From Bedellia somnulentella (taxonomy: Eukaryota; Arthropoda; Insecta; Lepidoptera; Bedelliidae), in the NCBI GenBank assembly GCA_963576735.1, contig OY755178.1, positions 868,001-932,000 of the forward strand: a DNA stretch of 64,000 bases. The letters run 5' to 3'. Shown here piece by piece: positions 1 to 64,000 of this stretch. The stretch's first letter is position 1. Every line of letters starts with the position of its first letter. Under the pieces are notes generated by a model. The model saw nothing but the letters and a program-made list of their open reading frames with translations, had not been told where the DNA came from and did not search any database. The translations under genes were made by a program, and so were the position numbers.

Positions 1-72
1 TTTACCCGAGGTCGCGGGTTCGATCCCCGCCTGTGTCGAAATTTTTCTTTCCTTTATTTATTCTTTATTTAT
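1..72 (+). repeat. SINE-C 3' fragment (tRNA T-arm plus A/T tail)
   Basis: The segment opens inside a tRNA-like sequence with the T-arm and Pol III B-box 'GGTTCGATCCCC'. It continues into the tail 'TTTCTTTCCTTTATTTATTC' seen in all SINE-C copies of this window. It is cut by the window edge on the left and by the truncated 5' end of the LINE on the right. Confidence 0.7.
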
Positions 73-142
73 AAGTATTTATAGATCAAGAGAAAAACTC
101 TTCGATTTATATGATCAAAAAGCTTATAGTAATAATAATGAA

Positions 143-523
143 TTGAGTGAATATGTAAAAAAATACTCAAAAATATTTAATAAAGTATGTAAAGAGGCTA
201 AAGCCAGATACCTAAGCCGACGTATCCGCACATCCGATAATAAAGTTAAAACAGTGTGGAATATTATCAACACCCAAACAGGCCGAGGTAAACCATGCGA
301 TCAGGAGTTCTGTGTTCGATCTGATAAAGGTCTGACTACCTCTGATGAGGAAATCGCTTGTATTTTTGAAAAATATTTTACTGACATACCATCGAAAACA
401 ACTGAATATTTAAACACATCGGTTATAAAAGCTCAACACTTATTACAACAAAATGTTGATAGGTGCGAAACTTTGTTTTGTTTTTTAAGATGTCGGCCCT
501 ACAGATATCGAAAAATGTTTTAA
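143..523 (+). pseudogene. LINE ORF2, N-terminal piece before the frameshift
   Basis: This 126-residue piece is the region between endonuclease and reverse transcriptase of the LINE pol protein, rich in Lys and Arg. The frame is open further upstream to about base 74, so the listed start (a TTG) is not a real initiation site. Near base 490 the coding frame is lost: the sequence encoding 'TDIEKCFKSF' lies in the frame of the following ORF, so a small indel separates the two pieces. The last residues of this ORF are therefore out-of-frame noise. Confidence 0.65.
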
Positions 524-560
524 ATCATTTAAACTAAAAAGTTCTGAAGACATTTGGGGT

Positions 561-2063
561 ATGTCAGTGAAAGTTTGCCATAATTTTATTGTAACTTTGG
601 CTCCATATTTAGCAGATATATTTAATGAATGTATAAGAAATAAAATCTTTCCAAATCTCACGAAGCATAGTAAAATTGTACCACTTCTTAAATCCGGAGG
701 AGATAAAATTAGTCCTGATGGTTATAGACCCATATCAATTCTGCCAGTTTTAAGTAAAATATTCGAAAAACTAATGTTCAATCAAATGCTTTTGCATTTC
801 GCTTCAAACAAATTGTTTCATCCAAAACAATTTGGCTTTACGAAGGGCCGCTCTACCACCGATGCAGGCGTTGCCTTAATGAAACACATTTTTGATTCGT
901 GGGAACGCAAAAATGATGCTATTGGTTTGTTTTGCGATCTTACGAAGGCATTTGATTGTGCAGATCATGAAATCCTTTTTATTAAATTAGAACATTATGG
1001 CATACAAGGTGACGCACTTAAATTAATAAAGTCTTACTTTTCGGATCGGATACAGAAAGTGCAAATCAATAATGCAATATCACCTGGAACTGATGTGAAA
1101 ATGGGTGTTCCGCAGGGTTCTATTTTGGGCCCATTTTTATTTTTAGTTTATATTAATGATTTGCCGTTCATGGTCGAGAAAATGTCCGAGATAGTGTTAT
1201 TTGCTGATGATACTTCTTTAGTATTTGACGTTGAAAGAAATAATCAGAATATTGACGAGGTGAATAACACGGTTTCACAGATTCAAACATGGTTTGCTTC
1301 CAATAATCTTGTACTGAATGGTAAAAAAACCAAATGCATTAAATTTGTATTACCTAATGTTAGGTGCGTTGATAACGAAATAATTTTAAATAATGAAAAG
1401 TTAGTATTTTCGGATAACACAGTTTTCTTAGGGATAACTCTGGACTCCAAGCTCCAATGGGGACCCCACATTAGCTCACTAGCTGGCAGGCTTAGTAGTG
1501 CTGCATATGCCGTTAGGAAAATAAGACATTTGACAGATGTACAGACAGCTCGATTAGTTTATTACAGCTATTTTCATAGTGTAATGTCTTACGGTATTTT
1601 ACTCTGGGGCAGAGCAGCTGATGTTGGTTCCATATTTATTCTCCAAAAGAGAGCAATAAGAGCCATATACAATATGAGATCCCGAGATTCCCTGAGGGAA
1701 TTGTTTAAAACAATAAATATAATGACATTGCCATGTCAATATATTTATGAAAATATTATGTATGTAAGAAAAAATCAGGCCTCTTTTGTGAAAAATTGTG
1801 ACAGACATATTCGAAACCTGAGAGACAACAATAAAATATCCGTGCCAAAATACAGATTGTCAAAAGTAAATACATCTTTCATGGGGTTATGCGTAAAAAT
1901 GTATAATAAAATACCTGAGGACATTTTAAATTTATCAGAAACAAAATTCAAAGCGCTGTTAAAAGAAATCTTAGTTCGAAAGCCTATTACACTGTCAATG
2001 ATTACATTAATGATGAAGTGGCTTGGTGTCATCAGGGCTCTGTGCAGAATGTTTCCGGGCTAA
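561..2063 (+). pseudogene. LINE reverse transcriptase (ORF2), nearly full RT domain
   Basis: The 500-residue ORF carries the RT core in order: 'YRPISILPVLSKIFEKLM' (finger), 'FGFTKGRST', 'LTKAFDCADH' (first catalytic Asp), 'GVPQGSILGPFLFLVYIND', and the active-site box 'FADDTS' (Asp-Asp present). A C-terminal region follows with 'RAIRAIYNM' and 'MYNKIPEDILNLS'. Near 1975 a second frameshift diverts the end: the true C-terminal frame continues to a TAA at 2075-2077, as shown by the intact equivalent in the copy at 37.97-38.45 kb. With the break near 490 this copy has two frameshifts and is not functional. Confidence 0.85.
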
Positions 2064-2253
2064 CACCAAAATTGTAATGGACGTAAAAAAAGATGTGTGT
2101 TGACGAGTTTCTTACGGGTTCTTCTCTCAACAAAACACCTTCCGAATCCGAAGTAAACTTAGTATTAAGTTGAATTTTGACGTTCAAAAAACAAAGATTT
2201 ATCTTTTTATTTTGAAATAAATGATTATTTTATTTTTTTATTTTTTTTATAAC

Positions 2254-2310
2254 TCTGACTACCCTCTTTTGGGATTTCTAACTGAGATTATATATACGTA
2301 CGTACTACAG
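2254..2310 (+). repeat. SINE-B 3' fragment, degenerate
   Basis: A decayed version of the SINE-B end 'CTCTGGCTACCCC', an A/T stretch, then 'GTGAGTATATGTATG', here changed to a TACG-type microsatellite. It directly abuts the LINE 3' end. Confidence 0.5.
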
Positions 2311-2945
2311 TTCAGAAACAAAAACAGAAATAATTATTTGCGATGAAAATCAGTATAGATGCATAAATGAATACTGACAAAGACCGTGGTCTCGAGCAAC
2401 ATGGCTGGGTTTAACTTGGATTATGCAAATATAGCTCTTAAGACATTAAACTAAAGTGCATATTAGAGCAACGGGGTGTATGTAAATCATGTATGCAATT
2501 TAAACATCTGCTGCAGTCCAAATGTCCACGAAAAGCAATTGACTACGTTTTTGGACTTGCTATTTTATTAATACTGGCCCAAAACTGAAAATAAAAAAAC
2601 ATGTCTTGTCTTCCTTCTATTTATTTAATGTATTGTTTTTAAGCATACGTAAATATGTATTTAAATAAAAAGCCGAGCTGACAGTCTACTAAAAACCTAA
2701 AAGGTTTTCAGACTGTCTGGTCAAGTGTTGTAAATATTTTTTTAAATAAACAGTGTTAAATTATTATTATTATTTTTTAAAATTATTCGAAATATCATGG
2801 AAATGTACAAAAATTCTCACACAGAATTGGTTTAACTTAATAAAACCTCGTGAGGAATAATGAGTCTTTCAATATTATACGCAAGAGATGGTATCGTAAT
2901 TGGAAACAAAAGGTATAGGGTGTTTTTTATTGATTATAAGGTTAT
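2311..2945. other. AT-rich stretch without recognised gene
   Basis: No convincing ORF. It holds a small imperfect hairpin around 2681-2720 (arms near 'GACAGTCT' and 'AGACTGTC', centre 'AAAACCTAAAAGGTTTT'), followed by an A-rich, LINE-3'-end-like stretch near 2740-2780. Confidence 0.4.
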
Positions 2946-2948
2946 GCT

Positions 2949-3021
2949 GTGGGGGATCCATCAACAACAAACATTTTTTATTCTAACATACTATTGATTA
3001 TAACATACAATAACATTCTAG
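2949..3021. repeat. Left copy of a ~73-bp direct repeat flanking an RTE derivative
   Basis: Begins 'GTGGGGGATC' and ends 'ACAATAACATTCTA'. The same sequence, with small indels, recurs at 3371-3447 on the other side of the RTE-derived insertion. It is far longer than a usual target-site duplication. Confidence 0.7.
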
Positions 3022-3372
3022 TCAAGCGGGGCTCTGGCTAGGCGGACAGTTTACTTCCCTTGCTTTTCGTGGGATCCAAATGTGTTTCGGAACAAAAATT
3101 AAACACGATGGCGGCGATATGGCCCGCCACCTATCATGCCGTGGTTCCTAGCGGGGCGAAAAAAGGGCTAAAGAGACCCGCTTTGGTACGATGAATGTGT
3201 GTGGACGGATGCATGAAAAATTAGATGAAGTATGTTTGATTGTGGAAGAAAGAAACCAAGATTTGATGTGAATGAAGCTAGAGAGATTTGCCAGGATCGT
3301 ACAAAGTGGCGATCGATAGTCTCTGCCTACCCCAATGGGAACTAACGGCGTGAGAATATGTATGTATGTATG
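3022..3372 (+). mobile_element. Internally deleted RTE-type LINE (5' end fused to 3' end)
   Basis: The first ~240 bases carry what looks like an RTE 5' region and the start of its endonuclease, readable as 'RFGTMNVCGRMHEKLDEVCL' (about 3182-3241). Around 3265-3270 this passes without a break into the last codons of the same LINE class ('AREICQDRTKWRSIVSAYP'), then the tail 'GGCGTGAGAATATGTATG' and a (TATG)n end. The RT domain is missing. The joint lies at a 'GATGT' shared by both parts, which suggests a microhomology deletion or template jump. The element is flanked by ~73-bp direct repeats. Confidence 0.65.
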
Positions 3373-3447
3373 TGGGGGATCAATCATCAACAAACATTTT
3401 TTATTCTAACATTCTACTATTGATTATAAATAACATACAATAACATT
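3371..3447. repeat. Right copy of the ~73-bp direct repeat
   Basis: A near-identical repeat of 2949-3021 with a few extra bases. It starts exactly at the end of the RTE derivative's TATG tail. Confidence 0.7.
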
Positions 3448-3637
3448 CTAACCGACCGAGTTACGATAAAGTAAGTGCTCATTCTAGGCCTCCATTAATA
3501 AATCACGTGTATCATTTGATGAAATTAAGGTTATTTTACTGGGTAGCGCAAGGTAGATTATAAAATTTATACTTTTTTAATTTCATTCATATTTTACTAC
3601 CCAAGGCTTAGTTAAATAAAAATGATAAAAACAATCA

Positions 3638-3974
3638 GCCGTGATAGCCCAGTGGGTAGAACACTCGGTTATCGTGCAAACGACTAGTGTTCAAATCCTG
3701 GGCCGGGCCTACACCAATTTGTCTTTTCTAAAGACATATGTGTGGTTAACTTATCATGGTTGTTAACGGTGAGGGAAAGCATCGTGAGGAAACCGTATTC
3801 GTACAAAACGGCAATAGGCCTGCCCCCTATCACGTGAGTACACTGTCCATGCAAAAGGTGGGTACTCTGAACACCAGGTGACAAAGTCACGTGATGTTCA
3901 GAAGTATTAGTACCTCTGCCAACCCCTTCGGGGATATTCGGCGTGAACGTTTATGTTTATGTTATGTTATGTTA
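3638..3974 (+). repeat. SINE-A, tRNA-derived, near full length
   Basis: The head is tRNA-like, with an A-box-like 'TAGCCCAGTGGGTAGAACA' and a B-box-like 'GTTCAAATCC'. The body includes 'ACACCAATTTGTCTTTTC' and 'CTATCACGTGAGTACACTG'. The end is 'CTCTGCCAACCCCTTCGGGG', then 'CGGCGTGAACG' and a TTATG repeat. The last ~50 bp resemble the 3' end of the RTE LINE and of SINE-B. Confidence 0.8.
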
Positions 3975-4039
3975 TAAAAACAATGTATTATTATTTACTG
4001 AAAAGTAAAGCATTTCAATCATTTATATTAATTTTAGAC

Positions 4040-4200
4040 CCTAAGGGTAAAAATCCAACTTGTCCCTACCTAACTTCCTAAAGTGTCCACCTTGTCCCTA
4101 CCTAACTTCCGAAAGTGCATAAGAAATCAAAATCACACCATCACACAAACATTTACTTCACAATCTCCCCCTATCCAACGTCCAAAAGTGGCTAAGGAAC
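4040..4200 (+). repeat. Degenerate SINE-B middle part with a local duplication
   Basis: 'CCTATCCAACGTCCAAAAGTG' resembles the SINE-B body. The phrase 'TTGTCCCTACCTAACTTCC' occurs twice about 38 bp apart, a short tandem duplication. Confidence 0.4.
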
Positions 4201-4214
4201 CCCCTCCTTATAGG

Positions 4215-4441
4215 TCTCTGTAAACCCCTAAAGGGGTAGCCAGAGCTTCAGAAAAAAAGTTCTTTAGCCAGTATTGGAACTTCAGTGGGGAAAAGATTGA
4301 AAACTAAAAGTTGTTGCTGATAGGTCTCCAACCGCAACGCCCAACAATCTCTTTCAAAGTTCCGAAACCCTTAGTCACCCCTTACCAACACCCACAGGTA
4401 GACATAAGATAGTGCTATTCTAAGCCGACACAACACAGCAA
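4215..4441 (-). repeat. SINE-B copy
   Basis: Reverse-strand SINE-B: it ends at the high-coordinate side with 'CTAAGCCGACACAACACAGC' (the 5' head in reverse) and contains 'GGTCTCCAACCGCAACGCCC'. Diverged, with several indels. Confidence 0.75.
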
Positions 4442-4800
4442 ATTTTATGACTCCATTTTTCGAATTATAGCCGCGATAATATTTTTTATGTTCAATAACG
4501 TCTGAAATATTTGGGCTCTCACCTTCCTCAAACCGAAATGATTGTTGTAAAAGCGATGTAATTGAGTTTGTGTCGAGTTTGACAAGTCATTATTTCTTCG
4601 GCTTTTAAGTTCCGTATTAAAAAGTTACGTTGTATTAACAACTTTTTGTGATGAATTACGTTATTTATCGTACAATAAAAAGCTTGTTGTTATTTCAAAT
4701 TTCTAGTAGAAATAAAACGAAAGCCTCTTTATTCGGCTTAACATAATTCAAACTGCAGATATTGTGGTACCATTTTAAATAGGCAAGAACTATAAAGAAG

Positions 4801-5058
4801 TTGCTGTGTAGTGTCGGCTTACAATAGCACTACCCCATTTCTACCAGTGGGTGATCGTAAGAGACGACTAAGGGTATAGGGGCTTATTAAGTGATATTTG
4901 GGCGATGTGGTTGGAGTGGAGACCAGTCACCAAAAACATTTATTATTACCATCTTTTCCCCTATCAACTTCCGAAAGTGGCTGAGGAATTTTTTATTCCA
5001 AAGCTCTGGCTACCCCGTTAAGGGATTTATAGCCGTGAGTATATGTATGTATGTATGT
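4801..5058 (+). repeat. SINE-B copy, full length
   Basis: Full-length copy from 'TTGCTGTGTAGTGTCGGC' to 'GCCGTGAGTATATGTATG' and a (TATG)n run. The family is about 260 bp. 'GGTTGGAGACC' vaguely resembles a Pol III B box, so a SINE origin is likely but the RNA ancestor is not recognised. Confidence 0.85.
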
Positions 5059-5893
5059 AAGGAGCAATAGCTAAAGATGCACATATCAAGTGATATTTTG
5101 ATTTTTTATTATTATGGTTTTTTGCATAATAAGTTTAATAAATAGTATGTAATATGTCCTGTAATCTACTTATGCACCATTTATAGTACTGAGATACGTA
5201 AATGACACCTATGAATTTTCAAATTATAAAGACGTTTCTCGGCTCAAGCGACGCATTTCATACTTAGCCACTACAAGAGTGTTAATCATCTTGTTTCGTA
5301 AAAAGTATCGCAAGAACATTCCAAAATACTAATACAAATATTTTATCCCTGCTTCTGTTCTAGAATAAAGGCGAGATTAATATTGGGACAATAACTAAAA
5401 AAAAATATCTATTGAAAAATCACGACAACAAGACACTAATGTGTTTTCTAGCAAATCGCCCAAAAATCACTTAAAATTACCCGTACTTAAAGTTGCCTTG
5501 TACGGTTTCACGGTACCTATAAAATGGAACCATGTTCTGATAATAAAGATTTATTATTATTATTATAAAAAGAAATGGAGAATACGGTAAGTAAGTACAG
5601 AAAGTATTCTGCTCTTGACATTTAAAGACGCAAATATAAAATATCTCCTACCATTTAAAACACTCATGCTTAATAACATCTAAATACTTCTTAATTATTT
5701 CGGGTGTAATCAAGCTACCTTCAGAACAACAAATTAAGCGAAAGATAAATAATGTATATTTCACAAATTTCTGAAGCGCTAATCAACAGCAATTCAGATA
5801 AATTCCTTTGCTAATACGAAACGGACATCTGTCGTTTATAAATGTTAATTTATTTGTTTTGTGACTTTAATACACACTAAATAAATTGAGATT
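5059..5893. other. AT-rich stretch, no gene seen
   Basis: No supported coding sequence. Around 5480-5572 the sequence ends 'GATAATAAAGATTTATT' plus a TTA run, which looks like a LINE 3' terminus. Confidence 0.35.
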
Positions 5894-6145
5894 AGCCGTG
5901 TAGTGTCGGCGTAGAATAACACTACCCCATTTCTACCCGTGGGTGATCGTAAGAGGCGACTAAGGGTATAGGGGCTTATTAAGTGATTTTTGGGCGATGT
6001 GGTTGGAGACCCGTCACCAAAAACAATTAATTATTATTACCATCTTTTCCACAATCAACTTCCAAAGTGGCTGAGGAATTTTTCATTCCAAAGCTCTGGC
6101 TACCCCGTTAAGGGATTTATAGCCGTGAGTATATGTTTGTATGTA
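5894..6145 (+). repeat. SINE-B copy, full length
   Basis: Begins 'GCCGTGTAGTGTCGGCG' and ends 'GCCGTGAGTATATGTTTG'. Closely related to the copy at 4801. Confidence 0.8.
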
Positions 6146-6167
6146 AATAAATAGAATTGTGAGTATG

Positions 6168-6298
6168 CTCAAAAAGGCGTCCAAAGTAGGAAGAATAAAA
6201 GTGTATGTCTGAGAAGATTGCTGGATGTAAACGAAGCTAGAGAGGTTTGTCAGGATCGTAAAAAGTGGTGATCAATAGTCTCTGCCTACCCCAACGGT
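6168..6298 (+). repeat. RTE LINE 3' end fragment
   Basis: Decayed C-terminal codons of the RTE ORF: 'GATGTAAACGAAGCTAGAGA', 'CAGGATCGTAAAAAGTGG' and 'CTCTGCCTACCCCAACGG'. The frame is broken. It lies between two SINE-B copies. Confidence 0.7.
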
Positions 6299-6337
6299 CA
6301 AATAAATATATAAAATTATAATTATAAAATTATATAG

Positions 6338-6560
6338 TTGCTGTGTAGTGCCGGCTTAGAATGTCGCTACCCCTTTCCACCCACGGGTGTCGTAAGAGGC
6401 GACTAAGGGTATTGGGGCTTTTTATTGGATATTTGGGCGATGCGGTTGGAGACCCATCACTAAAAACCTTTATTTTTACCATCTTTTCCCCACTCAACTT
6501 CCAAAAGTGGCTGAGGAATTTCTAGGGAAATATAGCCGTGAGTATATGTATGCATGTATA
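6338..6560 (+). repeat. SINE-B copy
   Basis: Starts 'GTTGCTGTGTAGTGCCGG' and ends 'GCCGTGAGTATATGTATG'. A short internal deletion removes the 'CTCTGGCTACC' part. Confidence 0.75.
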
Positions 6561-6582
6561 AATATATACTTAAGTAGTTTTA

Positions 6583-6690
6583 AGCCACTTAGGTTGCTGC
6601 GCCCTTACAGGGTGTCACATTTGTAACTAACCAACTCACTAATCCCACAATGCGACTTGCAATAAATACATTTGAATTTGAATTTTGTAA
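6583..6690 (+). repeat. LINE 3' UTR fragment
   Basis: 'GCGCCCTTACAGGGTGTCAC' followed by 'CAATAAATACATTTGAATTT' is a typical CR1/Jockey 3' UTR end with a polyadenylation signal. No coding part remains. Confidence 0.5.
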
Positions 6691-6795
6691 TAAATTAAGA
6701 ATAAATAAAGGAAAGAAAAATTTCGACACAGGCGGGAATCGAACCCGCGACCTCGGGTATGCGTCCCGACGCTCTGCCAATTGAGCCTTATTGAG
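6690..6795 (-). repeat. SINE-C, tRNA part and tail, inverted
   Basis: Read on the minus strand it gives a tRNA-like sequence: D-arm 'CTCAATTGGCAGAGC', anticodon stem 'TCGGG'/'CCCGA', T-arm with 'GGTTCGATTCCCGCC', then the A/T tail. The anticodon loop reads ACGCATA, with C instead of the invariant U33, so this is a repeat and not a working tRNA gene. It abuts a plus-strand SINE-C tail at about 6800, forming a foldback. Confidence 0.75.
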
Positions 6796-6796
6796 A

Positions 6797-7115
6797 TTTA
6801 TTCTTTATTTAATATTAATAATCCCCACATGAGGTTTCCATGAACAAATAGATTTAACTTATGTGATAGTTAGGCGTTTTCAACATTTGCATTCTATCTG
6901 AAAGGGTAGACAAGTGGCCTTCCGAATTAGTTAAAATTCGGAGGTAGGAACCGCAAACACTACTTAAACGTGTAGAAGAAATAAAGGATAGAAGAATCGG
7001 GGCGTATACCCGAGGTCGCGTGTTCGATCTCCGTCTGTGTCGAAATTTTTCTTTCTTTCATTTATTCTTTATTTATTAGTAATAATCCCCACATGAGGTT
7101 TTCATGAACAAAAAG
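6797..7115 (+). repeat. SINE-C copy with upstream body
   Basis: A tail piece ('TTAATAATCCCCACATGAGG') is followed by the SINE-C upstream body ('GTGATAGTTAGGCG', 'GGTAGACAAGTGGCC', 'AATTCGGAGGTAGG'), the second half of the tRNA part and a second tail ending 'TTTTCATGAAC'. About 45 bases including the tRNA D-arm are missing compared with 38432-38757. Confidence 0.7.
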
Positions 7116-7684
7116 ATATAAATTGAATTTTGTAATTATAATTATGAGTCAAAATAATTTGTAGTTAGATATATTGATAACATAACTTATCTTGTTTTTT
7201 TTATAAATAGCTTACTGGTGATCAATTTTGTGCTAAAGTACGCTGCCATGAAATATTAACCTACTAACTTATAATTATAAGACAATTAATCTGAAAAAGA
7301 AAATGTAGTACCTATTTTACTTTTAACGTTACTCTTTATAATAATTAAAATTACAATATTTTTTTTACATCTCTTGTTTTAAAAACGATCTCTTGCTTTT
7401 TAAAAAAGTTTGATATATTTCAGACACGACAATATCACCCTCAGGACCTTTTAACCTGTCAATTTGTAGTAATATCGGGCCGAAGCCCAATTTCCATCCG
7501 TCATTCATGAAGCATCTTCTTGTCAGTTAGAAAAATATATAGTCAGTCAATGTTGCTTTCTATGGTGTAGAATAATCGCTTTACTCGTGATTTTGTTTGG
7601 TCAAAATTTAACAATGTATTTCAAGTAATACATACACTTATGGCTAAAATACTTTAAAAAGGAGTATTTGGAGGGGTATTTATT
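7116..7684. other. AT-rich stretch, no gene seen
   Basis: No supported ORF, no clear repeat end and no RNA gene seen. Confidence 0.3.
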
Positions 7685-7772
7685 TGCTGTGTAGTGTCGG
7701 CTTAGAATAGCACTACCCCATTTCTTCCGGTGGGTGTACGTAAGAGGCGACTAACGGTATCGGGGCTTTTAA
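7685..7772 (+). repeat. SINE-B, 5' half (split by a DNA element)
   Basis: The SINE-B head 'TGCTGTGTAGTGTCGGC' runs to 'GGGGCTTTTAA' and is then interrupted. The missing 3' half resumes at 9127. The last four bases, TTAA, are the left target-site duplication. Confidence 0.9.
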
Positions 7773-8469
7773 GGTGCCGTTAGTTCAGCGAACAGAGTTT
7801 TTGAAAGATTATAATGCGTATGTTTATAACAATATGGTTTTGAAAAAAATACATCAAAATCTTGAGGCTTTTCTGCTGTGAAATTGTCGATTCGAAACGT
7901 GATTAATAAATTTTCGCTCGATAGAAAAAAATCGCCAACATACCTCTAATCACACTCTTTAAAATGGTTTTATATTTTATTTATTTTACCTACTTACATA
8001 TAACTTGCATCATAATTTGAGCATTTGTATTTCTAATAATAATTGGCGATTAGTTTTCTTTTTTAATAAATTCAATAAAACAAATATTTTAAAAACATCA
8101 ATATTCGCGGTCCTACTCGTGCCCGAGCGCCGCCCGCCGCCCGCTCAGTGCTCGGCGAGCTGCTTTAGGGGATGGACCTGTGTCGCGCGCGCCTTGTGTT
8201 ACAGATCTTACAATTTACGCGCGTGCGGCACCGTTAGTGTGCGAGTGACCTATCTGTATACGATGCGCGTCAATGTAGGCGTGAGAGTGACCGTGCGTAC
8301 GGTTAGCATTAGCAAATATAAAAGAATTCATTCAATTCATAGATTGCACTCATTTTTATATTTTATTGTTTAATTTATTGGAATAGGAATGGGAAAAAGA
8401 ACAAAACCGTTAAAGTAACTTCTGATTTCAATTAATAATATTAAATAGATACAGGTGTCCACTGAAAAT

Positions 8470-8713
8470 TATATACATACATATACTCACGGCTAAAAAT
8501 CCCTTAACGGGATAGCCAGAGCTTTGGAATGAGAAATTCCTCAGCCACTTTTGGAAGATGATTTGGGAAAAGATGGTAATAATATATGATTTCGGTGACG
8601 GTTCTCCAACCACATAGCCTAAAAATCACTTAAAAGCCCCTATACCCTTAGTCGCCTCTTACGATCATGGGTAGAAATGAGGTAGTGTTATTCTAAGCCG
8701 ACACGACACGGCA
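8470..8713 (-). repeat. SINE-B copy nested in the TTAA element
   Basis: Full reverse-strand copy, from 'ATACATATACTCACGGC' (its tail in reverse) to 'AGCCGACACGACACGGC' (its head in reverse). It inserted into the DNA element, which had itself inserted into another SINE-B. Confidence 0.85.
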
Positions 8714-8838
8714 AAAGTTATGAAATAATCACTGTAATAATTTTGTATAAACTGACAGGGGTAGACAAATCTATTGTATCATTACATTTTATATTGTAAA
8801 CGGCCATGGTAGAAACTATTTTTGAAATTGATAACCTA

Positions 8839-9000
8839 GGGTAAGCGATACAGTTTTCGTCACCCTGACTGTTATAGCCACTCGTAAATATTTTAGAAAG
8901 AAAATGTAAATAGTCATAAACAAATGTCCGAACCCATACCATAGAAAATATTTGCGAGTGGCTAAAACTGTCGAGTTGACAATAACTGTATTGCTTACCC
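8839..9000. mobile_element. 162-bp MITE with long inverted repeats and TA duplication
   Basis: The left arm 'GGGTAAGCGATACAG' continues to 'GCCACTCGTAAATATTTT'. The right arm is its imperfect reverse complement over about 56 bp. The flanks are TA at 8837-8838 and TA at 9001-9002, as for Tc1/mariner-type elements. No transposase. It is nested in the TTAA element. Confidence 0.7.
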
Positions 9001-9126
9001 TACTGTATGTTTTTAAAACGCGCGTCGCGTCGGGGAGACGGCCGCTCGATCGGCGCGCAGGCGCTTCCCCGCGCCCGCGGGGGGCGCACCCCCTGAAATG
9101 ATATTTTTCGCTGAACCAACGGCTCC

Positions 9127-9297
9127 TTAAGGGATTTTCGGGCGATGCGGTTGGAGACCCATCACCAACAACCTTTATTTTACCATCTTTTCCCCACTCA
9201 ACTTTCCAAACGTGGCTGAGGAATTTCGAATTCCTTAGCTCTGGCTACCCCTTCTAGGGATTTATAGCCGTGAGTATATGTATGTATGTATGTATTT
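9127..9297 (+). repeat. SINE-B, 3' half (resumes after the DNA element)
   Basis: From 'TTAAGGGATTTTCGGGCG' to 'GCCGTGAGTATATGTATG' and a (TATG)n tail. Completes the copy begun at 7685. Confidence 0.9.
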
Positions 9298-9622
9298 AGA
9301 GCTTCCGAACTATAAGTAACTCAGCCACTTATGGAATTGAGTGTGGTTTAAAATAATAAAAATAACATAACGCTCTTTCTGCGGCAGCAAGAAGCAGACT
9401 GGTAATAAAGAATTATCCAGAAAAAAATCACGAGTCATAACATCCTACAATCATTAACAGCAAGTTACACCCTACTTTAATGTTAAAAATTTTGGCTAAG
9501 TGCTAGTCACAATTATGCTATTTTAAATTGTTATGACATACAAACACACAGGTTGACAGGACGAATTTCATTTTGCCTATAATCCCAGGCATATATGGAT
9601 TGCTACTTGTGCAAAGCTTACA

Positions 9623-9876
9623 CATACATACATACGTACATACATATACTCAAAGCTATTAATCCCTAGAAGGGGTAGACAGAGCTAAGGAATCAGAAAT
9701 TCCTCAGCCACTTTTGGAAGCTGTGTGGGGAAAAGATGGTGAAATAAAGGTTGTGTGATGGGTCTCCAACCGCATCGCCCAAAAATCCCTCAAAGCCCCA
9801 AAACCGTTAGTCGCATCTTACGTACACCCAGCGGAAGAAATGGGGTAGTGCTATTCTAAGCCGACACTACACAGCA
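9623..9876 (-). repeat. SINE-B copy, full length
   Basis: A (CATA)n stretch (the tail in reverse), then 'ATCCCTAGAAGGGGTAG', ending 'CCGACACTACACAGC'. Confidence 0.85.
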
Positions 9877-9949
9877 AAGCTTTTAGTATGTATAGTTTAA
9901 ATACTGAAGGTTTGCTGCATATACAAAATTTAGACATGCATGTGCAAAA

Positions 9950-10166
9950 TTTTTATGTTTTTTAGGGTTAAATTAGAATGTGTAAACTTTTATAATAAAG
10001 TACCTTAATACATTTTAAATATTATAAAACGCAGTCTTCATTTAAAAGCACAATTTTACTGTAAATGAATCTATGGGCCACAATCTAGTTTATAAGTATA
10101 GATTAATACCCCTTTGTATTATAATTATAAATGTTAAAAACCTTTAAAATAAATAGTTTCAATTTT
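9950..10166 (+). repeat. CR1/Jockey LINE C-terminal fragment
   Basis: Translation with stops resembles the LINE C-terminus of copy 1: 'LECVNFYNKVP', then 'YILNIIKRSLHLK'. It ends 'AAAATAAATAGTTTC' and a T run. Decayed and non-coding. Confidence 0.5.
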
Positions 10167-10239
10167 TTTTTAATTTTTTTTATGTTTAATGAAACTGCTT
10201 GGTAGAAAATACGTGTATTTAAGAGTTTTTTACGGTTCT

Positions 10240-10400
10240 TCTTTTTATAGCTCTAACCCATTTCTTCCTCCGAATGTCGTAATTGTAGTCTTAAGGTATC
10301 CATACCTTAAGACTACACCAACCAATCCAAAAAGCTCCAGCTTATTAAGTGATTTTCGGGCGTTATGTCTCTGGAGACCTTTTAATAGGTACCATCCTAT
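10240..10400 (+). repeat. Very degenerate SINE-B
   Basis: 'CATTTCTTCCTCC', 'TTATTAAGTGATTTTCGGGCG' and 'CTGGAGACC' follow the SINE-B order. An inverted phrase 'GTCTTAAGGTATCC...' replaces the centre. Confidence 0.4.
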
Positions 10401-10424
10401 ATTTTACCATTCCATCATGTAAAA

Positions 10425-10745
10425 TAAAAAAAAATATATCTTTATTAGTTCAATTCAGAGCATTCAAACAAGTTGCAAGGGCCCCTGTACTAGACCTAAA
10501 GATCTGTTAAACTGGGTACCCCGCTTTACCACTAGGACAATAAATGTTTTGAACAAATTAAAGAGAACAAATTACAATTAATATAAGTACAGACATTTAC
10601 TTAAAGATGATAAATCTTGTACTAAGGCGAACTATTACCATAAGTTATGAGTATGTGTATGTGTGTGTGTGTGTGTGTATGAGTGTGTGATAGTGGGGGT
10701 GTGTGTGTCATGTCTGAGGAGTATTTAGTTATGAGGCTTTCTCTT
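10425..10745 (-). repeat. Probable LINE 3' UTR with (GT)n microsatellite
   Basis: Starts with an A/T tail-like run and includes 'GCAAGGGCCCCTGTAC', a phrase typical of LINE 3' UTRs. It is followed by (GT)n at about 10660-10720. No coding sequence is left. Confidence 0.35.
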
Positions 10746-10756
10746 TTTGTAATTTA

Positions 10757-10999
10757 TATATACATATACTCACGGCTATAAATCCCTAAAAGATATAACC
10801 AGTGCTTCAAAATCAGAAAATTATTCAGCCACTTTTGGTAGTTAAGTGGGGAAAATATTGTAAAATAAATGTTTTTGGTGATGGGTCTCCAACCGTATCG
10901 CCCAAAAATCGCTTGAAAAGCCCCGATACCGTTTATCGTCTCTTAAGATCACTTATGAAACGAAGTGGGGCAGTGCTATCCGAGGCCGGCACTACATAG
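10757..10999 (-). repeat. SINE-B copy
   Basis: From 'TATACATATACTCACGGC' to 'GAGGCCGGCACTACATAG', about 15-20% diverged. A lone SINE-B tail ('TATAGCCGTGAGTATATG') follows at 11010-11035 on the plus strand. Confidence 0.8.
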
Positions 11000-11078
11000 T
11001 ATATTTAATTTATAGCCGTGAGTATATGTATACTTATATGTACGTGTTATCCCAACTATCGACCGTTCATCAGCCTGA

Positions 11079-11216
11079 AAGGCAAGCACGAGCGCTCTTA
11101 TATCGACATGATAACGGTTAGAATGAGATGGCAGTATACGATACTAAGTTAGTGCGTAAGAGATGGCTGCTTTATCCCACGCGATAACTAGTTTAAACAC
11201 CGCTCGTACTAGCCGG
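11079..11216. mobile_element. ~138-bp MITE, copy 1 (diverged)
   Basis: Matches the copy at 24229-24366: 'GGCAAGCACGAGCGC', 'GATAACGGTTAGAATGAGA', 'GTAAGAGATGGCTGC' and 'GCTCGTACTAGCC'. The right inverted repeat has mutated. Confidence 0.65.
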
Positions 11217-11945
11217 GCTGGTTGCAGAGCAATCCCAACATCTTTATCAATTATGCCCATATTGTAGCCTTGCGCCAGTCACGTCGGACCAGACAGACAG
11301 GTGGGCTGGGAATCTCTTGTTATTATTCAACATTTAACGTTCAATTCATGTTAATATTATTCCTCTTTATCAGTACGAGTAGCAATATATTTTTAATGTA
11401 CGAATCTCTGTTTCGTATATAACTGGATTTAAATATTGATTTTTATAGTTACCTTAGAAACGTACAATATATGAATACTACCTTCAAAATTAATTATTTT
11501 CTATAGCTATTAGACGTTTTTTTTTTAATATAACAAATATTTTATTTATAAAAAAACTTTAAGGAATGAATAGTAAAAATAATATCGAAAAGTAATATAG
11601 AAACAACCTCGTTTTATGTAAGCTTAAAACATTTTAAAAAAATACTCAATTATTTAGAGATATTTAAAAAAAAATCTTCTTTTCTCGCAAGCTTTTATTG
11701 CAATTAACTTTAAAATTGAATCAGAAAATATAAAGCAAATTGATTCGCGAAGTGATTGAGACGGCTTTCTGGAAAATGAAAATATAAATTAAATGAAGCG
11801 TGGTTAGTAATAATTTGTAATTTTGTGCTTGAGTTGATCTGACTGGTGAAGTCTTATTGTAACAAAAACATAAGTGAAATTAATAACTTTGTTGCACGAT
11901 GATGTTTTAATAAGTTATAAGCAGATATTAAAAAGGCATCCTGAT
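11217..11945. other. AT-rich stretch, no gene seen
   Basis: No supported coding sequence or repeat boundary; many A/T runs. Confidence 0.3.
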
Positions 11946-11947
11946 AA

Positions 11948-12180
11948 TAACGTGTACCGTGGCCTAACGGTTCAGCTTTAGGCTGACGACCCAAATAAAC
12001 AAAAGGTCTCGGCTTGAATTTTCAGCGTGAACCCCTTTATGCACTCCCAGTTTGCTTAATATATTTTAAGCTGAATCACTGAGTGATCTATTTGTTTAAG
12101 AATTTAAATAACTTAGTACTTCGGAGGGGACGTAAAATGGTCGGATCCGGCTACTATTATGGCGTGTAGTCATAGATGTA
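11948..12180 (+). repeat. Decayed lepidopteran tRNA-SINE
   Basis: The tRNA-like head 'CCGTGGCCTAACGGTTCAG' and a B-box-like 'GGTCTCGGCTTGAATTTTC' are followed near 12120 by the core 'TTCGGAGGGGACGTAAAA' and 'GATCCGGCTACTATTATGG'. I recognise this core as a decayed form of that of common lepidopteran SINEs, also present in the copy at 62.8-63.2 kb. Confidence 0.5.
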
Positions 12181-12256
12181 CTAATAAAAAACCGTAGATA
12201 AGTCATGCGCGCTCATAAGTGGCACATAAAAGACAGGCTAAATGGCTCATCTGACT

Positions 12257-12403
12257 TCAGTCGCGCAATAGCTGCCGTCGAAATCGTTCACCTGTTTTGG
12301 CGTGTTCGTTTATCAAAATAATCGAGAACGCCGTCGTGTGTGATGAGATTTTGCACAAACTATAGTAGAAAAACTACTAAAATGATGAGATTACTTATCA
12401 CTC
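12257..12403 (+). CDS. Candidate first exon of a host gene (signal-peptide-like start)
   Basis: This non-repetitive, GC-balanced stretch stands out from its AT-rich surroundings. It begins with an arthropod initiator-like 'TTCAGTC' (12256-12262), has a plausible 5' leader, and has a start in good context at 12382 ('CTAAAATGATGAGA'). It encodes MMRLLIT and then meets a consensus splice donor (C|GTAAGT, intron from 12404). A short hydrophobic first exon before a long intron is common in insect secreted-protein genes. I see no second exon. The short match could be chance. Confidence 0.3.
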
Positions 12404-12940
12404 GTAAGTACTATAAATTTACAACGTTTTAATTATAATTTATAATAAATCGTGCGTATAGATCTTAATTATTCTTTGTCAAACGGTCGTCTTAGTGTCG
12501 TATTTCACGACGGTACAGAGAAAATATGTTTATCTCTTTTTAGCGCTTGCTTTAATGCTATCTCGCTTATATTTCAAATGTATTTCTTGGTGTGTTGTTT
12601 GGATATATTTCTAGTGGTGTGCGTTCATCTGCCGCAATCGGTGCCACTCGTAAGCGCCGGTTTCCTCGTAAATGACCTATCTAACGTTTTTTAATCTATG
12701 CGTGTAGTCATTATCATCATAAAGTCAGTCAATGTGAGCTATGCAACTGTGCCCTAATCGCCTTATTTAGGTGAGTGGATAAATTTAAATGAAAATTATA
12801 TTCTTTATATGTTTGCCAATATGGTAGGTTAAGTAGTTATTAGAGAGCTACTCAATATATAAATCGGATAATTCCTCGCGCCTATATTCGTAGCCGTAGT
12901 TTTGACTTTAAAACTCCAGTAGAGGCAATTTAAGCACCAT
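12404..12940. other. Intergenic or intronic stretch, no gene supported
   Basis: It holds an 80-codon open frame at 12452-12694 rich in Phe, Leu, Ser and Cys, with no recognisable domain. I do not call it a gene. If the first-exon candidate is real, this is the start of its intron. Confidence 0.35.
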
Positions 12941-12944
12941 TTTT

Positions 12945-13400
12945 TAACCGACTTCAAAAAAGGAGTGTTCTCAATTTGACCGTATATTTTTTAGTTCACT
13001 TGTCCCCTAAGATGTAATAGAGCTCTATCCGAGATGTCAGAAAAAAAGCGCTCTACTACCTGATTTAGGGATCAAAACCTCTGACTAGCATCATGGATCT
13101 TTAAGTCTTACAGCAATCACATTTTTTTGGGGGTGTAGCTTTAGGTTCGCGTAATATAAAAGTTCCATGCATAAAAAACTAGCGCGCTTTCGAATAGAAC
13201 AGTTCTGGTCGTCAGGAACAGACTGATTAACACTCACTAGACTTTTGACCATTCTTGTTGAACTTTTTCGCCCGGATTTTGATAATTAAGACTTTTTAAA
13301 TTTCACGACTAATCCTCAAATAAGAGGAATGCGTAGCGAAAAGCAGGAAAGGATTCTTTATTTTCAACACGTTACAGTCTCCGAATCATCTTTCACGCAC
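12945..13400 (+). repeat. Lepidoptera-type interspersed repeat ('AACCGACTTC')
   Basis: Opens with 'AACCGACTTCAAAAAAGGAG' and 'GTTCTCAATTTGACCG', a sequence I recognise as extremely common in moth and butterfly genomes. The body continues without a clear end, and the element class is not known to me. Confidence 0.5.
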
Positions 13401-13584
13401 GGAGTAAGCTTGTTAAATATTAATTTACTTTTCAGACACTTTACTTTATTTAGATTAAAAATAGTTAAGTAAAATAATATAGATATATACAAAACGTATG
13501 TTTATATTTCATAAAATATATATTATGTATAAAAGCCAAATACAATTAACAAAGTAAAAAATTTCTCACTTTATCTAGGCATTA

Positions 13585-15633
13585 CACTGGCCAACACTAT
13601 TTTTGGTGCCGTTGTTTTAAGACCTGATTATGAAAGTAATTTCTTCACTGATTTCAAATATGTAATCAGTTTTTCTGTATCAGCTCTAGTTTTGAAAATA
13701 TTAAAAAAAAAAATTTTTCAACGAAAAAACACATTTTTTATTAGTCAGTGTACAAAAAACTCCTCTTAATAGATTTTCTTTCATGTTTATGCATTGGGTT
13801 GTCTCTCATAAGAGCCCAGCAGTAATCAGCCATCATGTGAGTATCCCATCTACCCTGGTATCGATCCTCCATGACTTTGATGTCCTGATGAAACCGCTCT
13901 CCTTGTTCCTCACTTAAGTCACCCAGGTTATGCGGGAAGCAGTCCAAATGGCTGTGTAGGTAATGAACCTTGATGCTCATATTACATCCCAACTTTTGAA
14001 AGCAAGAAAGCATTTGGTTTACAATACTTTCATAATCTTCTGCCTTATGATTACCAAGGAAATTTTTGATCACTTGCACAAATGAGTTCCACGCAGCAAG
14101 TTCCGTTTCATTCATAGATGTTGCGAAGTTATCATCTTTAATTAACTGTCTTATCTGAGGACCGTCAAATAATCCAGCCTTGAGTTTTTCTGTGCTTAAA
14201 GCTGGAAATGCCCTCGTAATGTATTGAAAGCATGAGCCCGATTTGTCTAATGCTTTTACAAATTGTTTCATGAGACCAAGTTTTATGTGTAGAGGAGGTA
14301 AAATGATCATTTCTCGGGGGACTAAAGGTGTATTTATAACATTTTGCTTTCCAACAGCTAGGCTTTCTCTGATCGGCCAATTTTTTCGTACCCAGTGATT
14401 CGGTTTATCTCTACTATCCCAAAGACACATAAAACATGGATACTTTGTATATCCACCTTGCTGTCCCAACAGAAAATTAACCATTTTGAGATCGACGCAT
14501 ATAAACCATTGGTGGTTATCATATTTAATCTTTTCTAAAAGCAGTGCAATTGCTTCATACTCTTCTTTCATTCGGGTAGAATGAGCAATTGGAACACAAG
14601 CGTGTTTATTACCATTATGAAGCAATACACATTTGAGACTTCTTTTGGAACTGTCTATAAAAAGACGCCACTCAGTTGAGTCGTACTTTTGTAAACCCAT
14701 TCTTGTTAATAAACCACCAATATCATTGCAATAAACAAGATTGTTATCTTCAGAAAAATATGGTAGCAAATCGCGTTCTCTTTGACGGTAAAATGTAACT
14801 CTTGTGTTTGGTGAAAGCAAATTCTTCTCTTTTAATCTAGAAGCCAACAATTCAGCACGCTCCTTTGAAAGATCTAGATCCCTTATCAGATCATTAAGCT
14901 CACCTTGTGAAAAAAAACGAGAGGTTCGATTCAACTCGCCATAATCACTGTCGATCTCGGGATTTGCTTGGATTTCGTTATATTGTTCCACTTCGATATC
15001 TGGCAGCGAGTGGTACGTAGGCACAGGGACACTTTCGGAATGAGGTACAGGTCTTTTCGCTGATGGTATATCAGGATATGTCCATTTACTTCTATTCTTT
15101 CGATTTATGCCGACAATCTTAACCAAACAGAAATAACAGTCGTTGAAGTGATTTTGTTGTTCCCTCCAAATCATCGGTATCCCAAATTTCATACATCTTC
15201 TTTTGCAATTTGTCCATTGTCTCAAATGTTCTCTGCATGTTTTACACACAAAATGGGGCACCCAAGGCTTATCTTGATGCTCAATAGATAGGTTGAAGTA
15301 TGCGAAATATGCATTTTTCACGAACTCTGTTATGGGTTTTCTGTTTTCCTCAAACGTATATTCACCACAAATATAACAAAATGAATTAGGATTGGTCAAA
15401 CAACATCTTGATGAGCTTGCCATTATGCCAAAACAACGAAATTGATGAAAATAAAAGAATTGCGATACTTTGTTGAAGTCAAAGTGACGAAATTTTAAAA
15501 TTGAGGGTAGTTATGAAATTAGAGCTGATACAAAAATGGCAGTTGTAGGTTTGTCATCAGAGACACGTTCAAAAACAATATCTAAACAAATTTTTACCGC
15601 ACCAAAAAAAAAGTTTTTTTTTGTTGGCCAGTG
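13585..15633 (-). mobile_element. Complete DNA transposon, CACTG-type TIRs, TTA target duplication
   Basis: The terminal inverted repeats are perfect over 12 bp: CACTGGCCAACA at 13585-13596 and its reverse complement at 15622-15633. The flanks are TTA at 13582-13584 and TTA at 15634-15636. A subterminal inverted repeat 'TGTATCAGCTCTA' lies at 13676-13688, with its reverse complement at 15520-15532. The 2049-bp element carries one intact ORF (13741-15423). CACTR-type ends and a 3-bp duplication suggest a CACTA/EnSpm-like (CMC) element. TTA is also the PIF/Harbinger target, so the superfamily is inferred only. Confidence 0.8.
13741..15423 (-). CDS. Transposase-like protein, 560 aa, zinc-binding N-terminus
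   Basis: Intact ORF from ATG (15421-15423 on the reverse strand) to TAA. The N-terminus has cysteine pairs CYIC (16-19), CKTC (60-63), CKRRC (73-77) and CYFC (96-99), which suggests a DNA-binding zinc domain. The middle has 'WRLFIDSSKRSLK' (Asp257) and 'WFICVDLKMVNFL' (Asp311), then a CFMC pair (330-333) and 'LPPLHIKLGLMK' (His379). Near the end is 'LSEEQGERFHQD' (Glu506, Glu509). By spacing these could form a DDE catalytic triad; that is inference. I recall close relatives as multicopy 'uncharacterized proteins' in aphids, other arthropods and Hydra. Position inside matched inverted repeats makes transposase the best call. A domesticated host gene is less likely. Confidence 0.75.
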   Translation of the reverse strand: MASSSRCCLTNPNSFCYICGEYTFEENRKPITEFVKNAYFAYFNLSIEHQDKPWVPHFVCKTCREHLRQWTNCKRRCMKFGIPMIWREQQNHFNDCYFCLVKIVGINRKNRSKWTYPDIPSAKRPVPHSESVPVPTYHSLPDIEVEQYNEIQANPEIDSDYGELNRTSRFFSQGELNDLIRDLDLSKERAELLASRLKEKNLLSPNTRVTFYRQRERDLLPYFSEDNNLVYCNDIGGLLTRMGLQKYDSTEWRLFIDSSKRSLKCVLLHNGNKHACVPIAHSTRMKEEYEAIALLLEKIKYDNHQWFICVDLKMVNFLLGQQGGYTKYPCFMCLWDSRDKPNHWVRKNWPIRESLAVGKQNVINTPLVPREMIILPPLHIKLGLMKQFVKALDKSGSCFQYITRAFPALSTEKLKAGLFDGPQIRQLIKDDNFATSMNETELAAWNSFVQVIKNFLGNHKAEDYESIVNQMLSCFQKLGCNMSIKVHYLHSHLDCFPHNLGDLSEEQGERFHQDIKVMEDRYQGRWDTHMMADYCWALMRDNPMHKHERKSIKRSFLYTD

Positions 15634-15636
15634 TTA

Positions 15637-16165
15637 TTCATAATAGCGTGTCAGAGTTAGCCAAAGTAATAGTACGGTCCAGCCGACGATGAAATGAATA
15701 TATATATATATATATATATTGTTAACTTTAAACATACAAGAAGAAGAGTTGAATAAGCTTTATTTCATAGATTTTATGAAATGTCATTAATTAGAACAAG
15801 TAAAGAACATAAGCAACTGTTTCAAGATCTAACTTGATATTTTCTTTTCTTTTTCTTCTCAATTTATATTATTATGTAAACTAACAGATTTATAAAAATA
15901 TCTATTATGTCTTTTTCCTGTCTGTACTATGTTTTATTATGTTGATGTTGATGTATGTAGCATAGTTTATCTGTCCGTAGTTTATCTATCCCAATAATAC
16001 TAATTTCTATTTTTATTTCTTCCGTAATAGTTGTATACTTGAAAATACTGGTGAAGATTTATAAATTGGCAAACGAATATTTATGTAGTAGTTTATAAGT
16101 TATATTATGCTGTTAGTCTTCTAAATAAAATAAAATAAATATAAAATAAATAAAAAATATAATCT
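15637..16165 (+). repeat. (AT)n microsatellite and probable LINE 3' UTR
   Basis: (AT)n at about 15698-15719. The sequence from about 15840 ends 'CTAAATAAAATAAAATAAAT', the kind of A/T-rich terminus of LINE 3' UTRs. No coding remnant is clear. Confidence 0.35.
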
Positions 16166-17067
16166 TTAGCAACCATTAGCGTACATTACTTTTTTTTTCA
16201 TCGGGCGTTCCAACCATGTTTTTCTCGAAAAGCAATTTCAAGCTTATTTCATGCGTGGGACATTAAGTAATATGACTTCCAATATTAAACGGAAAAATTC
16301 TATCAAAATAACACCTGTTATAGATCTGCAGTGAATTTTATGTTACTTCGTCTTTACATTTGCGTGTTTCTGAATACAGAACAGAAGCTGAGTCCACTTT
16401 TTTTACTTTTTAAGCTTTTATGCGTTACATAAAACCTTTTAGCTTAAACTGCATTCCACTCAGCTTTATCTAAGCTCGATTGGCATTCGTGCCTATATTG
16501 TAAACTATAGATATAACGTTTGGCACCAATGGTAAAGAAAAGTTACTAATTTGTCTAATCATCGCATCAAAATGAGACTACCACCATGAGAAATATTGGT
16601 TTGGTAATAAATTAGATTAACGTGCTCTTTCTGTAGTAGTATCATAATAGAATATTGAATTTTTGTGTAGATTCTGTTTGGTCGTGATAGAGGAAGGTTT
16701 TTACCCACTATTTATGAACAAACAATCACACTATTAATTTATAATTCAGTCAAACAACCTTGACAGATGATCCAAATGAGTAAATTTTAAAAGATGCGGT
16801 GTAAGAAAACCCGATTCCGACTTCGAACTTATGCCATTTAAGGCGTTGTTTTCTCTACTGCGTCTCCAAGGTTGAAAAAAATCAACTTACATAATAGCTT
16901 ATCCCTAAATCTAGGTAGCGCGAATACCGATATTTAATCGAGAAGTCATTTTCATACTTATACTCACGCCATTAAATTAGGGATCCACATGGCCGTCCTT
17001 TACAAACAAGTGAATTTAAACCCGTGATCACACACCTTACCATGTAAGCAAGTAAATCACAATTTTT
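16166..17067. other. AT-rich stretch, no gene seen
   Basis: No supported ORF or repeat end. Confidence 0.3.
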
Positions 17068-17400
17068 TAAGGCTATAAGTCCTAAAAAGTCTTAATGAAA
17101 GCTTCGGGAATAGCAAACTCTCAGTTTTTTTCGAAATCTAAGTGATAATTTAAGGTTTTGAAGGGGTAAAGGGGTTAAAAAGATAGACCAAAAAGAGGTG
17201 ACCGAAATTAAGAATTGTAAATAACATCTTCGTATGGAACATGAATGTGGAAAACTATTTAAAATAAAGTAATGTTGGTGAATGGTTTTCAACCACATCG
17301 AATCTTAAACACTTAAATATATCTGAGCCTTTCATCTTCTCGTAGGACATCCTCCAAAACCTATGTTGTTATGCTTTTCTGAGCTAACACTGCACAACAA
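17068..17400 (-). repeat. Highly degenerate SINE-B with internal expansions
   Basis: The order 'GGCTATAAGTCCTAAAAAG', 'GGTTTTCAACCACATCG' and 'CTGAGCTAACACTGCACAAC' follows SINE-B in reverse, stretched by small insertions. Confidence 0.5.
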
Positions 17401-17691
17401 AATTACTGACGTCGTCATTAATAATAATTTAAAGGAAAGTGCCGGTAATTTCACTTAACTTAATTTGACTAAAGATTGAAAAGTTAATTGTAAACTCGAG
17501 GATATGACTGGAGATGGTAATCAAGAAACAGAGCAATTAGTAACTAACCTAATTGTGATTAATTTCTGGAAATTGTAATATAACCCGCAATATTACTTAA
17601 GTATTACTTTTAGCAAAGTTGTTATTAATTTTGTTACTGTGATTAACTATTTTCTCATTGAAAATCTTCGTTCACCTACTACCATACTAAC
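17401..17691. other. AT-rich stretch, no gene seen
   Basis: No supported coding sequence or RNA gene. Confidence 0.3.
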
Positions 17692-17950
17692 CATACATAC
17701 ATATACGCACGGCTATAAATCCCTAGAAGGGGGCTACCCCTAAGGTAAGGAAATTCTTCTAATTAGAAATTCCTCAATCACTTTTGGAAAGTTGAGTGGG
17801 GAAAAGATGGTGAAATAAAGGTGGTTGGTGATGGGTCTCCAACAGCATCGTCCGAAAATCCCTTAATAGCCCCAATACCGTCAGTCGCCTCTTACGTAGA
17901 CGCACCGGAAGAAATGGGGTAGTGTTGTTCTAAGCCGACACTACACAACA
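17692..17950 (-). repeat. SINE-B copy, full length
   Basis: From (CATA)n and 'ATACGCACGGCTATAAATCC' to 'AAGCCGACACTACACAAC'. Confidence 0.85.
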
Positions 17951-18014
17951 ACATTTAAAACAAAACACAGTTTTGCAAAAAACTGAAAATTTGCGATGGC
18001 GCGTTTTAATTAGA

Positions 18015-18112
18015 ATATGTTGTTCATGAAAACCTCATGTGGGGACTATTACTCATAAATAAAGATAAGATTTTTTTTCGACCCCACCGGCGGGAATTCC
18101 CGCTGAAATTAA
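18015..18112 (-). repeat. SINE-C tail fragment
   Basis: 'GTTCATGAAAACCTCATGTG' and 'GGGACTATTACTCATAAATA' are the SINE-C 3' end in reverse, followed by a damaged T-arm 'CGGGAATTCCCGC'. Confidence 0.65.
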
Positions 18113-18279
18113 GTTATTCTTGTCTTTATTTATTAATAGCGAGTTTTGTTTAAAGTTGTTTCCCATACAACATTGTTTCGAAAAAATTCTCTGTCACAAG
18201 CTGGTACTCGATCCTTATGACTCTCATGCAATTTTGGGAAGAGATCGGTCCAGTGCAGCCGATTAGGAAAATTTATAAT

Positions 18280-18530
18280 AAATTTATTTATTTATTTATT
18301 TATTAATTTGGCACACATACAGTACAATTACTTAACATAATATTTTACAACATTTAATCAAATCAGTTCAGTAAATGTACCTTAATAGTGGGCACAGCAT
18401 GTTAAAAAAAAATAAAAAAATATACGTATTTACAAATTATAAAGAATAAATTGTTAAAATTATTAAAATTTCTGTTTAAAATTTAAAAAATTCTCTGTGA
18501 TATCTAGCATGATGACAGTAAGCCTTTATT
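18280..18530 (-). repeat. LINE 3' end with (ATTT)n tail
   Basis: (TTTA)n at 18285-18305 (the tail in reverse) followed by 'GGCACACATACAGTACAATT', a typical non-LTR 3' UTR end. No coding sequence is clear. Confidence 0.4.
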
Positions 18531-19085
18531 TTTTCTGAAGGTAGGTAGGTTTATTGGTTTCGGAGCCCATTTAAATAATTACTGACAGACAAATAGACGA
18601 AAAATCTTTACTTTTTATAATAAGTTTAGAAGATAGATAAACGATACTGAAAACTATTCTTTTAATAAAAAAAAGTCTATATTAATCATACATATAATCT
18701 AGATCAAATGAGATAGATATATATATCAGCCACGCCGGATCTAGAAGCTAAAAGTTCTCAGAAATTATTAATCTACCCACAAATAATATTTCTAAGTAAT
18801 TTAGTCGGTAAGTATATTAAATCTTCAAAACCAATAATAATTCCAACTACATACGAAAACGAATGTTGCCATGCCAACGGTCAAAGGTACGCGAACTTAT
18901 CAACTTCAAAGTCTTGAGACGAGAAAAGCTCCTATAACTTGTATCATTATATTAATACTGAAATCTACAAAATTGGGTTGAATTGCCTCAAGGGGCCGTT
19001 CCACTGAAATAAAAGGACTTATTGATAAATTATACCAGCTTATAAGAAAATGGTTTGATTTATATTAATGTCTTCTACATAACCT
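18531..19085. other. AT-rich stretch, no gene seen
   Basis: No supported coding sequence. Contains a short GATA/TATA-rich run near 18700-18725. Confidence 0.3.
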
Positions 19086-19089
19086 AAAG

Positions 19090-19145
19090 TAACATATATA
19101 TAAATATATCTACTGCTATAAATCCCAAAACGGGGTAGCCAGAAT
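19090..19145 (-). repeat. SINE-B 3' fragment
   Basis: 'CTGCTATAAATCCCAAAACG' and 'GGGGTAGCCAGAA' match the SINE-B end in reverse; 5'-truncated. Confidence 0.6.
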
Positions 19146-19197
19146 AATCGTTTATTATCTTTTTGAATATTTATCTGTACTTTATAATTACAATAGC

Positions 19198-19564
19198 AAC
19201 CGTGATAGCCCAGTGGGTAGAACACTCGGTTATCGTGCAAACGACTAGTGTTTAAATCCTGGGTCGAGCCTACACCAATTTGTCTTTTCTAAAGACATAT
19301 GTGTGGTTAATTTATCATGGTTGTTAACGGTGAGGGAAAACATCGTGAGGAAACCCACATGGCTGAGTTGTACTTAGTCATGTGACAGTGTATTCGTACA
19401 AAACGGCGATAGGCCTGCCCTCTATCACGTGAGTACACTGTCCATGCAAAACGTGGGTACTCTGAACACCATTGTCACCTGGTCACGTCACGTGATGTTC
19501 AGAAGTATTAGTACCTCTGCCAACCCCTTCGGGGATATTCGGCGTGAACGTTTATGTTATGTTT
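19198..19564 (+). repeat. SINE-A, full length
   Basis: The tRNA-like head 'CCGTGATAGCCCAGTGGG' runs to the tail 'CGGCGTGAACGTTTATG'. Nearly the same sequence as the copy at 3638, with the middle 'CACATGGCTGAGTTG' that the first copy lacks. Confidence 0.85.
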
Positions 19565-19619
19565 ATAATAATTCTGTAGAGAGGTCAATTCTGTACATTA
19601 AATATATTTTCAAAATAAC

Positions 19620-20140
19620 TATCAGGGGGTGATTAGCGAGTGATACTGATACCAAATATGCAATCAAAAAAAATTTTGTCTGTCTCTCTGTCTGTCGGTT
19701 TGTATGTACCTTATGGAAACAAAAACAACTCGACGGATTTTAACGAAACTTGGTACAAATATTCTTCATACTCCTGGACAGGTTATAGTGTACTTTACAG
19801 TAGAGAAGTGAAGGGGGATTTTGGGAAATTTTGGGAAAACTGGGGTAGTTACTCCATCACAATAACACGTGTAACTCCTGATAGCTTAGCAGTTCGGAGC
19901 ATCCTGATTATATTTGTTTCCTCTTACGTTTATAGTTCTCTCATTCATCTCTCATTTAAAAAAAAATACATTATTACCTATTCAATAAAAAAACAACCAT
20001 AGAAATCGGTATAGAAACACCAAACTTACACATGAAATAAGCCATCGCGTCCTGTCGGCGCACGTGAATACTGAATCATGTTGGGTTATTTTTTAGTAAT
20101 GGTTGCGCGGGCAAAAGATATCCGTGAGTGTATGTATGAT
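19620..20140 (+). repeat. Interspersed repeat of the 'TCTGTCTGTC...GAAACTTGG' type
   Basis: 'GTCTGTCTCTCTGTCTGTCG' is followed by 'AACTCGACGGATTTTAACG' and 'AAACTTGGTACAAATATTC', a phrase common in many insect repeats. A 120-codon open frame runs through it (19640-20002) but has no recognisable domain and I do not call it a gene. Element class unknown. Confidence 0.4.
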
Positions 20141-20559
20141 GTATGCAAAGTTTGTGACTCTGATTGTTTGTTTGCATGGGTTTATTTTCGGAGGTACTAA
20201 ACTATTCAGGAGTGCTATAAGTGGCGCTAAATTTGACAAAGGTTGAGCAGTGATGGTTGAAGGATGAAGAAACCTCAGATATTTTTAAAACTACGCTACC
20301 CGATACTGGGCTGATCCACTAGTAGTTAATAAGCGTTTGGTTTGATCGCATAGAAAATCTTTGAAAAATAAAAATAAGTTAAACCCAAAATTGTAGAAAT
20401 TATATTTTAAAATTGCTTGCCGTTCTCGAGCCACATCGCACAACGTCACTTGCACGAAGCGGTGGGTTAGTGCTATTCTAAACTGACGCATTGGTTTGTG
20501 ATATTCCAAATTATTATAACTGGTCATGTAAGTACCAATAATAAAAAATGCAATTAAAA

Positions 20560-21023
20560 ACCAGTTGAATATTCGAAAGAAGCATGAAAGTAGAGTGAAT
20601 GCAGTAGAAATGAGATCCCTCAGAAAAGTGTGTAATGTAAGGTTATGTGATCGTGTGAGGAATGATGTGATTCGTGAAAGGTGTGGTGTAAAAGATGATA
20701 TTGTAAGAAAGATAGAAAAAGGAATGTTGAGATGGTTTGGGCACATAGAGAGGATGGATGACAGTAAATTGGTGAAAGAGATATATAGAGCCAATGTGGA
20801 AGGTAATGTTAGTAGAGGACGACCTCGGAGGACACATTTGGATCAAATAGAAAATGTGCTCAAAAAGGCAGGTGTCCGCAGTATGAAGAATAAAAGAGCA
20901 TGTATGAAAAGATTGATGGATGTAAACGAAGCCAGAGAGGTTTGCCAGGATCGTACAAAGTGGCGATCGATAGTCTCTGCCTACCCCAATGGGAACTAAC
21001 GGCGTGAGAATATGTATGTTGAT
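20560..21023 (+). mobile_element. RTE-type LINE, 3' terminal part
   Basis: A 5'-truncated RTE copy holding the last ~144 codons, a very short 3' region and the tail 'GGCGTGAGAATATGTATG'. SINE-A begins about 17 bases later. It is the longest and best-kept copy of the family whose ends also occur at 3.3, 6.2, 23.8, 34.9 and 40.1 kb. Confidence 0.8.
20565..20999 (+). pseudogene. RTE LINE pol, C-terminal domain
   Basis: The 144 codons are intact to the stop and show the typical post-RT region of RTE-type proteins: 'MRSLRKVCNVRLCDRVRND', 'KGMLRWFGHIERMDDSKLV', 'SRGRPRRTHLDQIENVLKK' and a closing 'CQDRTKWRSIVSAYPNGN'. Endonuclease and RT are absent, so it cannot work alone. Confidence 0.8.
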
Positions 21024-21039
21024 TATTCGACAACATGAA

Positions 21040-21416
21040 GCGACATGATAGTCCAGTGGGTAGAACACCCGCCCGAAAAACAGAAGGGCGTGAGTTCCAA
21101 TCCTGGGACGGGCCTACACCAATTTGTCTTTTCTAAAGTCATATGTGTGGTTAATTTATCATGGTTGCTAACGGTGAGGGAAAACATCGTGAGGAAACCC
21201 ACATGGCTGAGTTGTACTTAGTCATGTGACAGTGTATTCGTACAAAACGGCGATAGGCCTGCCTCCTATCACGTGAGTACACTGTCTAAGCAAAACGTGG
21301 GTACCTTCTCTGGAAACTAGATGGCGCTTGCCATGTGAGTTCGGGAGAATTGGTACCTCTGCCAACCCCTTCGGGGATAAACGGCGTGAACGTTTATGTA
21401 TGTTATTTATGTATGT
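21040..21416 (+). repeat. SINE-A copy with a different tRNA-like head
   Basis: The head is 'GACATGATAGTCCAGTGGG', then 'GAACACCCGCCCG' and the B-box-like 'GAGTTCCAATCCTGGGAC'. The body and tail are as in other SINE-A copies, but with 'GGAAACTAGATGGCGCTTGC' in the middle. Confidence 0.8.
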
Positions 21417-21619
21417 TGAATATTCGGTAAAAACTTTAAATTTCGAACTAACTTTTTGGAAGAATGGCGTTTACTTTAAACTTATGTAATTGGTTATAAT
21501 ATATGGATAAATGGTTTATTATTTTAAATTTGGCGATTTGTTTCAAAACATCTTACAATACTTCGCTATGATAGAAGCCAAAATGATTCGTTTTGTCTAG
21601 TACAAATTATTTCTTTGAA

Positions 21620-21775
21620 TGTTTTTGTTCATGAAAACCTGATTATTACTAATAAATAAACCTTTAAAAGCGACGGGATACGCCCCCGTCGCTCTATCAT
21701 TGAGGTCGCGGGTTCGATTCCCGTTTGTGTCGAAATTTTTCTTTCCTTTATTCATTCTTTATTTATTACAAATTA
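21620..21775 (+). repeat. SINE-C foldback fragment
   Basis: An inverted tail ('GTTCATGAAAACC', 'TTACTAATAAATAAAC') precedes a plus-strand tRNA-like part ('GGTCGCGGGTTCGATTCCCG') with its own tail, giving an inverted-repeat layout as at 38.8 and 41.3 kb. Confidence 0.65.
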
Positions 21776-22234
21776 TTTCTATCCACCTTTTTAAGGTTTC
21801 ATAGTTTCACCATGTCCGTCTATCCATTTGTCCGCCTGTCTGACCGTATATAACACTAATTTATATTCTGAACTGTTCCGACTACACTAATTGAATGTGA
21901 CAGATGGTTATTTTATTATGTCAACCGCTTAAAGATGTAAAGGAGGACCGTAATAATTAAAGAAGAAATAATGGGTTTTTTTAATAGATGGAGCTACATC
22001 AGAAATATGATTTTTTGAACAATATTGCTTATAATCCCATATATTATCGTTTATTGTCCCAATCAAATCCTCAATCGCAGTGAGTTTTGTATAGTACAAG
22101 ACACCTAAGATATTAGAGAATGTTTATGTGATTGGTAGAGTATGTACCTAAAATATAGCTCCTAAGGTTGAAATGTGAAAGGAAACAATTACACAATATA
22201 AGTTCTATGTAAACTGCACCTACATTCACGACTA

Positions 22235-22370
22235 AATAAATGGTACAAATAAATAAAGGATAAATAAAGGAAAGAAAAAAATGAACACTAGCGGGGATCA
22301 AACCCGCTACCTCCTTTATTAGTAATAATCCCCTCATGCAGTTTTCATGAACAAAAACATTCTAATTAAA
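22235..22370 (-). repeat. SINE-C foldback fragment
   Basis: The minus-strand tail and T-arm ('AGCGGGGATCAAACCCGC') are followed by a plus-strand tail ('AGTAATAATCCCCTCATG'). Confidence 0.6.
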
Positions 22371-23423
22371 TAAATAGTTTTAATGGTTTTTATAAAATGT
22401 GTGGAGGAAAAGGGAGGAAAGTATAGAAAAATAAATATGCAGTAATAAAGAAGTATCGAAAACAACCCAGTTAACTACAGTTCACGGTCTACGAGACGCT
22501 GAAAATTATCGTTTAGAAATGTTATCAAACTGAAAGTTGTCAAAGTGAACGCAGTTGAGTAAGGCACCCGCCAAGTTAGCTGCATCGAGTCACAAAGTTG
22601 CTCACAAAAGAATGATACTTTTGTTCAACACAAACTTCAACAAAGCTCTATTCACCGCGTGACAGCTTTCAACTAACTTCCATCTTTTCAACTGATTGCC
22701 GATAAAAAATATCAAAAACGCTCCACATTCCCCACTCGCTAGGCAAAATTGTTTTTTTTTTATTTCAGCATTTTTAACATCATGATTACGGCATACTATA
22801 CTCACAGCTTTGCATCCCAAAAAATTAAACTTATATGAAACTGCACTTTGAATACAATATATAAATCAGCATTTAAACATTATAAAGATTTTTGCTACTA
22901 CATCGATTAAATGGGGCTGTATTTGTACATGTTAGTGTATTTGCCATATTCTTACGAGAATAATATTTCTCTATTCTCAACTACAATATCAAAACCAATT
23001 ACACAAACTCTAAAAGTAAAATTATAATAATAAGAAATGCAGTTAAAAGTATCACAAAGGCAACAACAAATGATAGTATAAATAATTCAACGTTTGCAGC
23101 ATAAAACTCGTAGACATACGAAATAGGAAGCCAATTATCTGACATCAAATGTATTTAAAGTTTCCCAAATAAAGGTAAGTTTCTCCCTAACAAGACATTT
23201 CTTTGTTACTCGCAAACATGTCCTAACGAGCCAACTCGACGTTACAAAGAACAAAAGAAAAGTAGAAGGCTAGCCTGCGGACTGTACATTATATGAATGT
23301 TATACAGGCTGTTGTTATATTTTCTGATTATTATGTCGATAAAATTATGATAGTAGTTCAAGCAGTGATAGTAAAGTCCCTAAATTGCAATGTTTGGTTA
23401 TGAGGTAAAGTAAAAAATCACAT
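22371..23423. other. Stretch without recognised repeats or genes
   Basis: No coding sequence is supported. The part 22480-22760 has more balanced composition than its surroundings and no repeat match within this window, so it may be unique sequence. Confidence 0.3.
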
Positions 23424-23670
23424 CGTGTAGTGCCGGCTTAGAATATCACTATCCCTTTTTACCCACGGGTGTCGACTAAGAGGCGACTAAAGGTATGGGG
23501 CTTTTTAAGTAGTTTTTGGGCGATGAGGTTGTATACCCATCACCAACGATACTTTATTATTGCTTTATTTCTCCCATCTTGTCCCCTAATAACTTCTAAA
23601 ATATGGTTGAGGAGTTTCTAGCTCGAAAGCTCTGCCGACTTCTTTTTTGGATCCATGGCCGTGATGTATG
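23424..23670 (+). repeat. SINE-B copy, diverged
   Basis: From 'ATCGTGTAGTGCCGGC' through 'GGGCGATGAGGTTG' to 'GGATCCATGGCCGTGATG'. The TATG tail is lost. Confidence 0.75.
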
Positions 23671-23744
23671 ATAGTTTAGGTATTTTTTTACTCTATATTC
23701 CTTAAATATATGAAACACTAGCTATTATGTAAATCTTTTACCAA

Positions 23745-23990
23745 ATTACATACATACATATACTCACGCCATTAGTTCCCATTGGGGTAGGCAGAGACTA
23801 TTGATCGCCACTTCGTACGATCCTGACAAACTTCTCTAGCTTCGTTTACATCCATCAATCTTTTCATACACGCTCTTTTATTCTTCATACTTCGGACGCC
23901 TGCCTTTTTGAGCACACTCTCAATTTGGTCCAAGTGTGTTCTCCGTGGTCGTTCTCTACTAACATACGTATATACACTTTTCATTTAATT
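23745..23990 (-). pseudogene. RTE LINE 3' end, minus-strand copy
   Basis: Reads 'RGRPRRTHLDQIESVLKK' style RTE C-terminus (as 'RERPRRTHLDQIESVLKK') to the same closing 'SIVSAYPNGN', with the (TATG)n tail in reverse at 23750-23765. 70 codons open (23772-23984). 5'-truncated. Confidence 0.75.
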
Positions 23991-23999
23991 AACCAAATT

Positions 24000-24228
24000 A
24001 AAAAGGGTAACCAGAGTTTCAGAATTCCAATTTTGATTTTCAGTTGCTTTTGTAAATTCCGATTAAGTAAAGTATTGTAAAACCCAGTAAAGGATACACC
24101 TCCAGCCACGTCGCCTAACAATCATCAATCAATCAAGAGGCCCAAAACCTTAAGTCGCACCTACGACATCCACTTGAGTGAAATTGAATAATGCTATTAA
24201 TAGTCATTCGAAAACAACACTATACAGC
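24000..24228 (-). repeat. Degenerate SINE-B
   Basis: 'AGGGTAACCAGAGTTTCAG', 'CTCCAGCCACGTCGCC' and 'AACACTATACAGC' in SINE-B reverse order. Its old 5' end is interrupted by the MITE that follows. Confidence 0.55.
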
Positions 24229-24366
24229 AGGGCAAGCACGAGCGCTATTTTATCGACACGATAACGGTTAGAATGAGACGGCAGTATACGATACTAAGTA
24301 AGTGCGTAAGAGATGGCTGCTTTATCTCACGCGATAACTATTTTAAACACGGCTCGTGCTTGCCCT
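24229..24366. mobile_element. 138-bp MITE with 15-bp perfect TIRs, copy 2
   Basis: The ends AGGGCAAGCACGAGC (24229-24243) and its exact reverse complement (24352-24366) enclose a core without coding capacity. A related copy lies at 11079-11216. I see no clean target-site duplication. Confidence 0.75.
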
Positions 24367-24848
24367 TCAGCTATCATGTAGTTTAGATATGTAATTATTT
24401 CTGAATAAAATGGTTGATGCACACGATACAAGATGGTGTTAGTTAACAGTATATAAATATATGTACATACAATTACTTATGTTCTTAAATCCCAAAAAGA
24501 GTAGCGAGTGCTTTAGAATAAAAAAAATCATTAGTGTAATTTTGTTTGTATATCTCCAATAACAAAACGATTTATTTTAACCATTCAACATATTATATTT
24601 TAAGCGTTGCTGTTCTGACATCTCTTTAATAAAGGGTAACTAACTTAGTTTGACCTTTTGTATGTACGTATTTACAAAGAGTCAAAAATTTTGTCTTAAT
24701 TGATTTACTATCATGTTAACCGTGTGACAGTAGAGATGATATTTAATACTTTAAAAGTACTAAAAAGTAATCAGTAGCTCATTTAAACTTTTTATAATAC
24801 TTGAATTATTGTAATTTCTACTGTTATTAGACATTATCAGATAGTTCT
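24367..24848. other. AT-rich stretch with a tiny SINE-B relic
   Basis: A SINE-B-like phrase 'CTTAAATCCCAAAAAGAGTAG' lies near 24485. Nothing else is supported. Confidence 0.3.
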
Positions 24849-25103
24849 ACATACATACACACATACATATACTCACGGTTGTAAATCCCTAGAAGGGGTA
24901 GCCAGAGCTAAGGAATTAGAAATTCCTCAACCACTTTTGGAAAGTTGAGTGGGGAAAAGTTGGTAAAATAAAGGTTGTTGGTGATGGGTCTCCAACCGCA
25001 TCGCCCAAAAATTCTTTAATAGCCCCAATACCGTTAGTCGCCTTTTACCTACACCCACCGGAACAAATGGGGTAGTGCTATTCTAAGCTGACACTTCACA
25101 GCA
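24849..25103 (-). repeat. SINE-B copy, full length
   Basis: From (CATA)n and 'CTCACGGTTGTAAATCCC' to 'AAGCTGACACTTCACAGC'. Confidence 0.85.
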
Positions 25104-25691
25104 GATAGTTCTAATTTTCGTTAAATAATCTTGGCATAAATATAAATAAGTTAATTAAAAATAATTTACATAACTTAATAAACCTTTGATTAAATGAGCG
25201 GGAATACAAACGGTACACGCGCTAAATCCTTTTTCTAGACAGATATTTCACTGGCAGAATCTCTTTGGCCTTTGTTATTTAAACCGAGCATAAATCAGCA
25301 AGATTAATTGAGAAAATATGACAGGAAATATGTCTTATAGAAAAAGCTTTTTGTTCCAAAAATCCCATTCATATAACGATTTCTGTATTTTCTCCAAGAA
25401 GCATCCATCAATAACTTCACTAGATATCTCGAATGAGCATGAACAGTAGCAGTTAAGCTGCTACGATTATTAATATTCACTTGAAGGTTCATCTTCAATC
25501 GTATTTGTTATCATTCACTGTTGGGAATTATGTTTGCTTTAGTCCTACTTATATCGGAAATATCGGAACCGATTGATCGAATCAAAATACTTGTATAGAA
25601 AGCAAAACGTAAAACAACTACCTGACTTCTTAAAATATCGTGGCATTATTATAAAATGATAAGCGTCAACCCGATCGCTTCTCATCCATGT
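25104..25691. other. AT-rich stretch, no gene seen
   Basis: No supported ORF; a 64-codon minus-strand frame (25304-25498) has no recognisable features. Confidence 0.3.
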
Positions 25692-25785
25692 TAGTTACCT
25701 CACAATGTTCTTCCTGACCATTAACAACTTTAAAAATTAACTACACATGTACATAATAAAAGACAGATTGGTGCTGGTTCGAAGA
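25692..25785 (-). repeat. Degenerate SINE-A middle fragment
   Basis: 'CTCACAATGTTCTTCCTGACC' and 'AAAAGACAGATTGGTG' match the SINE-A body in reverse. Confidence 0.5.
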
Positions 25786-26164
25786 GAAGCTGTGATATTC
25801 CCACTGAGATATTAATTATATTGTATTTATAATAGGAATGGAAACATATATCAAATGAAGAGTAAAATGCAGCAAGGTACTGTGTTCAGAAGAATGGTGA
25901 ATAGCTAATGACTAGCTACTGCTTTAGTTTGTACACATTTGTATGGCAGGAAATGTTGGACATGGTAAAGGAGCATTGAATGCAATCAATGAGGTCCTTT
26001 AAAAACATGTTATGCATCAGTAAGCATGCAGTAATGAAATAAAACAATAAACCAGAGCTCAAATCTATATGACTAAAATAAAATACTAACAAAACGTATA
26101 AAAATATGTACAATATACTTACTTATTATGTAATTTTTATGTAACTCTATGCGTTGTATTTAGG

Positions 26165-26250
26165 CCTATGTATGTATGTATGCATATATATATATATATA
26201 TATATATATAAATGTGTATGTGTATATATATATATATATATATATGTTAT
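26165..26250. repeat. (TATG)n / (TA)n microsatellite
   Basis: Runs of TATG followed by two long TA tracts. The 90-codon open frame over it is low-complexity and not a gene. Confidence 0.8.
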
Positions 26251-26474
26251 GTATTATACTAATGATGTACGTGCATAATATCAAAGTGGTGTGTAGTTTA
26301 AGGCAGATACTTTGCTCTTATTTGCAAGTATCATATGTGCAAATATCGTTTATTTATTCTTGTATTATTTCTTTTTTTTTTGTTTTTGTTCTGTATCTGT
26401 TTGCAATTTTAGGAAATTTACTTTAAATATAATAATTTGTTTTGTATTGTTTGTAGAGGTTATAATAATTTCAA

Positions 26475-26900
26475 TTAATTAAAATTAACTGGTTTCTCAA
26501 GATACAGGCTTAGCCCAGTTTGAGAACCCCTGTAAACTTGTAATAATGCATGTGAAAAATTAATAAATGATTTTGATTTTTTTTTATTAGTTATGTAGTC
26601 GTTTTTAGTTATGTTATAGAGTGAGTAATAATGTGATTCGTAGATGACGCCAGCGAAGGACATATTTAGATCAAACAAAGAATATGCCTCAAAAGGCCTA
26701 ATAAACGCCGTAAACATCACACAGACAAAACTATTTTCAGGTTCAAAACAATTGATATAACTGAACATCCTGTGTATGAAAGTTCCCTTTTCTTGTAGGA
26801 CAGTTTGATGTTGCGTGAAAACTATCGCTAATCGGACAATCATCCAAATCGACTTCGTGGTTTCACTGAATTCACCGAAACTTTTACATTTGATCAACAT
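26475..26900 (-). other. Open frame of 141 codons, doubtful
   Basis: The frame has no recognisable domain. Its middle overlaps a relic of the RTE LINE 3' region (26635-26710, plus strand, 'AGATGACGCCAGCGAAGG'), and its start covers a LINE-like 3' end ('AATAAATGATTTTGATTT' at 26560-26580). I regard it as a chance frame in repeat debris. Confidence 0.3.
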
Positions 26901-26970
26901 TTAAACTTTTATTACATATCATATACAGTATAGTAAGGTTGTCCAGGACTAGTAGCATGAGGCTTCAGGC

Positions 26971-27048
26971 TTGTGAGGGCGAGCGAGAAATGACACATGT
27001 CATAATCTGTCAGTTACTCTTTTCTCATGTGACATTTCGCTCTCACAA
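26971..27048. repeat. Foldback hairpin (~78 bp)
   Basis: The left arm 'TTGTGAGGGCGAGCGAGAAA' continues 'TGACACATG'. The right arm 'CATGTGACATTTCGCTCTCA' is the imperfect reverse complement. Possibly a tiny MITE remnant. Confidence 0.55.
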
Positions 27049-27104
27049 TACTCATTCTAAGGGGCTGGTGCAAGAAAACTAAATCAAAACAAATAGGCTA
27101 AGTT

Positions 27105-27357
27105 TTGCTGTGTAGTGTCAGCTTAGAATAGCATTACCCCATTTCTTCCGGTGATTAAACGTAAGAGGCGACAAACGGTATTTTTACGGGATTTTTGGGC
27201 GATGCAGTTGGAGATCCATGCCTTTTCTAACCTAACCTTTATTTTACCATCTTTTCCCCACACAACTTCCGAAAGTGGCTGAGGAATTTTTAATTCCTTA
27301 GCTCTGGCTACCCCTTCTAGGGATTTATAGCCGTGAGTATATGTATGTATGTATGTT
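27105..27357 (+). repeat. SINE-B copy, full length
   Basis: From 'TTGCTGTGTAGTGTCAGC' to 'GCCGTGAGTATATGTATG' plus (TATG)n. A SINE-A scrap 'TTCGTACAAAGCGGCAAC' follows at 27375. Confidence 0.85.
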
Positions 27358-27614
27358 TTATTAATACATGTGACTATTTATTCGTACAAAGCGGCAACAG
27401 GGCTGGCCCTTTTAAGTATTCGCATTGTACAGGCATAAATTGGATTTCTTAAACATCGACAACTTTTTGCGAGCTATTTAAAAGTATCTTCATTAATTAG
27501 TTAGTTCCTTTACTTCTGTTTTCAGGATAAACGTTTTAAAAAGATGATTAAGTGCAGAAATAATAACGTCTATGTCTAAAAACTTAGGACATTTTGCATT
27601 ATAGTATGTAAGAA

Positions 27615-27828
27615 TACATACATATACTTTCGGCTATAAATGTCAAAAAAGTAGCAAGTGCAACCAAATTGTTTTTTTAGTCGACTGCGGAATCATAGAG
27701 GTGGAAAGATATTGAAATAAACGTCAGTTAGTGATGGTTTTCCAGTTACATCCGATCCGATCCCCTCTTAAGAAATCCGAGGTATGGCATAAGGAAGTGC
27801 TATTCTAAACCGACAGTAGTATATGGCA
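27615..27828 (-). repeat. Degenerate SINE-B
   Basis: 'CATATACTTTCGGCTATAAA', 'GATGGTTTTCCAGTTACATC' and 'TAAACCGACAGTAGT' in reverse order of the family. Confidence 0.65.
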
Positions 27829-28570
27829 ATCTCATTCGTGACTTATTTAATTTGACCTCTTGATTTTTCTATAAGTATGAATCTTAAACCTAAACAGAAA
27901 GGCTAACATTTCTAAAAATTTAATCCTTAAAAGATTGAGTTACTCAATTTATATATCCGGCATCGAAATGTCTATTGAACAATAGACAGTTACTTGATAC
28001 GGGAACACAATTTCAAAATAAACAGGAGTTTAGTGTATATCCTTTATTAATTTTTTAGTATATCATCGTAAAATGTGACGATCTATAAGCTCTGCTTACC
28101 TCAATGGGAACAACGGGCGTGAGTATAAGTCAGTCAGTATCAAACTGTTAATGTGAATTTTTTTAGCAATAAATTTTGCTCCATCATCTTTAATGCCAAC
28201 TGATATAGGTACCAAGGTTTAAATACATGGTGTTATTTTCAATATAACATCGTGCTCTCTGCTACCTTTGTTATTATCCCTCACCGTTTGCAAAAATAAA
28301 CTGATAATACAATATTCTTTATACAAAAGAACGCCTTAAAAAGGATGTCAGAGAAGCTCAATGATCTTGGCGTGTTGTCAACCCGAAATGAGCGCAAAAA
28401 CGGCTTTTCCAAGAAATTATTCAAATATTACCGAAGAATGTTTAAAAAACTGTCAAAATGTCAGCAAGAATCGGGTTTGAAAGGGCGCCAGCCGTCACTT
28501 TGCTTTCTTAGTTGAGAGGACGCAAATGAAAAAACGTTTAAATAGCACAAATTTATTTGAATTTTCTCTC
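27829..28570. other. Stretch with an RTE tail relic, no gene supported
   Basis: A scrap of the RTE 3' end ('CTCTGCTTACCTCAATGGG', 'CGGGCGTGAGTATAAG') lies at 28085-28135. A 56-codon Lys-rich frame at 28345-28515 has no homology I recognise. Confidence 0.35.
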
Positions 28571-28576
28571 GAAATG

Positions 28577-29900
28577 TAATTTTATTTTATTTTATTTTAT
28601 TTTATTATCGTTGGGGGGCTTACAGCTAAATTTACAATATAAAATAATAACATAGGCAGAAATAGGCCAATTACAAGCTCCCACATATGCATAAAAATAA
28701 AGAACATCGAAAACAACAGAGAAACAGAAGGCTTAACTAAAAAAGGAATTTAACTAATTAATAAAAAAACAGCAAGAAAAATGCACCGAAACAAATGATG
28801 TGACAAACCAATATTCGGCAACAGCAACCGCTAATTTGAAATACTAAAATATTAAAAAAAAGTCATTTGCAAATGATCGCTTAATGTGAGCTATACTGTC
28901 ATGGAATAGATCCAAAGTGAGGTTATCGTTATGATAATTAAATTCATTGCAAGATCTGATAAGGTAGGCATTACGTCTGTAATTTGTTTTGGCTGGGGGG
29001 ACATGAAGCAAATCATTGCTACGCAGTTTTTTTGAAGGAACTCTCAAGCAAATTTTACTGAGGAGTTCAGGACAATCAATATTACCTTGAGCAATCTTGG
29101 CTAGTAGACAGATATCTGCTATATTCCTACGCAAATGAAGAGGCAAAAGGTGTTGAGCGATGCAACGCTTATTATAATCTAAGTATGGAAGTTTAAATTT
29201 GAAAGTCAGAAAACGGGTCTACTTTTTTTGAATTCGTTCGATTCTATCAGAGTATACGCCATAACAGGGATTCCAAACTTGAGACGCATACTCAAGGTGA
29301 CTGCGAACATAGGCACAATAGATTATTTTGACAGTTTTCATATTCTTAAAGTTCACAGATGATCGTATAACAAACCCAAGAGCTTTATATGCTTTATTAA
29401 CAATATGATCGACATGTAAATCAAATAATAATTTGCTATCATGAATGACTCCTAAATCTTTGGTATGAGTTAATTTTTCTAAATTTTGACCTTTAATTTG
29501 GTAATTAAATGAATTAATACTACGTTTACGTGAAAAATTAATAAAGAAACATTTAGAGGCATTAAGGTCGAGTTTGTTACGAAGGCAATAGTCATCAAGT
29601 CTGCTAATGTCCTCTTGTAATAGAGAAGCATCCTCAGAATTATTGACTGCTTTGAATATTTTCATGTCATCTGCAAACAATAGATATTTGGAATATAGAA
29701 AACATGATCCAATATCCTTAATGAAAATAACAAATAGCAAAGGGCCTAATAGTGAACCTTGGGGGACACCGGATGATATTTCCACCCATGAGGAAGTATA
29801 GCCGGATAGAACCACTGTATGTAATGAAATGATCTTTCAGAAGCCGAAATCTGAGGTAAAGCCAATAATATACAACTGTTAATAATAAAAGAGCATATGT
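28577..29900 (-). mobile_element. Jockey/CR1-type LINE, 5'-truncated
   Basis: The minus-strand element ends at about 28577 with a (TTTTA)n tail and starts inside the RT domain near 29815-29900. It contains the RT palm from 'GVPQGSLLGPLLF' and the C-terminal region. A different family from the LINE at 0-2.3 kb. Confidence 0.75.
28844..29815 (-). pseudogene. LINE reverse transcriptase fragment with one in-frame stop
   Basis: Two pieces in the same frame, 29219-29815 and 28844-29146, are separated by a single TAG at 29219-29221 and open sequence. The first holds 'GVPQGSLLGPLLFVIFIKDI', the active-site box 'LLFADDMKIF', 'HTKDLGVIHDSKL' and 'VRSHLEYASQVWNP'. The second holds 'LPLHLRRNIADICLLAKI', the usual C-terminal region. 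The 5' half including the first catalytic Asp is missing. One point mutation would explain the stop, so this copy is fairly young. Confidence 0.8.
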
Positions 29901-30001
29901 GACAATATTGACATAGATGAAATTTCAGGGATTGGCCATGACATAAAAATGTCGATCGATGGTTTCTACTTGTACCAGTAGGAACTAATACTGTTTGTAT
30001 G

Positions 30002-30222
30002 TACATACATACATACATACATACACCTAAGGAATTAGAAATTCCTCAGCCACTTTTGGAAAGTTGAATGGGGAAAAGATGGTAAAATAAAGGTTGTTGG
30101 TGATGCGTCTCCCAAAAACCACATCGCCCAAAAATCCCTTAAAAGCCCCAATACCGTTAGTCGCCTCTTACGTTCACCCACCGGAAGAAATGGGGTAGTG
30201 TTATTCTAAGACACTACACAGC
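30002..30222 (-). repeat. SINE-B copy, slightly 3'-shortened
   Basis: (CATA)n runs straight into 'CTAAGGAATTAGAAATTCC', so the 'GGCTATAAATCC' part of the tail is missing. It ends 'AAGACACTACACAGC'. Confidence 0.8.
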
Positions 30223-30310
30223 ATTCAGCGCTGTTTGTATGTGTATGAATGTAATCATATTGAAACATTTATTCCCATGGGAGCGTTTTAGCTAAATCCA
30301 TCTTCTTATG

Positions 30311-30388
30311 ACAATGTCCATGGCCGAGTGGATAGGGGAGTGGCTTCTCAGTCCAGAGGTTGCGGGTTCGATACCCGCTGAGAGCAAA
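30311..30388 (+). repeat. tRNA-like SINE head (Leu/Ser-like)
   Basis: 'TCCATGGCCGAGTGGATAGG' looks like the D-arm of a class II tRNA, and 'GGTTGCGGGTTCGATACCC' is a clear T-arm/B box. There is no proper anticodon arm and it is followed by 'GAGAGCAAAATTTATG', so this is a tRNA-derived repeat rather than a gene. Confidence 0.55.
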
Positions 30389-30422
30389 ATTTATGTGATA
30401 GTCATAAATGATAAACATAAAT

Positions 30423-30681
30423 TTTGCTGTGTGATGTCGGCTAAGAATAACACTACCCCATTTCTACCCGTGGGTGATCGTAAGAGGCGACTAAGGGTAT
30501 AGGGGCTTTTAAGGGATTTTTGGGCGATGTGGTTTTTGGGAGACCCATCACCAACAACCTTTATTTTACCATCTTTTCCCCAATCAACTTCCAAAAGTGG
30601 CTGAGGAATTTCTTATTCCAAAGCTCTGGCTACCCCGTTAAGGTATTTATAGCCGTGAGTATATGTATGTATGTATGTATT
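30423..30681 (+). repeat. SINE-B copy, full length
   Basis: From 'TTGCTGTGTGATGTCGGC' to 'GCCGTGAGTATATGTATG' plus (TATG)n. Confidence 0.85.
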
Positions 30682-31165
30682 GTTTCTTAGTCGTAGATGG
30701 TATTTTTATGTGTATTATATAATATTAAATATACCGTTGAGTAAGTATCCCATAATACAAGTCTTACTTAGTTAGGGGCTAACTTGATCTGTGCCTAATA
30801 TTTCCATATATATTTTTATTTATTTACGTAAGTGTTATATAATACTTACGGCTATAAAATTCACATAAAGGTATCCAGAGGTTCAGAATATAATTCTAAC
30901 TGACTTTTTATTCATATGAAATAGTAACTGCTGCCCTCTACTCAGAAGATACTACACATTATATATATTACATCAGCCTACATGTCTCAACTAATGTCCC
31001 AATAAAGATTTATTCAATAATATGATTAAACCAGACCTAATCCGAAGAAAGGATTCTTTTCGGCTTTCATCTCAGCAGTCCGGCTTAGTGCTAATCTCAT
31101 CTGTAATCACTCTCACAAAGTGTACAGGAATAGATCTGTATCAATGAACAGTGGGTTTTTTACCC
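30682..31165. other. AT-rich stretch with a SINE-B relic
   Basis: A reverse SINE-B scrap 'TTACGGCTATAAAATTC' lies at about 30848. No gene is supported. Confidence 0.3.
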
Positions 31166-31400
31166 ATAATGCCCAAGTGGTATCCCACTTCTTTCCGTCG
31201 GTGATCGTAAGAGTGACGGGGGCGTATACCCGAGGTCGCGGGTTTGAATCCCACCTGTGTCGAAATTTTTCTTTCCTTTATTTATTCTCTATTTATTAGT
31301 ATTAGGGCTTTTAAAAAGATTTTTGAGCGATGCGGTTGGAGACCCACCACCAACAACCTTTGCTTTGCAAACTTTTCCCACTAAACTTCCAAAAGTGTGT
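31166..31400 (+). repeat. SINE-B split by a SINE-C piece
   Basis: A SINE-B head part ('CTTTCCGTCGGTGATCGTAA', to 31210) is interrupted by a SINE-C fragment (31211-31303: tRNA T-arm 'GGTCGCGGGTTTGAATCCC' and tail). SINE-B then resumes at 'GGGCTTTTAAAAAGATTTTT'. Confidence 0.7.
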
Positions 31401-31440
31401 GTCAGTAATTACTTATTTCGTGAATATGTGTCCGCATAGA

Positions 31441-31885
31441 CATTTATTTATTTATTTCGGTACAATTACAGAACTTAAACTAAAAACATATATTAAATCT
31501 AATTACAACATGAACATTCCTAGTCTAAGTTCCAGTTACAACTGCACACAACATTCACTTGTAATATATGCACGACAAAAAAAGAGAGAACATTACAGAT
31601 CGAATATAGTTATAATTTTTTTTTTTTATTTGCTTTTTTTTATAATTAGAATAAACTTAAACTAACTAAGCTTATATACATTAACTTAAGATTAGACTAT
31701 CTACAAAAAAGGAGAGATAAAAAGATAATTCCTATAATTAAATATTATTTTGTTGATTGTTAACATAACGTTTAAAAGAACTCAGTGAGCATCCAAAGAT
31801 GTCAACATCGTAACATATATTATTATAAGATTGGCACATTCTGCGTAGTGGGTGATTAAGAGCAATATTATTTTTTGGGATTGAT
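31441..31885 (-). pseudogene. CR1/Jockey LINE, C-terminus and 3' UTR
   Basis: The minus strand reads 'NIALNHPLRRMCQSYNNI', then 'DVDIFGCSLSSFKRY' and a stop, the standard C-terminus of many insect LINE pol proteins. A 3' UTR and a (TTTA)n tail follow at 31441. Only the last ~45 codons remain. Confidence 0.65.
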
Positions 31886-31892
31886 AACTGAC

Positions 31893-32095
31893 ATTCATAT
31901 ATTCACGGCAATGAATACCAAGAAGGGGTAGCCAGAGCCAAGGAATTATAAATTCCTCAGCATTCTCATTTGGAAGTTGCGTGGGGAATATGTGTGTGTA
32001 TGTTTAGTAATTTCTTACTTACGGCTGTACTTAAGAGGCGACTAACGGTATTGGGGCTTTTTAATTAAGGGATTTCTGGGCGATGGAGACCATCA
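31893..32095. repeat. Two opposed SINE-B fragments
   Basis: 31893-31985 is a reverse 3' part ('AAGAAGGGGTAGCCAGAGC'). 32027-32095 is a forward middle part ('CTTAAGAGGCGACTAACGG'). Confidence 0.6.
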
Positions 32096-32935
32096 CACAT
32101 TTTTCTCCGATCCTACATTAAAAAAAATAACCTAAAATTGTTAAAATATGTGATAGCAATAAGAAAGCCGTCAAGTGAGTGTTTATCTGAAGTAATAAAT
32201 TTCTTTTATAGTAAATGTATGAACAATATTTCCATTATCAGTCAGTTACTGCCACGAGCAGACGGGATAATTGTGATGGCTACGGTTGCAGCGCTTGGGT
32301 GGAATCAATGCAGCATTTTAATACATTAGGATCTTTATTTATATTTGTCTATTTTTTTGCCTTTGTCTTTTGTTTAATTGAACTTTTAGTGCCTGAGCCA
32401 AATGCAACAAATAGCTGCCTTACTAACCGTTTTTTAACACAATCTTTATCTCAACTACACGGTAGTCAGAAAAACTCAGTTTATTATATATCACACTAAA
32501 TCCGAAAAATGAAGTATTTTGTGTAAAATTTAACAATTTTGATGTGCGTGAAAAAGTTTTATCATCGTATTATATGTAAAGTTTCCGCTCCATTCTGCCA
32601 AAATACACCGAAGGATCAACTTGTACCTCTTTGAAATCATAATATTAAGTTATAGTGAATGGCTATAATAAGTGACATTCCATGGACAAAAGAAACATAT
32701 GCCAGGTATTGAGTTAAGTATATACCTGTAAACTGCGTTTCAAAGACTATTTAGATCTGAAAAGACTATCTTGTACAAAGTTATATACGTTTTTCTTCAT
32801 ATTTATAGAAATCGTACACTTTTATGAAAAGACAGTGGAAATTGTTGTGCTAGTAACATACATCATTTAAAAATATGAAAGTGTATGTGTCATCATATAT
32901 TTTTATAGTAAACTTAAAAAAATATGAAATTGTAC
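32096..32935. other. Stretch without recognised gene
   Basis: Two short plus-strand frames (32138-32329, 32215-32499) overlap each other and have no recognisable domain. An RTE-tail scrap 'CTGCCTATCCCAAGGGAAGC' lies at 32949. Confidence 0.3.
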
Positions 32936-32979
32936 AAAACAAATTATCTGCCTATCCCAAGGGAAGCTACTTGCGTGAG

Positions 32980-33190
32980 CACATACATACAGAGCTAAGG
33001 AATTCGAAATTCCTCAGCCACGTTTGGAAAGTTGAGTGAGGAAAAGATTGTAAAATAAAGGTTGTTGGTGATGGGTCTCCAACCGCATCGCCCAAAAATC
33101 CCTTAAAAGCCCCAATACCGTTAGTCGCCTCTTACGTACACCCACCGGAAGAAATGGGGTAGCGCTATTCTAAGCCGACACTACACAGCA
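32980..33190 (-). repeat. SINE-B copy
   Basis: Short (CATA)n, 'AGAGCTAAGGAATTCG', then the full body to 'GCCGACACTACACAGC'. It lacks the 'GGCTATAAATCC' segment like the copy at 30002. Confidence 0.85.
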
Positions 33191-33595
33191 ATGAGCATAA
33201 TAATGTATGTTTTTAATATTTCGAATAAGAAACCAAGCCACAAGGTACGCTTTCATGAGGAATGCCACATATACCCAGTTTGTACTTACCTCTAAGCACA
33301 CTCGTAAAACGCTGTATGCTTTTGGTAATAAAATGCTAATCAAACATTTCCGTGTTTACCGAGTCATTTCAAATTCAATTATTCAATTGGTAGATGGCAA
33401 TTATTTTGTAAACGTTGTGTTACTGTATTATTTCCTCTCGCCAACATACACAAACACAACTTTCATTATCATGCATGATACATAAAACATAAAAATATTG
33501 TTTTGAAACGTGACTGCGTCCATATTTTTTTATCATAATTGTTGTAGGGAAAAAAATACTTTGTTTTTTTTGATGATTTTAAAGAAAAAATAATT
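33191..33595. other. AT-rich stretch, no gene supported
   Basis: A 92-codon frame (33207-33485) has no recognisable features. Confidence 0.3.
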
Positions 33596-33842
33596 ACATA
33601 CATACATATACTCGCGGCTATAAATCCCAAGAAGGGGTAGCCAGAGCTAAGGAATAAAAATTCCTCAGCCACTTTTAGAAATTTGAGTGGGGAAAAGATA
33701 GTAAAAATAAAGGTTGTTGGTGATGGGTCTCCAACCGCATCGCCCTAAAATCCCTTAAAAGCCCCAATACCGTTTGTCGCCTCTTACGTACATTCATCGG
33801 AAGAAATGGGGTAGTGCTATTCTAAGCCGAAAATACACAGCT
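33596..33842 (-). repeat. SINE-B copy, full length
   Basis: From (CATA)n and 'ACTCGCGGCTATAAATCC' to 'CTAAGCCGAAAATACACAGC'. Confidence 0.85.
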
Positions 33843-34417
33843 TCAAAAGAAAAAATATAACTATTTATTAGAGCGAAGCTTTCATTTACCAAAAACTTTT
33901 GTATTTCGCATGTAAAATAACTCCTAAACAAAAAAAAAAAAAGTCTAAAAGTCAGATTAGATGGCGCAATGTATTTTATAAATAATTCAATATTGTTCTA
34001 GTATTCTTCTGAAGTCATTTCTAAATATTATTGAATTTAAATTAACAATTTTTTTAATGTATAACTACTATACAGACCTGTCTAAGTTGTTTTCACCAAA
34101 CTCCGAATAACTATTGAATAAAATCCATGTTATTTTTTTGCCTTTTGTCGAACGCAACACACTAGAGCTTTGTCTACCAAAGAGTTCTATAATCTGTATT
34201 GGTTCGTACAAAATGTAATTGGATACATTTTATTCAGCCAACAAAGTGAGCGTCGACTTTGTGCTATCAAGTTACTTTGTCTACTGTAGATATTTCTGGG
34301 ACAAATAAAAATGTATTATTTACATAGTATAATGAAAGTGTAATGACATTATCACACACCGTTCGAACAATAAAATAAATCATTTTTTTAATAGTTATAT
34401 GATGTTTTCCATGAACC
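33843..34417. other. AT-rich stretch, no gene seen
   Basis: No supported ORF or repeat boundary. Confidence 0.3.
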
Positions 34418-34548
34418 AATGTGATTGCTCAGTGGATAGCCGCCGCATGCAGAGAGGCGTAGGTTCGAATTCCGGGTCATGCCTAGCCTACACCAAGGGT
34501 GTTCACTAAAAGTCGCATGTGGTGTATAGGTTAATATATCATGGTGGT
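34418..34548 (+). repeat. SINE-A relative with another tRNA-like head, truncated
   Basis: 'GTGATTGCTCAGTGGATAG' and 'GTAGGTTCGAATTCCGGG' are good A and B boxes. The body begins as SINE-A ('CTACACCAAGGGTGTTC') and is cut by the next, opposed SINE-A. Confidence 0.7.
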
Positions 34549-34931
34549 TAATCATAAACATAAACGTAACATAAACGTTCACGCCGTTTTTTCCCCGAAG
34601 GGGTTGGCAGAGGTACCAATACTCCTGAACTCACATGGCAAGCGCCATCTAGTTTCCAGAGAAGGTACCCACGTTTTGCTTAGACAGTGTACTCACGTGA
34701 TAGGGGGCAGGCCTATCGCCGTTTTGTACGAATACACTGTCACATGACTAAGTACAACTCAGCCATGTGGGTTTCCTCACGATGTTTTCCCTCACCGTTA
34801 GCAACCATGATAAATTAACCACACATATGACTTTAGAAAAGACAAATTGGTGTAGGCCCGTCTCAGGATTGGAACTCACGCCCTTCTGTTTTTCGGGCGG
34901 GTGTTCTACCCACTGGACTATCATGTCGCTA
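34549..34931 (-). repeat. SINE-A copy, full length
   Basis: The tail in reverse ('CATAAACGTTCACGCCG') runs to the head 'CCCACTGGACTATCATGTCG'. Close to the copy at 21040 ('GCGCCATCTAGTTTCC' shared). Confidence 0.85.
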
Positions 34932-34945
34932 ATGGTTAATCATTT

Positions 34946-35128
34946 AGGTCAAATAGAGAATGTGCCAAAAAGGCAGGCGTTCGAAGTGGGACAAGAGCAT
35001 GTATGAAGTTATTGATGAATGTAGACAAAGATCGAAAGAAGAGGTTTGCCAGGATCGTACAAAGTACCGATCGATAGTCTCTGCCTACCCCGATCAGAAC
35101 CAACGGCGTGAGACTATTTATGTATGTT
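34946..35128 (+). repeat. RTE LINE 3' end
   Basis: 'GGTCAAATAGAGAATGTGCC', 'CAGGATCGTACAAAGTACC', 'GTCTCTGCCTACCCCG' and 'AACGGCGTGAGAC' are the decayed C-terminal codons and tail. Frame broken. Confidence 0.7.
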
Positions 35129-35281
35129 GTTAACGTTGAGGGAAATATCAAAAGGAAATCCACATGGGCAAATTGCACTAATTGCTTATGTTGTCACATT
35201 ACTTTGTACTCACACAAAACAGCGATAGGCCTGCCCCCTATCACGTGAGCAGTTGAGCGCACTGTGTAAGCGTGGGTACTG
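35129..35281 (+). repeat. SINE-A body fragment
   Basis: 'GTTAACGTTGAGGGAAAT', 'GCGATAGGCCTGCCCCC' and 'TATCACGTGAGC' in SINE-A order, joined directly to the RTE tail. Confidence 0.65.
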
Positions 35282-35484
35282 ATTGTCTTAAAACTGTGTA
35301 AGAAGTTGATATTTATTTAATTGCTAATAAGATTATGGAGGATACAATCTTATGATTTTTGATATCTTTTATAACATTTTGTATAGATTTTTAATTTTAA
35401 GCTGGATAGATTACCTATGTTATATAAGAGGATCTTATCACCACTTTAGATTTCTTTGCGAAGCATTCCCTCATCCTTCAAGAC

Positions 35485-36890
35485 TTACTTACTTACTTAC
35501 TACGCTGGCTCGATGACCCAAAGTGAGTCTTGGCCTCCAATACGAGATTTCGCCATTTGTCTCGGTCTAGTGTGGTTTCTCGCCAATCGCTTGGTAGAAG
35601 CTCACGAAGATCCGCTTCTACCACATCACACCAGCGGTACCGCGGGCGTCCGACAGGTCTTCGTCCAGTTGGTCGACCCATGTACGCTTTTTTGACACCT
35701 CGATCTTCACCCATCCTTTCTAGGTGCCCAAGCCAGCGAAGTCTGTGGGCTTTGGTTTCCCCAAGGATGTTCGCATCAGCGAAAAGTTCTTCGACTTCAA
35801 AGTTCTTCAGCAGTCTCCATGTTCCATCCGACCTCTGTCTTGGCCCAAAGATTTTCCGGAGGATCTTTCTCTCGGCAACCAGGAGTTTACTTTCCTTTTT
35901 AAGCGTCAGTGTCCAAGCCTCACATCCGTACATGAGAATTGGCCTAATTACGGTCTTATAGATGCGTATCTTGGTGTTTCTACTGAGAAGTTTGGACACT
36001 AACACTTTATGCAGAGCAGCGCTACAACGCAGGGAGTTTTGAATGCGGATGTCGATCTCTTCGTCACGAGTATTGCTATCTGTGATGGTACAGCCTAGGA
36101 ATTTGAATTTTGCCACTCCATTGTATTGAGTATCTCCAACATTAAGTCCTTGACGATTTGTACGAGGAATTTTAAAACGTCTCATGTGAAGATACTCAGT
36201 TTTTCCGTGGTTGATCCTTAGACCGGCCTTCAGTGCTTCCGTTTCCAGAACTCTGGCGGATTCTTGTATTTCCTTACGGTTTTCTCCCAGTAATGCTAGG
36301 TCATCAGCGTAGCCAATTATTTTGTGTCTACCATTTAGTTGCACTCCAACATCTAGTGAATTCACTTTTCTGAGAGCGTATTCCAGCACTAAATTGAAGA
36401 GCATTGGAGACAAGGCGTCACCTTGCTTGAGACCCGTGACTACGGGAAATTCATCCGTCAAGTCCCCTTCTACTCGAACTCGCATCCTACTATCCGTTGT
36501 GGCTATCTGAATCATGTCCATTAACTTTTTGGGAATATTGAAGTTCCTCAATATTGTGAATAGCGCACTTCGGTCAATGCTGTCGTACGCTTTGGCAAAA
36601 TCCACAAACAGTATATGGATGCTTTGAGCGTATTCCCACTTCTTCTCCATCAGTTGTTTAAGGAGGAAGATCTGATCTATAGTACTGCGGTTTGGTCGAA
36701 AGCCGCACTGGTAATCACTAATGATAACTTCTGCATATGGTTCCAGTCTCTTGAGCAGAACATAGGACAATATTTTGTACGCTGTAGGTAGCAAAGCAAT
36801 TCCACGATAGTTTGAGCACTTCTTTTTTGATCCCTTCTTATGAATTATATATTCCCTTTCCTTCAAGACGAAGATTGAATATAAAGTGAC
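35485..36890 (-). mobile_element. RTE-like LINE with (TAAG)n tail, 5'-truncated
   Basis: The minus-strand element ends in a (TAAG)n microsatellite at 35486-35502, immediately after the ORF stop, so there is almost no 3' UTR. The 5' end is cut within the region just before the RT. It differs from the (TATG)n-tailed RTE family elsewhere in the window. Confidence 0.75.
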
Positions 36891-36914
36891 ATATAAATGG
36901 AAGCCTCTAAACAC
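35493..36914 (-). CDS. Reverse transcriptase, 473 aa (LINE ORF without endonuclease)
   Basis: The intact frame covers the whole RT and C-terminal region: 'CSNYRGIALLPTAYKILSY', 'YQCGFRPNRSTIDQIF', 'ILFVDFAKAYDSID' (first catalytic Asp), 'GLKQGDALSPMLFNLVLE', and the box 'IGYADDLALLGE' (YADD, both Asp present). The RTE-type C-terminus follows: 'RPILMYGCEAWTL', 'AHRLRWLGHLERMGEDRG', 'DRDKWRNLVLEAK'. The first ~25 residues before 'IHKKGSKKKCSNYRG' are probably flanking DNA or damaged sequence. With no endonuclease it cannot integrate in the usual way, but the RT frame has no stop or frameshift, so the insertion is recent. Confidence 0.85.
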   Translation of the reverse strand: MFRGFHLYVTLYSIFVLKEREYIIHKKGSKKKCSNYRGIALLPTAYKILSYVLLKRLEPYAEVIISDYQCGFRPNRSTIDQIFLLKQLMEKKWEYAQSIHILFVDFAKAYDSIDRSALFTILRNFNIPKKLMDMIQIATTDSRMRVRVEGDLTDEFPVVTGLKQGDALSPMLFNLVLEYALRKVNSLDVGVQLNGRHKIIGYADDLALLGENRKEIQESARVLETEALKAGLRINHGKTEYLHMRRFKIPRTNRQGLNVGDTQYNGVAKFKFLGCTITDSNTRDEEIDIRIQNSLRCSAALHKVLVSKLLSRNTKIRIYKTVIRPILMYGCEAWTLTLKKESKLLVAERKILRKIFGPRQRSDGTWRLLKNFEVEELFADANILGETKAHRLRWLGHLERMGEDRGVKKAYMGRPTGRRPVGRPRYRWCDVVEADLRELLPSDWRETTLDRDKWRNLVLEAKTHFGSSSQRSK

Positions 36915-37800
36915 TGACTGCTATTCGATGGTCGGTTAAATGTTGCAAGCTGCCATAGACTACTCCAGCAATCAATATATGTGTGTATATGTAAAAATCT
37001 TGTCGCAGCTTAAAGATGTTAGTCTAGGTTGATACAAGCTCAAGCCTTTTGTAATTAAAGCAAAGCTTTCTCCCATTCTGTGTCCAAGATTTATGTAAAC
37101 GTTACTAACGCAATCGTTTTAGCAAATATATTTTCTGAGTAGCTATGAAACAGAACTTAGATATAATAAAACAATGCTCGCCTGAAGAGTAAATAAATAT
37201 TCTAGAAGGATATTACAGAATGGCTTTTATTTATGATAGTAACCTGTTGAAGAAACAGTGATTTACGATGCAAACCTACCCTTACTGAAACGCATATTTT
37301 AACCCACGGAAAAACATATATGCGTCCCTTTCACTCCTTATAGTTTTTGCAAAGTAAGAGCAAGACAAACTGCCGCTTCAGAATATAAAATGGCGCCAAC
37401 CACAAAATGGCGGTAGGTTAGCAGTGCAGTTACTGAATTAAACTTGTTAGCTAAATTGTGTTTATGATAATGGATATTAGACAAGAAAATATGATGGCAA
37501 CAACGTACCACAAACAGCGGAAGTTGCCGTGAAAACCTATTAAATTCAATTATAAGGTGTTTAAGGACAATCTACCACGCTGTTATTAGGCGATAAATTG
37601 TGTAGCTTTTATTTTCATATTTAATGTTAAATGTCTTTTAGGGATTATGAACTATATACAATAGTTTTCAATTAGAATTTCATCAATCTTATTAACGTGC
37701 GGCTATTGTAAGAGGCGATTAAGAGATCGACCCCTTAGCAGGAGACGTGTGAGAGCGATTATGTCACGTGAAAAATGCGATACTGACAGGCTGTTCATAA
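36915..37800. other. Stretch without recognised gene
   Basis: Around 37360-37400 there are two 'AAATGGCG' phrases in more balanced sequence. A SINE-B scrap 'GTAAGAGGCGATTAAG' lies at 37708. No coding sequence is supported. Confidence 0.3.
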
Positions 37801-37968
37801 AAAAAATATAAAATAAAAAAAACATTTATTTCAAAGTAAAAAGATAAATATTTGTTTTTTGAATGTCAAATTTCATCTTAATGCTAAGTTTACTTCGGAT
37901 TCGGAAGGTGTTTTGTTGAGAGAAGAACCCGTAAGAAAACTTGTCAACACACATCTTTTTTACGTACA

Positions 37969-38451
37969 TTACAATTTTGTTAGCCCGGAAACATCCTGCA
38001 CAGAGCCCTGATGACACCAAGCTACTTCATTATTAATGTAACCATTAACATTGTAATAGGCTTTCAAACTAAGATTTCTTTTAACTACTGCTTTGAATTT
38101 TCTTTCTGATAAATTTAAAATGTCCTCAGGTATTTTATTATACATTTTTACGCATAACCCCATGATAGATGTATTTACTTTTGACAATCTGTATTTAGGT
38201 ATTGAAATTTTATTGTTGTCTCTCAGATTTCGACTATGTCTGTCACTATTATTTTTTACAAAAGACGCCTGCTTTTTTCTTACATACATAATATTTTCAT
38301 AAATATATTGACATGGCAGCGTCATTATATTTATGGTTTTAAACAATTCCCTCAAAGAATTTCGTGATCTCAAATTATAAATAGCTCTTATTGCTCTCTT
38401 TTGGAGAATAAATACGGAACAAACATCAGCTAATTTAATGTTTTTTGACAT
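37969..38451 (-). pseudogene. LINE ORF2 C-terminal part (copy 2)
   Basis: Real LINE coding runs from about 38420 to 37969: 'SVFILQKRAIRAIYNLRSR', 'LFKTINIMTLPCQYIYEN', 'LCVKMYNKIPEDILNLSE', ending 'WCHQGSVQDVSGLTKL' and a stop. The first ~10 residues of this frame come from the inserted SINE-C. This copy keeps the true C-terminus that copy 1 lost to a frameshift. Confidence 0.8.
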
Positions 38452-38953
38452 GAATTCCTCATGTGGGGATTATTACTCATAAATAAAAGATGTTATTAAA
38501 GGAAAGAAAAATTTCGACACTGGCGGGGTTCGAACCCGCGACCTTCGGGTATACGCCCCCGTCGCTTTTGCCAATTGAGCTACCGTGTCAATGGCTGCCA
38601 GCGCGAAATTTCTCTATCCATTGTTACTTTTTTACACGTTCAAGTAGTGTTTGCGTTTCCTACCTCCGAATTTTAACTAATTCGGACGGCCACTTGTCTA
38701 CCTTTTCAGATAGAATGCAAATGTTGGAAACGCCTAACTATCACATAGTTTAATGTTTTTTGACATGAATTCCTCATGTGGGGATTATTACTCATAAATA
38801 AAAGATGTTATTAAAGGAAAGAAAAATTTCGACACTGGCGGGGTTCGAACCCGCGACCTTCGGGTATACGCCCCCGTCGCTTTCGGCCCGGGGTTCGAAC
38901 CCCGCCAGTGTCGAAATTTTTCTTTCCTTTAATAACATCTTTTATTTATGAGT
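38432..38953 (-). mobile_element. SINE-C compound insertion (full copy plus hairpin)
   Basis: Bounded by AAACATCAGCT at 38421-38431 and 38954-38964. It contains a full SINE-C in reverse (38432-38757: tail, tRNA-like part with 'GGGGTTCGAACCCGCGACC', body 'CACTTGTCTACCTTTTCAG'). A second reverse copy stops after the tRNA part (38758-38885), followed by an inverted piece (about 38892-38953) that pairs with it. In the full copy the tRNA-like part is internal, with ~170 bp before it, which is unusual for a SINE. Confidence 0.75.
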
Positions 38954-39033
38954 AAACATCAGCTGCTCTGCCCCAGAGTAAAATACCGTAAGACATTACA
39001 CTATGAAAATAGCTGTAATAAATTAATCGAGCT

Positions 39034-39284
39034 ACATACATACATACATATACTCATAGCTATAAATCCCTAGAAGGGGTAGCCAGAGCTAAGGAATTAG
39101 AAATTCCTCAGCCACTTTTGGAAAATTGTGTGGGGAAAAAATGGTAAAATAAAGGTTGCTGGTGATGGGTCTCCAACCACATCGCCCAAAAATCCCTTTA
39201 AAGCCCCCAATACTGTTAGTAGGACTTACGTACACCCACCGGAAGTAATGGGGTAATGCTATTCTAAGCCGACACTACACAGCA
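39034..39284 (-). repeat. SINE-B copy, full length
   Basis: From (CATA)n and 'ACTCATAGCTATAAATCCC' to 'AGCCGACACTACACAGC'. Confidence 0.85.
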
Positions 39285-39299
39285 TCTCTACTAAATCTC

Positions 39300-39585
39300 T
39301 TACCTACTCATTTTCTAAATACAGCTGGTATAGGTTTTGTTCATTTAATTTCTTTCTTTCCAAGTTTTACTGGACCTGTTTTTTAATGTTTTGTACGTTT
39401 TTCATATTATTATTTTTTCTAATGTACTTACTGTTTTTTCTACGGCAATCGCCTTAATTTTGATCCTTTTTGTTTCGTAACTGGTAACTGTGATTACCTG
39501 TCATTGGCTTTGTAAAACAATTGTATGTTCTGTGCCATGTTTTTGTGCTCGCTGTTGGTGGTAAATGAATAAATAAATAAATAAG
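39300..39585 (+). repeat. LINE 3' UTR with (AAAT)n tail
   Basis: Ends 'TGTTGGTGGTAAATGAATAA' plus AAAT repeats, the usual form of CR1/Jockey 3' ends. No coding remnant. Confidence 0.45.
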
Positions 39586-40113
39586 TAACACAATAATCCA
39601 TTTTGCAAGTAAACAAAATATGTCAACTTTTATTCACACTGTAATGTAATTATCATCAAATGTTGACACTCTTAAGACACATTTTTGTCTCTGTATCAAA
39701 TTTCTATCCATTAACTTAACATCATTATTATTCAATTGTATTCTTACGCCACTTTACGAGGAAAGACTGTACCAAATAACACGCTGGCGAAATATCAAAT
39801 TATCCGGGTTCACGCGAAATTATAAATTAATATTTCACCGAGCATACAGATGATTCGCCCAAACTGGTTCAAAAAGTCGTTTCCCAGAGAATGAACGTAA
39901 TAAATTATATTCCTGGCGACAAAGACCTTTTACCGTATTTCTTAGAAAATTCTATTTAATTGTAAGATGGAAATATTTTGTCTCGTTGCTTAGGAAGGTT
40001 GATATCAATTACTTAAAATTTTGATCTCGCTGGAATATCCATCAGTTAACTGTTTTGCTCTTAATCTTTATACATTTTTTTTAACATAAACACTTATTCA
40101 AAAATTATGCAGT
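39586..40113. other. AT-rich stretch, no gene seen
   Basis: No supported coding sequence or repeat. Confidence 0.3.
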
Positions 40114-40250
40114 AAAAAGAATAAAAGAGCATGTATGAGAACATTGATGGATGTAAACGAACCTAGAGAGGTATGTCAGGATCGTACAAAGTGGTGATCG
40201 ATAGCCTCTACCTACCCCAATCGGAAATGATGGCGTGAGTATATGTATGT
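40114..40250 (+). repeat. RTE LINE 3' end
   Basis: 'AAGAATAAAAGAGCATGTAT', 'CAGGATCGTACAAAGTGG', 'CTACCTACCCCAATCGG' and 'TGGCGTGAGTATATGTATG'. Frame broken. Confidence 0.7.
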
Positions 40251-40289
40251 ATTAGGATACTAGGACACTTAATGATGACCACTCATCGC

Positions 40290-41204
40290 TGAGAGCCCTT
40301 TTAATTAACAATTTTCTCCCCTTAACTTACAAAAGTGGGTTAGGTATTGCTCTGGCTACCCTTTTGTTGCAATTTTTAGAAAGATTTCAGGGAACATAAC
40401 TTTGTTACTTCAGCTACCATCTGGTATAAAGTGAAATATTTGTCTACACACCGCAAAACTTATTATCCATTATAATGTGCAATACATAATATTTTATTCA
40501 ATAAAAAGGAACCGACATGCTTAATTTAAAAAAATATATTTATGTTAAACACAAAATTCGATATACAACAGAGTCATCCCAATGTTCATTCAGATATTAC
40601 CAAAACCCCATTACAATTTAATAGGACCACCCTGTAAGCATATCCAAGCAAACAGAAAAAGAAAAACAGCTTTAAAAAGCAATTGACAACGAACGTAGTA
40701 AATGCGTCACAAAAAAACAAAAAAAAAACATACAGACGAATTGCGAACCCTTATTTTTAGTCGGTTAAAAACTCGGTTGTTCTCCGTTCTAGCTTTTCTT
40801 AAATTATTTATTATATCCTATAACTATGACGATATTTAAGATATGTTTGAGCCTTTCTGTGTCTGTTTGTTGACAATGGAGTACATACAATTACTATTTG
40901 ACGACATATATGTACAGACATACATATACTCACGGCCATCAATATTTGAGTGGTTATAAATTCAGGAATACCATTGTATTATACACTACATTAAATACCG
41001 ACCAAGACCAAGCAGCTTGCATCGATGTAGTCCTCAGGGAGAACCTAGCCATTGTAATTAGGTATTTTGGTACATCCATAAATTACACATCTAGCAGCCA
41101 CTAACAAACAACCGTGTATTATCATAATACTCACACATTCACATATACACACACATACTATCACAAACAAACACACACACAAATATATTCACTCACACAA
41201 AACA
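40290..41204. other. Stretch with SINE-B relic and CA-rich tract
   Basis: 40295-40375 is a degenerate SINE-B 3' part ('ATTGCTCTGGCTACCC'). 'TTTTTAGTCGGTTAAAAAC' at 40757 is the reverse of the Lepidoptera repeat seen at 12945. A CA-rich tract lies at 41130-41205. No gene is supported. Confidence 0.35.
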
Positions 41205-41666
41205 CACGGTTGTGTCATATTTTTGTAAATTGGCAACACCGACAGCGTGCCTTCACCTGTCAATTTATGAATGTCAAGAGGAGTTTGATGACTAATAAAT
41301 AAAGAATAAATAAAGGAAAGAAAAATTTCGACACAGGCGGGGATCGAACCCGCGACCTCGGGTAAACGCCCCGGACGCTCTGCCAACTGAGCTACCGTGT
41401 CAGTTGGCTGCCAGTGCGAAATTCTTCTATCCTTTATTTCGTTTCCTTTATTTATTCTTTATTTATTAGTAATAATCCCCACATGAGGTTTTCATGAACA
41501 AAAAGATTTGAATTAGGAGTTTGATGGTTGGTTTTGGGGGGAGATGTGAGAGGATCTTTATGTTATCGATGCAACTGTTGAATCTTGTGATCAATGCTTG
41601 AATTAATGTAAATAGTAATTTAAATTAGTAAAAGTATTTATATTAAGTATTAGTCGTTTTTCTTCA
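41205..41666 (+). mobile_element. 3' end of an unidentified LTR retroelement, copy 1 (split by SINE-C)
   Basis: Shared with 61552-61770: 'GTAAATTGGCAACACCGACA', a polypurine tract 'TTTTGGGGGGAGA' and a 122-bp LTR-like unit TGTGAGAGG...TTTTTCTTCA at 41545-41666 (TG...CA ends). A SINE-C insertion divides it at 41289-41513. No pol coding remains, so the family cannot be named. Confidence 0.55.
41290..41513 (-). mobile_element. SINE-C insertion with 12-bp duplication and foldback layout
   Basis: Flanked by AGGAGTTTGATG at about 41278-41289 and 41514-41525. It holds a reverse tRNA-like part with a good cloverleaf layout (acceptor GACACGG/CTGTGTC, D-arm 'GCTCAGTTGGCAGAGC', T-arm 'GCGGGTTCGATCCCCGC'), then a forward copy of the SINE-C tail. 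The two tail copies are inverted relative to each other. The uninterrupted target is visible at 61.6 kb. Confidence 0.8.
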
Positions 41667-42445
41667 AACTTCAGAAGCGGTGATATATTCACGTCCATTC
41701 AAGTATGTACATTCATTTATTTTTCTTTTCCACAATGTTGTAGTAACGCCATTTAACATTTTATGATCTATAATATAGCAAATCGATGCTCGAACAAAGT
41801 ATTTCAATGATATTATAATATTCATTGTTTTGAAGAAACCAATATTTGAGCGTAATATTGTACAGCTGTGTACGGAATGGTTCCGAAGCGCTTGGCTAGG
41901 ACACTCCCTGGTATTTTCTGGGATATTAGTTTTGGAGCAATCATCTGTAGTAACTTTCCTGTGTAGTGTCTCAGTAAATAGTAGACGTACGAGTGGGTTA
42001 AGCTGATCCCTAAAGTAACGATGAGTTGACTTAAGAACTTCTGTTTAAATTGTGGCGTCACTATGACAAATTAAATTATAAGTACTCTACGTATTTGTTA
42101 ACAACACAAATCAAATAAGTAATTAAACTTTTGTTCTTATTTGGAACTATTTCAAATTCTTTATCCACCATATTTATTTTGGTTAAATGCATTGGTGGAT
42201 GAAGATGCAATTAATTGTAATTATAAGATTAAAGGAGTATATCAGTAATATATATGAATAATACCACTTTAATTTTTACACATTTTTAGACTACAATTCA
42301 AATTTGGAATTCTTCTATTTCTTATGCATTGAATATATTAATACTAAGTGAATTATTAATCAATGTAGTCATTTATTCGCTGTAAATGTGGGTTACAAGG
42401 TGGTTGCAGCATATAAGTTATTGTTCCCTACACATTTTGTTCTTC
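41667..42445. other. AT-rich stretch, no gene supported
   Basis: A 79-codon minus-strand frame (41822-42061) has no recognisable domain. Confidence 0.3.
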
Positions 42446-42449
42446 CAAG

Positions 42450-42678
42450 TAAAAGTCAGTAATATTTAAGTATAATGTATTCGAAAGAAAATAATTTTAC
42501 GTCACGTATTTATGGCAAAATTTAGCACACGTCACAGGTTAAGGTTAGTAGATCACGGACGACTGACGCCGGAGTCGACACTGTGCGACGACGCCCCTCG
42601 CCCCCTGGCGGGATTCAACAGGACTACGAAGAACCAATCACAGCGCTCCACTCCGTATGAAGTCAATTGATGCTTTCA
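42450..42678 (-). repeat. LTR retrotransposon 1, 3' LTR
   Basis: 229 bp, minus-strand TGAAAGCATC...CTGACTTTTA. Compared with the 5' LTR it has an extra GTTAAG-type 6-bp duplication ('AGGTTAAGGTTAG' on the plus strand). No good polypurine tract precedes it ('AGGATGGTCGAC'). Confidence 0.85.
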
Positions 42679-42769
42679 GTCGACCATCCTGATACTGCTG
42701 AACGCCCCGGACAGCTCTTCTTCGATGATAACTGATCAGCAAGGAAACCTCTTAAAGTTTACCCTAAAT

Positions 42770-43140
42770 AAATCACTTCTTAAAGTAATTAATAAAAGCA
42801 GAACCTCTTAAAGTTCTTTTTTTTATCTTTAGATTACCTCTTAAGGTGGATTAATATGAAAATAAGAACCTCTTAAAGTCCTCTTAGTTTACCTCTTAAG
42901 GTAGATTAATATGGAAAAAAAAAAGAACCTATTAAGTACTTTTAGACTACCTCTTAAGGTAGATTAATATGAAAAGAAGAACCTCTTAAAGTCCTCTTAG
43001 ATTACCTCTTAAGGTGGATTAATGTATAAGAAGAAGCTCTTAAATTCTTTTAGATTACCTCTTAAGGTAGATTAATATGAAATAAAGAACCTCTTAAAGT
43101 CCTTTAAGACTACCTCTTAAGGCAGATTATGAATACTAAA
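42770..43140. repeat. Tandem repeat (~52-60 bp, about 6 units) inside LTR element 1
   Basis: Units follow the pattern 'AACCTCTTAAAGTCC', 'TTAGATTACCTCTTAAGG', 'TAGATTAATATGAAA'. They lie in the element's 3' untranslated part, between pol stop and 3' LTR. Confidence 0.75.
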
Positions 43141-43701
43141 AGAATAAATAAATCAAGGCTTCCACATTAACGAATCAAGAATTTATCTCGACAATCAAGA
43201 CTTCAGACAGTCTGTTATGGTCCACCTCTTAAGGTCTCCAACTGCGCTAATGGTCCAACCTCATCCTAATGGGTCCTCACTACGCAGTTCGGTTCACTAT
43301 TAAATTAATAATAGTATCTCCGAATTTTGTGGTCCGCTTCGCAAGCCTTCACAAATCACCATCTTAAGGGTGGCATGCATGCTTTGTACTAATAATACTC
43401 TTTTAGAGTAAAACAATTAATTAGGCCAATCAATCACAATTTAATGTATTACAATGTCAAACAAATGGTTTTCTTAATACCAAAGTAACACAACAATCAG
43501 GAAATAAACATGAATAACCATTATGGTTAAAAACAAAACGATTCATACATAATCAAAACAAAATGGTTTTCTCAATACCATTGTCACAAAATCAATATGG
43601 AAATAAACAGAAATAACATACATAATGTTAATTATTTTTCAATATCCATCAAATATGTTTTTTTTTTAATCAGAAACAAATCAATTATAACAAATCAGTT
43701 T

Positions 43702-45453
43702 TTAATCTGAATCTATTTCTGAGACACAGGAAAACAATTTAAGTTTATCTCTAGCCAAAACATTCTCATATGAGCGACCACTTCTATTAGTAGATTTGAT
43801 GAGATATCTATCGTGCGGAAGCACTTTAATAATAACAAATGGACCGTCATAACGCGACACCAATTTACCACTTCTTAACCCTTTCTTAAACACTTTTCGT
43901 TGGGCAAGAACTAACTGCCCAATTTTAAAAGGTGGTTCAGTTCGCCTTTTACGATCGAATGATTGTTTCGATTGCTGAGCAACTGTTTGCAATCTAGTGA
44001 CAGCCTTTTCTCGGAGTCCATCTAAACAGTCCGATCTGACGGTCGTAACTATATCACCGGCCAAGCGAGGCCGAAAACCGTATAATAATTCTAATGGCGA
44101 TTTACCGGTCGAACTATTAATATTGGAATTTAATCCTAATTGAACTTTAGGAATATAAAATTCCCAACTATTTTGATCATCACCAACGTAGGCCACGAGA
44201 GCATCCAATATAGTACGATTGTATCGCTCTATCTGTCCGTTGGCCCGAGGACTAGCCACGGCATTCATAATATGTTTGATCTGACGCTCGACACAATATT
44301 TTTTAAACTCATGACAGTCAAAGGCTTTTCCACGATCGCTTACAATCCGGCTCGGTAACCCAAATGTTTTCATAAACAAATCCAAAGTTTTAAGTACGTT
44401 AGCGCAACTAGTATCGCGTACTGCCTCAATCCATATAAACTTTGTAAACGAATCTATAATAGCAAAAATATACATTTTGCCAGAGGGACTTTTGCAAAAT
44501 GGGCCAAGGTGATCAACGTGTACGGTATGAAATGGAACTGGTACTTTTTCTATTGGATGTAATAGACCAACCAGACGACCCGTTGGTTTTTTAGCATATT
44601 GACATGAAATACAGCCTTTAACATATTTTTGAATGAAACGTCGCATGTTCCCGAACCAGTATTTACTTTTAATACTTTCATATGTTTTGTTAAAATTACC
44701 ATGCGCATTATTATCGTGGAAAGACTGTAAAATTGACCACCGACATTGCTTCGGCACGACCACCTTATGTGTATCATTAACTTTTCGAAATAAAATACCC
44801 TTATCAATGACATAATCTACAGCTAAACCCTTTAAATTATTATTAGACAATTCATCACGCAACTGGGCAATAGTTGCAGTTATGGCCTCGTCATCACGTT
44901 GCAAACTTTCAACGAGATCTGTTTGTGTGCAGCGCATCACACTACCGATCGGGTTCCGACTTAACGCATCTACGTGACTCATAGACTTTCCGGCGCGATA
45001 TTCAACATCAAAGTCAAAATTTTGCACTTCTAACCACCACCGTGCGATGCGTGGAGATTGATCTCGTTTCGTCCAAGTCCATCGTAATGCATTACAATCG
45101 GTGACTATAACAAATTTAATACCACTTACATATATCCTAAATTTTTGCAAACTCATTACAACCGCCATAGTTTCAAGTTCGTAACTATGGTACTTTTGTT
45201 CCGATAACGTAGTTTGTCTACTGGCGTACGCAATAGGTTTCCATACACCGTCAGATTGTTTTTGAAGGAGAATGCCGCCTAAACCTATTTTTGAGGCATC
45301 CGTGTGGATCTGTGTCTCATAATCTGCATTAAATAAAGCTAATACAGGTCGACTAATTAAAGTATTTTTTATTCGATTAAACGCTTGTTGCTGCACCTCA
45401 CCCCAAACCCATGGTTGATCTTTTTTTGTGAGCGCAGTGATACATACATACAT
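43702..45453 (-). pseudogene. gypsy-type pol, RNase H and integrase part
   Basis: After the SINE break the frame continues from about 45432: RNase H ('IHTDASKIGLGGILLQKQ', 'FVIVTDCNALRW', 'HVDALSRNP'), an integrase zinc finger of the HHCC type ending 'CISCQYAKKP', and the integrase core with 'FHTVHVDHLGPF' (D), 'SRIVSDRGKAFD' (D) and 'ANGQIERYNRTI' (E), all three catalytic residues present. The C-terminus has 'GPFVIIKVLPHDRYLIK' and no chromodomain. The listed start lies in SINE DNA and is not real. Confidence 0.85.
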
Positions 45454-48400
45454 ACATACATATACTCACGGCTATAATTCCCTAGAAGGGGTAGCCAGAG
45501 CCAAGGAATTATAAATTCCTCAGCCACTTTTGGAAGTTTACTGGGGAATACCGCAGTGATAGGTTGTGCTATTATAGCAAAACCTTTTACAAATTTTCTA
45601 AAATAATTAGCCAAACCCATAAACTGTCTACATTGATGGACATTCATTGGTACAGGAAAATCACGTACAGCATCAATTTTATGCTTCGCAGGTTTTACTT
45701 GACCGTCACAGACTTCATGACCTAGGTACTCAATACGTGGAACTAAAAATGAACATTTGTCAATCCTAAGTTTCATGTTTGATTTTCGTATCTTTTCTAA
45801 CACATTTTTTAAACGACTCAACGCATCAGAATAATTTTCCGCGTAAACCAAAATATCGTCGAAAAATGCCGTAGCACACTCAAATTTCAAAGGCCCTAGT
45901 ACGTCATCGATAGCTCTTTGAAACACAGCTGGCGCATTAGCGAGTCCGAAACTCATTCGTGTGTATTGGAAGTGCCCATCGGGTGTTACAAACGCCGTAT
46001 ATTGCTTACTATCGTCTTCTAACTGTATACAAAAGTAGGCGGATAAAACGTCGAGACATGAAAATACACGTTGTTTTGCCAAACGATCTAGTTGATCTTG
46101 TATAAGCGGCATTGGGTAACGCTCTTTTTTCGTAATTTTATTCAACGCCCTATAATCAACACACATACGTTTCTCGCCTGTTTTCTTAGGCACAAGGAGA
46201 ACAGGGCTAGCATAAGATGAATTTGAAACTTCAATAATACCCTTCTTTAACAAATCTTGCGTAATAGTGCGTACATATTCGCGATCCGCAATTGACATAC
46301 GATAAGGACGATAATAAATGGGTTTATTGTCTGTGAGCTCAATTTTCATTTTTACGTTGCATTTGCCTATTGTTTGCCCGCACTCAGAAAAACAATCGGA
46401 AAAATCTTTTAATAAATGTTCTAACTCTAACCTCACGGAAGGTTCCAAATCGCTACCAATCTCATACTTGCATTCCACATCACATTTTTTAATAGCTCGT
46501 ACCATGCACTCACTACTTGGTAAATTAATTGTTTTAGTACCTAAATTAATAATTTTAATGAATACGTGACCGTCTCTAACTTGTGCACTTTGCTTAGGTA
46601 TAATTAACTCGTGACGGGGTTTCAAATGTTCCGATTGCGGTATGGTAACAGTACCGTCAAAATCAAGACACGATAATACTATTTTATTTACGCCAGGTAA
46701 TAGTTGCGAGTTTTCGATCATTTGTAATCGAACACGCTCGGGCTCCTCGTCAATATAAGGCAATTGTGATAAATAATTTGCATTGTATATTTTAAGAGAT
46801 AGGGGTGTCTTAATAACATACACATTGGGATAATCAGTAAAAGGTTGGCCAATAATGATACCTACATCTTGCGCTCCATCGGGTACTAAATAAGCCTTTA
46901 CACCTTCGCACGTAGCCTCGTCCGCCGTAATGTTTATAACTGTTTCCGCGATTGGTGTGATTTGCGACCCCCCGAATCCCTTTATAACACTATTAAATGA
47001 TAGAGGCTGTAGGTGTAATTTTAATTGTCTCGCCAAAGACTCCGTTATTGTGACACAAGAACTACCGAAGTCAATAAATGCCTCTGCACTATGTCCATTC
47101 ACCGCAACTGTCATATAATACTTTGAACTAGTATCGCCTGAATTTTTCATTAAATTAATCTTTTCATTATGGTTTGAAGAACTTGCATTTCGACCTTTTA
47201 ACTTTAAACATTCATCCTTAATATGCCCTAGTTTATTGCAGTAAGAACATTTACGCATTTTTGTAAAGCAATTATTTTTACTATGCCCTTTCCTATTACA
47301 AAAAGTACATGTGATATCAGAGTATGTGTTTTTCTCGCGAATTTTATAGGTACAACGCGCAGACACATGACCACGCCTCTTACACACTCTGCATATCATT
47401 CGATCTGGCCCTGAACTATTATTACTAGCCGAACCTAAATTTTGTTTAGGATTCATAAAAACCCTTGTATTCGATTGAAGCGACGACAAGTAATTTAACA
47501 ATGTGCACGGATCGCGGCAACCCGCGGAAATAGCACCGATCTCAACTAGTTCGCTACCAATCGTACCAACAATCGCCTCTGTAATTAAAGATGGCGACAA
47601 GCAACAAGCATTACCTAAAGCTAACTTATCATAATAAAATTGAATATAGTCCATATCAAACGGTCTAACAATATTCACTAAATCACGCAACATATTCAGT
47701 TTACTTTTATGGGATGGGAAAGCTATGATTAATTTTGACTTAAACTCAATCCATGACAGATTAATGTCCTGCAATTGATCATACCAACGCCGAGCATAAC
47801 CCTTTAATTTTGAAGAACAATTAAATATTAAAGTTTTCTCATCCCATCCATACATTCTAGATATCCCTTCGACCTTTCGAAGCCAAATGTCCATGGTAAT
47901 TAATGAAGTTTTAGGATCGAATTCGGGAATCGGATCGCTTCGACCAACATAACGTAAACTAGTATTGCTAAAAGTGTTATCTACATACGCAAAGTCCAAG
48001 GATGGAGTTGTCTCGGCGCCATTCGTGACGGCGGCATTCAACATACCCATACCAGTAGAACTACCGGAAGTGGTGTTCTGCGCATGCGCGGTGTGCTCGA
48101 CGCCTGCTGTGGAGGCGCTACCCAGGGGCAACATGGCGGCAGCGGCAGTTTGACTCGCTGTGGGTGTTTGCGGCGTAGTGGTGGTACATGTTGGAACATG
48201 CAGCGACAACTGAGGCAACTGAGCGGCACTCACAGTCGCCTGCAGCTCTCTCTCCGATCTTGCAGCCGATACCAGAGCAGCCGGTTGCACCGACGTCGTT
48301 TTTTCTCGATTTGAGGGCAATGGCGGCGTAACAATTCCATCATCAGTATTGCTCCTCGATGGAGACAACCGCACCGACGTGCCCTCATCCAATGGCGCCG

Positions 48401-48524
48401 CTGACTTAACATGTTCTTCCAAAATGGCTAAACGTTTTAAAAGGCGCCGGTTTTCTATCTCAGCCAAAAGTCGACGTCGTAATTTTTCTTCACGCTTTTC
48501 TTTTTTCTTTTTGTGCGACCCCAT
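45369..48524 (-). pseudogene. gypsy-type gag-protease-reverse transcriptase, one frame
   Basis: Starts at an ATG about 50 bp inside the 5' LTR. Order: a Lys/Arg-rich start (1-45), a gag core around 200-340, three CCHC zinc knuckles ('CRVCKRRGHVSARC', 'CTFCNRKGHSKNNC', 'CSYCNKLGHIKDEC'), protease around 'EAFIDFGSSCVTI', and RT with 'MCVDYRALNKIT', 'MSFGLANAPAVFQRA' and the active site 'AFFDDILVYAEN' near residue 885. Gag and pol share one frame with no frameshift. The protease reads DFG where DT/SG is expected, possibly a damaging change. The last ~60 residues are SINE-encoded and out of frame. Confidence 0.87.
45443..45551 (-). repeat. SINE-B 3' fragment inserted in pol
   Basis: 109 bp: (CATA)n, 'CTCACGGCTATAATTCCC', to 'GGAAGTTTACTGGGGAATA'. 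It is flanked by CGCAGTGATA at 45433-45442 and 45552-45561. Insert plus duplication is 119 bp, a +2 shift, which exactly explains why the two pol frames differ. Confidence 0.92.
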
Positions 48525-48576
48525 AATAATAAATGTAAAACCACACTACAACACACAAATCGTCCCACTTCTGAAC

Positions 48577-48799
48577 TAAAAGTCAGTAATATTTAAGTAT
48601 AATGTATTCGAAAGAAAATAATTTTACGTCACGTATTTATGGCAAAATTTAGCACACGTCACAGGTTAGTAGATCACGGACGACTGACGCCGGAGTCGAC
48701 ACTGTGCGACGACGCCCCTCGCCCCCTGGCGGGATTCAACAGGACTACGAAGAACCAATCACAGCGCTCCACTCCGTATGAAGTCAATTGATGCTTTCA
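48577..48799 (-). repeat. LTR retrotransposon 1, 5' LTR
   Basis: 223 bp, with the same ends as the 3' LTR; the right flank is CAAG. It supplies promoter and start for the minus-strand gag-pol at 48524. Confidence 0.85.
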
Positions 48800-48803
48800 C
48801 AAG

Positions 48804-49294
48804 CTTACAACATAAGTCTTTACATTTTATTAATATAGGAATATGATTTTAAATTATAATAAAGACAAAAATAAAGAATGACTTAACTAATTACATGTCA
48901 CCCTAAGTTTAAAATGTCAATCTCACAGCTAAAACCATAATATAATAAAAACAATATCCTAATAGCCATTCAAGCATTTCTTTTATTTTTTTTTTAATTT
49001 ATTAAAACATAACAATTTTATATTTATAGAATTTGCATTATAAATTCTACAAGCCATAATAAAAATAGTTTTGCTGCTTGAGGCTAATTAATAATTATAA
49101 TGAGGTACATATAGTTTGTCTTTATTGAGATTTTGCAGACATTCAGAGTGAAATCTTAGGGGAGCGGATGTATAATTATAGATTTCTCTCTTAACTAATA
49201 AAGCAGCTTCATAAATATAGGGGAACATAATAGAAGAATTATAATATAAAAAAAAAATTATAATAATAAAAAGTGGGTGGCGAGAAACCATTTG
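48804..49294. other. AT-rich stretch, no gene seen
   Basis: No supported coding sequence. It leads into the satellite array. Confidence 0.3.
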
Positions 49295-51372
49295 AAAGGT
49301 AAGTTTCTCTCGCTACCTATTTATTTAATGCAATGTAGTGATGGGTACGCTTCCCTCGCTTCTCATTTATTCTATACAATGTAGTGACTGGTACGTTTCC
49401 TTCGCTACTTATTTATTTAATATAATCTAGTGATGGGTACGTTTCCCTCGCTTCTCATTTATTTTATACAATGTAGTGACTGGTACGTTTCCTTCGCTAC
49501 TTATTTATTTAATATAATCTAGTGATGGGTACGTTTCCCTCGCTTCTCATTTATTTTATACAATGTAGTGACTGGTACGTTTCCTTCGCTACTTATTTAT
49601 TTAATATAATCTAGTGATGGGTACGTTTCCCTCGCTTCTCATTTATTTTATACAATGTAGTGACTGGTACGTTTCCTTCGCTACTTATTTATTTAATATA
49701 ATCTAGTGATGGGTACGTTTCCCTCGCTTCTCATTTATTTTATACAATGTAGTGACTGGTACGTTTCCTTCGCTACTTATTTATTTAATATAATCTAGTG
49801 ATGGGTACGTTTCCCTCGCTTCTCATTTATTTTATACAATGTAGTGACTGGTACGTTTCCTTCGCTACTTATTTATTTAATATAATCTAGTGATGGGTAC
49901 GTTTCCCTCGCTTCTCATTTATTTTATACAATGTAGTGACTGGTACGTTTCCTTCGCTACTTATTTATTTAATATAATCTAGTGATGGGTACGTTTCCCT
50001 CGCTTCTCTTTTATTTTATACAATGTAGTGACTGGTACGTTTCCTACGCTACTTATTTATTTAATATAATCTAGTGATGGGTAAGTTTCCCTCGCTTCTC
50101 ATTTATTTTATACAATGTAGTGACTGGTACGTTTCCTTCGCTACTTATTTATTTAATATAATCTAGTGATGGGTACGTTTCCCTCGCTTCTCATTTATTT
50201 TATACAATGTAGTGACTGGTACGTTTCCTTCGCTACTTATTTATTTAATATAATCTAGTGATGGGTACGTTTCCCTCGCTTCTCATTTATTTTATACAAT
50301 GTAGTGACTGGTACGTTTCCTTCGCTACTTATTTATTTAATATAATCTAGTGATGGGTACGTTTCCCTCGCTTCTCATTTATTTTATACAATGTAGTGAC
50401 TGGTACGTTTCCTTCGCTACTTATTTATTTAATATAATCTAGTGATGGGTACGTTTCCCTCGCTTCTCATTTATTTTATACAATGTAGTGACTGGTACGT
50501 TTCCTTCGCTACTTATTTATTTAATATAATCTAGTGATGGGTACGTTTCCCTCGCTTCTCTTTTATTTTATACAATGTAGTGACTGGTACGTTTCCTTCG
50601 CTACTTATTTATTTAATATAATCTAGTGATGGGTAAGTTTCCCTCGCTTCTCATTTATTTTATACAATGTAGTGACTGGTACGTTTCCTTCGCTACTTAT
50701 TTATTTAATATAATCTAGTGATGGGTACGTTTCCCTCGCTTCTCATTTATTTTATACAATGTAGTGACTGGTACGTTTCCTTCGCTACTTATTTATTTAA
50801 TATAATCTAGTGATGGGTACGTTTCCCTCGCTTCTCATTTATTTTATACAATGTAGTGACTGGTACGTTTCCTTCGCTACTTATTTATTTAATATAATCT
50901 AGTGATGGGTACGTTTCCCTCGCTTCTCATTTATTTAATACAATCTAGTGACGGGTACGCTTCCCTCGCTTCTTATTTATTTTATACAATGTAGTGACCG
51001 GTACGTTTCCCTCGCTACTTATTTATTTAATACAATCTAGTGATGGGTACGCTTCCCTCGCTACTTATTTATTTAATATAATCTAGTGATGGGTAAGTTT
51101 CCCTCGCTTCCCATTTATTTTATACAATGTAGTGACTGGTACGTTTCCTTCGCTACTTATTTATTTAATATAATCTAGTGATGGGTACGTTTCCCTCGCT
51201 TCTTATTTATTTAATACAATCTAGTGACGGGTACGCTTCCCTCGCTTCTTATTTATTTTATACAATGTAGTGACCGGTACGTTTCCCTCGCTACTTATTT
51301 ATTTAATACAATCTAGTGATGGGTACGCTTCCCTCGCTACTTATTTATTTAATGCAATGCAATGACGGGTAG
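49295..51372. repeat. 46-bp satellite arranged as 92-bp dimers
   Basis: About 45 monomers of 46 bp alternate between two types, 'TTTCCCTCGCTTCTCATTT' and 'TTTCCTTCGCTACTTATTT', each ending 'TAGTGA', 'TGGGTACG' or 'CTGGTACG'. The centre is almost perfectly uniform and the edges (before 49400 and after 50930) are diverged. Two rare variants, 'CTTCTCTTTTA' (50001, 50553) and 'GGGTAAGTTT' (50079, 50631), recur exactly 552 bp (six dimers) apart. Confidence 0.95.
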
Positions 51373-51913
51373 AGAGAGTGTGTATGAATATAACATAAAC
51401 ATGAACAATCACGCCGAATATATATGAATATATTATTTCTGTAGACCTATTTTATTCATTATAGTTGACGATTACTTGTTCAAATAATAAGCTACTTAAG
51501 AAAATGAATGTATAAATACTAGTAGTTGAATTACATAACGATACTAATTTTATTTGAAAGGCTATAATTGCAACAACTAGTAACTAATACTAAAAATATT
51601 GTAGGTACATTTTATTGCCAAGTAATTTGTTAGCTAAGAATGGTGACTGAATTGTTTTCTTGTTACCGAATTGTTTTTATATTTACCTGCTTTTCTAATT
51701 ATTATCATTACCGTTTTTTTCTATTTATCTTGCTGGATCATTATGCGTCATTATTATCACTGTTGAAAAGATCATGAACTTCATTTTATTTTAATTTATG
51801 TTTATTTGAGTAAGATTATTAACGTAAACGTCTGAATACATTAATATACTTTGCTACTTGCTTATGACATCTATGAAGAATAGTTTACGTTTCGGATATT
51901 TTAAACATTTCAG
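51373..51913. other. AT-rich stretch before the exon candidate
   Basis: Contains a SINE-A tail scrap ('CATAAACATGAACAATCACG') at 51391. No gene is supported. Confidence 0.35.
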
Positions 51914-52060
51914 GTTGAATGTACAATGTCCGGAGACAAGTCTAGCATTCCAATTGGCAAGCCTCCAGGGCTTCTCGGTGCCATAGACAATCTAAAACGA
52001 GGACTTGGAGAGGTCCGTCTTCGTCAGTTGACATCCAGTGATGAGGTTGTGCTGAAGTAG
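51914..52060 (+). CDS. Candidate terminal exon or processed pseudogene end, product unknown
   Basis: After an acceptor-like 'TTAAACATTTCAG' an open frame of balanced composition reads through VECT and then 44 codons from an ATG at 51926, including 'SSIPIGKPPGLLGAIDNLK' and 'GLGEVRLRQLTSSDEVV', ending at TAG. The composition contrasts sharply with the AT-rich surroundings. About 70 bp downstream is an A-rich 'TAAATAAATAATAAATAAAA' (52130-52150) that could be a polyadenylation region or the tail of a retrocopy. I do not recognise the protein; the phrase 'GLLGAIDNLKRGL' faintly resembles an actin-binding WH2-like helix, which is not a claim. Confidence 0.35.
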   Translation, partial: VECTMSGDKSSIPIGKPPGLLGAIDNLKRGLGEVRLRQLTSSDEVVLK

Positions 52061-52149
52061 TATAGATGGGATCAGAAGCACATCATTATTTTACCATCAC
52101 AGAACTGGTTGAAGCTAAGTATAACTTTTAAATAAATAATAAATAAAAA

Positions 52150-52900
52150 AAAATAAAAATAATTTATTTGCCAATACATGAGTATAAATGGTGGTATATA
52201 AAATGAAGGCCTATGTATGTACTGCCAGTAAGGTGTGCAAACTTTTAAACATTAAAATTATTGATAATTTTTTTTTACATATCTTAAAACTACTATAATA
52301 ACATTGTCTATCGTAATAAAAAAATAAATAAAAAATAAAACATTATTAAAATTTTGTAAGTCAATCAAGGCAACACATGTACACATATTCTAAATTTTGT
52401 TAAAATTAAAATGTCATAAAAAAAAAAGAACAAAAAAAAAAAGAGAAAAAATAGTTTAAATTTTTAAAGTCATATATTGCAATTTTTAATAAAGTCATCA
52501 ATTATATAGAAACAGTTGTCCAACAGATAATTAAAAATGATAGTTTTATATTTATTGTATGTCAGTAATTTTGTCTCATCCTTTACTAGATTATACAGCT
52601 TGATCGCCATTTCATAACCGTTTCTCTGACAAATCGATGGACATTTAATATTTGGTTTAGTTAATTGTATTTTTTTTGTGTTTTGCAGCTTGAGTATGTC
52701 TTAGACTGTGCTTTACTGAACAGTTATGTAAATTCTAGTTTAATTTAAATATTTCAACCCATTCAGATATGGTCAGCCTAAGTTCTATATGTTTCTTAAT
52801 GCCTAATAATATTAGATGAAATAAGACCTTTAGATCTATTAGTTTCGAAGACATTTAACTCAGATTCATAAAATAAATCAACATGTGTGTTCGGGTTTTT
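52150..52900 (-). pseudogene. Jockey/CR1-type LINE, C-terminal remnant
   Basis: The minus strand reads 'IKCPSICQRNGYEMAIKLYN' and 'LVKDETKLLTYNKYKTI' to a stop, the standard end of LINE pol proteins, followed by an A/T-rich 3' UTR. More decayed RT-linked sequence lies up to about 52900. Confidence 0.6.
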
Positions 52901-53227
52901 GGTTACTTAGAATTTTGTTAGTTCATAAGTGTTACAGCTAAAAAAAAAAAAAAAAAGGGGCTACTTATATTATTCGGAACATTAATAGCCACATTATTAC
53001 TCTATTACACAGTTAATAAAATAAATAAAGCAAGGCCAATAACAGATGTTCACACATGCACAGAAAACATACCTTACAATAATACAAATACAAACAATTT
53101 TAAGAGAAAATGCAAATAAAAAGACATCAACATCAATATTTAAAAAAAAAAATGCCTTTACTCATTGTAATATATATAGAACCAGTTTTTCACTTAACAA
53201 GGAATTTTCTTATGTTTTTAAAGAGTT
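52901..53227. other. AT-rich stretch, no gene supported
   Basis: Two short overlapping frames (53046-53237, 53110-53295) run into the LTR and have no recognisable content. Confidence 0.3.
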
Positions 53228-53406
53228 ATATATGTAAAGAAAACTATAGTTTCCTTTATTTGAATTTACACGCGCATATAGCAACTCTTTGGTAGTTTAG
53301 AGTTTTTAAGAAAGAGTAAACTGTGACGGTCATGACGCACGCTTTTGGTTAATGTCAAATAAGAAAAATTTCTCTTTACAAAGAATAAGTTAATATCTAA
53401 TTTTAA

Positions 53407-53441
53407 ATAAAATAAGAAATCGACACCGGAATAATAACATT
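53407..53441 (+). promoter_or_regulatory. Proposed LTR core promoter (TATA-like to start site)
   Basis: TATA-like 'ATAAAATAAG' lies 25-34 bp before base 53441. That base was chosen because the 12 bases starting there (TTAATGTCGTTT) are exactly complementary to the bases next to the LTR end at 53604-53615. No direct evidence of transcription. Confidence 0.45.
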
Positions 53442-53522
53442 TAATGTCGTTTCTTTGATTTACAGGTATGTAAGTTAATGTTTGTTTGATTTGTTTCATG
53501 ATTTGTTTCTTAGATTAACTGA

Positions 53523-53528
53523 AATAAA
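53523..53528 (+). terminator. Polyadenylation signal in LTR (AATAAA)
   Basis: AATAAA in 'CTGAAATAAATC', with a GT-rich stretch about 25 bp downstream. The same sequence in the 3' LTR (58180-58185) would be the one used. Confidence 0.55.
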
Positions 53529-53603
53529 TCTTTGATTTACAGAGAAACTCAATGTGTTTGATTGACGGTGCCATATATCAAGCCACTATAAAATAATATT
53601 ATA

Positions 53604-53615
53604 AAACGACATTAA
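53604..53615 (+). promoter_or_regulatory. Putative self-priming primer binding site
   Basis: AAACGACATTAA, directly after the repeated LTR sequence, is the exact reverse complement of TTAATGTCGTTT at 53441-53452 in the same LTR. No TGG-type tRNA primer site is visible between the LTR and the gag ATG at 53627, only 23 bases away. This is the layout of Tf1/sushi-type elements, where the folded 5' end of the RNA primes reverse transcription. Confidence 0.6.
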
Positions 53616-53626
53616 CTGTCACAAAA

Positions 53627-54739
53627 ATGGAGAAACTAAAATTTACTTTTCAAATTAAACCAACAGTGGACGGAAAGTCAAACTTCATTGCCATAACCTC
53701 AATTGCCACACTAGATGACAAAGTTTACCTGATTCCTGAAGAGTATCAAGCAATATCACTTCATAAACATATTCAAACCACGAAAACATACGTTACATTA
53801 AAAAGTACATTGAAAAAGAGATATCAAACTAGAAATGTTTGGATAAAAACAACAGAAGAAATTTTAAAAACATATGTCGATGAGACTGGAAACATGATTT
53901 TTCAGGACCAATTTCTAGAAGAAATTAACCAAGAACAGTCACCAGCTGTGAGTAAAATGACATTAGAGGATCCTATAGTGAAGATTTTGGAAAAATTGGT
54001 TGAAGACAAACAGAATGAAGAAAAGAAGAGTATGAAAAAGTTAGCTGAAAGATTTGTGATTGAAAAATTTAGCGGAAGGAATTCAAGAGCATGTCAGTGG
54101 ATGGAAGTATTCGAAAAAGAATGTGAAAGATTTAATATTGTAAAAGAGGAAGAAAAGATTGAAATTCTCAGACTTTTTCTTGATAAAACATGCATAGATT
54201 GGTACTCCTCCATGATGATAAAGTTTGGATTACAATCTGAGTGGTCAGAATGGAAATCAAGTTTTTTACAAACATACACCAGTAAAGGTTGGACTGACAG
54301 CAAATATGCTTTGACTTTCAAGTACCAAACAGGATCTTTGGTAGAATATGCAGTGAAAAAAGAAAGACTTTTATTGGAGATAAGAAAAACAATGGATGAA
54401 GGGACCCTAATTGACATAATCGCAGTCGGCTTACCAGATTTTATAACAGATAGGATTAACAAAGAAGAAATAGTTCATGCTAAAGACTTATTCAATGAAC
54501 TTGGCAGACTAGAACACTTGGTGCAAAAACGAAGAATTATAAAAAGAAAAGAAGATAGTAAACCGGTTAGAGAAAAATGTAATATCTGTGATAAATTGAA
54601 TAAAGGAGACCGCTACCACCCAGAAGATTCTTGTTGGTTCAAACCAAAATTGAATACGGAAAAAGATAAAAAACAGATAAAACTTACCAATAATTCAGAG
54701 TTGGAATGTGAATTGCAGTACGAAGACCAAAAAAACTAA
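53627..54739 (+). CDS. gag, 370 aa (LTR retrotransposon 2)
   Basis: Starts at the first ATG after the LTR ('AAAATGGAGAAAC'). It holds a gag capsid-like core around residues 135-310 with 'FSGRNSRACQWMEVFEKEC', 'WYSSMM' and 'EWKSSFLQTY', and one unusual zinc knuckle at about 318-336, CNICDKLNKGDRYHPEDSC, with spacing CX2CX9HX4C instead of CX2CX4HX4C. The C-terminus is Lys/Glu-rich. It ends in TAA right after the slippery heptamer A AAA AAC (54730-54736), so most ribosomes would stop here and a fraction would enter pol. Confidence 0.85.
   Translation: MEKLKFTFQIKPTVDGKSNFIAITSIATLDDKVYLIPEEYQAISLHKHIQTTKTYVTLKSTLKKRYQTRNVWIKTTEEILKTYVDETGNMIFQDQFLEEINQEQSPAVSKMTLEDPIVKILEKLVEDKQNEEKKSMKKLAERFVIEKFSGRNSRACQWMEVFEKECERFNIVKEEEKIEILRLFLDKTCIDWYSSMMIKFGLQSEWSEWKSSFLQTYTSKGWTDSKYALTFKYQTGSLVEYAVKKERLLLEIRKTMDEGTLIDIIAVGLPDFITDRINKEEIVHAKDLFNELGRLEHLVQKRRIIKRKEDSKPVREKCNICDKLNKGDRYHPEDSCWFKPKLNTEKDKKQIKLTNNSELECELQYEDQKN
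54730..54736 (+). promoter_or_regulatory. Programmed -1 frameshift site A AAA AAC
   Basis: Gag codons CAA AAA AAC TAA contain the X XXY YYZ heptamer in the correct phase, immediately before the stop. Slipping back one base gives CTA ATA GTG and runs straight into the pol frame, which is open upstream to overlap gag. A downstream stem or pseudoknot was not evaluated. Confidence 0.75.
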
Positions 54740-54741
54740 TA

Positions 54742-57700
54742 GTGCCGCCATTGATCAAGATAAAATTACTACTAAATAAAAATATTGAAGTATCAGGGAT
54801 CTATGACTCTGGATCTAATGTGTCATTGATAAACTCAAAGATATTAAAGATAAAGCCAAACAAAGGCACTCTTTCAAATGATACTAATCTAAAAACGATT
54901 AATGGCGTCAAAAAAGCTATCGGAATAATTTCACTGGACATAGCCATCTTTGATATTGAGAAAAAAATGAATGTTTTTGTGATAGATAACGAAAATTTTG
55001 ATTATGACTTTTTAGTGGGACTAGATTGTATACAAGAATTTCATCTAGTTCAAGACGAAAATCTGAAAATTCATCAAAAATTACCTACACAAAACAAGGA
55101 AAGAGTTTCTAAGGAAACAAATACAGATATTGATTCTAAGGAATTAAAAATGGATAATATCATAAACTACAATGAAAGTTTTAAAACAGAAGACTTAAGA
55201 ATTTGTATTAATCACTTGAGTTTTGAGGAACAGACAATAATTGATGACTTAATAACAGAAAACCAGTCAGTGTTTGCGACGGACAAATATGACATTGGAA
55301 AGGTAAAAGGTTATGAAGCACACATCGATCTACAAGTAGAAAAATATTGCAGTAAAAGACCATATCGTTGCACAGTGGAAGACAAGAAAGAAATCGAAAG
55401 CCAAATAGCAAAACTACTGGAAAAGAATATAATAGAAGAATCATATAGCCCATTTGCAGCGCCTGTTACATTGGCCTATAAAAGAGAAGAAAACAGAAAA
55501 TCAAGACTGTGTATAGACTTCAGAGATTTAAATAAGATTGTTGTACCACAGTCACAGCCCTTCCCGCTCATCGAGGACTTAATAGTAAAAACAAGAAATT
55601 GTAAATATTTTTCAACGCTGGACCTTAATTCTGCTTTTTGGTCCATACCACTGCGTGTCACAGATAGACACAAAACGGCATTTGTGACACAAGAAGGTCA
55701 TTACCAATGGACCTGTCTACCATTTGGATTGAAGACCGCTCCAGCCATATTCCAAAGGATAATGTGTAATATTATACGGAAGCATAATCTTGGAGAGTTC
55801 ACAGTATGTTTTATTGATGACATTCTGTTGTTTTCGAAGTCATTCTCGGATCATATAAGATATCTGAAGCAGTTATTTCAAGCAATTCAAAGCGAAGGTA
55901 TGAAACTAAAATTCTCTAAATGCACATTTGCAGCCGATTCAGTAAAATACTTGGGGCATGTAATCCAGAATAATTCAGTCAGACCTCTGAAAGATAATTT
56001 GATATCAATTAAAAATTTCCCGATTCCAAAAACTCCAAAAAATGTGAGACAATTTTTAGGAAAGATAAACTTTTACCATAAATATGTGCCAAATATTGCA
56101 ATAAAATTAGAACCACTACATAATCTTTTGAGAAAAGGACAACCTTTCATCTGGACTGACAAATGTCAAGAGTCATTTGAAGAAATGAAACATATATTAT
56201 GTTCCCAACCAATATTAACAATTTATGACCCAAACTTACCTATTCACATATACACAGATGCCAGCATATTAGGAGTAGGAGCAGTTCTGAAACAAAAACA
56301 AAAAAACAACGAAGAAAAACCTGTAGCCTACTTTTCAAAGAAATTAAATGAAGTGCAAAAAAGGAAGAAGGCTGTGTATCTGGAATGTCTGGCAATTAAA
56401 GAATGTGTTCAGTATTGGCAACACCTACTAATAGGCAGAAAATTCACAGTCTTTACAGATCACAAGCCACTGGAAAATATGAACATAAAATGTAGAACAG
56501 ACGAAGAGCTAGGTGACTTAACTCATTATTTATCGCAATATGATTTCCAAATTAAATATTCTCCAGGAAGATATAATGTTGAAGCAGATTGCCTGAGCAG
56601 AAACCCGGTTCTCGAACCAGAAGAAAACTTAGAAGAACAGCTAAAAATAGTAAACATGATAACAATAGAAGATATTTTACAAGATCAAAATCAAAATGAA
56701 TATATACAAAGCAAGAGAGATAAGTTATATACAAAAAACAATGTGTATTACAAGAAAGTAAGAGAAAAAGAAAAAATTATTATATCAGAGAAATTAAGCA
56801 TAGAGCTCATGAAGAAAATACATTCAGATCTAAGCCATATCGGAACTAAACAAATGCAAAAAATGATAAGCACTGTGTATACAGCAGAGAACATGACGAA
56901 AAACATAAAAATAATTTGTGAAAGCTGCACAATATGCATAAAGAATAAATCAAGAGGAAAAAATAAATATGGATTAATGTCACAATTGGGGCCTGCCAAA
57001 AAACCATTTCAGATATGTTCCATCGATACCATTGGAGGCTTTGGAGGATCCCGATCAACAAAGAGATATTTACACCTATTATCAGATCATTTTACAAGGT
57101 ATGCATACATACTAACATCCAGTAGACAAAATGCAAATGATTTTATCAAACTTATAAAAAGTTGTACAGAATGTGATGACATAGAAGTGATACTCTCGGA
57201 CCAATACCCAGGTATCAACTCAAGAGATTTCAAGAGTTTTTTAGATGAGAAGAATATACAAATCATATTTACAGCAGTAAACTCACCTTTCTCGAATGGT
57301 TTGAATGAGAGACTAAACCAAACGCTGGTCAACAAAATCAGATGTAAAATAAATGAACAAGATACAAGAATGGCATGGACGACTGTGGCACAAAATTGTG
57401 TAAAGAAATACAACGAGACAGTGCACACAGTTACTGGATATGCTCCGAAATACTTACTTTATGGCACAGATGTCACTATTTTGCCAAATGAGCTAAAACA
57501 GGAAAGAACTAAACATGATTTAATCCAAGATAGGAGAAGAGCTCTAGAAAACTCAATCAAATCACATAATTATAACAAGACAATTTATGATAAGCATCGA
57601 AAATATATAGACTTCAACGTAGGAGACATGGTTTTTGTGGAAAACGGGAACAAATTAAACAGGAAAAAACTTGATGAACTGAAAATAGGACCCTACAAGA

Positions 57701-57813
57701 TTATAGAAAAAATATCTACATCAATATACAAGATAAACACTGATCACAAGAGATCAGAGTCTAACTACTTCCACATATCGAAGCTCACACCGGCTCCTGC
57801 TATCTACGTGTGA
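54742..57813 (+). CDS. pol (protease, RT, RNase H, integrase), LTR retrotransposon 2
   Basis: 1023 codons in the -1 frame relative to gag. The listed GTG is only the first possible start; real entry is likely by frameshift at 54736. Protease 'GIYDSGSNVSLIN' (Asp22); RT 'RLCIDFRDLNKIV', 'LPFGLKTAPAIFQR' and active site 'VCFIDDILLFSK' near residue 370; RNase H 'IYTDASILGVGAVLKQ' and 'DHKPLENMN', with 'EADCLSRNP'; integrase HHCC ('HSDLSHIG', 'CESCTICIKN') and core 'CSIDTIGGFGG' (D), 'VILSDQYPGIN' (D), 'FSNGLNERLNQ' (E). All catalytic residues appear present and no stop interrupts the frame. There is no chromodomain. Ty3/gypsy order RT-RH-IN. Confidence 0.9.
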   Translation: MPPLIKIKLLLNKNIEVSGIYDSGSNVSLINSKILKIKPNKGTLSNDTNLKTINGVKKAIGIISLDIAIFDIEKKMNVFVIDNENFDYDFLVGLDCIQEFHLVQDENLKIHQKLPTQNKERVSKETNTDIDSKELKMDNIINYNESFKTEDLRICINHLSFEEQTIIDDLITENQSVFATDKYDIGKVKGYEAHIDLQVEKYCSKRPYRCTVEDKKEIESQIAKLLEKNIIEESYSPFAAPVTLAYKREENRKSRLCIDFRDLNKIVVPQSQPFPLIEDLIVKTRNCKYFSTLDLNSAFWSIPLRVTDRHKTAFVTQEGHYQWTCLPFGLKTAPAIFQRIMCNIIRKHNLGEFTVCFIDDILLFSKSFSDHIRYLKQLFQAIQSEGMKLKFSKCTFAADSVKYLGHVIQNNSVRPLKDNLISIKNFPIPKTPKNVRQFLGKINFYHKYVPNIAIKLEPLHNLLRKGQPFIWTDKCQESFEEMKHILCSQPILTIYDPNLPIHIYTDASILGVGAVLKQKQKNNEEKPVAYFSKKLNEVQKRKKAVYLECLAIKECVQYWQHLLIGRKFTVFTDHKPLENMNIKCRTDEELGDLTHYLSQYDFQIKYSPGRYNVEADCLSRNPVLEPEENLEEQLKIVNMITIEDILQDQNQNEYIQSKRDKLYTKNNVYYKKVREKEKIIISEKLSIELMKKIHSDLSHIGTKQMQKMISTVYTAENMTKNIKIICESCTICIKNKSRGKNKYGLMSQLGPAKKPFQICSIDTIGGFGGSRSTKRYLHLLSDHFTRYAYILTSSRQNANDFIKLIKSCTECDDIEVILSDQYPGINSRDFKSFLDEKNIQIIFTAVNSPFSNGLNERLNQTLVNKIRCKINEQDTRMAWTTVAQNCVKKYNETVHTVTGYAPKYLLYGTDVTILPNELKQERTKHDLIQDRRRALENSIKSHNYNKTIYDKHRKYIDFNVGDMVFVENGNKLNRKKLDELKIGPYKIIEKISTSIYKINTDHKRSESNYFHISKLTPAPAIYV

Positions 57814-57877
57814 AGAGTGTATGCCGGGAACATAAACCTCATTGTTTATATTCACTTTTACTCATTGTTTATCTCTT

Positions 57878-57889
57878 TTGGGGGGGAGA
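57878..57889 (+). promoter_or_regulatory. Polypurine tract of LTR retrotransposon 2
   Basis: 'TTTTGGGGGGGAGA' ends directly at the 3' LTR start (TGTAAAG, 57890). It is the usual plus-strand primer site. Confidence 0.8.
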
Positions 57890-58260
57890 TGTAAAGAAAA
57901 CTATAGTTTCCTTTATTTGAATTTACACGCGCATATAGCAACTCTTTGGTAGTTTAGAGTTTTTAAGAAAGAGTAAACTGTGACGGTCATGACGCACGCT
58001 TTTGGTTAATGTCAAATAAGAAAAATTTCTCTTTACAAAGAATAAGTTAATATCTAATTTTAAATAAAATAAGAAATCGACACCGGAATAATAACATTTA
58101 ATGTCGTTTCTTTGATTTACAGGTATGTAAGTTAATGTTTGTTTGATTTGTTTCATGATTTGTTTCTTAGATTAACTGAAATAAATCTTTGATTTACAGA
58201 GAAACTCAATGTGTTTGATTGACGGTGCCATATATCAAGCCACTATAAAATAATATTATA
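57890..58260 (+). repeat. LTR retrotransposon 2, 3' LTR
   Basis: Reads identical to the 5' LTR over its whole length, including a 77-codon minus-strand open frame present in both copies. Followed by TATATATT, in which the target duplication lies. Confidence 0.85.
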
Positions 58261-58740
58261 TATATTTTACTTTAAAAGATTTGTTATGCTCATTTCTCAG
58301 ATTTTATTTACATTCTTCAGAAAAAATTAAAGCTACGAGTACTTTTAAACATATATTAGTTATAACATTTCCAAAAGCTCTTTTGCAAGGGAGTTTTCAC
58401 AAATATTTACCAAAATAATTATAGTACAATATTGGGTTTTTATAAAAAAAAAAAAACTTGGTAAATAAACTAAATATTTATATAAATCGGAAGCTATACT
58501 AGCAATCAAAATACAGCTATATGTTCTGTAAGCTTGTCGAATAAGTGTTCGCTGTCATGTATTAACCCTAAATCACTTGTTTTCGCAACTCTAGTTATCT
58601 GGATGTGTCTTAGACTATTGTTATCTTAAATTTTCGTTTTATATAAAGATAAATTGCGAGTTAAAGTCACAAAACAAATAACTTTTTGAGACATTCAAAT
58701 CGACCTTTTGATTTCACATATCCTGGCAGGATCGCCAAAT
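58261..58740. other. AT-rich stretch, no gene seen
   Basis: No supported ORF. A SINE-B scrap ('GGTGACCAGAGCCAAGG', 'TAAATTCCTCAGCC') follows at 58770-58810. Confidence 0.3.
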
Positions 58741-58810
58741 AATACTAACATACAATATGTAATAGGAAGGGGGTGACCAGAGCCAAGGAATCATAAATTC
58801 CTCAGCCATT

Positions 58811-59235
58811 GATTTCACAATAACTTTGAAAACTATCAAGATCGTTTTGAAGTTTGCGAACATCTGCTGGAGGCTGAATGCACTTAGCAGTTTTTATATC
58901 AACTGCATACAGGACTATCTTAGTTTTCAAAGCATCTTTTATATATACCAATAGCTTTCAACTCACGTAACATTATAGGCTGGTCAATGCAGTCAAATCA
59001 TTTTCATAGTCTGTGTATAAACATTGACTTGAGCTCCAGCATCCATACAGCTACTTATACAGTCATACGTAATAACAAGATTAGATACTGTTGATCGTTT
59101 CCTAAAAAAAAAAAAAACATGTTGTTCCTCACTAAACCAGAGCTCAAAGCTGAGTAGACCTGGTTTCAAACAATTCGCTCAAATACCTTAGCAAATAAGC
59201 ATAGTTTTAGATAGGCCTGTAATTGTGGTAGTACA
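58811..59235 (-). pseudogene. Jockey-type LINE reverse transcriptase remnant
   Basis: The minus-strand translation with several stops shows 'LFAKVFERIV', 'RKRSTVSNLVITYDCISS' and, further on, 'VLYAVDIKTAKCI', the order of RT finger and palm segments. Pieces between are lost or scrambled. Heavily decayed. Confidence 0.5.
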
Positions 59236-59639
59236 GATGATAGTCAAGATGGTAGTAAAGAAAACATTAGTATTTTATATCTAAAACTTCCTACTCTAAA
59301 ATCCCCTCAATTATATATATTTTTCTTTAAATTTTTGAAAGTTATAGCCATTTTAAAACTAGGATTAAAATAGTTTTAATTACATTAATTACAAAGTGTA
59401 TACTATATCATACCTTTTCTTTATTTCCTACATCGACGAATATTCGTATTAGTATGACTTACATATAAACGGGACCCAACTACTAAGACTTCGCTGTTTG
59501 TTCCTCTGTCTTTAGGTAGTGTCTGATAAACTGGTATAGTCAAAATGTTGAAACTTTTACACAAACAACAAAATTGGAATAAAAAAAAGAACTAACAGAA
59601 CGGTTTAACCAAACAATTTTAAATTTATAGTCAGCACAG

Positions 59640-60684
59640 AATTCTGTAAGTCATGTATGATCGTGGCTAGGACAAGTATACTGCATTAAATATTGATTTT
59701 AAGTACAGAAATATAAAAATTGATTCCGTCGATAAGTTCACTTTATTAGGGTTAACACTGGATACAAACCTAAATTAGAAAAAATAATAATATTGGTACG
59801 ATGAGATTTAAATTGACTAGTTTTGCGTGCGGGTTAGCGGAAATAAAAAAAAAAATACTACTGACTTGAGCACCGCTTTGTCACTGTACCATGCTTATGT
59901 AAATTCAAGGTTAAGTTACGGCGTCGTCTTTTGGGGTAATAGTACTGATGCACAAAACATTTATATTGCAAAAACGGTACTAAGAATTTTAGCAAACATA
60001 AAAATTCCAAACAGCTGTAGACCACACTTTAAGAATCTAAAAATTTCAACTCTTTGTTCTCTTTATATTTTGGAAAGCTGTAAATTAGTAAGAAAGCATC
60101 CACAATTTAAAAAAAAAAAAAACAATCTGACTATATTCGAAGATTCCCATTAAGATCCGGAAGGAATAAATTAATAGTACCGCCTTCAAGATTACAAATT
60201 CATTATACAAGTCCTCTCCCTATGTGCTGTAAAATATACAACCACCTTTCAAATTCATAGCTCAAGAATCTGACTACAAAACTTTTATAAAACTTTTAAG
60301 ATTGTATTTAATAGAAAATTGTTTTTTTTATAATTCTAAGGAATATTTTGATAATAATATTATCTAATGTGATAGTTTAAATAATTACCAGAATTTTAAT
60401 TTATTTTATTTTAATTTAATGTAATTTAATTTGATTGTTTTTATGGTTGTTTTATTGATAAATAGAAATTTGAATTTTATAAATGATTATGTTTCCTAAT
60501 TTTTACTTTATCGTGTTTTGTGTTACCAAGTTTAATGTGTAGTAGTGTTAGATTTGATTAAAATGTAATAATAAATTTAGAAATGAGTATATTTTGCTAT
60601 GCCCTTGCAGGGTATACATGTAAAAATTTATGTACATTATGTCATGTAAATTGCGATGTGTAAAATGCTATAAAGATTTTGATT
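59640..60684 (+). pseudogene. CR1/Jockey LINE, RT end, C-terminus and 3' UTR
   Basis: A 108-codon frame at 59827-60153 contains 'LYHAYVNSRLSYGVVFWGN', 'NSCRPHFKNLKISTLCSLY' and 'ILESCKLVRKHPQF', the region after the RT palm. Before it, broken frames read 'KFTLLGLTLDTNL'; after it 'RNKLIVPPSRLQIHYTSP'. The 3' UTR has 'CTATGCCCTTGCAGGGTATAC' (60599) and ends 'TATAAAGATTTTGATTG'. At least two stops and an A-run indel break the frame. Confidence 0.7.
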
Positions 60685-61336
60685 GTGTATCTGGGTAAGA
60701 CCTAATAGGGCAATTCTTACAATACTGTCATAAGCCGCTGACAGAATCAGGATATGTTAATGCTCTAGAAATTGATGATAGCTCTAGCAACCGTGACAGT
60801 GTAAATGAATAGTTTTAATTTAATTTAATTTTAAGCTTATAAATGTTAATGAAGTACATTAAGAGTATTAGTATAAGATTGCATAAGTCTTTTAGCGATA
60901 TGCCCGCCTATTGTTTTCCTGTCTATTGTATTTCATTCTGCATATGTCCTTAAATTGTTTTGGTGTACAATAAAGTTTATTTTTATTAGAATATTAAATT
61001 ATGTTACACTTAAACAGTATGTTATGATTATAATTAACGAATACCATTTGGTTGGCTCTCATTTGATTTTTGTATTACAGAATGTAATCGATAGGTAAGT
61101 GGTATTTGAATAAGGTGTGTAATAAGTAAGTTTCAGAATGTTAATTCTATATTTCTTATAAACATAGTCAACAGTAAATAATACTAACTTTTAATAGCAG
61201 TTAATAAGGATAAAGATTGATGATAATGATTTATTAGAATTTTTGAAATATTCTTGTAAGAAATTCCTGTAGTGTTTAAGTATTGCAATGTACAATTATT
61301 ATTTTTGATTTTTCATGCTATTTATTTTTGTATAAG
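60685..61336. other. AT-rich stretch with a LINE-like end
   Basis: 'GTGTACAATAAAGTTTATTT' at 60963 looks like another LINE 3' terminus. No gene is supported. Confidence 0.35.
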
Positions 61337-61355
61337 TGCCGAATGTCATATTTTT

Positions 61356-61491
61356 CACAGCTCGATGCTCGCCTCAATGAAAATTAGTTGCTTATGCTTA
61401 AATGTTTTTAGATCAATACAAATCACAGCTCGATGCTCGCCTCAATGAAAATTAGTTGCTTATGCTTAAATGTTTTTAGATCAATACAAAT
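61356..61491. repeat. 68-bp perfect tandem duplication
   Basis: 'CACAGCTCGATGCTCGCCTC' to 'TAGATCAATACAAAT' occurs twice in a row (61356-61423, 61424-61491). The block sits inside an insertion flanked by the 18-bp repeat GCCGAATGTCATATTTTT (about 61338 and 61548). Confidence 0.85.
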
Positions 61492-61551
61492 AAAGTTTTG
61501 ATAATGTGTCAAAAACGTGCACCAGGAGGTAGCACATTGTCGGATGGCCGA

Positions 61552-61770
61552 ATGTCATATTTTTGTAAATTGGCAACACCGACAGCGTGCCTTCACCTGT
61601 CAATTTATGAATGTCAAGAGGAGTTTGATGGTTGGTTTTGGGGGGAGATGTGAGAGGATCTTTATGTTATCGATGCAACTGTTGAATCTTGTGATCAATG
61701 CTTGAATTAATGTAAATAGTAATTTAAATTAGTAAAAGTATTTATATTAAGTATTAGTCGTTTTTCTTCA
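61552..61770 (+). mobile_element. 3' end of an unidentified LTR retroelement, copy 2
   Basis: Same sequence as 41205-41289 plus 41514-41666, without the SINE-C. Polypurine tract 'TTTTGGGGGGAGA' at 61637-61648 and LTR-like TGTGAGAGG...TCTTCA at 61649-61770. The two copies read as identical over the LTR. Confidence 0.55.
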
Positions 61771-62640
61771 AAGTTGATTTTGAACATTTAATAAATTTTT
61801 ATGGTAATTATTAACTTGTAAGTATTGAGCACGTTCTTGTAATGAAATAGTTTAAAATTTAAAATGTTTAATTTATTTTTGTCTTTATTTTTTATTTTTA
61901 ATGAAATTAAAATTGTTAATAATGTAAATTTGTAATACTAATGATTATGAAATAAATGTAGGGTCAACTTCAGGGAGTGTGGAGGTTTTGAAATAAAACC
62001 CAAAATAGCGGTACACTTCGTATAATTTCATCTTTCACAACCACTTGCCGATACAACGGACTACTGACAATTGCCCACGCAAAAACAGAGATCGTACATT
62101 TATACCTTACCTAACCTTAAGTCAGTTGACTGTCAGTTGACTTAAATCAACTGACAGTCTCATTAATAATACTCTACTCAAACCTACATAATCATTATTA
62201 CAACTCATTTATAAATAAATAATAACATTTTAGAAATGAGTATTTACCAAAATTATGGATTTAATTACAATCATTATTTTAATCAGCGTGAGCTGTTTTG
62301 AAGTAAAGTCAAACTAGTATCTCATTATTCATACACGACACCACTAATACTTATTAAATAGGTAAACAATATGATTACACAATAAAACTATACAGTTTAT
62401 CAATTATAAATAGTATAAATTATACAGTATAATAGCCAATCATAGCACACTCATTATTATAAGCTTACAGCTCGGCCTTCCTGTTATAAGCGAGTCCCTT
62501 CGCTTTTGGAAATATTTTTAAAGAATTAATAAAACTTTATTATATTATATATTTTTTTATACATAGGTAAGTTCTTGAAATAACTTGTAAATCCTGGTAA
62601 CAAGTGATTCAAAATTAACAGGTCCTAATGTGTTAATCCG
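61771..62640. other. AT-rich stretch with one strong hairpin
   Basis: No gene is supported. The exact palindrome GACTGTCAGTTGA / TCAACTGACAGTC (62128-62140 and 62147-62159, loop 6 nt) is the only distinct structure. Confidence 0.4.
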
Positions 62641-62819
62641 TACTAATGTTTCATAATTGCGATTGCATTAACTTTTTATACATATATATGCACACACATA
62701 TCATACACATAGTTTTACAGACATTTACATACTATTTACACATTCAATATACATATATATTTTTATTTACATATTCTACACATTACACACTAACAATGTA
62801 TTTTTTTATTTTTTTATTT

Positions 62820-63228
62820 ATACGAATTGTAACACTAAGCACATAAATATAGAATAGAATAGAACTCATAATGGTACTCATCACGTACCTCCTCCTCACA
62901 GTCCATATATGTCCCCACCAAGGGGCTCCAGCCCACCCTACATAGGGCGATCTGGCCACAGTCCACCACGCCGGCCAATTGCGGGCTGGCAGACCAACGA
63001 CCACCACCGCAACAGTAGCCGGGAGCGACGGCCCAACGTGCCCTCGGAAGCACGGAATCATCTTAATTCTCGGATAGTCAGGTGATTCAAGCCTGCAATA
63101 TCCCTCCAAACTCGGTCAAATCTTACAAATCAAATTTGTAAGGTGATCACCCCCCCGGGGATCGAACTCGAGACCTCCGCACCCGAAACCAAGCGCTCAA
63201 CCGCGAGGCCATGGAGGCAGTCATCACA
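62820..63228 (-). repeat. Lepidopteran tRNA-derived SINE
   Basis: The minus strand begins with a tRNA-like head: 'TGGCCTCGCGGTTGAGCGC' (A box) and 'TCTCGAGTTCGATCCCCGG' (B box). The core follows ('TCCGAGGGCACGTTGGGCC', 'GGCTACTGTTGCGG'), then a GC-rich body and an A/T end near 62820. The core phrase is one I recognise from many moth SINEs and supports the taxonomic placement. The two minus-strand frames across it (62783-63109 and 62835-63053) are SINE sequence, not genes. Confidence 0.75.
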
Positions 63229-64000
63229 GTTAAAACATTTTACAAAGATTACACTGCTAAACAGAAGCACAATTGGTGGCTTAAAACTATCTCTTCCAGA
63301 CAACTCTTCAATGGAGAGATCAATACGTTAGTAAAAAGAATAGGCAGATTCACAACTCACATACTCGTGAGGTTATAACTTAATTATTAATTATTTGTTT
63401 ATATATTATATCGTACTTATGTGATTTTCCTATATATATTTTTTTATTTATTCACTATTTAAATCGCTTAGATCATTACTGCCTTCTAGGTATGACTGTC
63501 ATTAGGGAGTGCTTTTAAGACGCGGTACGAGCCTTAATGTCACAATCAGAACTACTATGGTGGTTGCTATGGAAATATATTATACTGTATGGGACCCCAT
63601 GTATCAAGTTTATATAAAAATGCTTCAACAAAATCGAAATAAGTGTATTAAACACCTCACTATAGATTTCCATATTTAGACAAACTTCCTAACTTCATCA
63701 TCATCATCATCATCATCAGCCACTGGACGTTCTAACTTTAAAACCCTTAAGATGTACAAAGGACACTAGGGATCAACTAATTTTATTGAAAACCATCCAT
63801 AAAAAGGACTTGTAATCAAGGTTAAACTTCAGCTGTTCGTCCTACAATACTAGAATCCGATTCACATTCCGCACCCCATTTTCCGAATATGACATTTTTT
63901 CTTTTTTTATTGAGCATTTATTCATTTTAAATACTTTTGTAAACAGTTGGACTTTGTTGAATCAGCCGATCAACCCTTAATGTTCGAGTCCTAAAACTTT
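63229..64000. other. AT-rich stretch with ATC microsatellite
   Basis: (ATC)n at 63699-63717 followed by 'AGCCACTGGACG', a motif common beside lepidopteran repeats. No gene is supported. Confidence 0.4.

What the first reader, a model, noticed from the sequence alone, without database searches (positions are those of the whole stretch)
53233..53627. LTR retrotransposon that appears to prime its own reverse transcription
Seen: the 12 bases right after the 5' LTR (53604-53615, AAACGACATTAA) are the exact reverse complement of 53441-53452 inside the LTR. The latter lies 25-34 bp after a TATA-like box and 82 bp before AATAAA, where the transcript start (R) should be. No TGG-type tRNA primer site is present in the 23 bp before gag. 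Known: in Tf1 of fission yeast and in sushi-like elements the first ~11 nt of the RNA pair with a site next to the LTR and prime cDNA. Inferred: this insect Ty3/gypsy element, with no chromodomain seen, uses the same trick. A 12-nt exact match in this position is unlikely by chance.
Basis: partly seen in the sequence, partly recalled or inferred. Interest (0 to 1): 0.86.

Follow-up and report, generated by a model that had tools for sequence, protein, structure and literature searches.

The report
Self-priming retrotransposon with spliced-looking leader
This insect jumping gene appears to start copying itself into DNA with the first 11 letters of its own RNA instead of a borrowed cell RNA, and its ends carry a small intron-like stretch flanked by an exact repeat that could let it copy a spliced RNA and still restore the intron.

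Summary
The element (53233-58260; 371-bp LTRs, 4-bp target duplication, gag and pol) is a young, multi-copy Ty3/gypsy family without a detectable chromodomain in a 549-Mb genome. The sequence at +1 after the 5' LTR is complementary to 53441-53452.

Of 15 related elements fetched from that genome (RT 70-80% identical), 13, in five families, have the same arrangement with other letters. Over six families primer and PBS pair in 65 of 66 cells and covary at four positions, consistent with an 11-nt primer.

A second feature was missed. The 9-13 nt after the primer end at a donor-like CAG|GT and recur before an acceptor-like CAG|A, 77-95 nt downstream. The repeat's right edge is the splice-like site; its left edge is the primer end (one shared T). 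Six elements in two families lack this stretch in both LTRs.

I infer that spliced leader RNA is the strong-stop template and that the repeat lets strand transfer restore the intron. No RNA was examined, deletion between repeats would give the same intronless LTR, and in natural intronless leaders the primer's 3' end folds preferentially onto exon 2.

The parts
53233..53603 (+). 5' LTR, 371 bp (TGTAAAG...ATTATA)
   Evidence: identical to 57890-58260; ends set by 4-bp TSDs
53229..53232 (+). target-site duplication TATA, left copy
53401..53416 (+). TATA-like box
   Evidence: read by eye; AT-rich boxes also seen by eye upstream of the primer in the other five families
53442..53452 (+). self-primer, 11 nt (12 with T53441); proposed RNA 5' end
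   Evidence: complementary to 53604-53614; in the six families it follows RRCNTT (read by eye)
53453..53465 (+). repeat copy 1 (CTTTGATTTACAG), end of proposed exon 1, followed by donor-like GTATGT
53466..53542 (+). proposed 77-nt leader intron (GT..AG) inside the LTR
   Evidence: junction without it found in both LTRs of four full-length copies
53523..53528 (+). AATAAA poly(A) signal just upstream of repeat copy 2
53530..53542 (+). repeat copy 2 (CTTTGATTTACAG), ends at acceptor-like CAG|AG; its 3' LTR counterpart is the proposed landing site of the strong-stop cDNA
53604..53615 (+). self-complementary primer-binding site, +1 after the LTR
53627..54739 (+). gag ORF, 370 aa; A AAA AAC slippery site just before its stop
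   Evidence: no Pfam family at E <= 0.001
54742..57813 (+). pol ORF (RT, RNase H, integrase with Tf2-type SH3 domain, no chromodomain found), in the -1 frame to gag
57880..57889 (+). polypurine tract GGGGGGGAGA next to the 3' LTR
   Evidence: read
57890..58260 (+). 3' LTR (primer site 58099-58109; repeat copies 58110-58122 and 58187-58199)
   Evidence: positions by the offset of 4657
58261..58264 (+). target-site duplication TATA, right copy

Best explanation
A Ty3/gypsy retrotransposon of a non-chromodomain insect clade that primes minus-strand DNA with the first 11 nt of its own RNA. Transcription starts at about 53442. The 5' leader folds so that nt 1-11 pair with the site at +1 after the LTR; RNase H cuts after T53452 and the 11-mer primes. 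I further infer that the leader intron (53466-53542) is usually spliced from the template. The strong-stop cDNA then ends in the complement of CTTTGATTTACAG joined to exon 2. It lands on the second copy of that 13-mer, beside the poly(A) signal of the unspliced 3' LTR, and copies on through the intron, so the new LTR is complete. Each cycle would rewrite repeat copy 2 from copy 1, and the PBS from the primer; this explains why both pairs stay matched while the letters drift. Shown: the matching sequences, their covariation, the intronless copies. Inferred: transcript start, primer cleavage, splicing, strand transfer. My odds: self-priming 0.92; spliced template with intron restoration 0.6 (lowered from 0.65 when the fold of natural intronless leaders was looked at again).
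For: (1) 13 of 15 related elements fetched carry a 10-11-nt exact complement next to the LTR end; per-family shuffle P 0.00025-0.0037. Over six families 65 of 66 cells pair, four positions show two Watson-Crick pair types, and 2 of 720 re-assignments of primers to PBSs do as well: the true one and, as two families have the same primer, their swap. (2) Two other gypsy elements of this genome do not show it: the minus-strand element at 42447-48799, no complement of 7 nt or more, and the 39% family at C97, with a TGG site and at most 7 nt of complement in the 450 bp upstream (its LTR ends were not found). (3) The repeat after the primer is exact in 11 of 14 leaders. In one representative of each of six families it extends exactly 1 nt into the primer and 0 nt past the splice-like site. 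(4) In one family the T-run length of the two copies agrees in 28 of 31 LTRs and 17 of 20 grouped elements, permutation P 2e-5, not corrected for descent; 2 copy-1 and 5 copy-2 hits had no partner and were left out. (5) Four window-family elements have both LTRs intronless at the junction, spacing 4580-4585 against 4657. Of their four 5' LTRs, one has no other change and three have different ones; one shares two SNPs with an intron-bearing copy, and the three of these elements included share no internal SNP of their own. Two elements of a second family show the junction in both LTRs (pattern only). Reversed-pattern controls: 0 in both. (6) The primer:PBS helix is in the minimum-energy fold of all six unspliced leaders, mean pair probability 0.49-0.93.
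Against: No RNA data: start site, splicing and poly(A) site are unmapped. In three natural intronless leaders (L081-L083) only 8 of 12 primer nt pair with the PBS in the minimum-energy fold; the primer's 3' end pairs with exon 2 instead, and its last nt pairs with the PBS with probability 0.08. Thus the spliced RNA folded alone does not favour priming and would need help, while the unspliced leader of this family folds well. Because the intron is flanked by a direct repeat, deletion between repeats, or strand transfer to copy 1, gives the same intronless LTR as splicing. One copy has only its 3' LTR intronless, which looks like post-insertion deletion. Two of 15 elements fetched did not show the primer match: C300 (7-nt match by eye, decayed, 5' LTR not recognisable) and C9:1239216 (5' piece unrelated or N; its 3' LTR belongs to a known family). 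In one family (F57) the 11th pair is C/A. Three of 14 leaders have imperfect repeats. All families come from one genome, so covariation counts six lineages only.
Confidence: 0.67

Rival explanations
1. Self-priming is real, but the genomic RNA is not spliced; the repeat serves something else (for example poly(A) choice or a U1-binding control), and intronless copies arise by deletion between the repeats.
For: Deletion between direct repeats explains the intronless copies equally well, including the single-LTR case. The unspliced leader folds well for priming, the natural intronless one less so. A donor upstream of a poly(A) signal in R suppresses 5' polyadenylation in foamy viruses, by a section heading independently of splicing (PMC3694450, abstract and headings).
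Against: It does not explain why the repeat begins within 1 nt of the primer end and stops exactly at both splice-like borders in six of six family representatives, nor why the two copies change together. An unspliced RNA needs no such repeat for strand transfer.
Confidence: 0.27
2. The complementary pair is a leader stem for packaging or translation, and priming uses another, unseen RNA.
For: The stem is in the minimum-energy fold of all six unspliced leaders. The priming step itself was not observed.
Against: The site sits at +1 after the LTR in the families where the LTR end could be set, which is where the U5 end of the cDNA must start; the primer follows a shared RRCNTT. No TGG lies before gag.
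Confidence: 0.05
3. A host tRNA, through an internal region as with half-tRNA primers, primes at this site and the LTR match is incidental.
For: The host tRNA set was not scanned (only two tRNA-like genes in the window), and offset tRNA sites without TGG are known (recalled).
Against: Six different 11-nt PBS sequences in six families each match their own LTR best or equal best; a tRNA would not covary with the LTR.
Confidence: 0.03

Closest known systems
Tf1/sushi group of self-primed chromoviruses (Tf1, Tf2, Tj1, maggy, sushi-ichi, Tcn1)
   Same: PBS next to the LTR complementary to the RNA 5' end; primer of about 11 nt (Tf1's 11 nt is recalled); Ty3/gypsy pol; a -1 gag/pol frameshift is predominant in the group outside fission yeast (PMC10085805, passages)
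   Different: No chromodomain found here; LTR ends TA rather than CA; no shared three-duplex 'pretzel' could be shown; a leader intron with repeat is not mentioned in the passages I read
Plant Ty1/copia TAR lineage, predicted self-primed
   Same: Self-priming predicted from LTR complementarity outside chromoviruses (PMC6317226, passages)
   Different: A different superfamily; the same survey describes plant non-chromovirus gypsy elements as using tRNAs
Foamy viruses (and, recalled, HTLV/BLV) with a splice donor in R
   Same: Donor lies upstream of the poly(A) signal in the LTR (PMC3694450, abstract)
   Different: There it serves subgenomic RNAs (recalled) and poly(A) control; here an acceptor-like site also lies inside the LTR and the exon end is duplicated
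Ty3 of yeast
   Same: Closest solved relative of pol: 7q5b, E 9e-120
   Different: Ty3 is tRNA-primed (recalled)

Membership tests
Ty3/gypsy (Metaviridae) | pol order RT - RNase H - integrase | tested here: met
   Pfam hits in that order; best solved match Ty3
Self-primed LTR retroelements (mechanism class) | at least 10 nt complementary to the 5' LTR starting 0-5 nt after it (criterion of PMC6317226) | tested here: met
   12 nt here; 10-11 nt in 13 of 15 related elements
Self-primed LTR retroelements (mechanism class) | complementarity maintained by covariation across families | tested here: met
   65 of 66 cells, four covarying positions
Self-primed LTR retroelements (mechanism class) | primer is the 5' end of the RNA and is cut by RNase H | not testable with these tools
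   needs 5' RACE and strong-stop mapping
Self-primed LTR retroelements (mechanism class) | no tRNA primer site | tested here: inconclusive
   no TGG in 53604-53626, but host tRNAs were not scanned
Tf1/sushi group | chromodomain at integrase C-terminus | tested here: not met
   none at E <= 0.001; PF00385 in 0 of the 120 homologues listed (of 2719) in their precomputed domains
Tf1/sushi group | LTR ends CA (said of the fission-yeast elements in PMC10085805) | tested here: not met
   ends TTATA here; one of the six families ends TTACA
Tf1/sushi group | three-duplex 'pretzel' leader | tested here: inconclusive
   central duplex in all six unspliced folds; no shared flanking duplexes seen by eye
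Tf1/sushi group | RT-IN phylogeny inside the group | not tested
   no tree was built; no named reference elements were at hand as sequence

The most novel reading that the evidence does not exclude
A clade of insect Ty3/gypsy retrotransposons that combines self-priming with an intron inside its LTR. The spliced RNA is the reverse-transcription template, and a short repeat that copies the end of exon 1 to the end of the intron makes minus-strand transfer put the intron back in every cycle, so that two separate pairs of sequences (primer/PBS and repeat 1/repeat 2) are kept matched by templated copying.
Probability: 0.56. Interest if true: 0.92.

Novelty: new variant of a known kind. Interest (0 to 1): 0.86.

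Why it matters
In the passages I read, self-priming is placed in Tf1/sushi chromoviruses, the related plant Tcn1 clade and one plant copia lineage. Finding it, with covariation, in a gypsy clade without a detectable chromodomain suggests an independent origin or a wider spread; pol relatives named from a moth, an ant and a beetle show that the clade is broad, though whether they share the feature is untested. The intron-restoring repeat would be a new answer to the puzzle of how an element that replicates through RNA can keep an intron inside its LTR. It would also give a searchable DNA signature for self-priming and for the exact strand-transfer point, testable in insect genomes and RNA-seq.

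Tried and rejected
Chance: rejected through covariation. LTR end two nt later, as in retroviruses: rejected by TSDs. Position T53529 (next to repeat copy 2) looked like a mutation hotspot at the transfer junction: it is A in 9 and C in 2 elements, while the other 34 positions of the pattern show 2 single changes over 96 LTR hits. But internal SNPs show that 7 of the 9 A elements share one background, an eighth (C10) only in part, L025 not; of the two C elements, L045 shares none of it and L017, seen only to 54475, one SNP. I keep it as weak evidence only. Relatives outside this genome: viral contigs and genome contigs gave none. Print searches for an LTR intron or for insect self-priming (open-licence library only): no title or abstract start listed describes such a case, but most of those papers were not opened. 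Intronless junctions in the TGTCGTTT families: asked but did not complete. A host tRNA scan was not done, nor a tree.

Full report
THE ELEMENT. The finding lies in the 5' LTR of a Ty3/gypsy element, 53233-58260, on the + strand. The LTRs are 371 bp and identical. The insertion carries a 4-bp target duplication, TATA; 6 of the 7 copies with both flanks printed have a matching 4-bp duplication, which fixes the LTR end at 53603. gag (53627-54739) and pol (54742-57813) are open, joined by a -1 slippery sequence A AAA AAC at the gag stop (by eye). Pfam finds RT, RNase H, the integrase zinc-binding and core domains and a Tf2-type SH3 domain, and no chromodomain at E <= 0.001. The closest solved relative is Ty3. 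The window is G000:C9:868001-932000 of a 549-Mb genome. The 40 scored copies (of 120 candidates) of the LTR plus PBS stretch are 99-100% identical, 22 of them with the full score of an exact match, so the family is young. Pol relatives with a named source are from Lasius niger, Arctia plantaginis and Henosepilachna, so an insect host is likely; a moth or butterfly is my guess from the many large contigs.

THE OBSERVATION. The 12-mer at 53604-53615 is the exact reverse complement of 53441-53452 and starts at +1 after the LTR. Alone it was suggestive: 7 of 20,000 shuffled LTRs reach 12 nt, but 31 of 8143 sampled positions in this AT- and repeat-rich window also do.

COVARIATION. A search of the same genome with the RT piece scored 150 places (of 1938 candidates): 50 at 99-100% identity, 13 at 38-39%, two fragments at 92-94% and the rest at 61-80%. 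I fetched LTR-side pieces of 15 related elements at 70-80%. Thirteen carry a 10-11-nt exact complement between the sequence after the LTR and a site 139-165 nt upstream. The two that do not are a decayed copy (C300, 7 nt by eye) and one whose 5' piece is unrelated sequence and N. The 13 fall into five families; with the window that makes six. The PBS reads AAAC[A/G]ACA plus variable bases, and the LTR site changes with it: 65 of 66 cells are Watson-Crick pairs and four positions show two pair types. Only 2 of 720 re-assignments of primers to PBSs pair as well: the true one and the swap of two families with the same primer. In all six the primer is the 11 nt that follow RRCNTT, with an AT-rich box upstream (by eye). 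The helix is in the minimum-energy fold of each unspliced leader.

CONTROLS. Two other gypsy elements in this genome lack the feature. One is on the minus strand of this window (42447-48799), with no complement of 7 nt or more. The other is the 39% family at C97, with a TGG site and at most 7 nt of complement in the 450 bp upstream; its LTR ends were not found. The plant survey places self-priming in Tcn1-type chromoviruses and TAR copia elements, with plant non-chromoviruses on tRNAs (PMC6317226, passages).

THE MISSED PART: A REPEATED EXON END. In all six families the primer is followed by 9-13 nt (14 in one copy) ending in CAG, then GTATGT, GTAAGT, GTAAGC or GTGA. The same letters recur 77-95 nt downstream, ending in CAG followed by AG (AA in one family); AATAAA lies 1-10 nt before the second copy in a member of each family (by eye). 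The match is exact in 11 of 14 leaders; the letters differ between families. In one representative of each of six families the identity extends exactly one T into the primer and not one base past the splice-like border. In one family the T-run inside the repeat is 6/6, 7/7 or 8/8 in 28 of 31 paired LTRs and agrees in 17 of 20 grouped elements (permutation P 2e-5, not corrected for descent; unpaired hits left out: 2 and 5).

LOSS OF THE STRETCH. A pattern joining the two exon ends occurs at 9 places with up to 2 mismatches, 0 in the reversed control. Eight are the two LTRs of four full-length copies, spaced 4580-4585 bp instead of 4657. The ninth is a lone 3' LTR whose 5' partner keeps the stretch. 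Of the four 5' LTRs one has no other change, three have different ones, and one of these shares two SNPs with an intron-bearing copy, so the losses look recurrent. Two elements of another family show the same junction in both LTRs (pattern only). Loss in both LTRs means that it happened during reverse transcription or in a parent copy.

MODEL. Self-priming alone does not call for the repeat. If the leader is spliced before reverse transcription, the strong-stop cDNA ends in copy 1 joined to exon 2. Copy 2, lying beside the poly(A) signal of an unspliced 3' LTR, is the matching landing site that restores the whole LTR. The model predicts both borders of the repeat, and predicts that copy 2 is rewritten from copy 1 (and the PBS from the primer) in each cycle. 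Shown: sequences, borders, covariation, intronless copies. Inferred: RNA start, splicing, cleavage, transfer. Two things weigh against the second half. Deletion between repeats without splicing gives the same intronless product, though it does not explain the borders.

COMPARISON. It works like Tf1 in its priming; it is not a Tf1/sushi member by the features tested (no chromodomain found, LTR end TA). Foamy viruses have a donor upstream of the poly(A) signal that controls the 5' poly(A) site (PMC3694450, abstract). I found no described case of an LTR intron restored by strand transfer in the searches named under Tried and rejected, within the limits stated there.

Noticed in passing
window 42447-48799 (-): A second gypsy-type element with 97% identical LTRs; its post-LTR sequence CAGAAGTGGGACG resembles an offset tRNA-Leu site (recalled, not tested).
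   Followed up: partly
window 53529: The base next to repeat copy 2 is T, A or C among copies while the neighbouring 34 positions hardly vary; mostly one A subfamily plus other A and C cases.
   Followed up: partly
window 54729: Three elements (L011; L020 = L038; L032) carry an extra A in the slippery run at the end of gag; open frames of 1405 aa are listed for L032, L038 and a further copy, C22:3966593.
   Followed up: no
L086-L087 (G000:C97): A 39%-related gypsy family with a TGG-type primer site and sequence after integrase that may be env-like (by eye).
   Followed up: no
window 49298-51495: 46-bp tandem repeat array, with alternate units more alike.
   Followed up: no
window 61355-61490: Exact tandem duplication of 68 bp.
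   Followed up: no
window 561-2063, 29219-29815 (-), 35493-36914 (-): ORFs that look like non-LTR retrotransposon reverse transcriptases (read by eye).
   Followed up: no
window 41328-41402 (-), 63147-63219 (-): tRNA-Asn and tRNA-Pro like genes by ARAGORN; could be real or SINE-derived.
   Followed up: no
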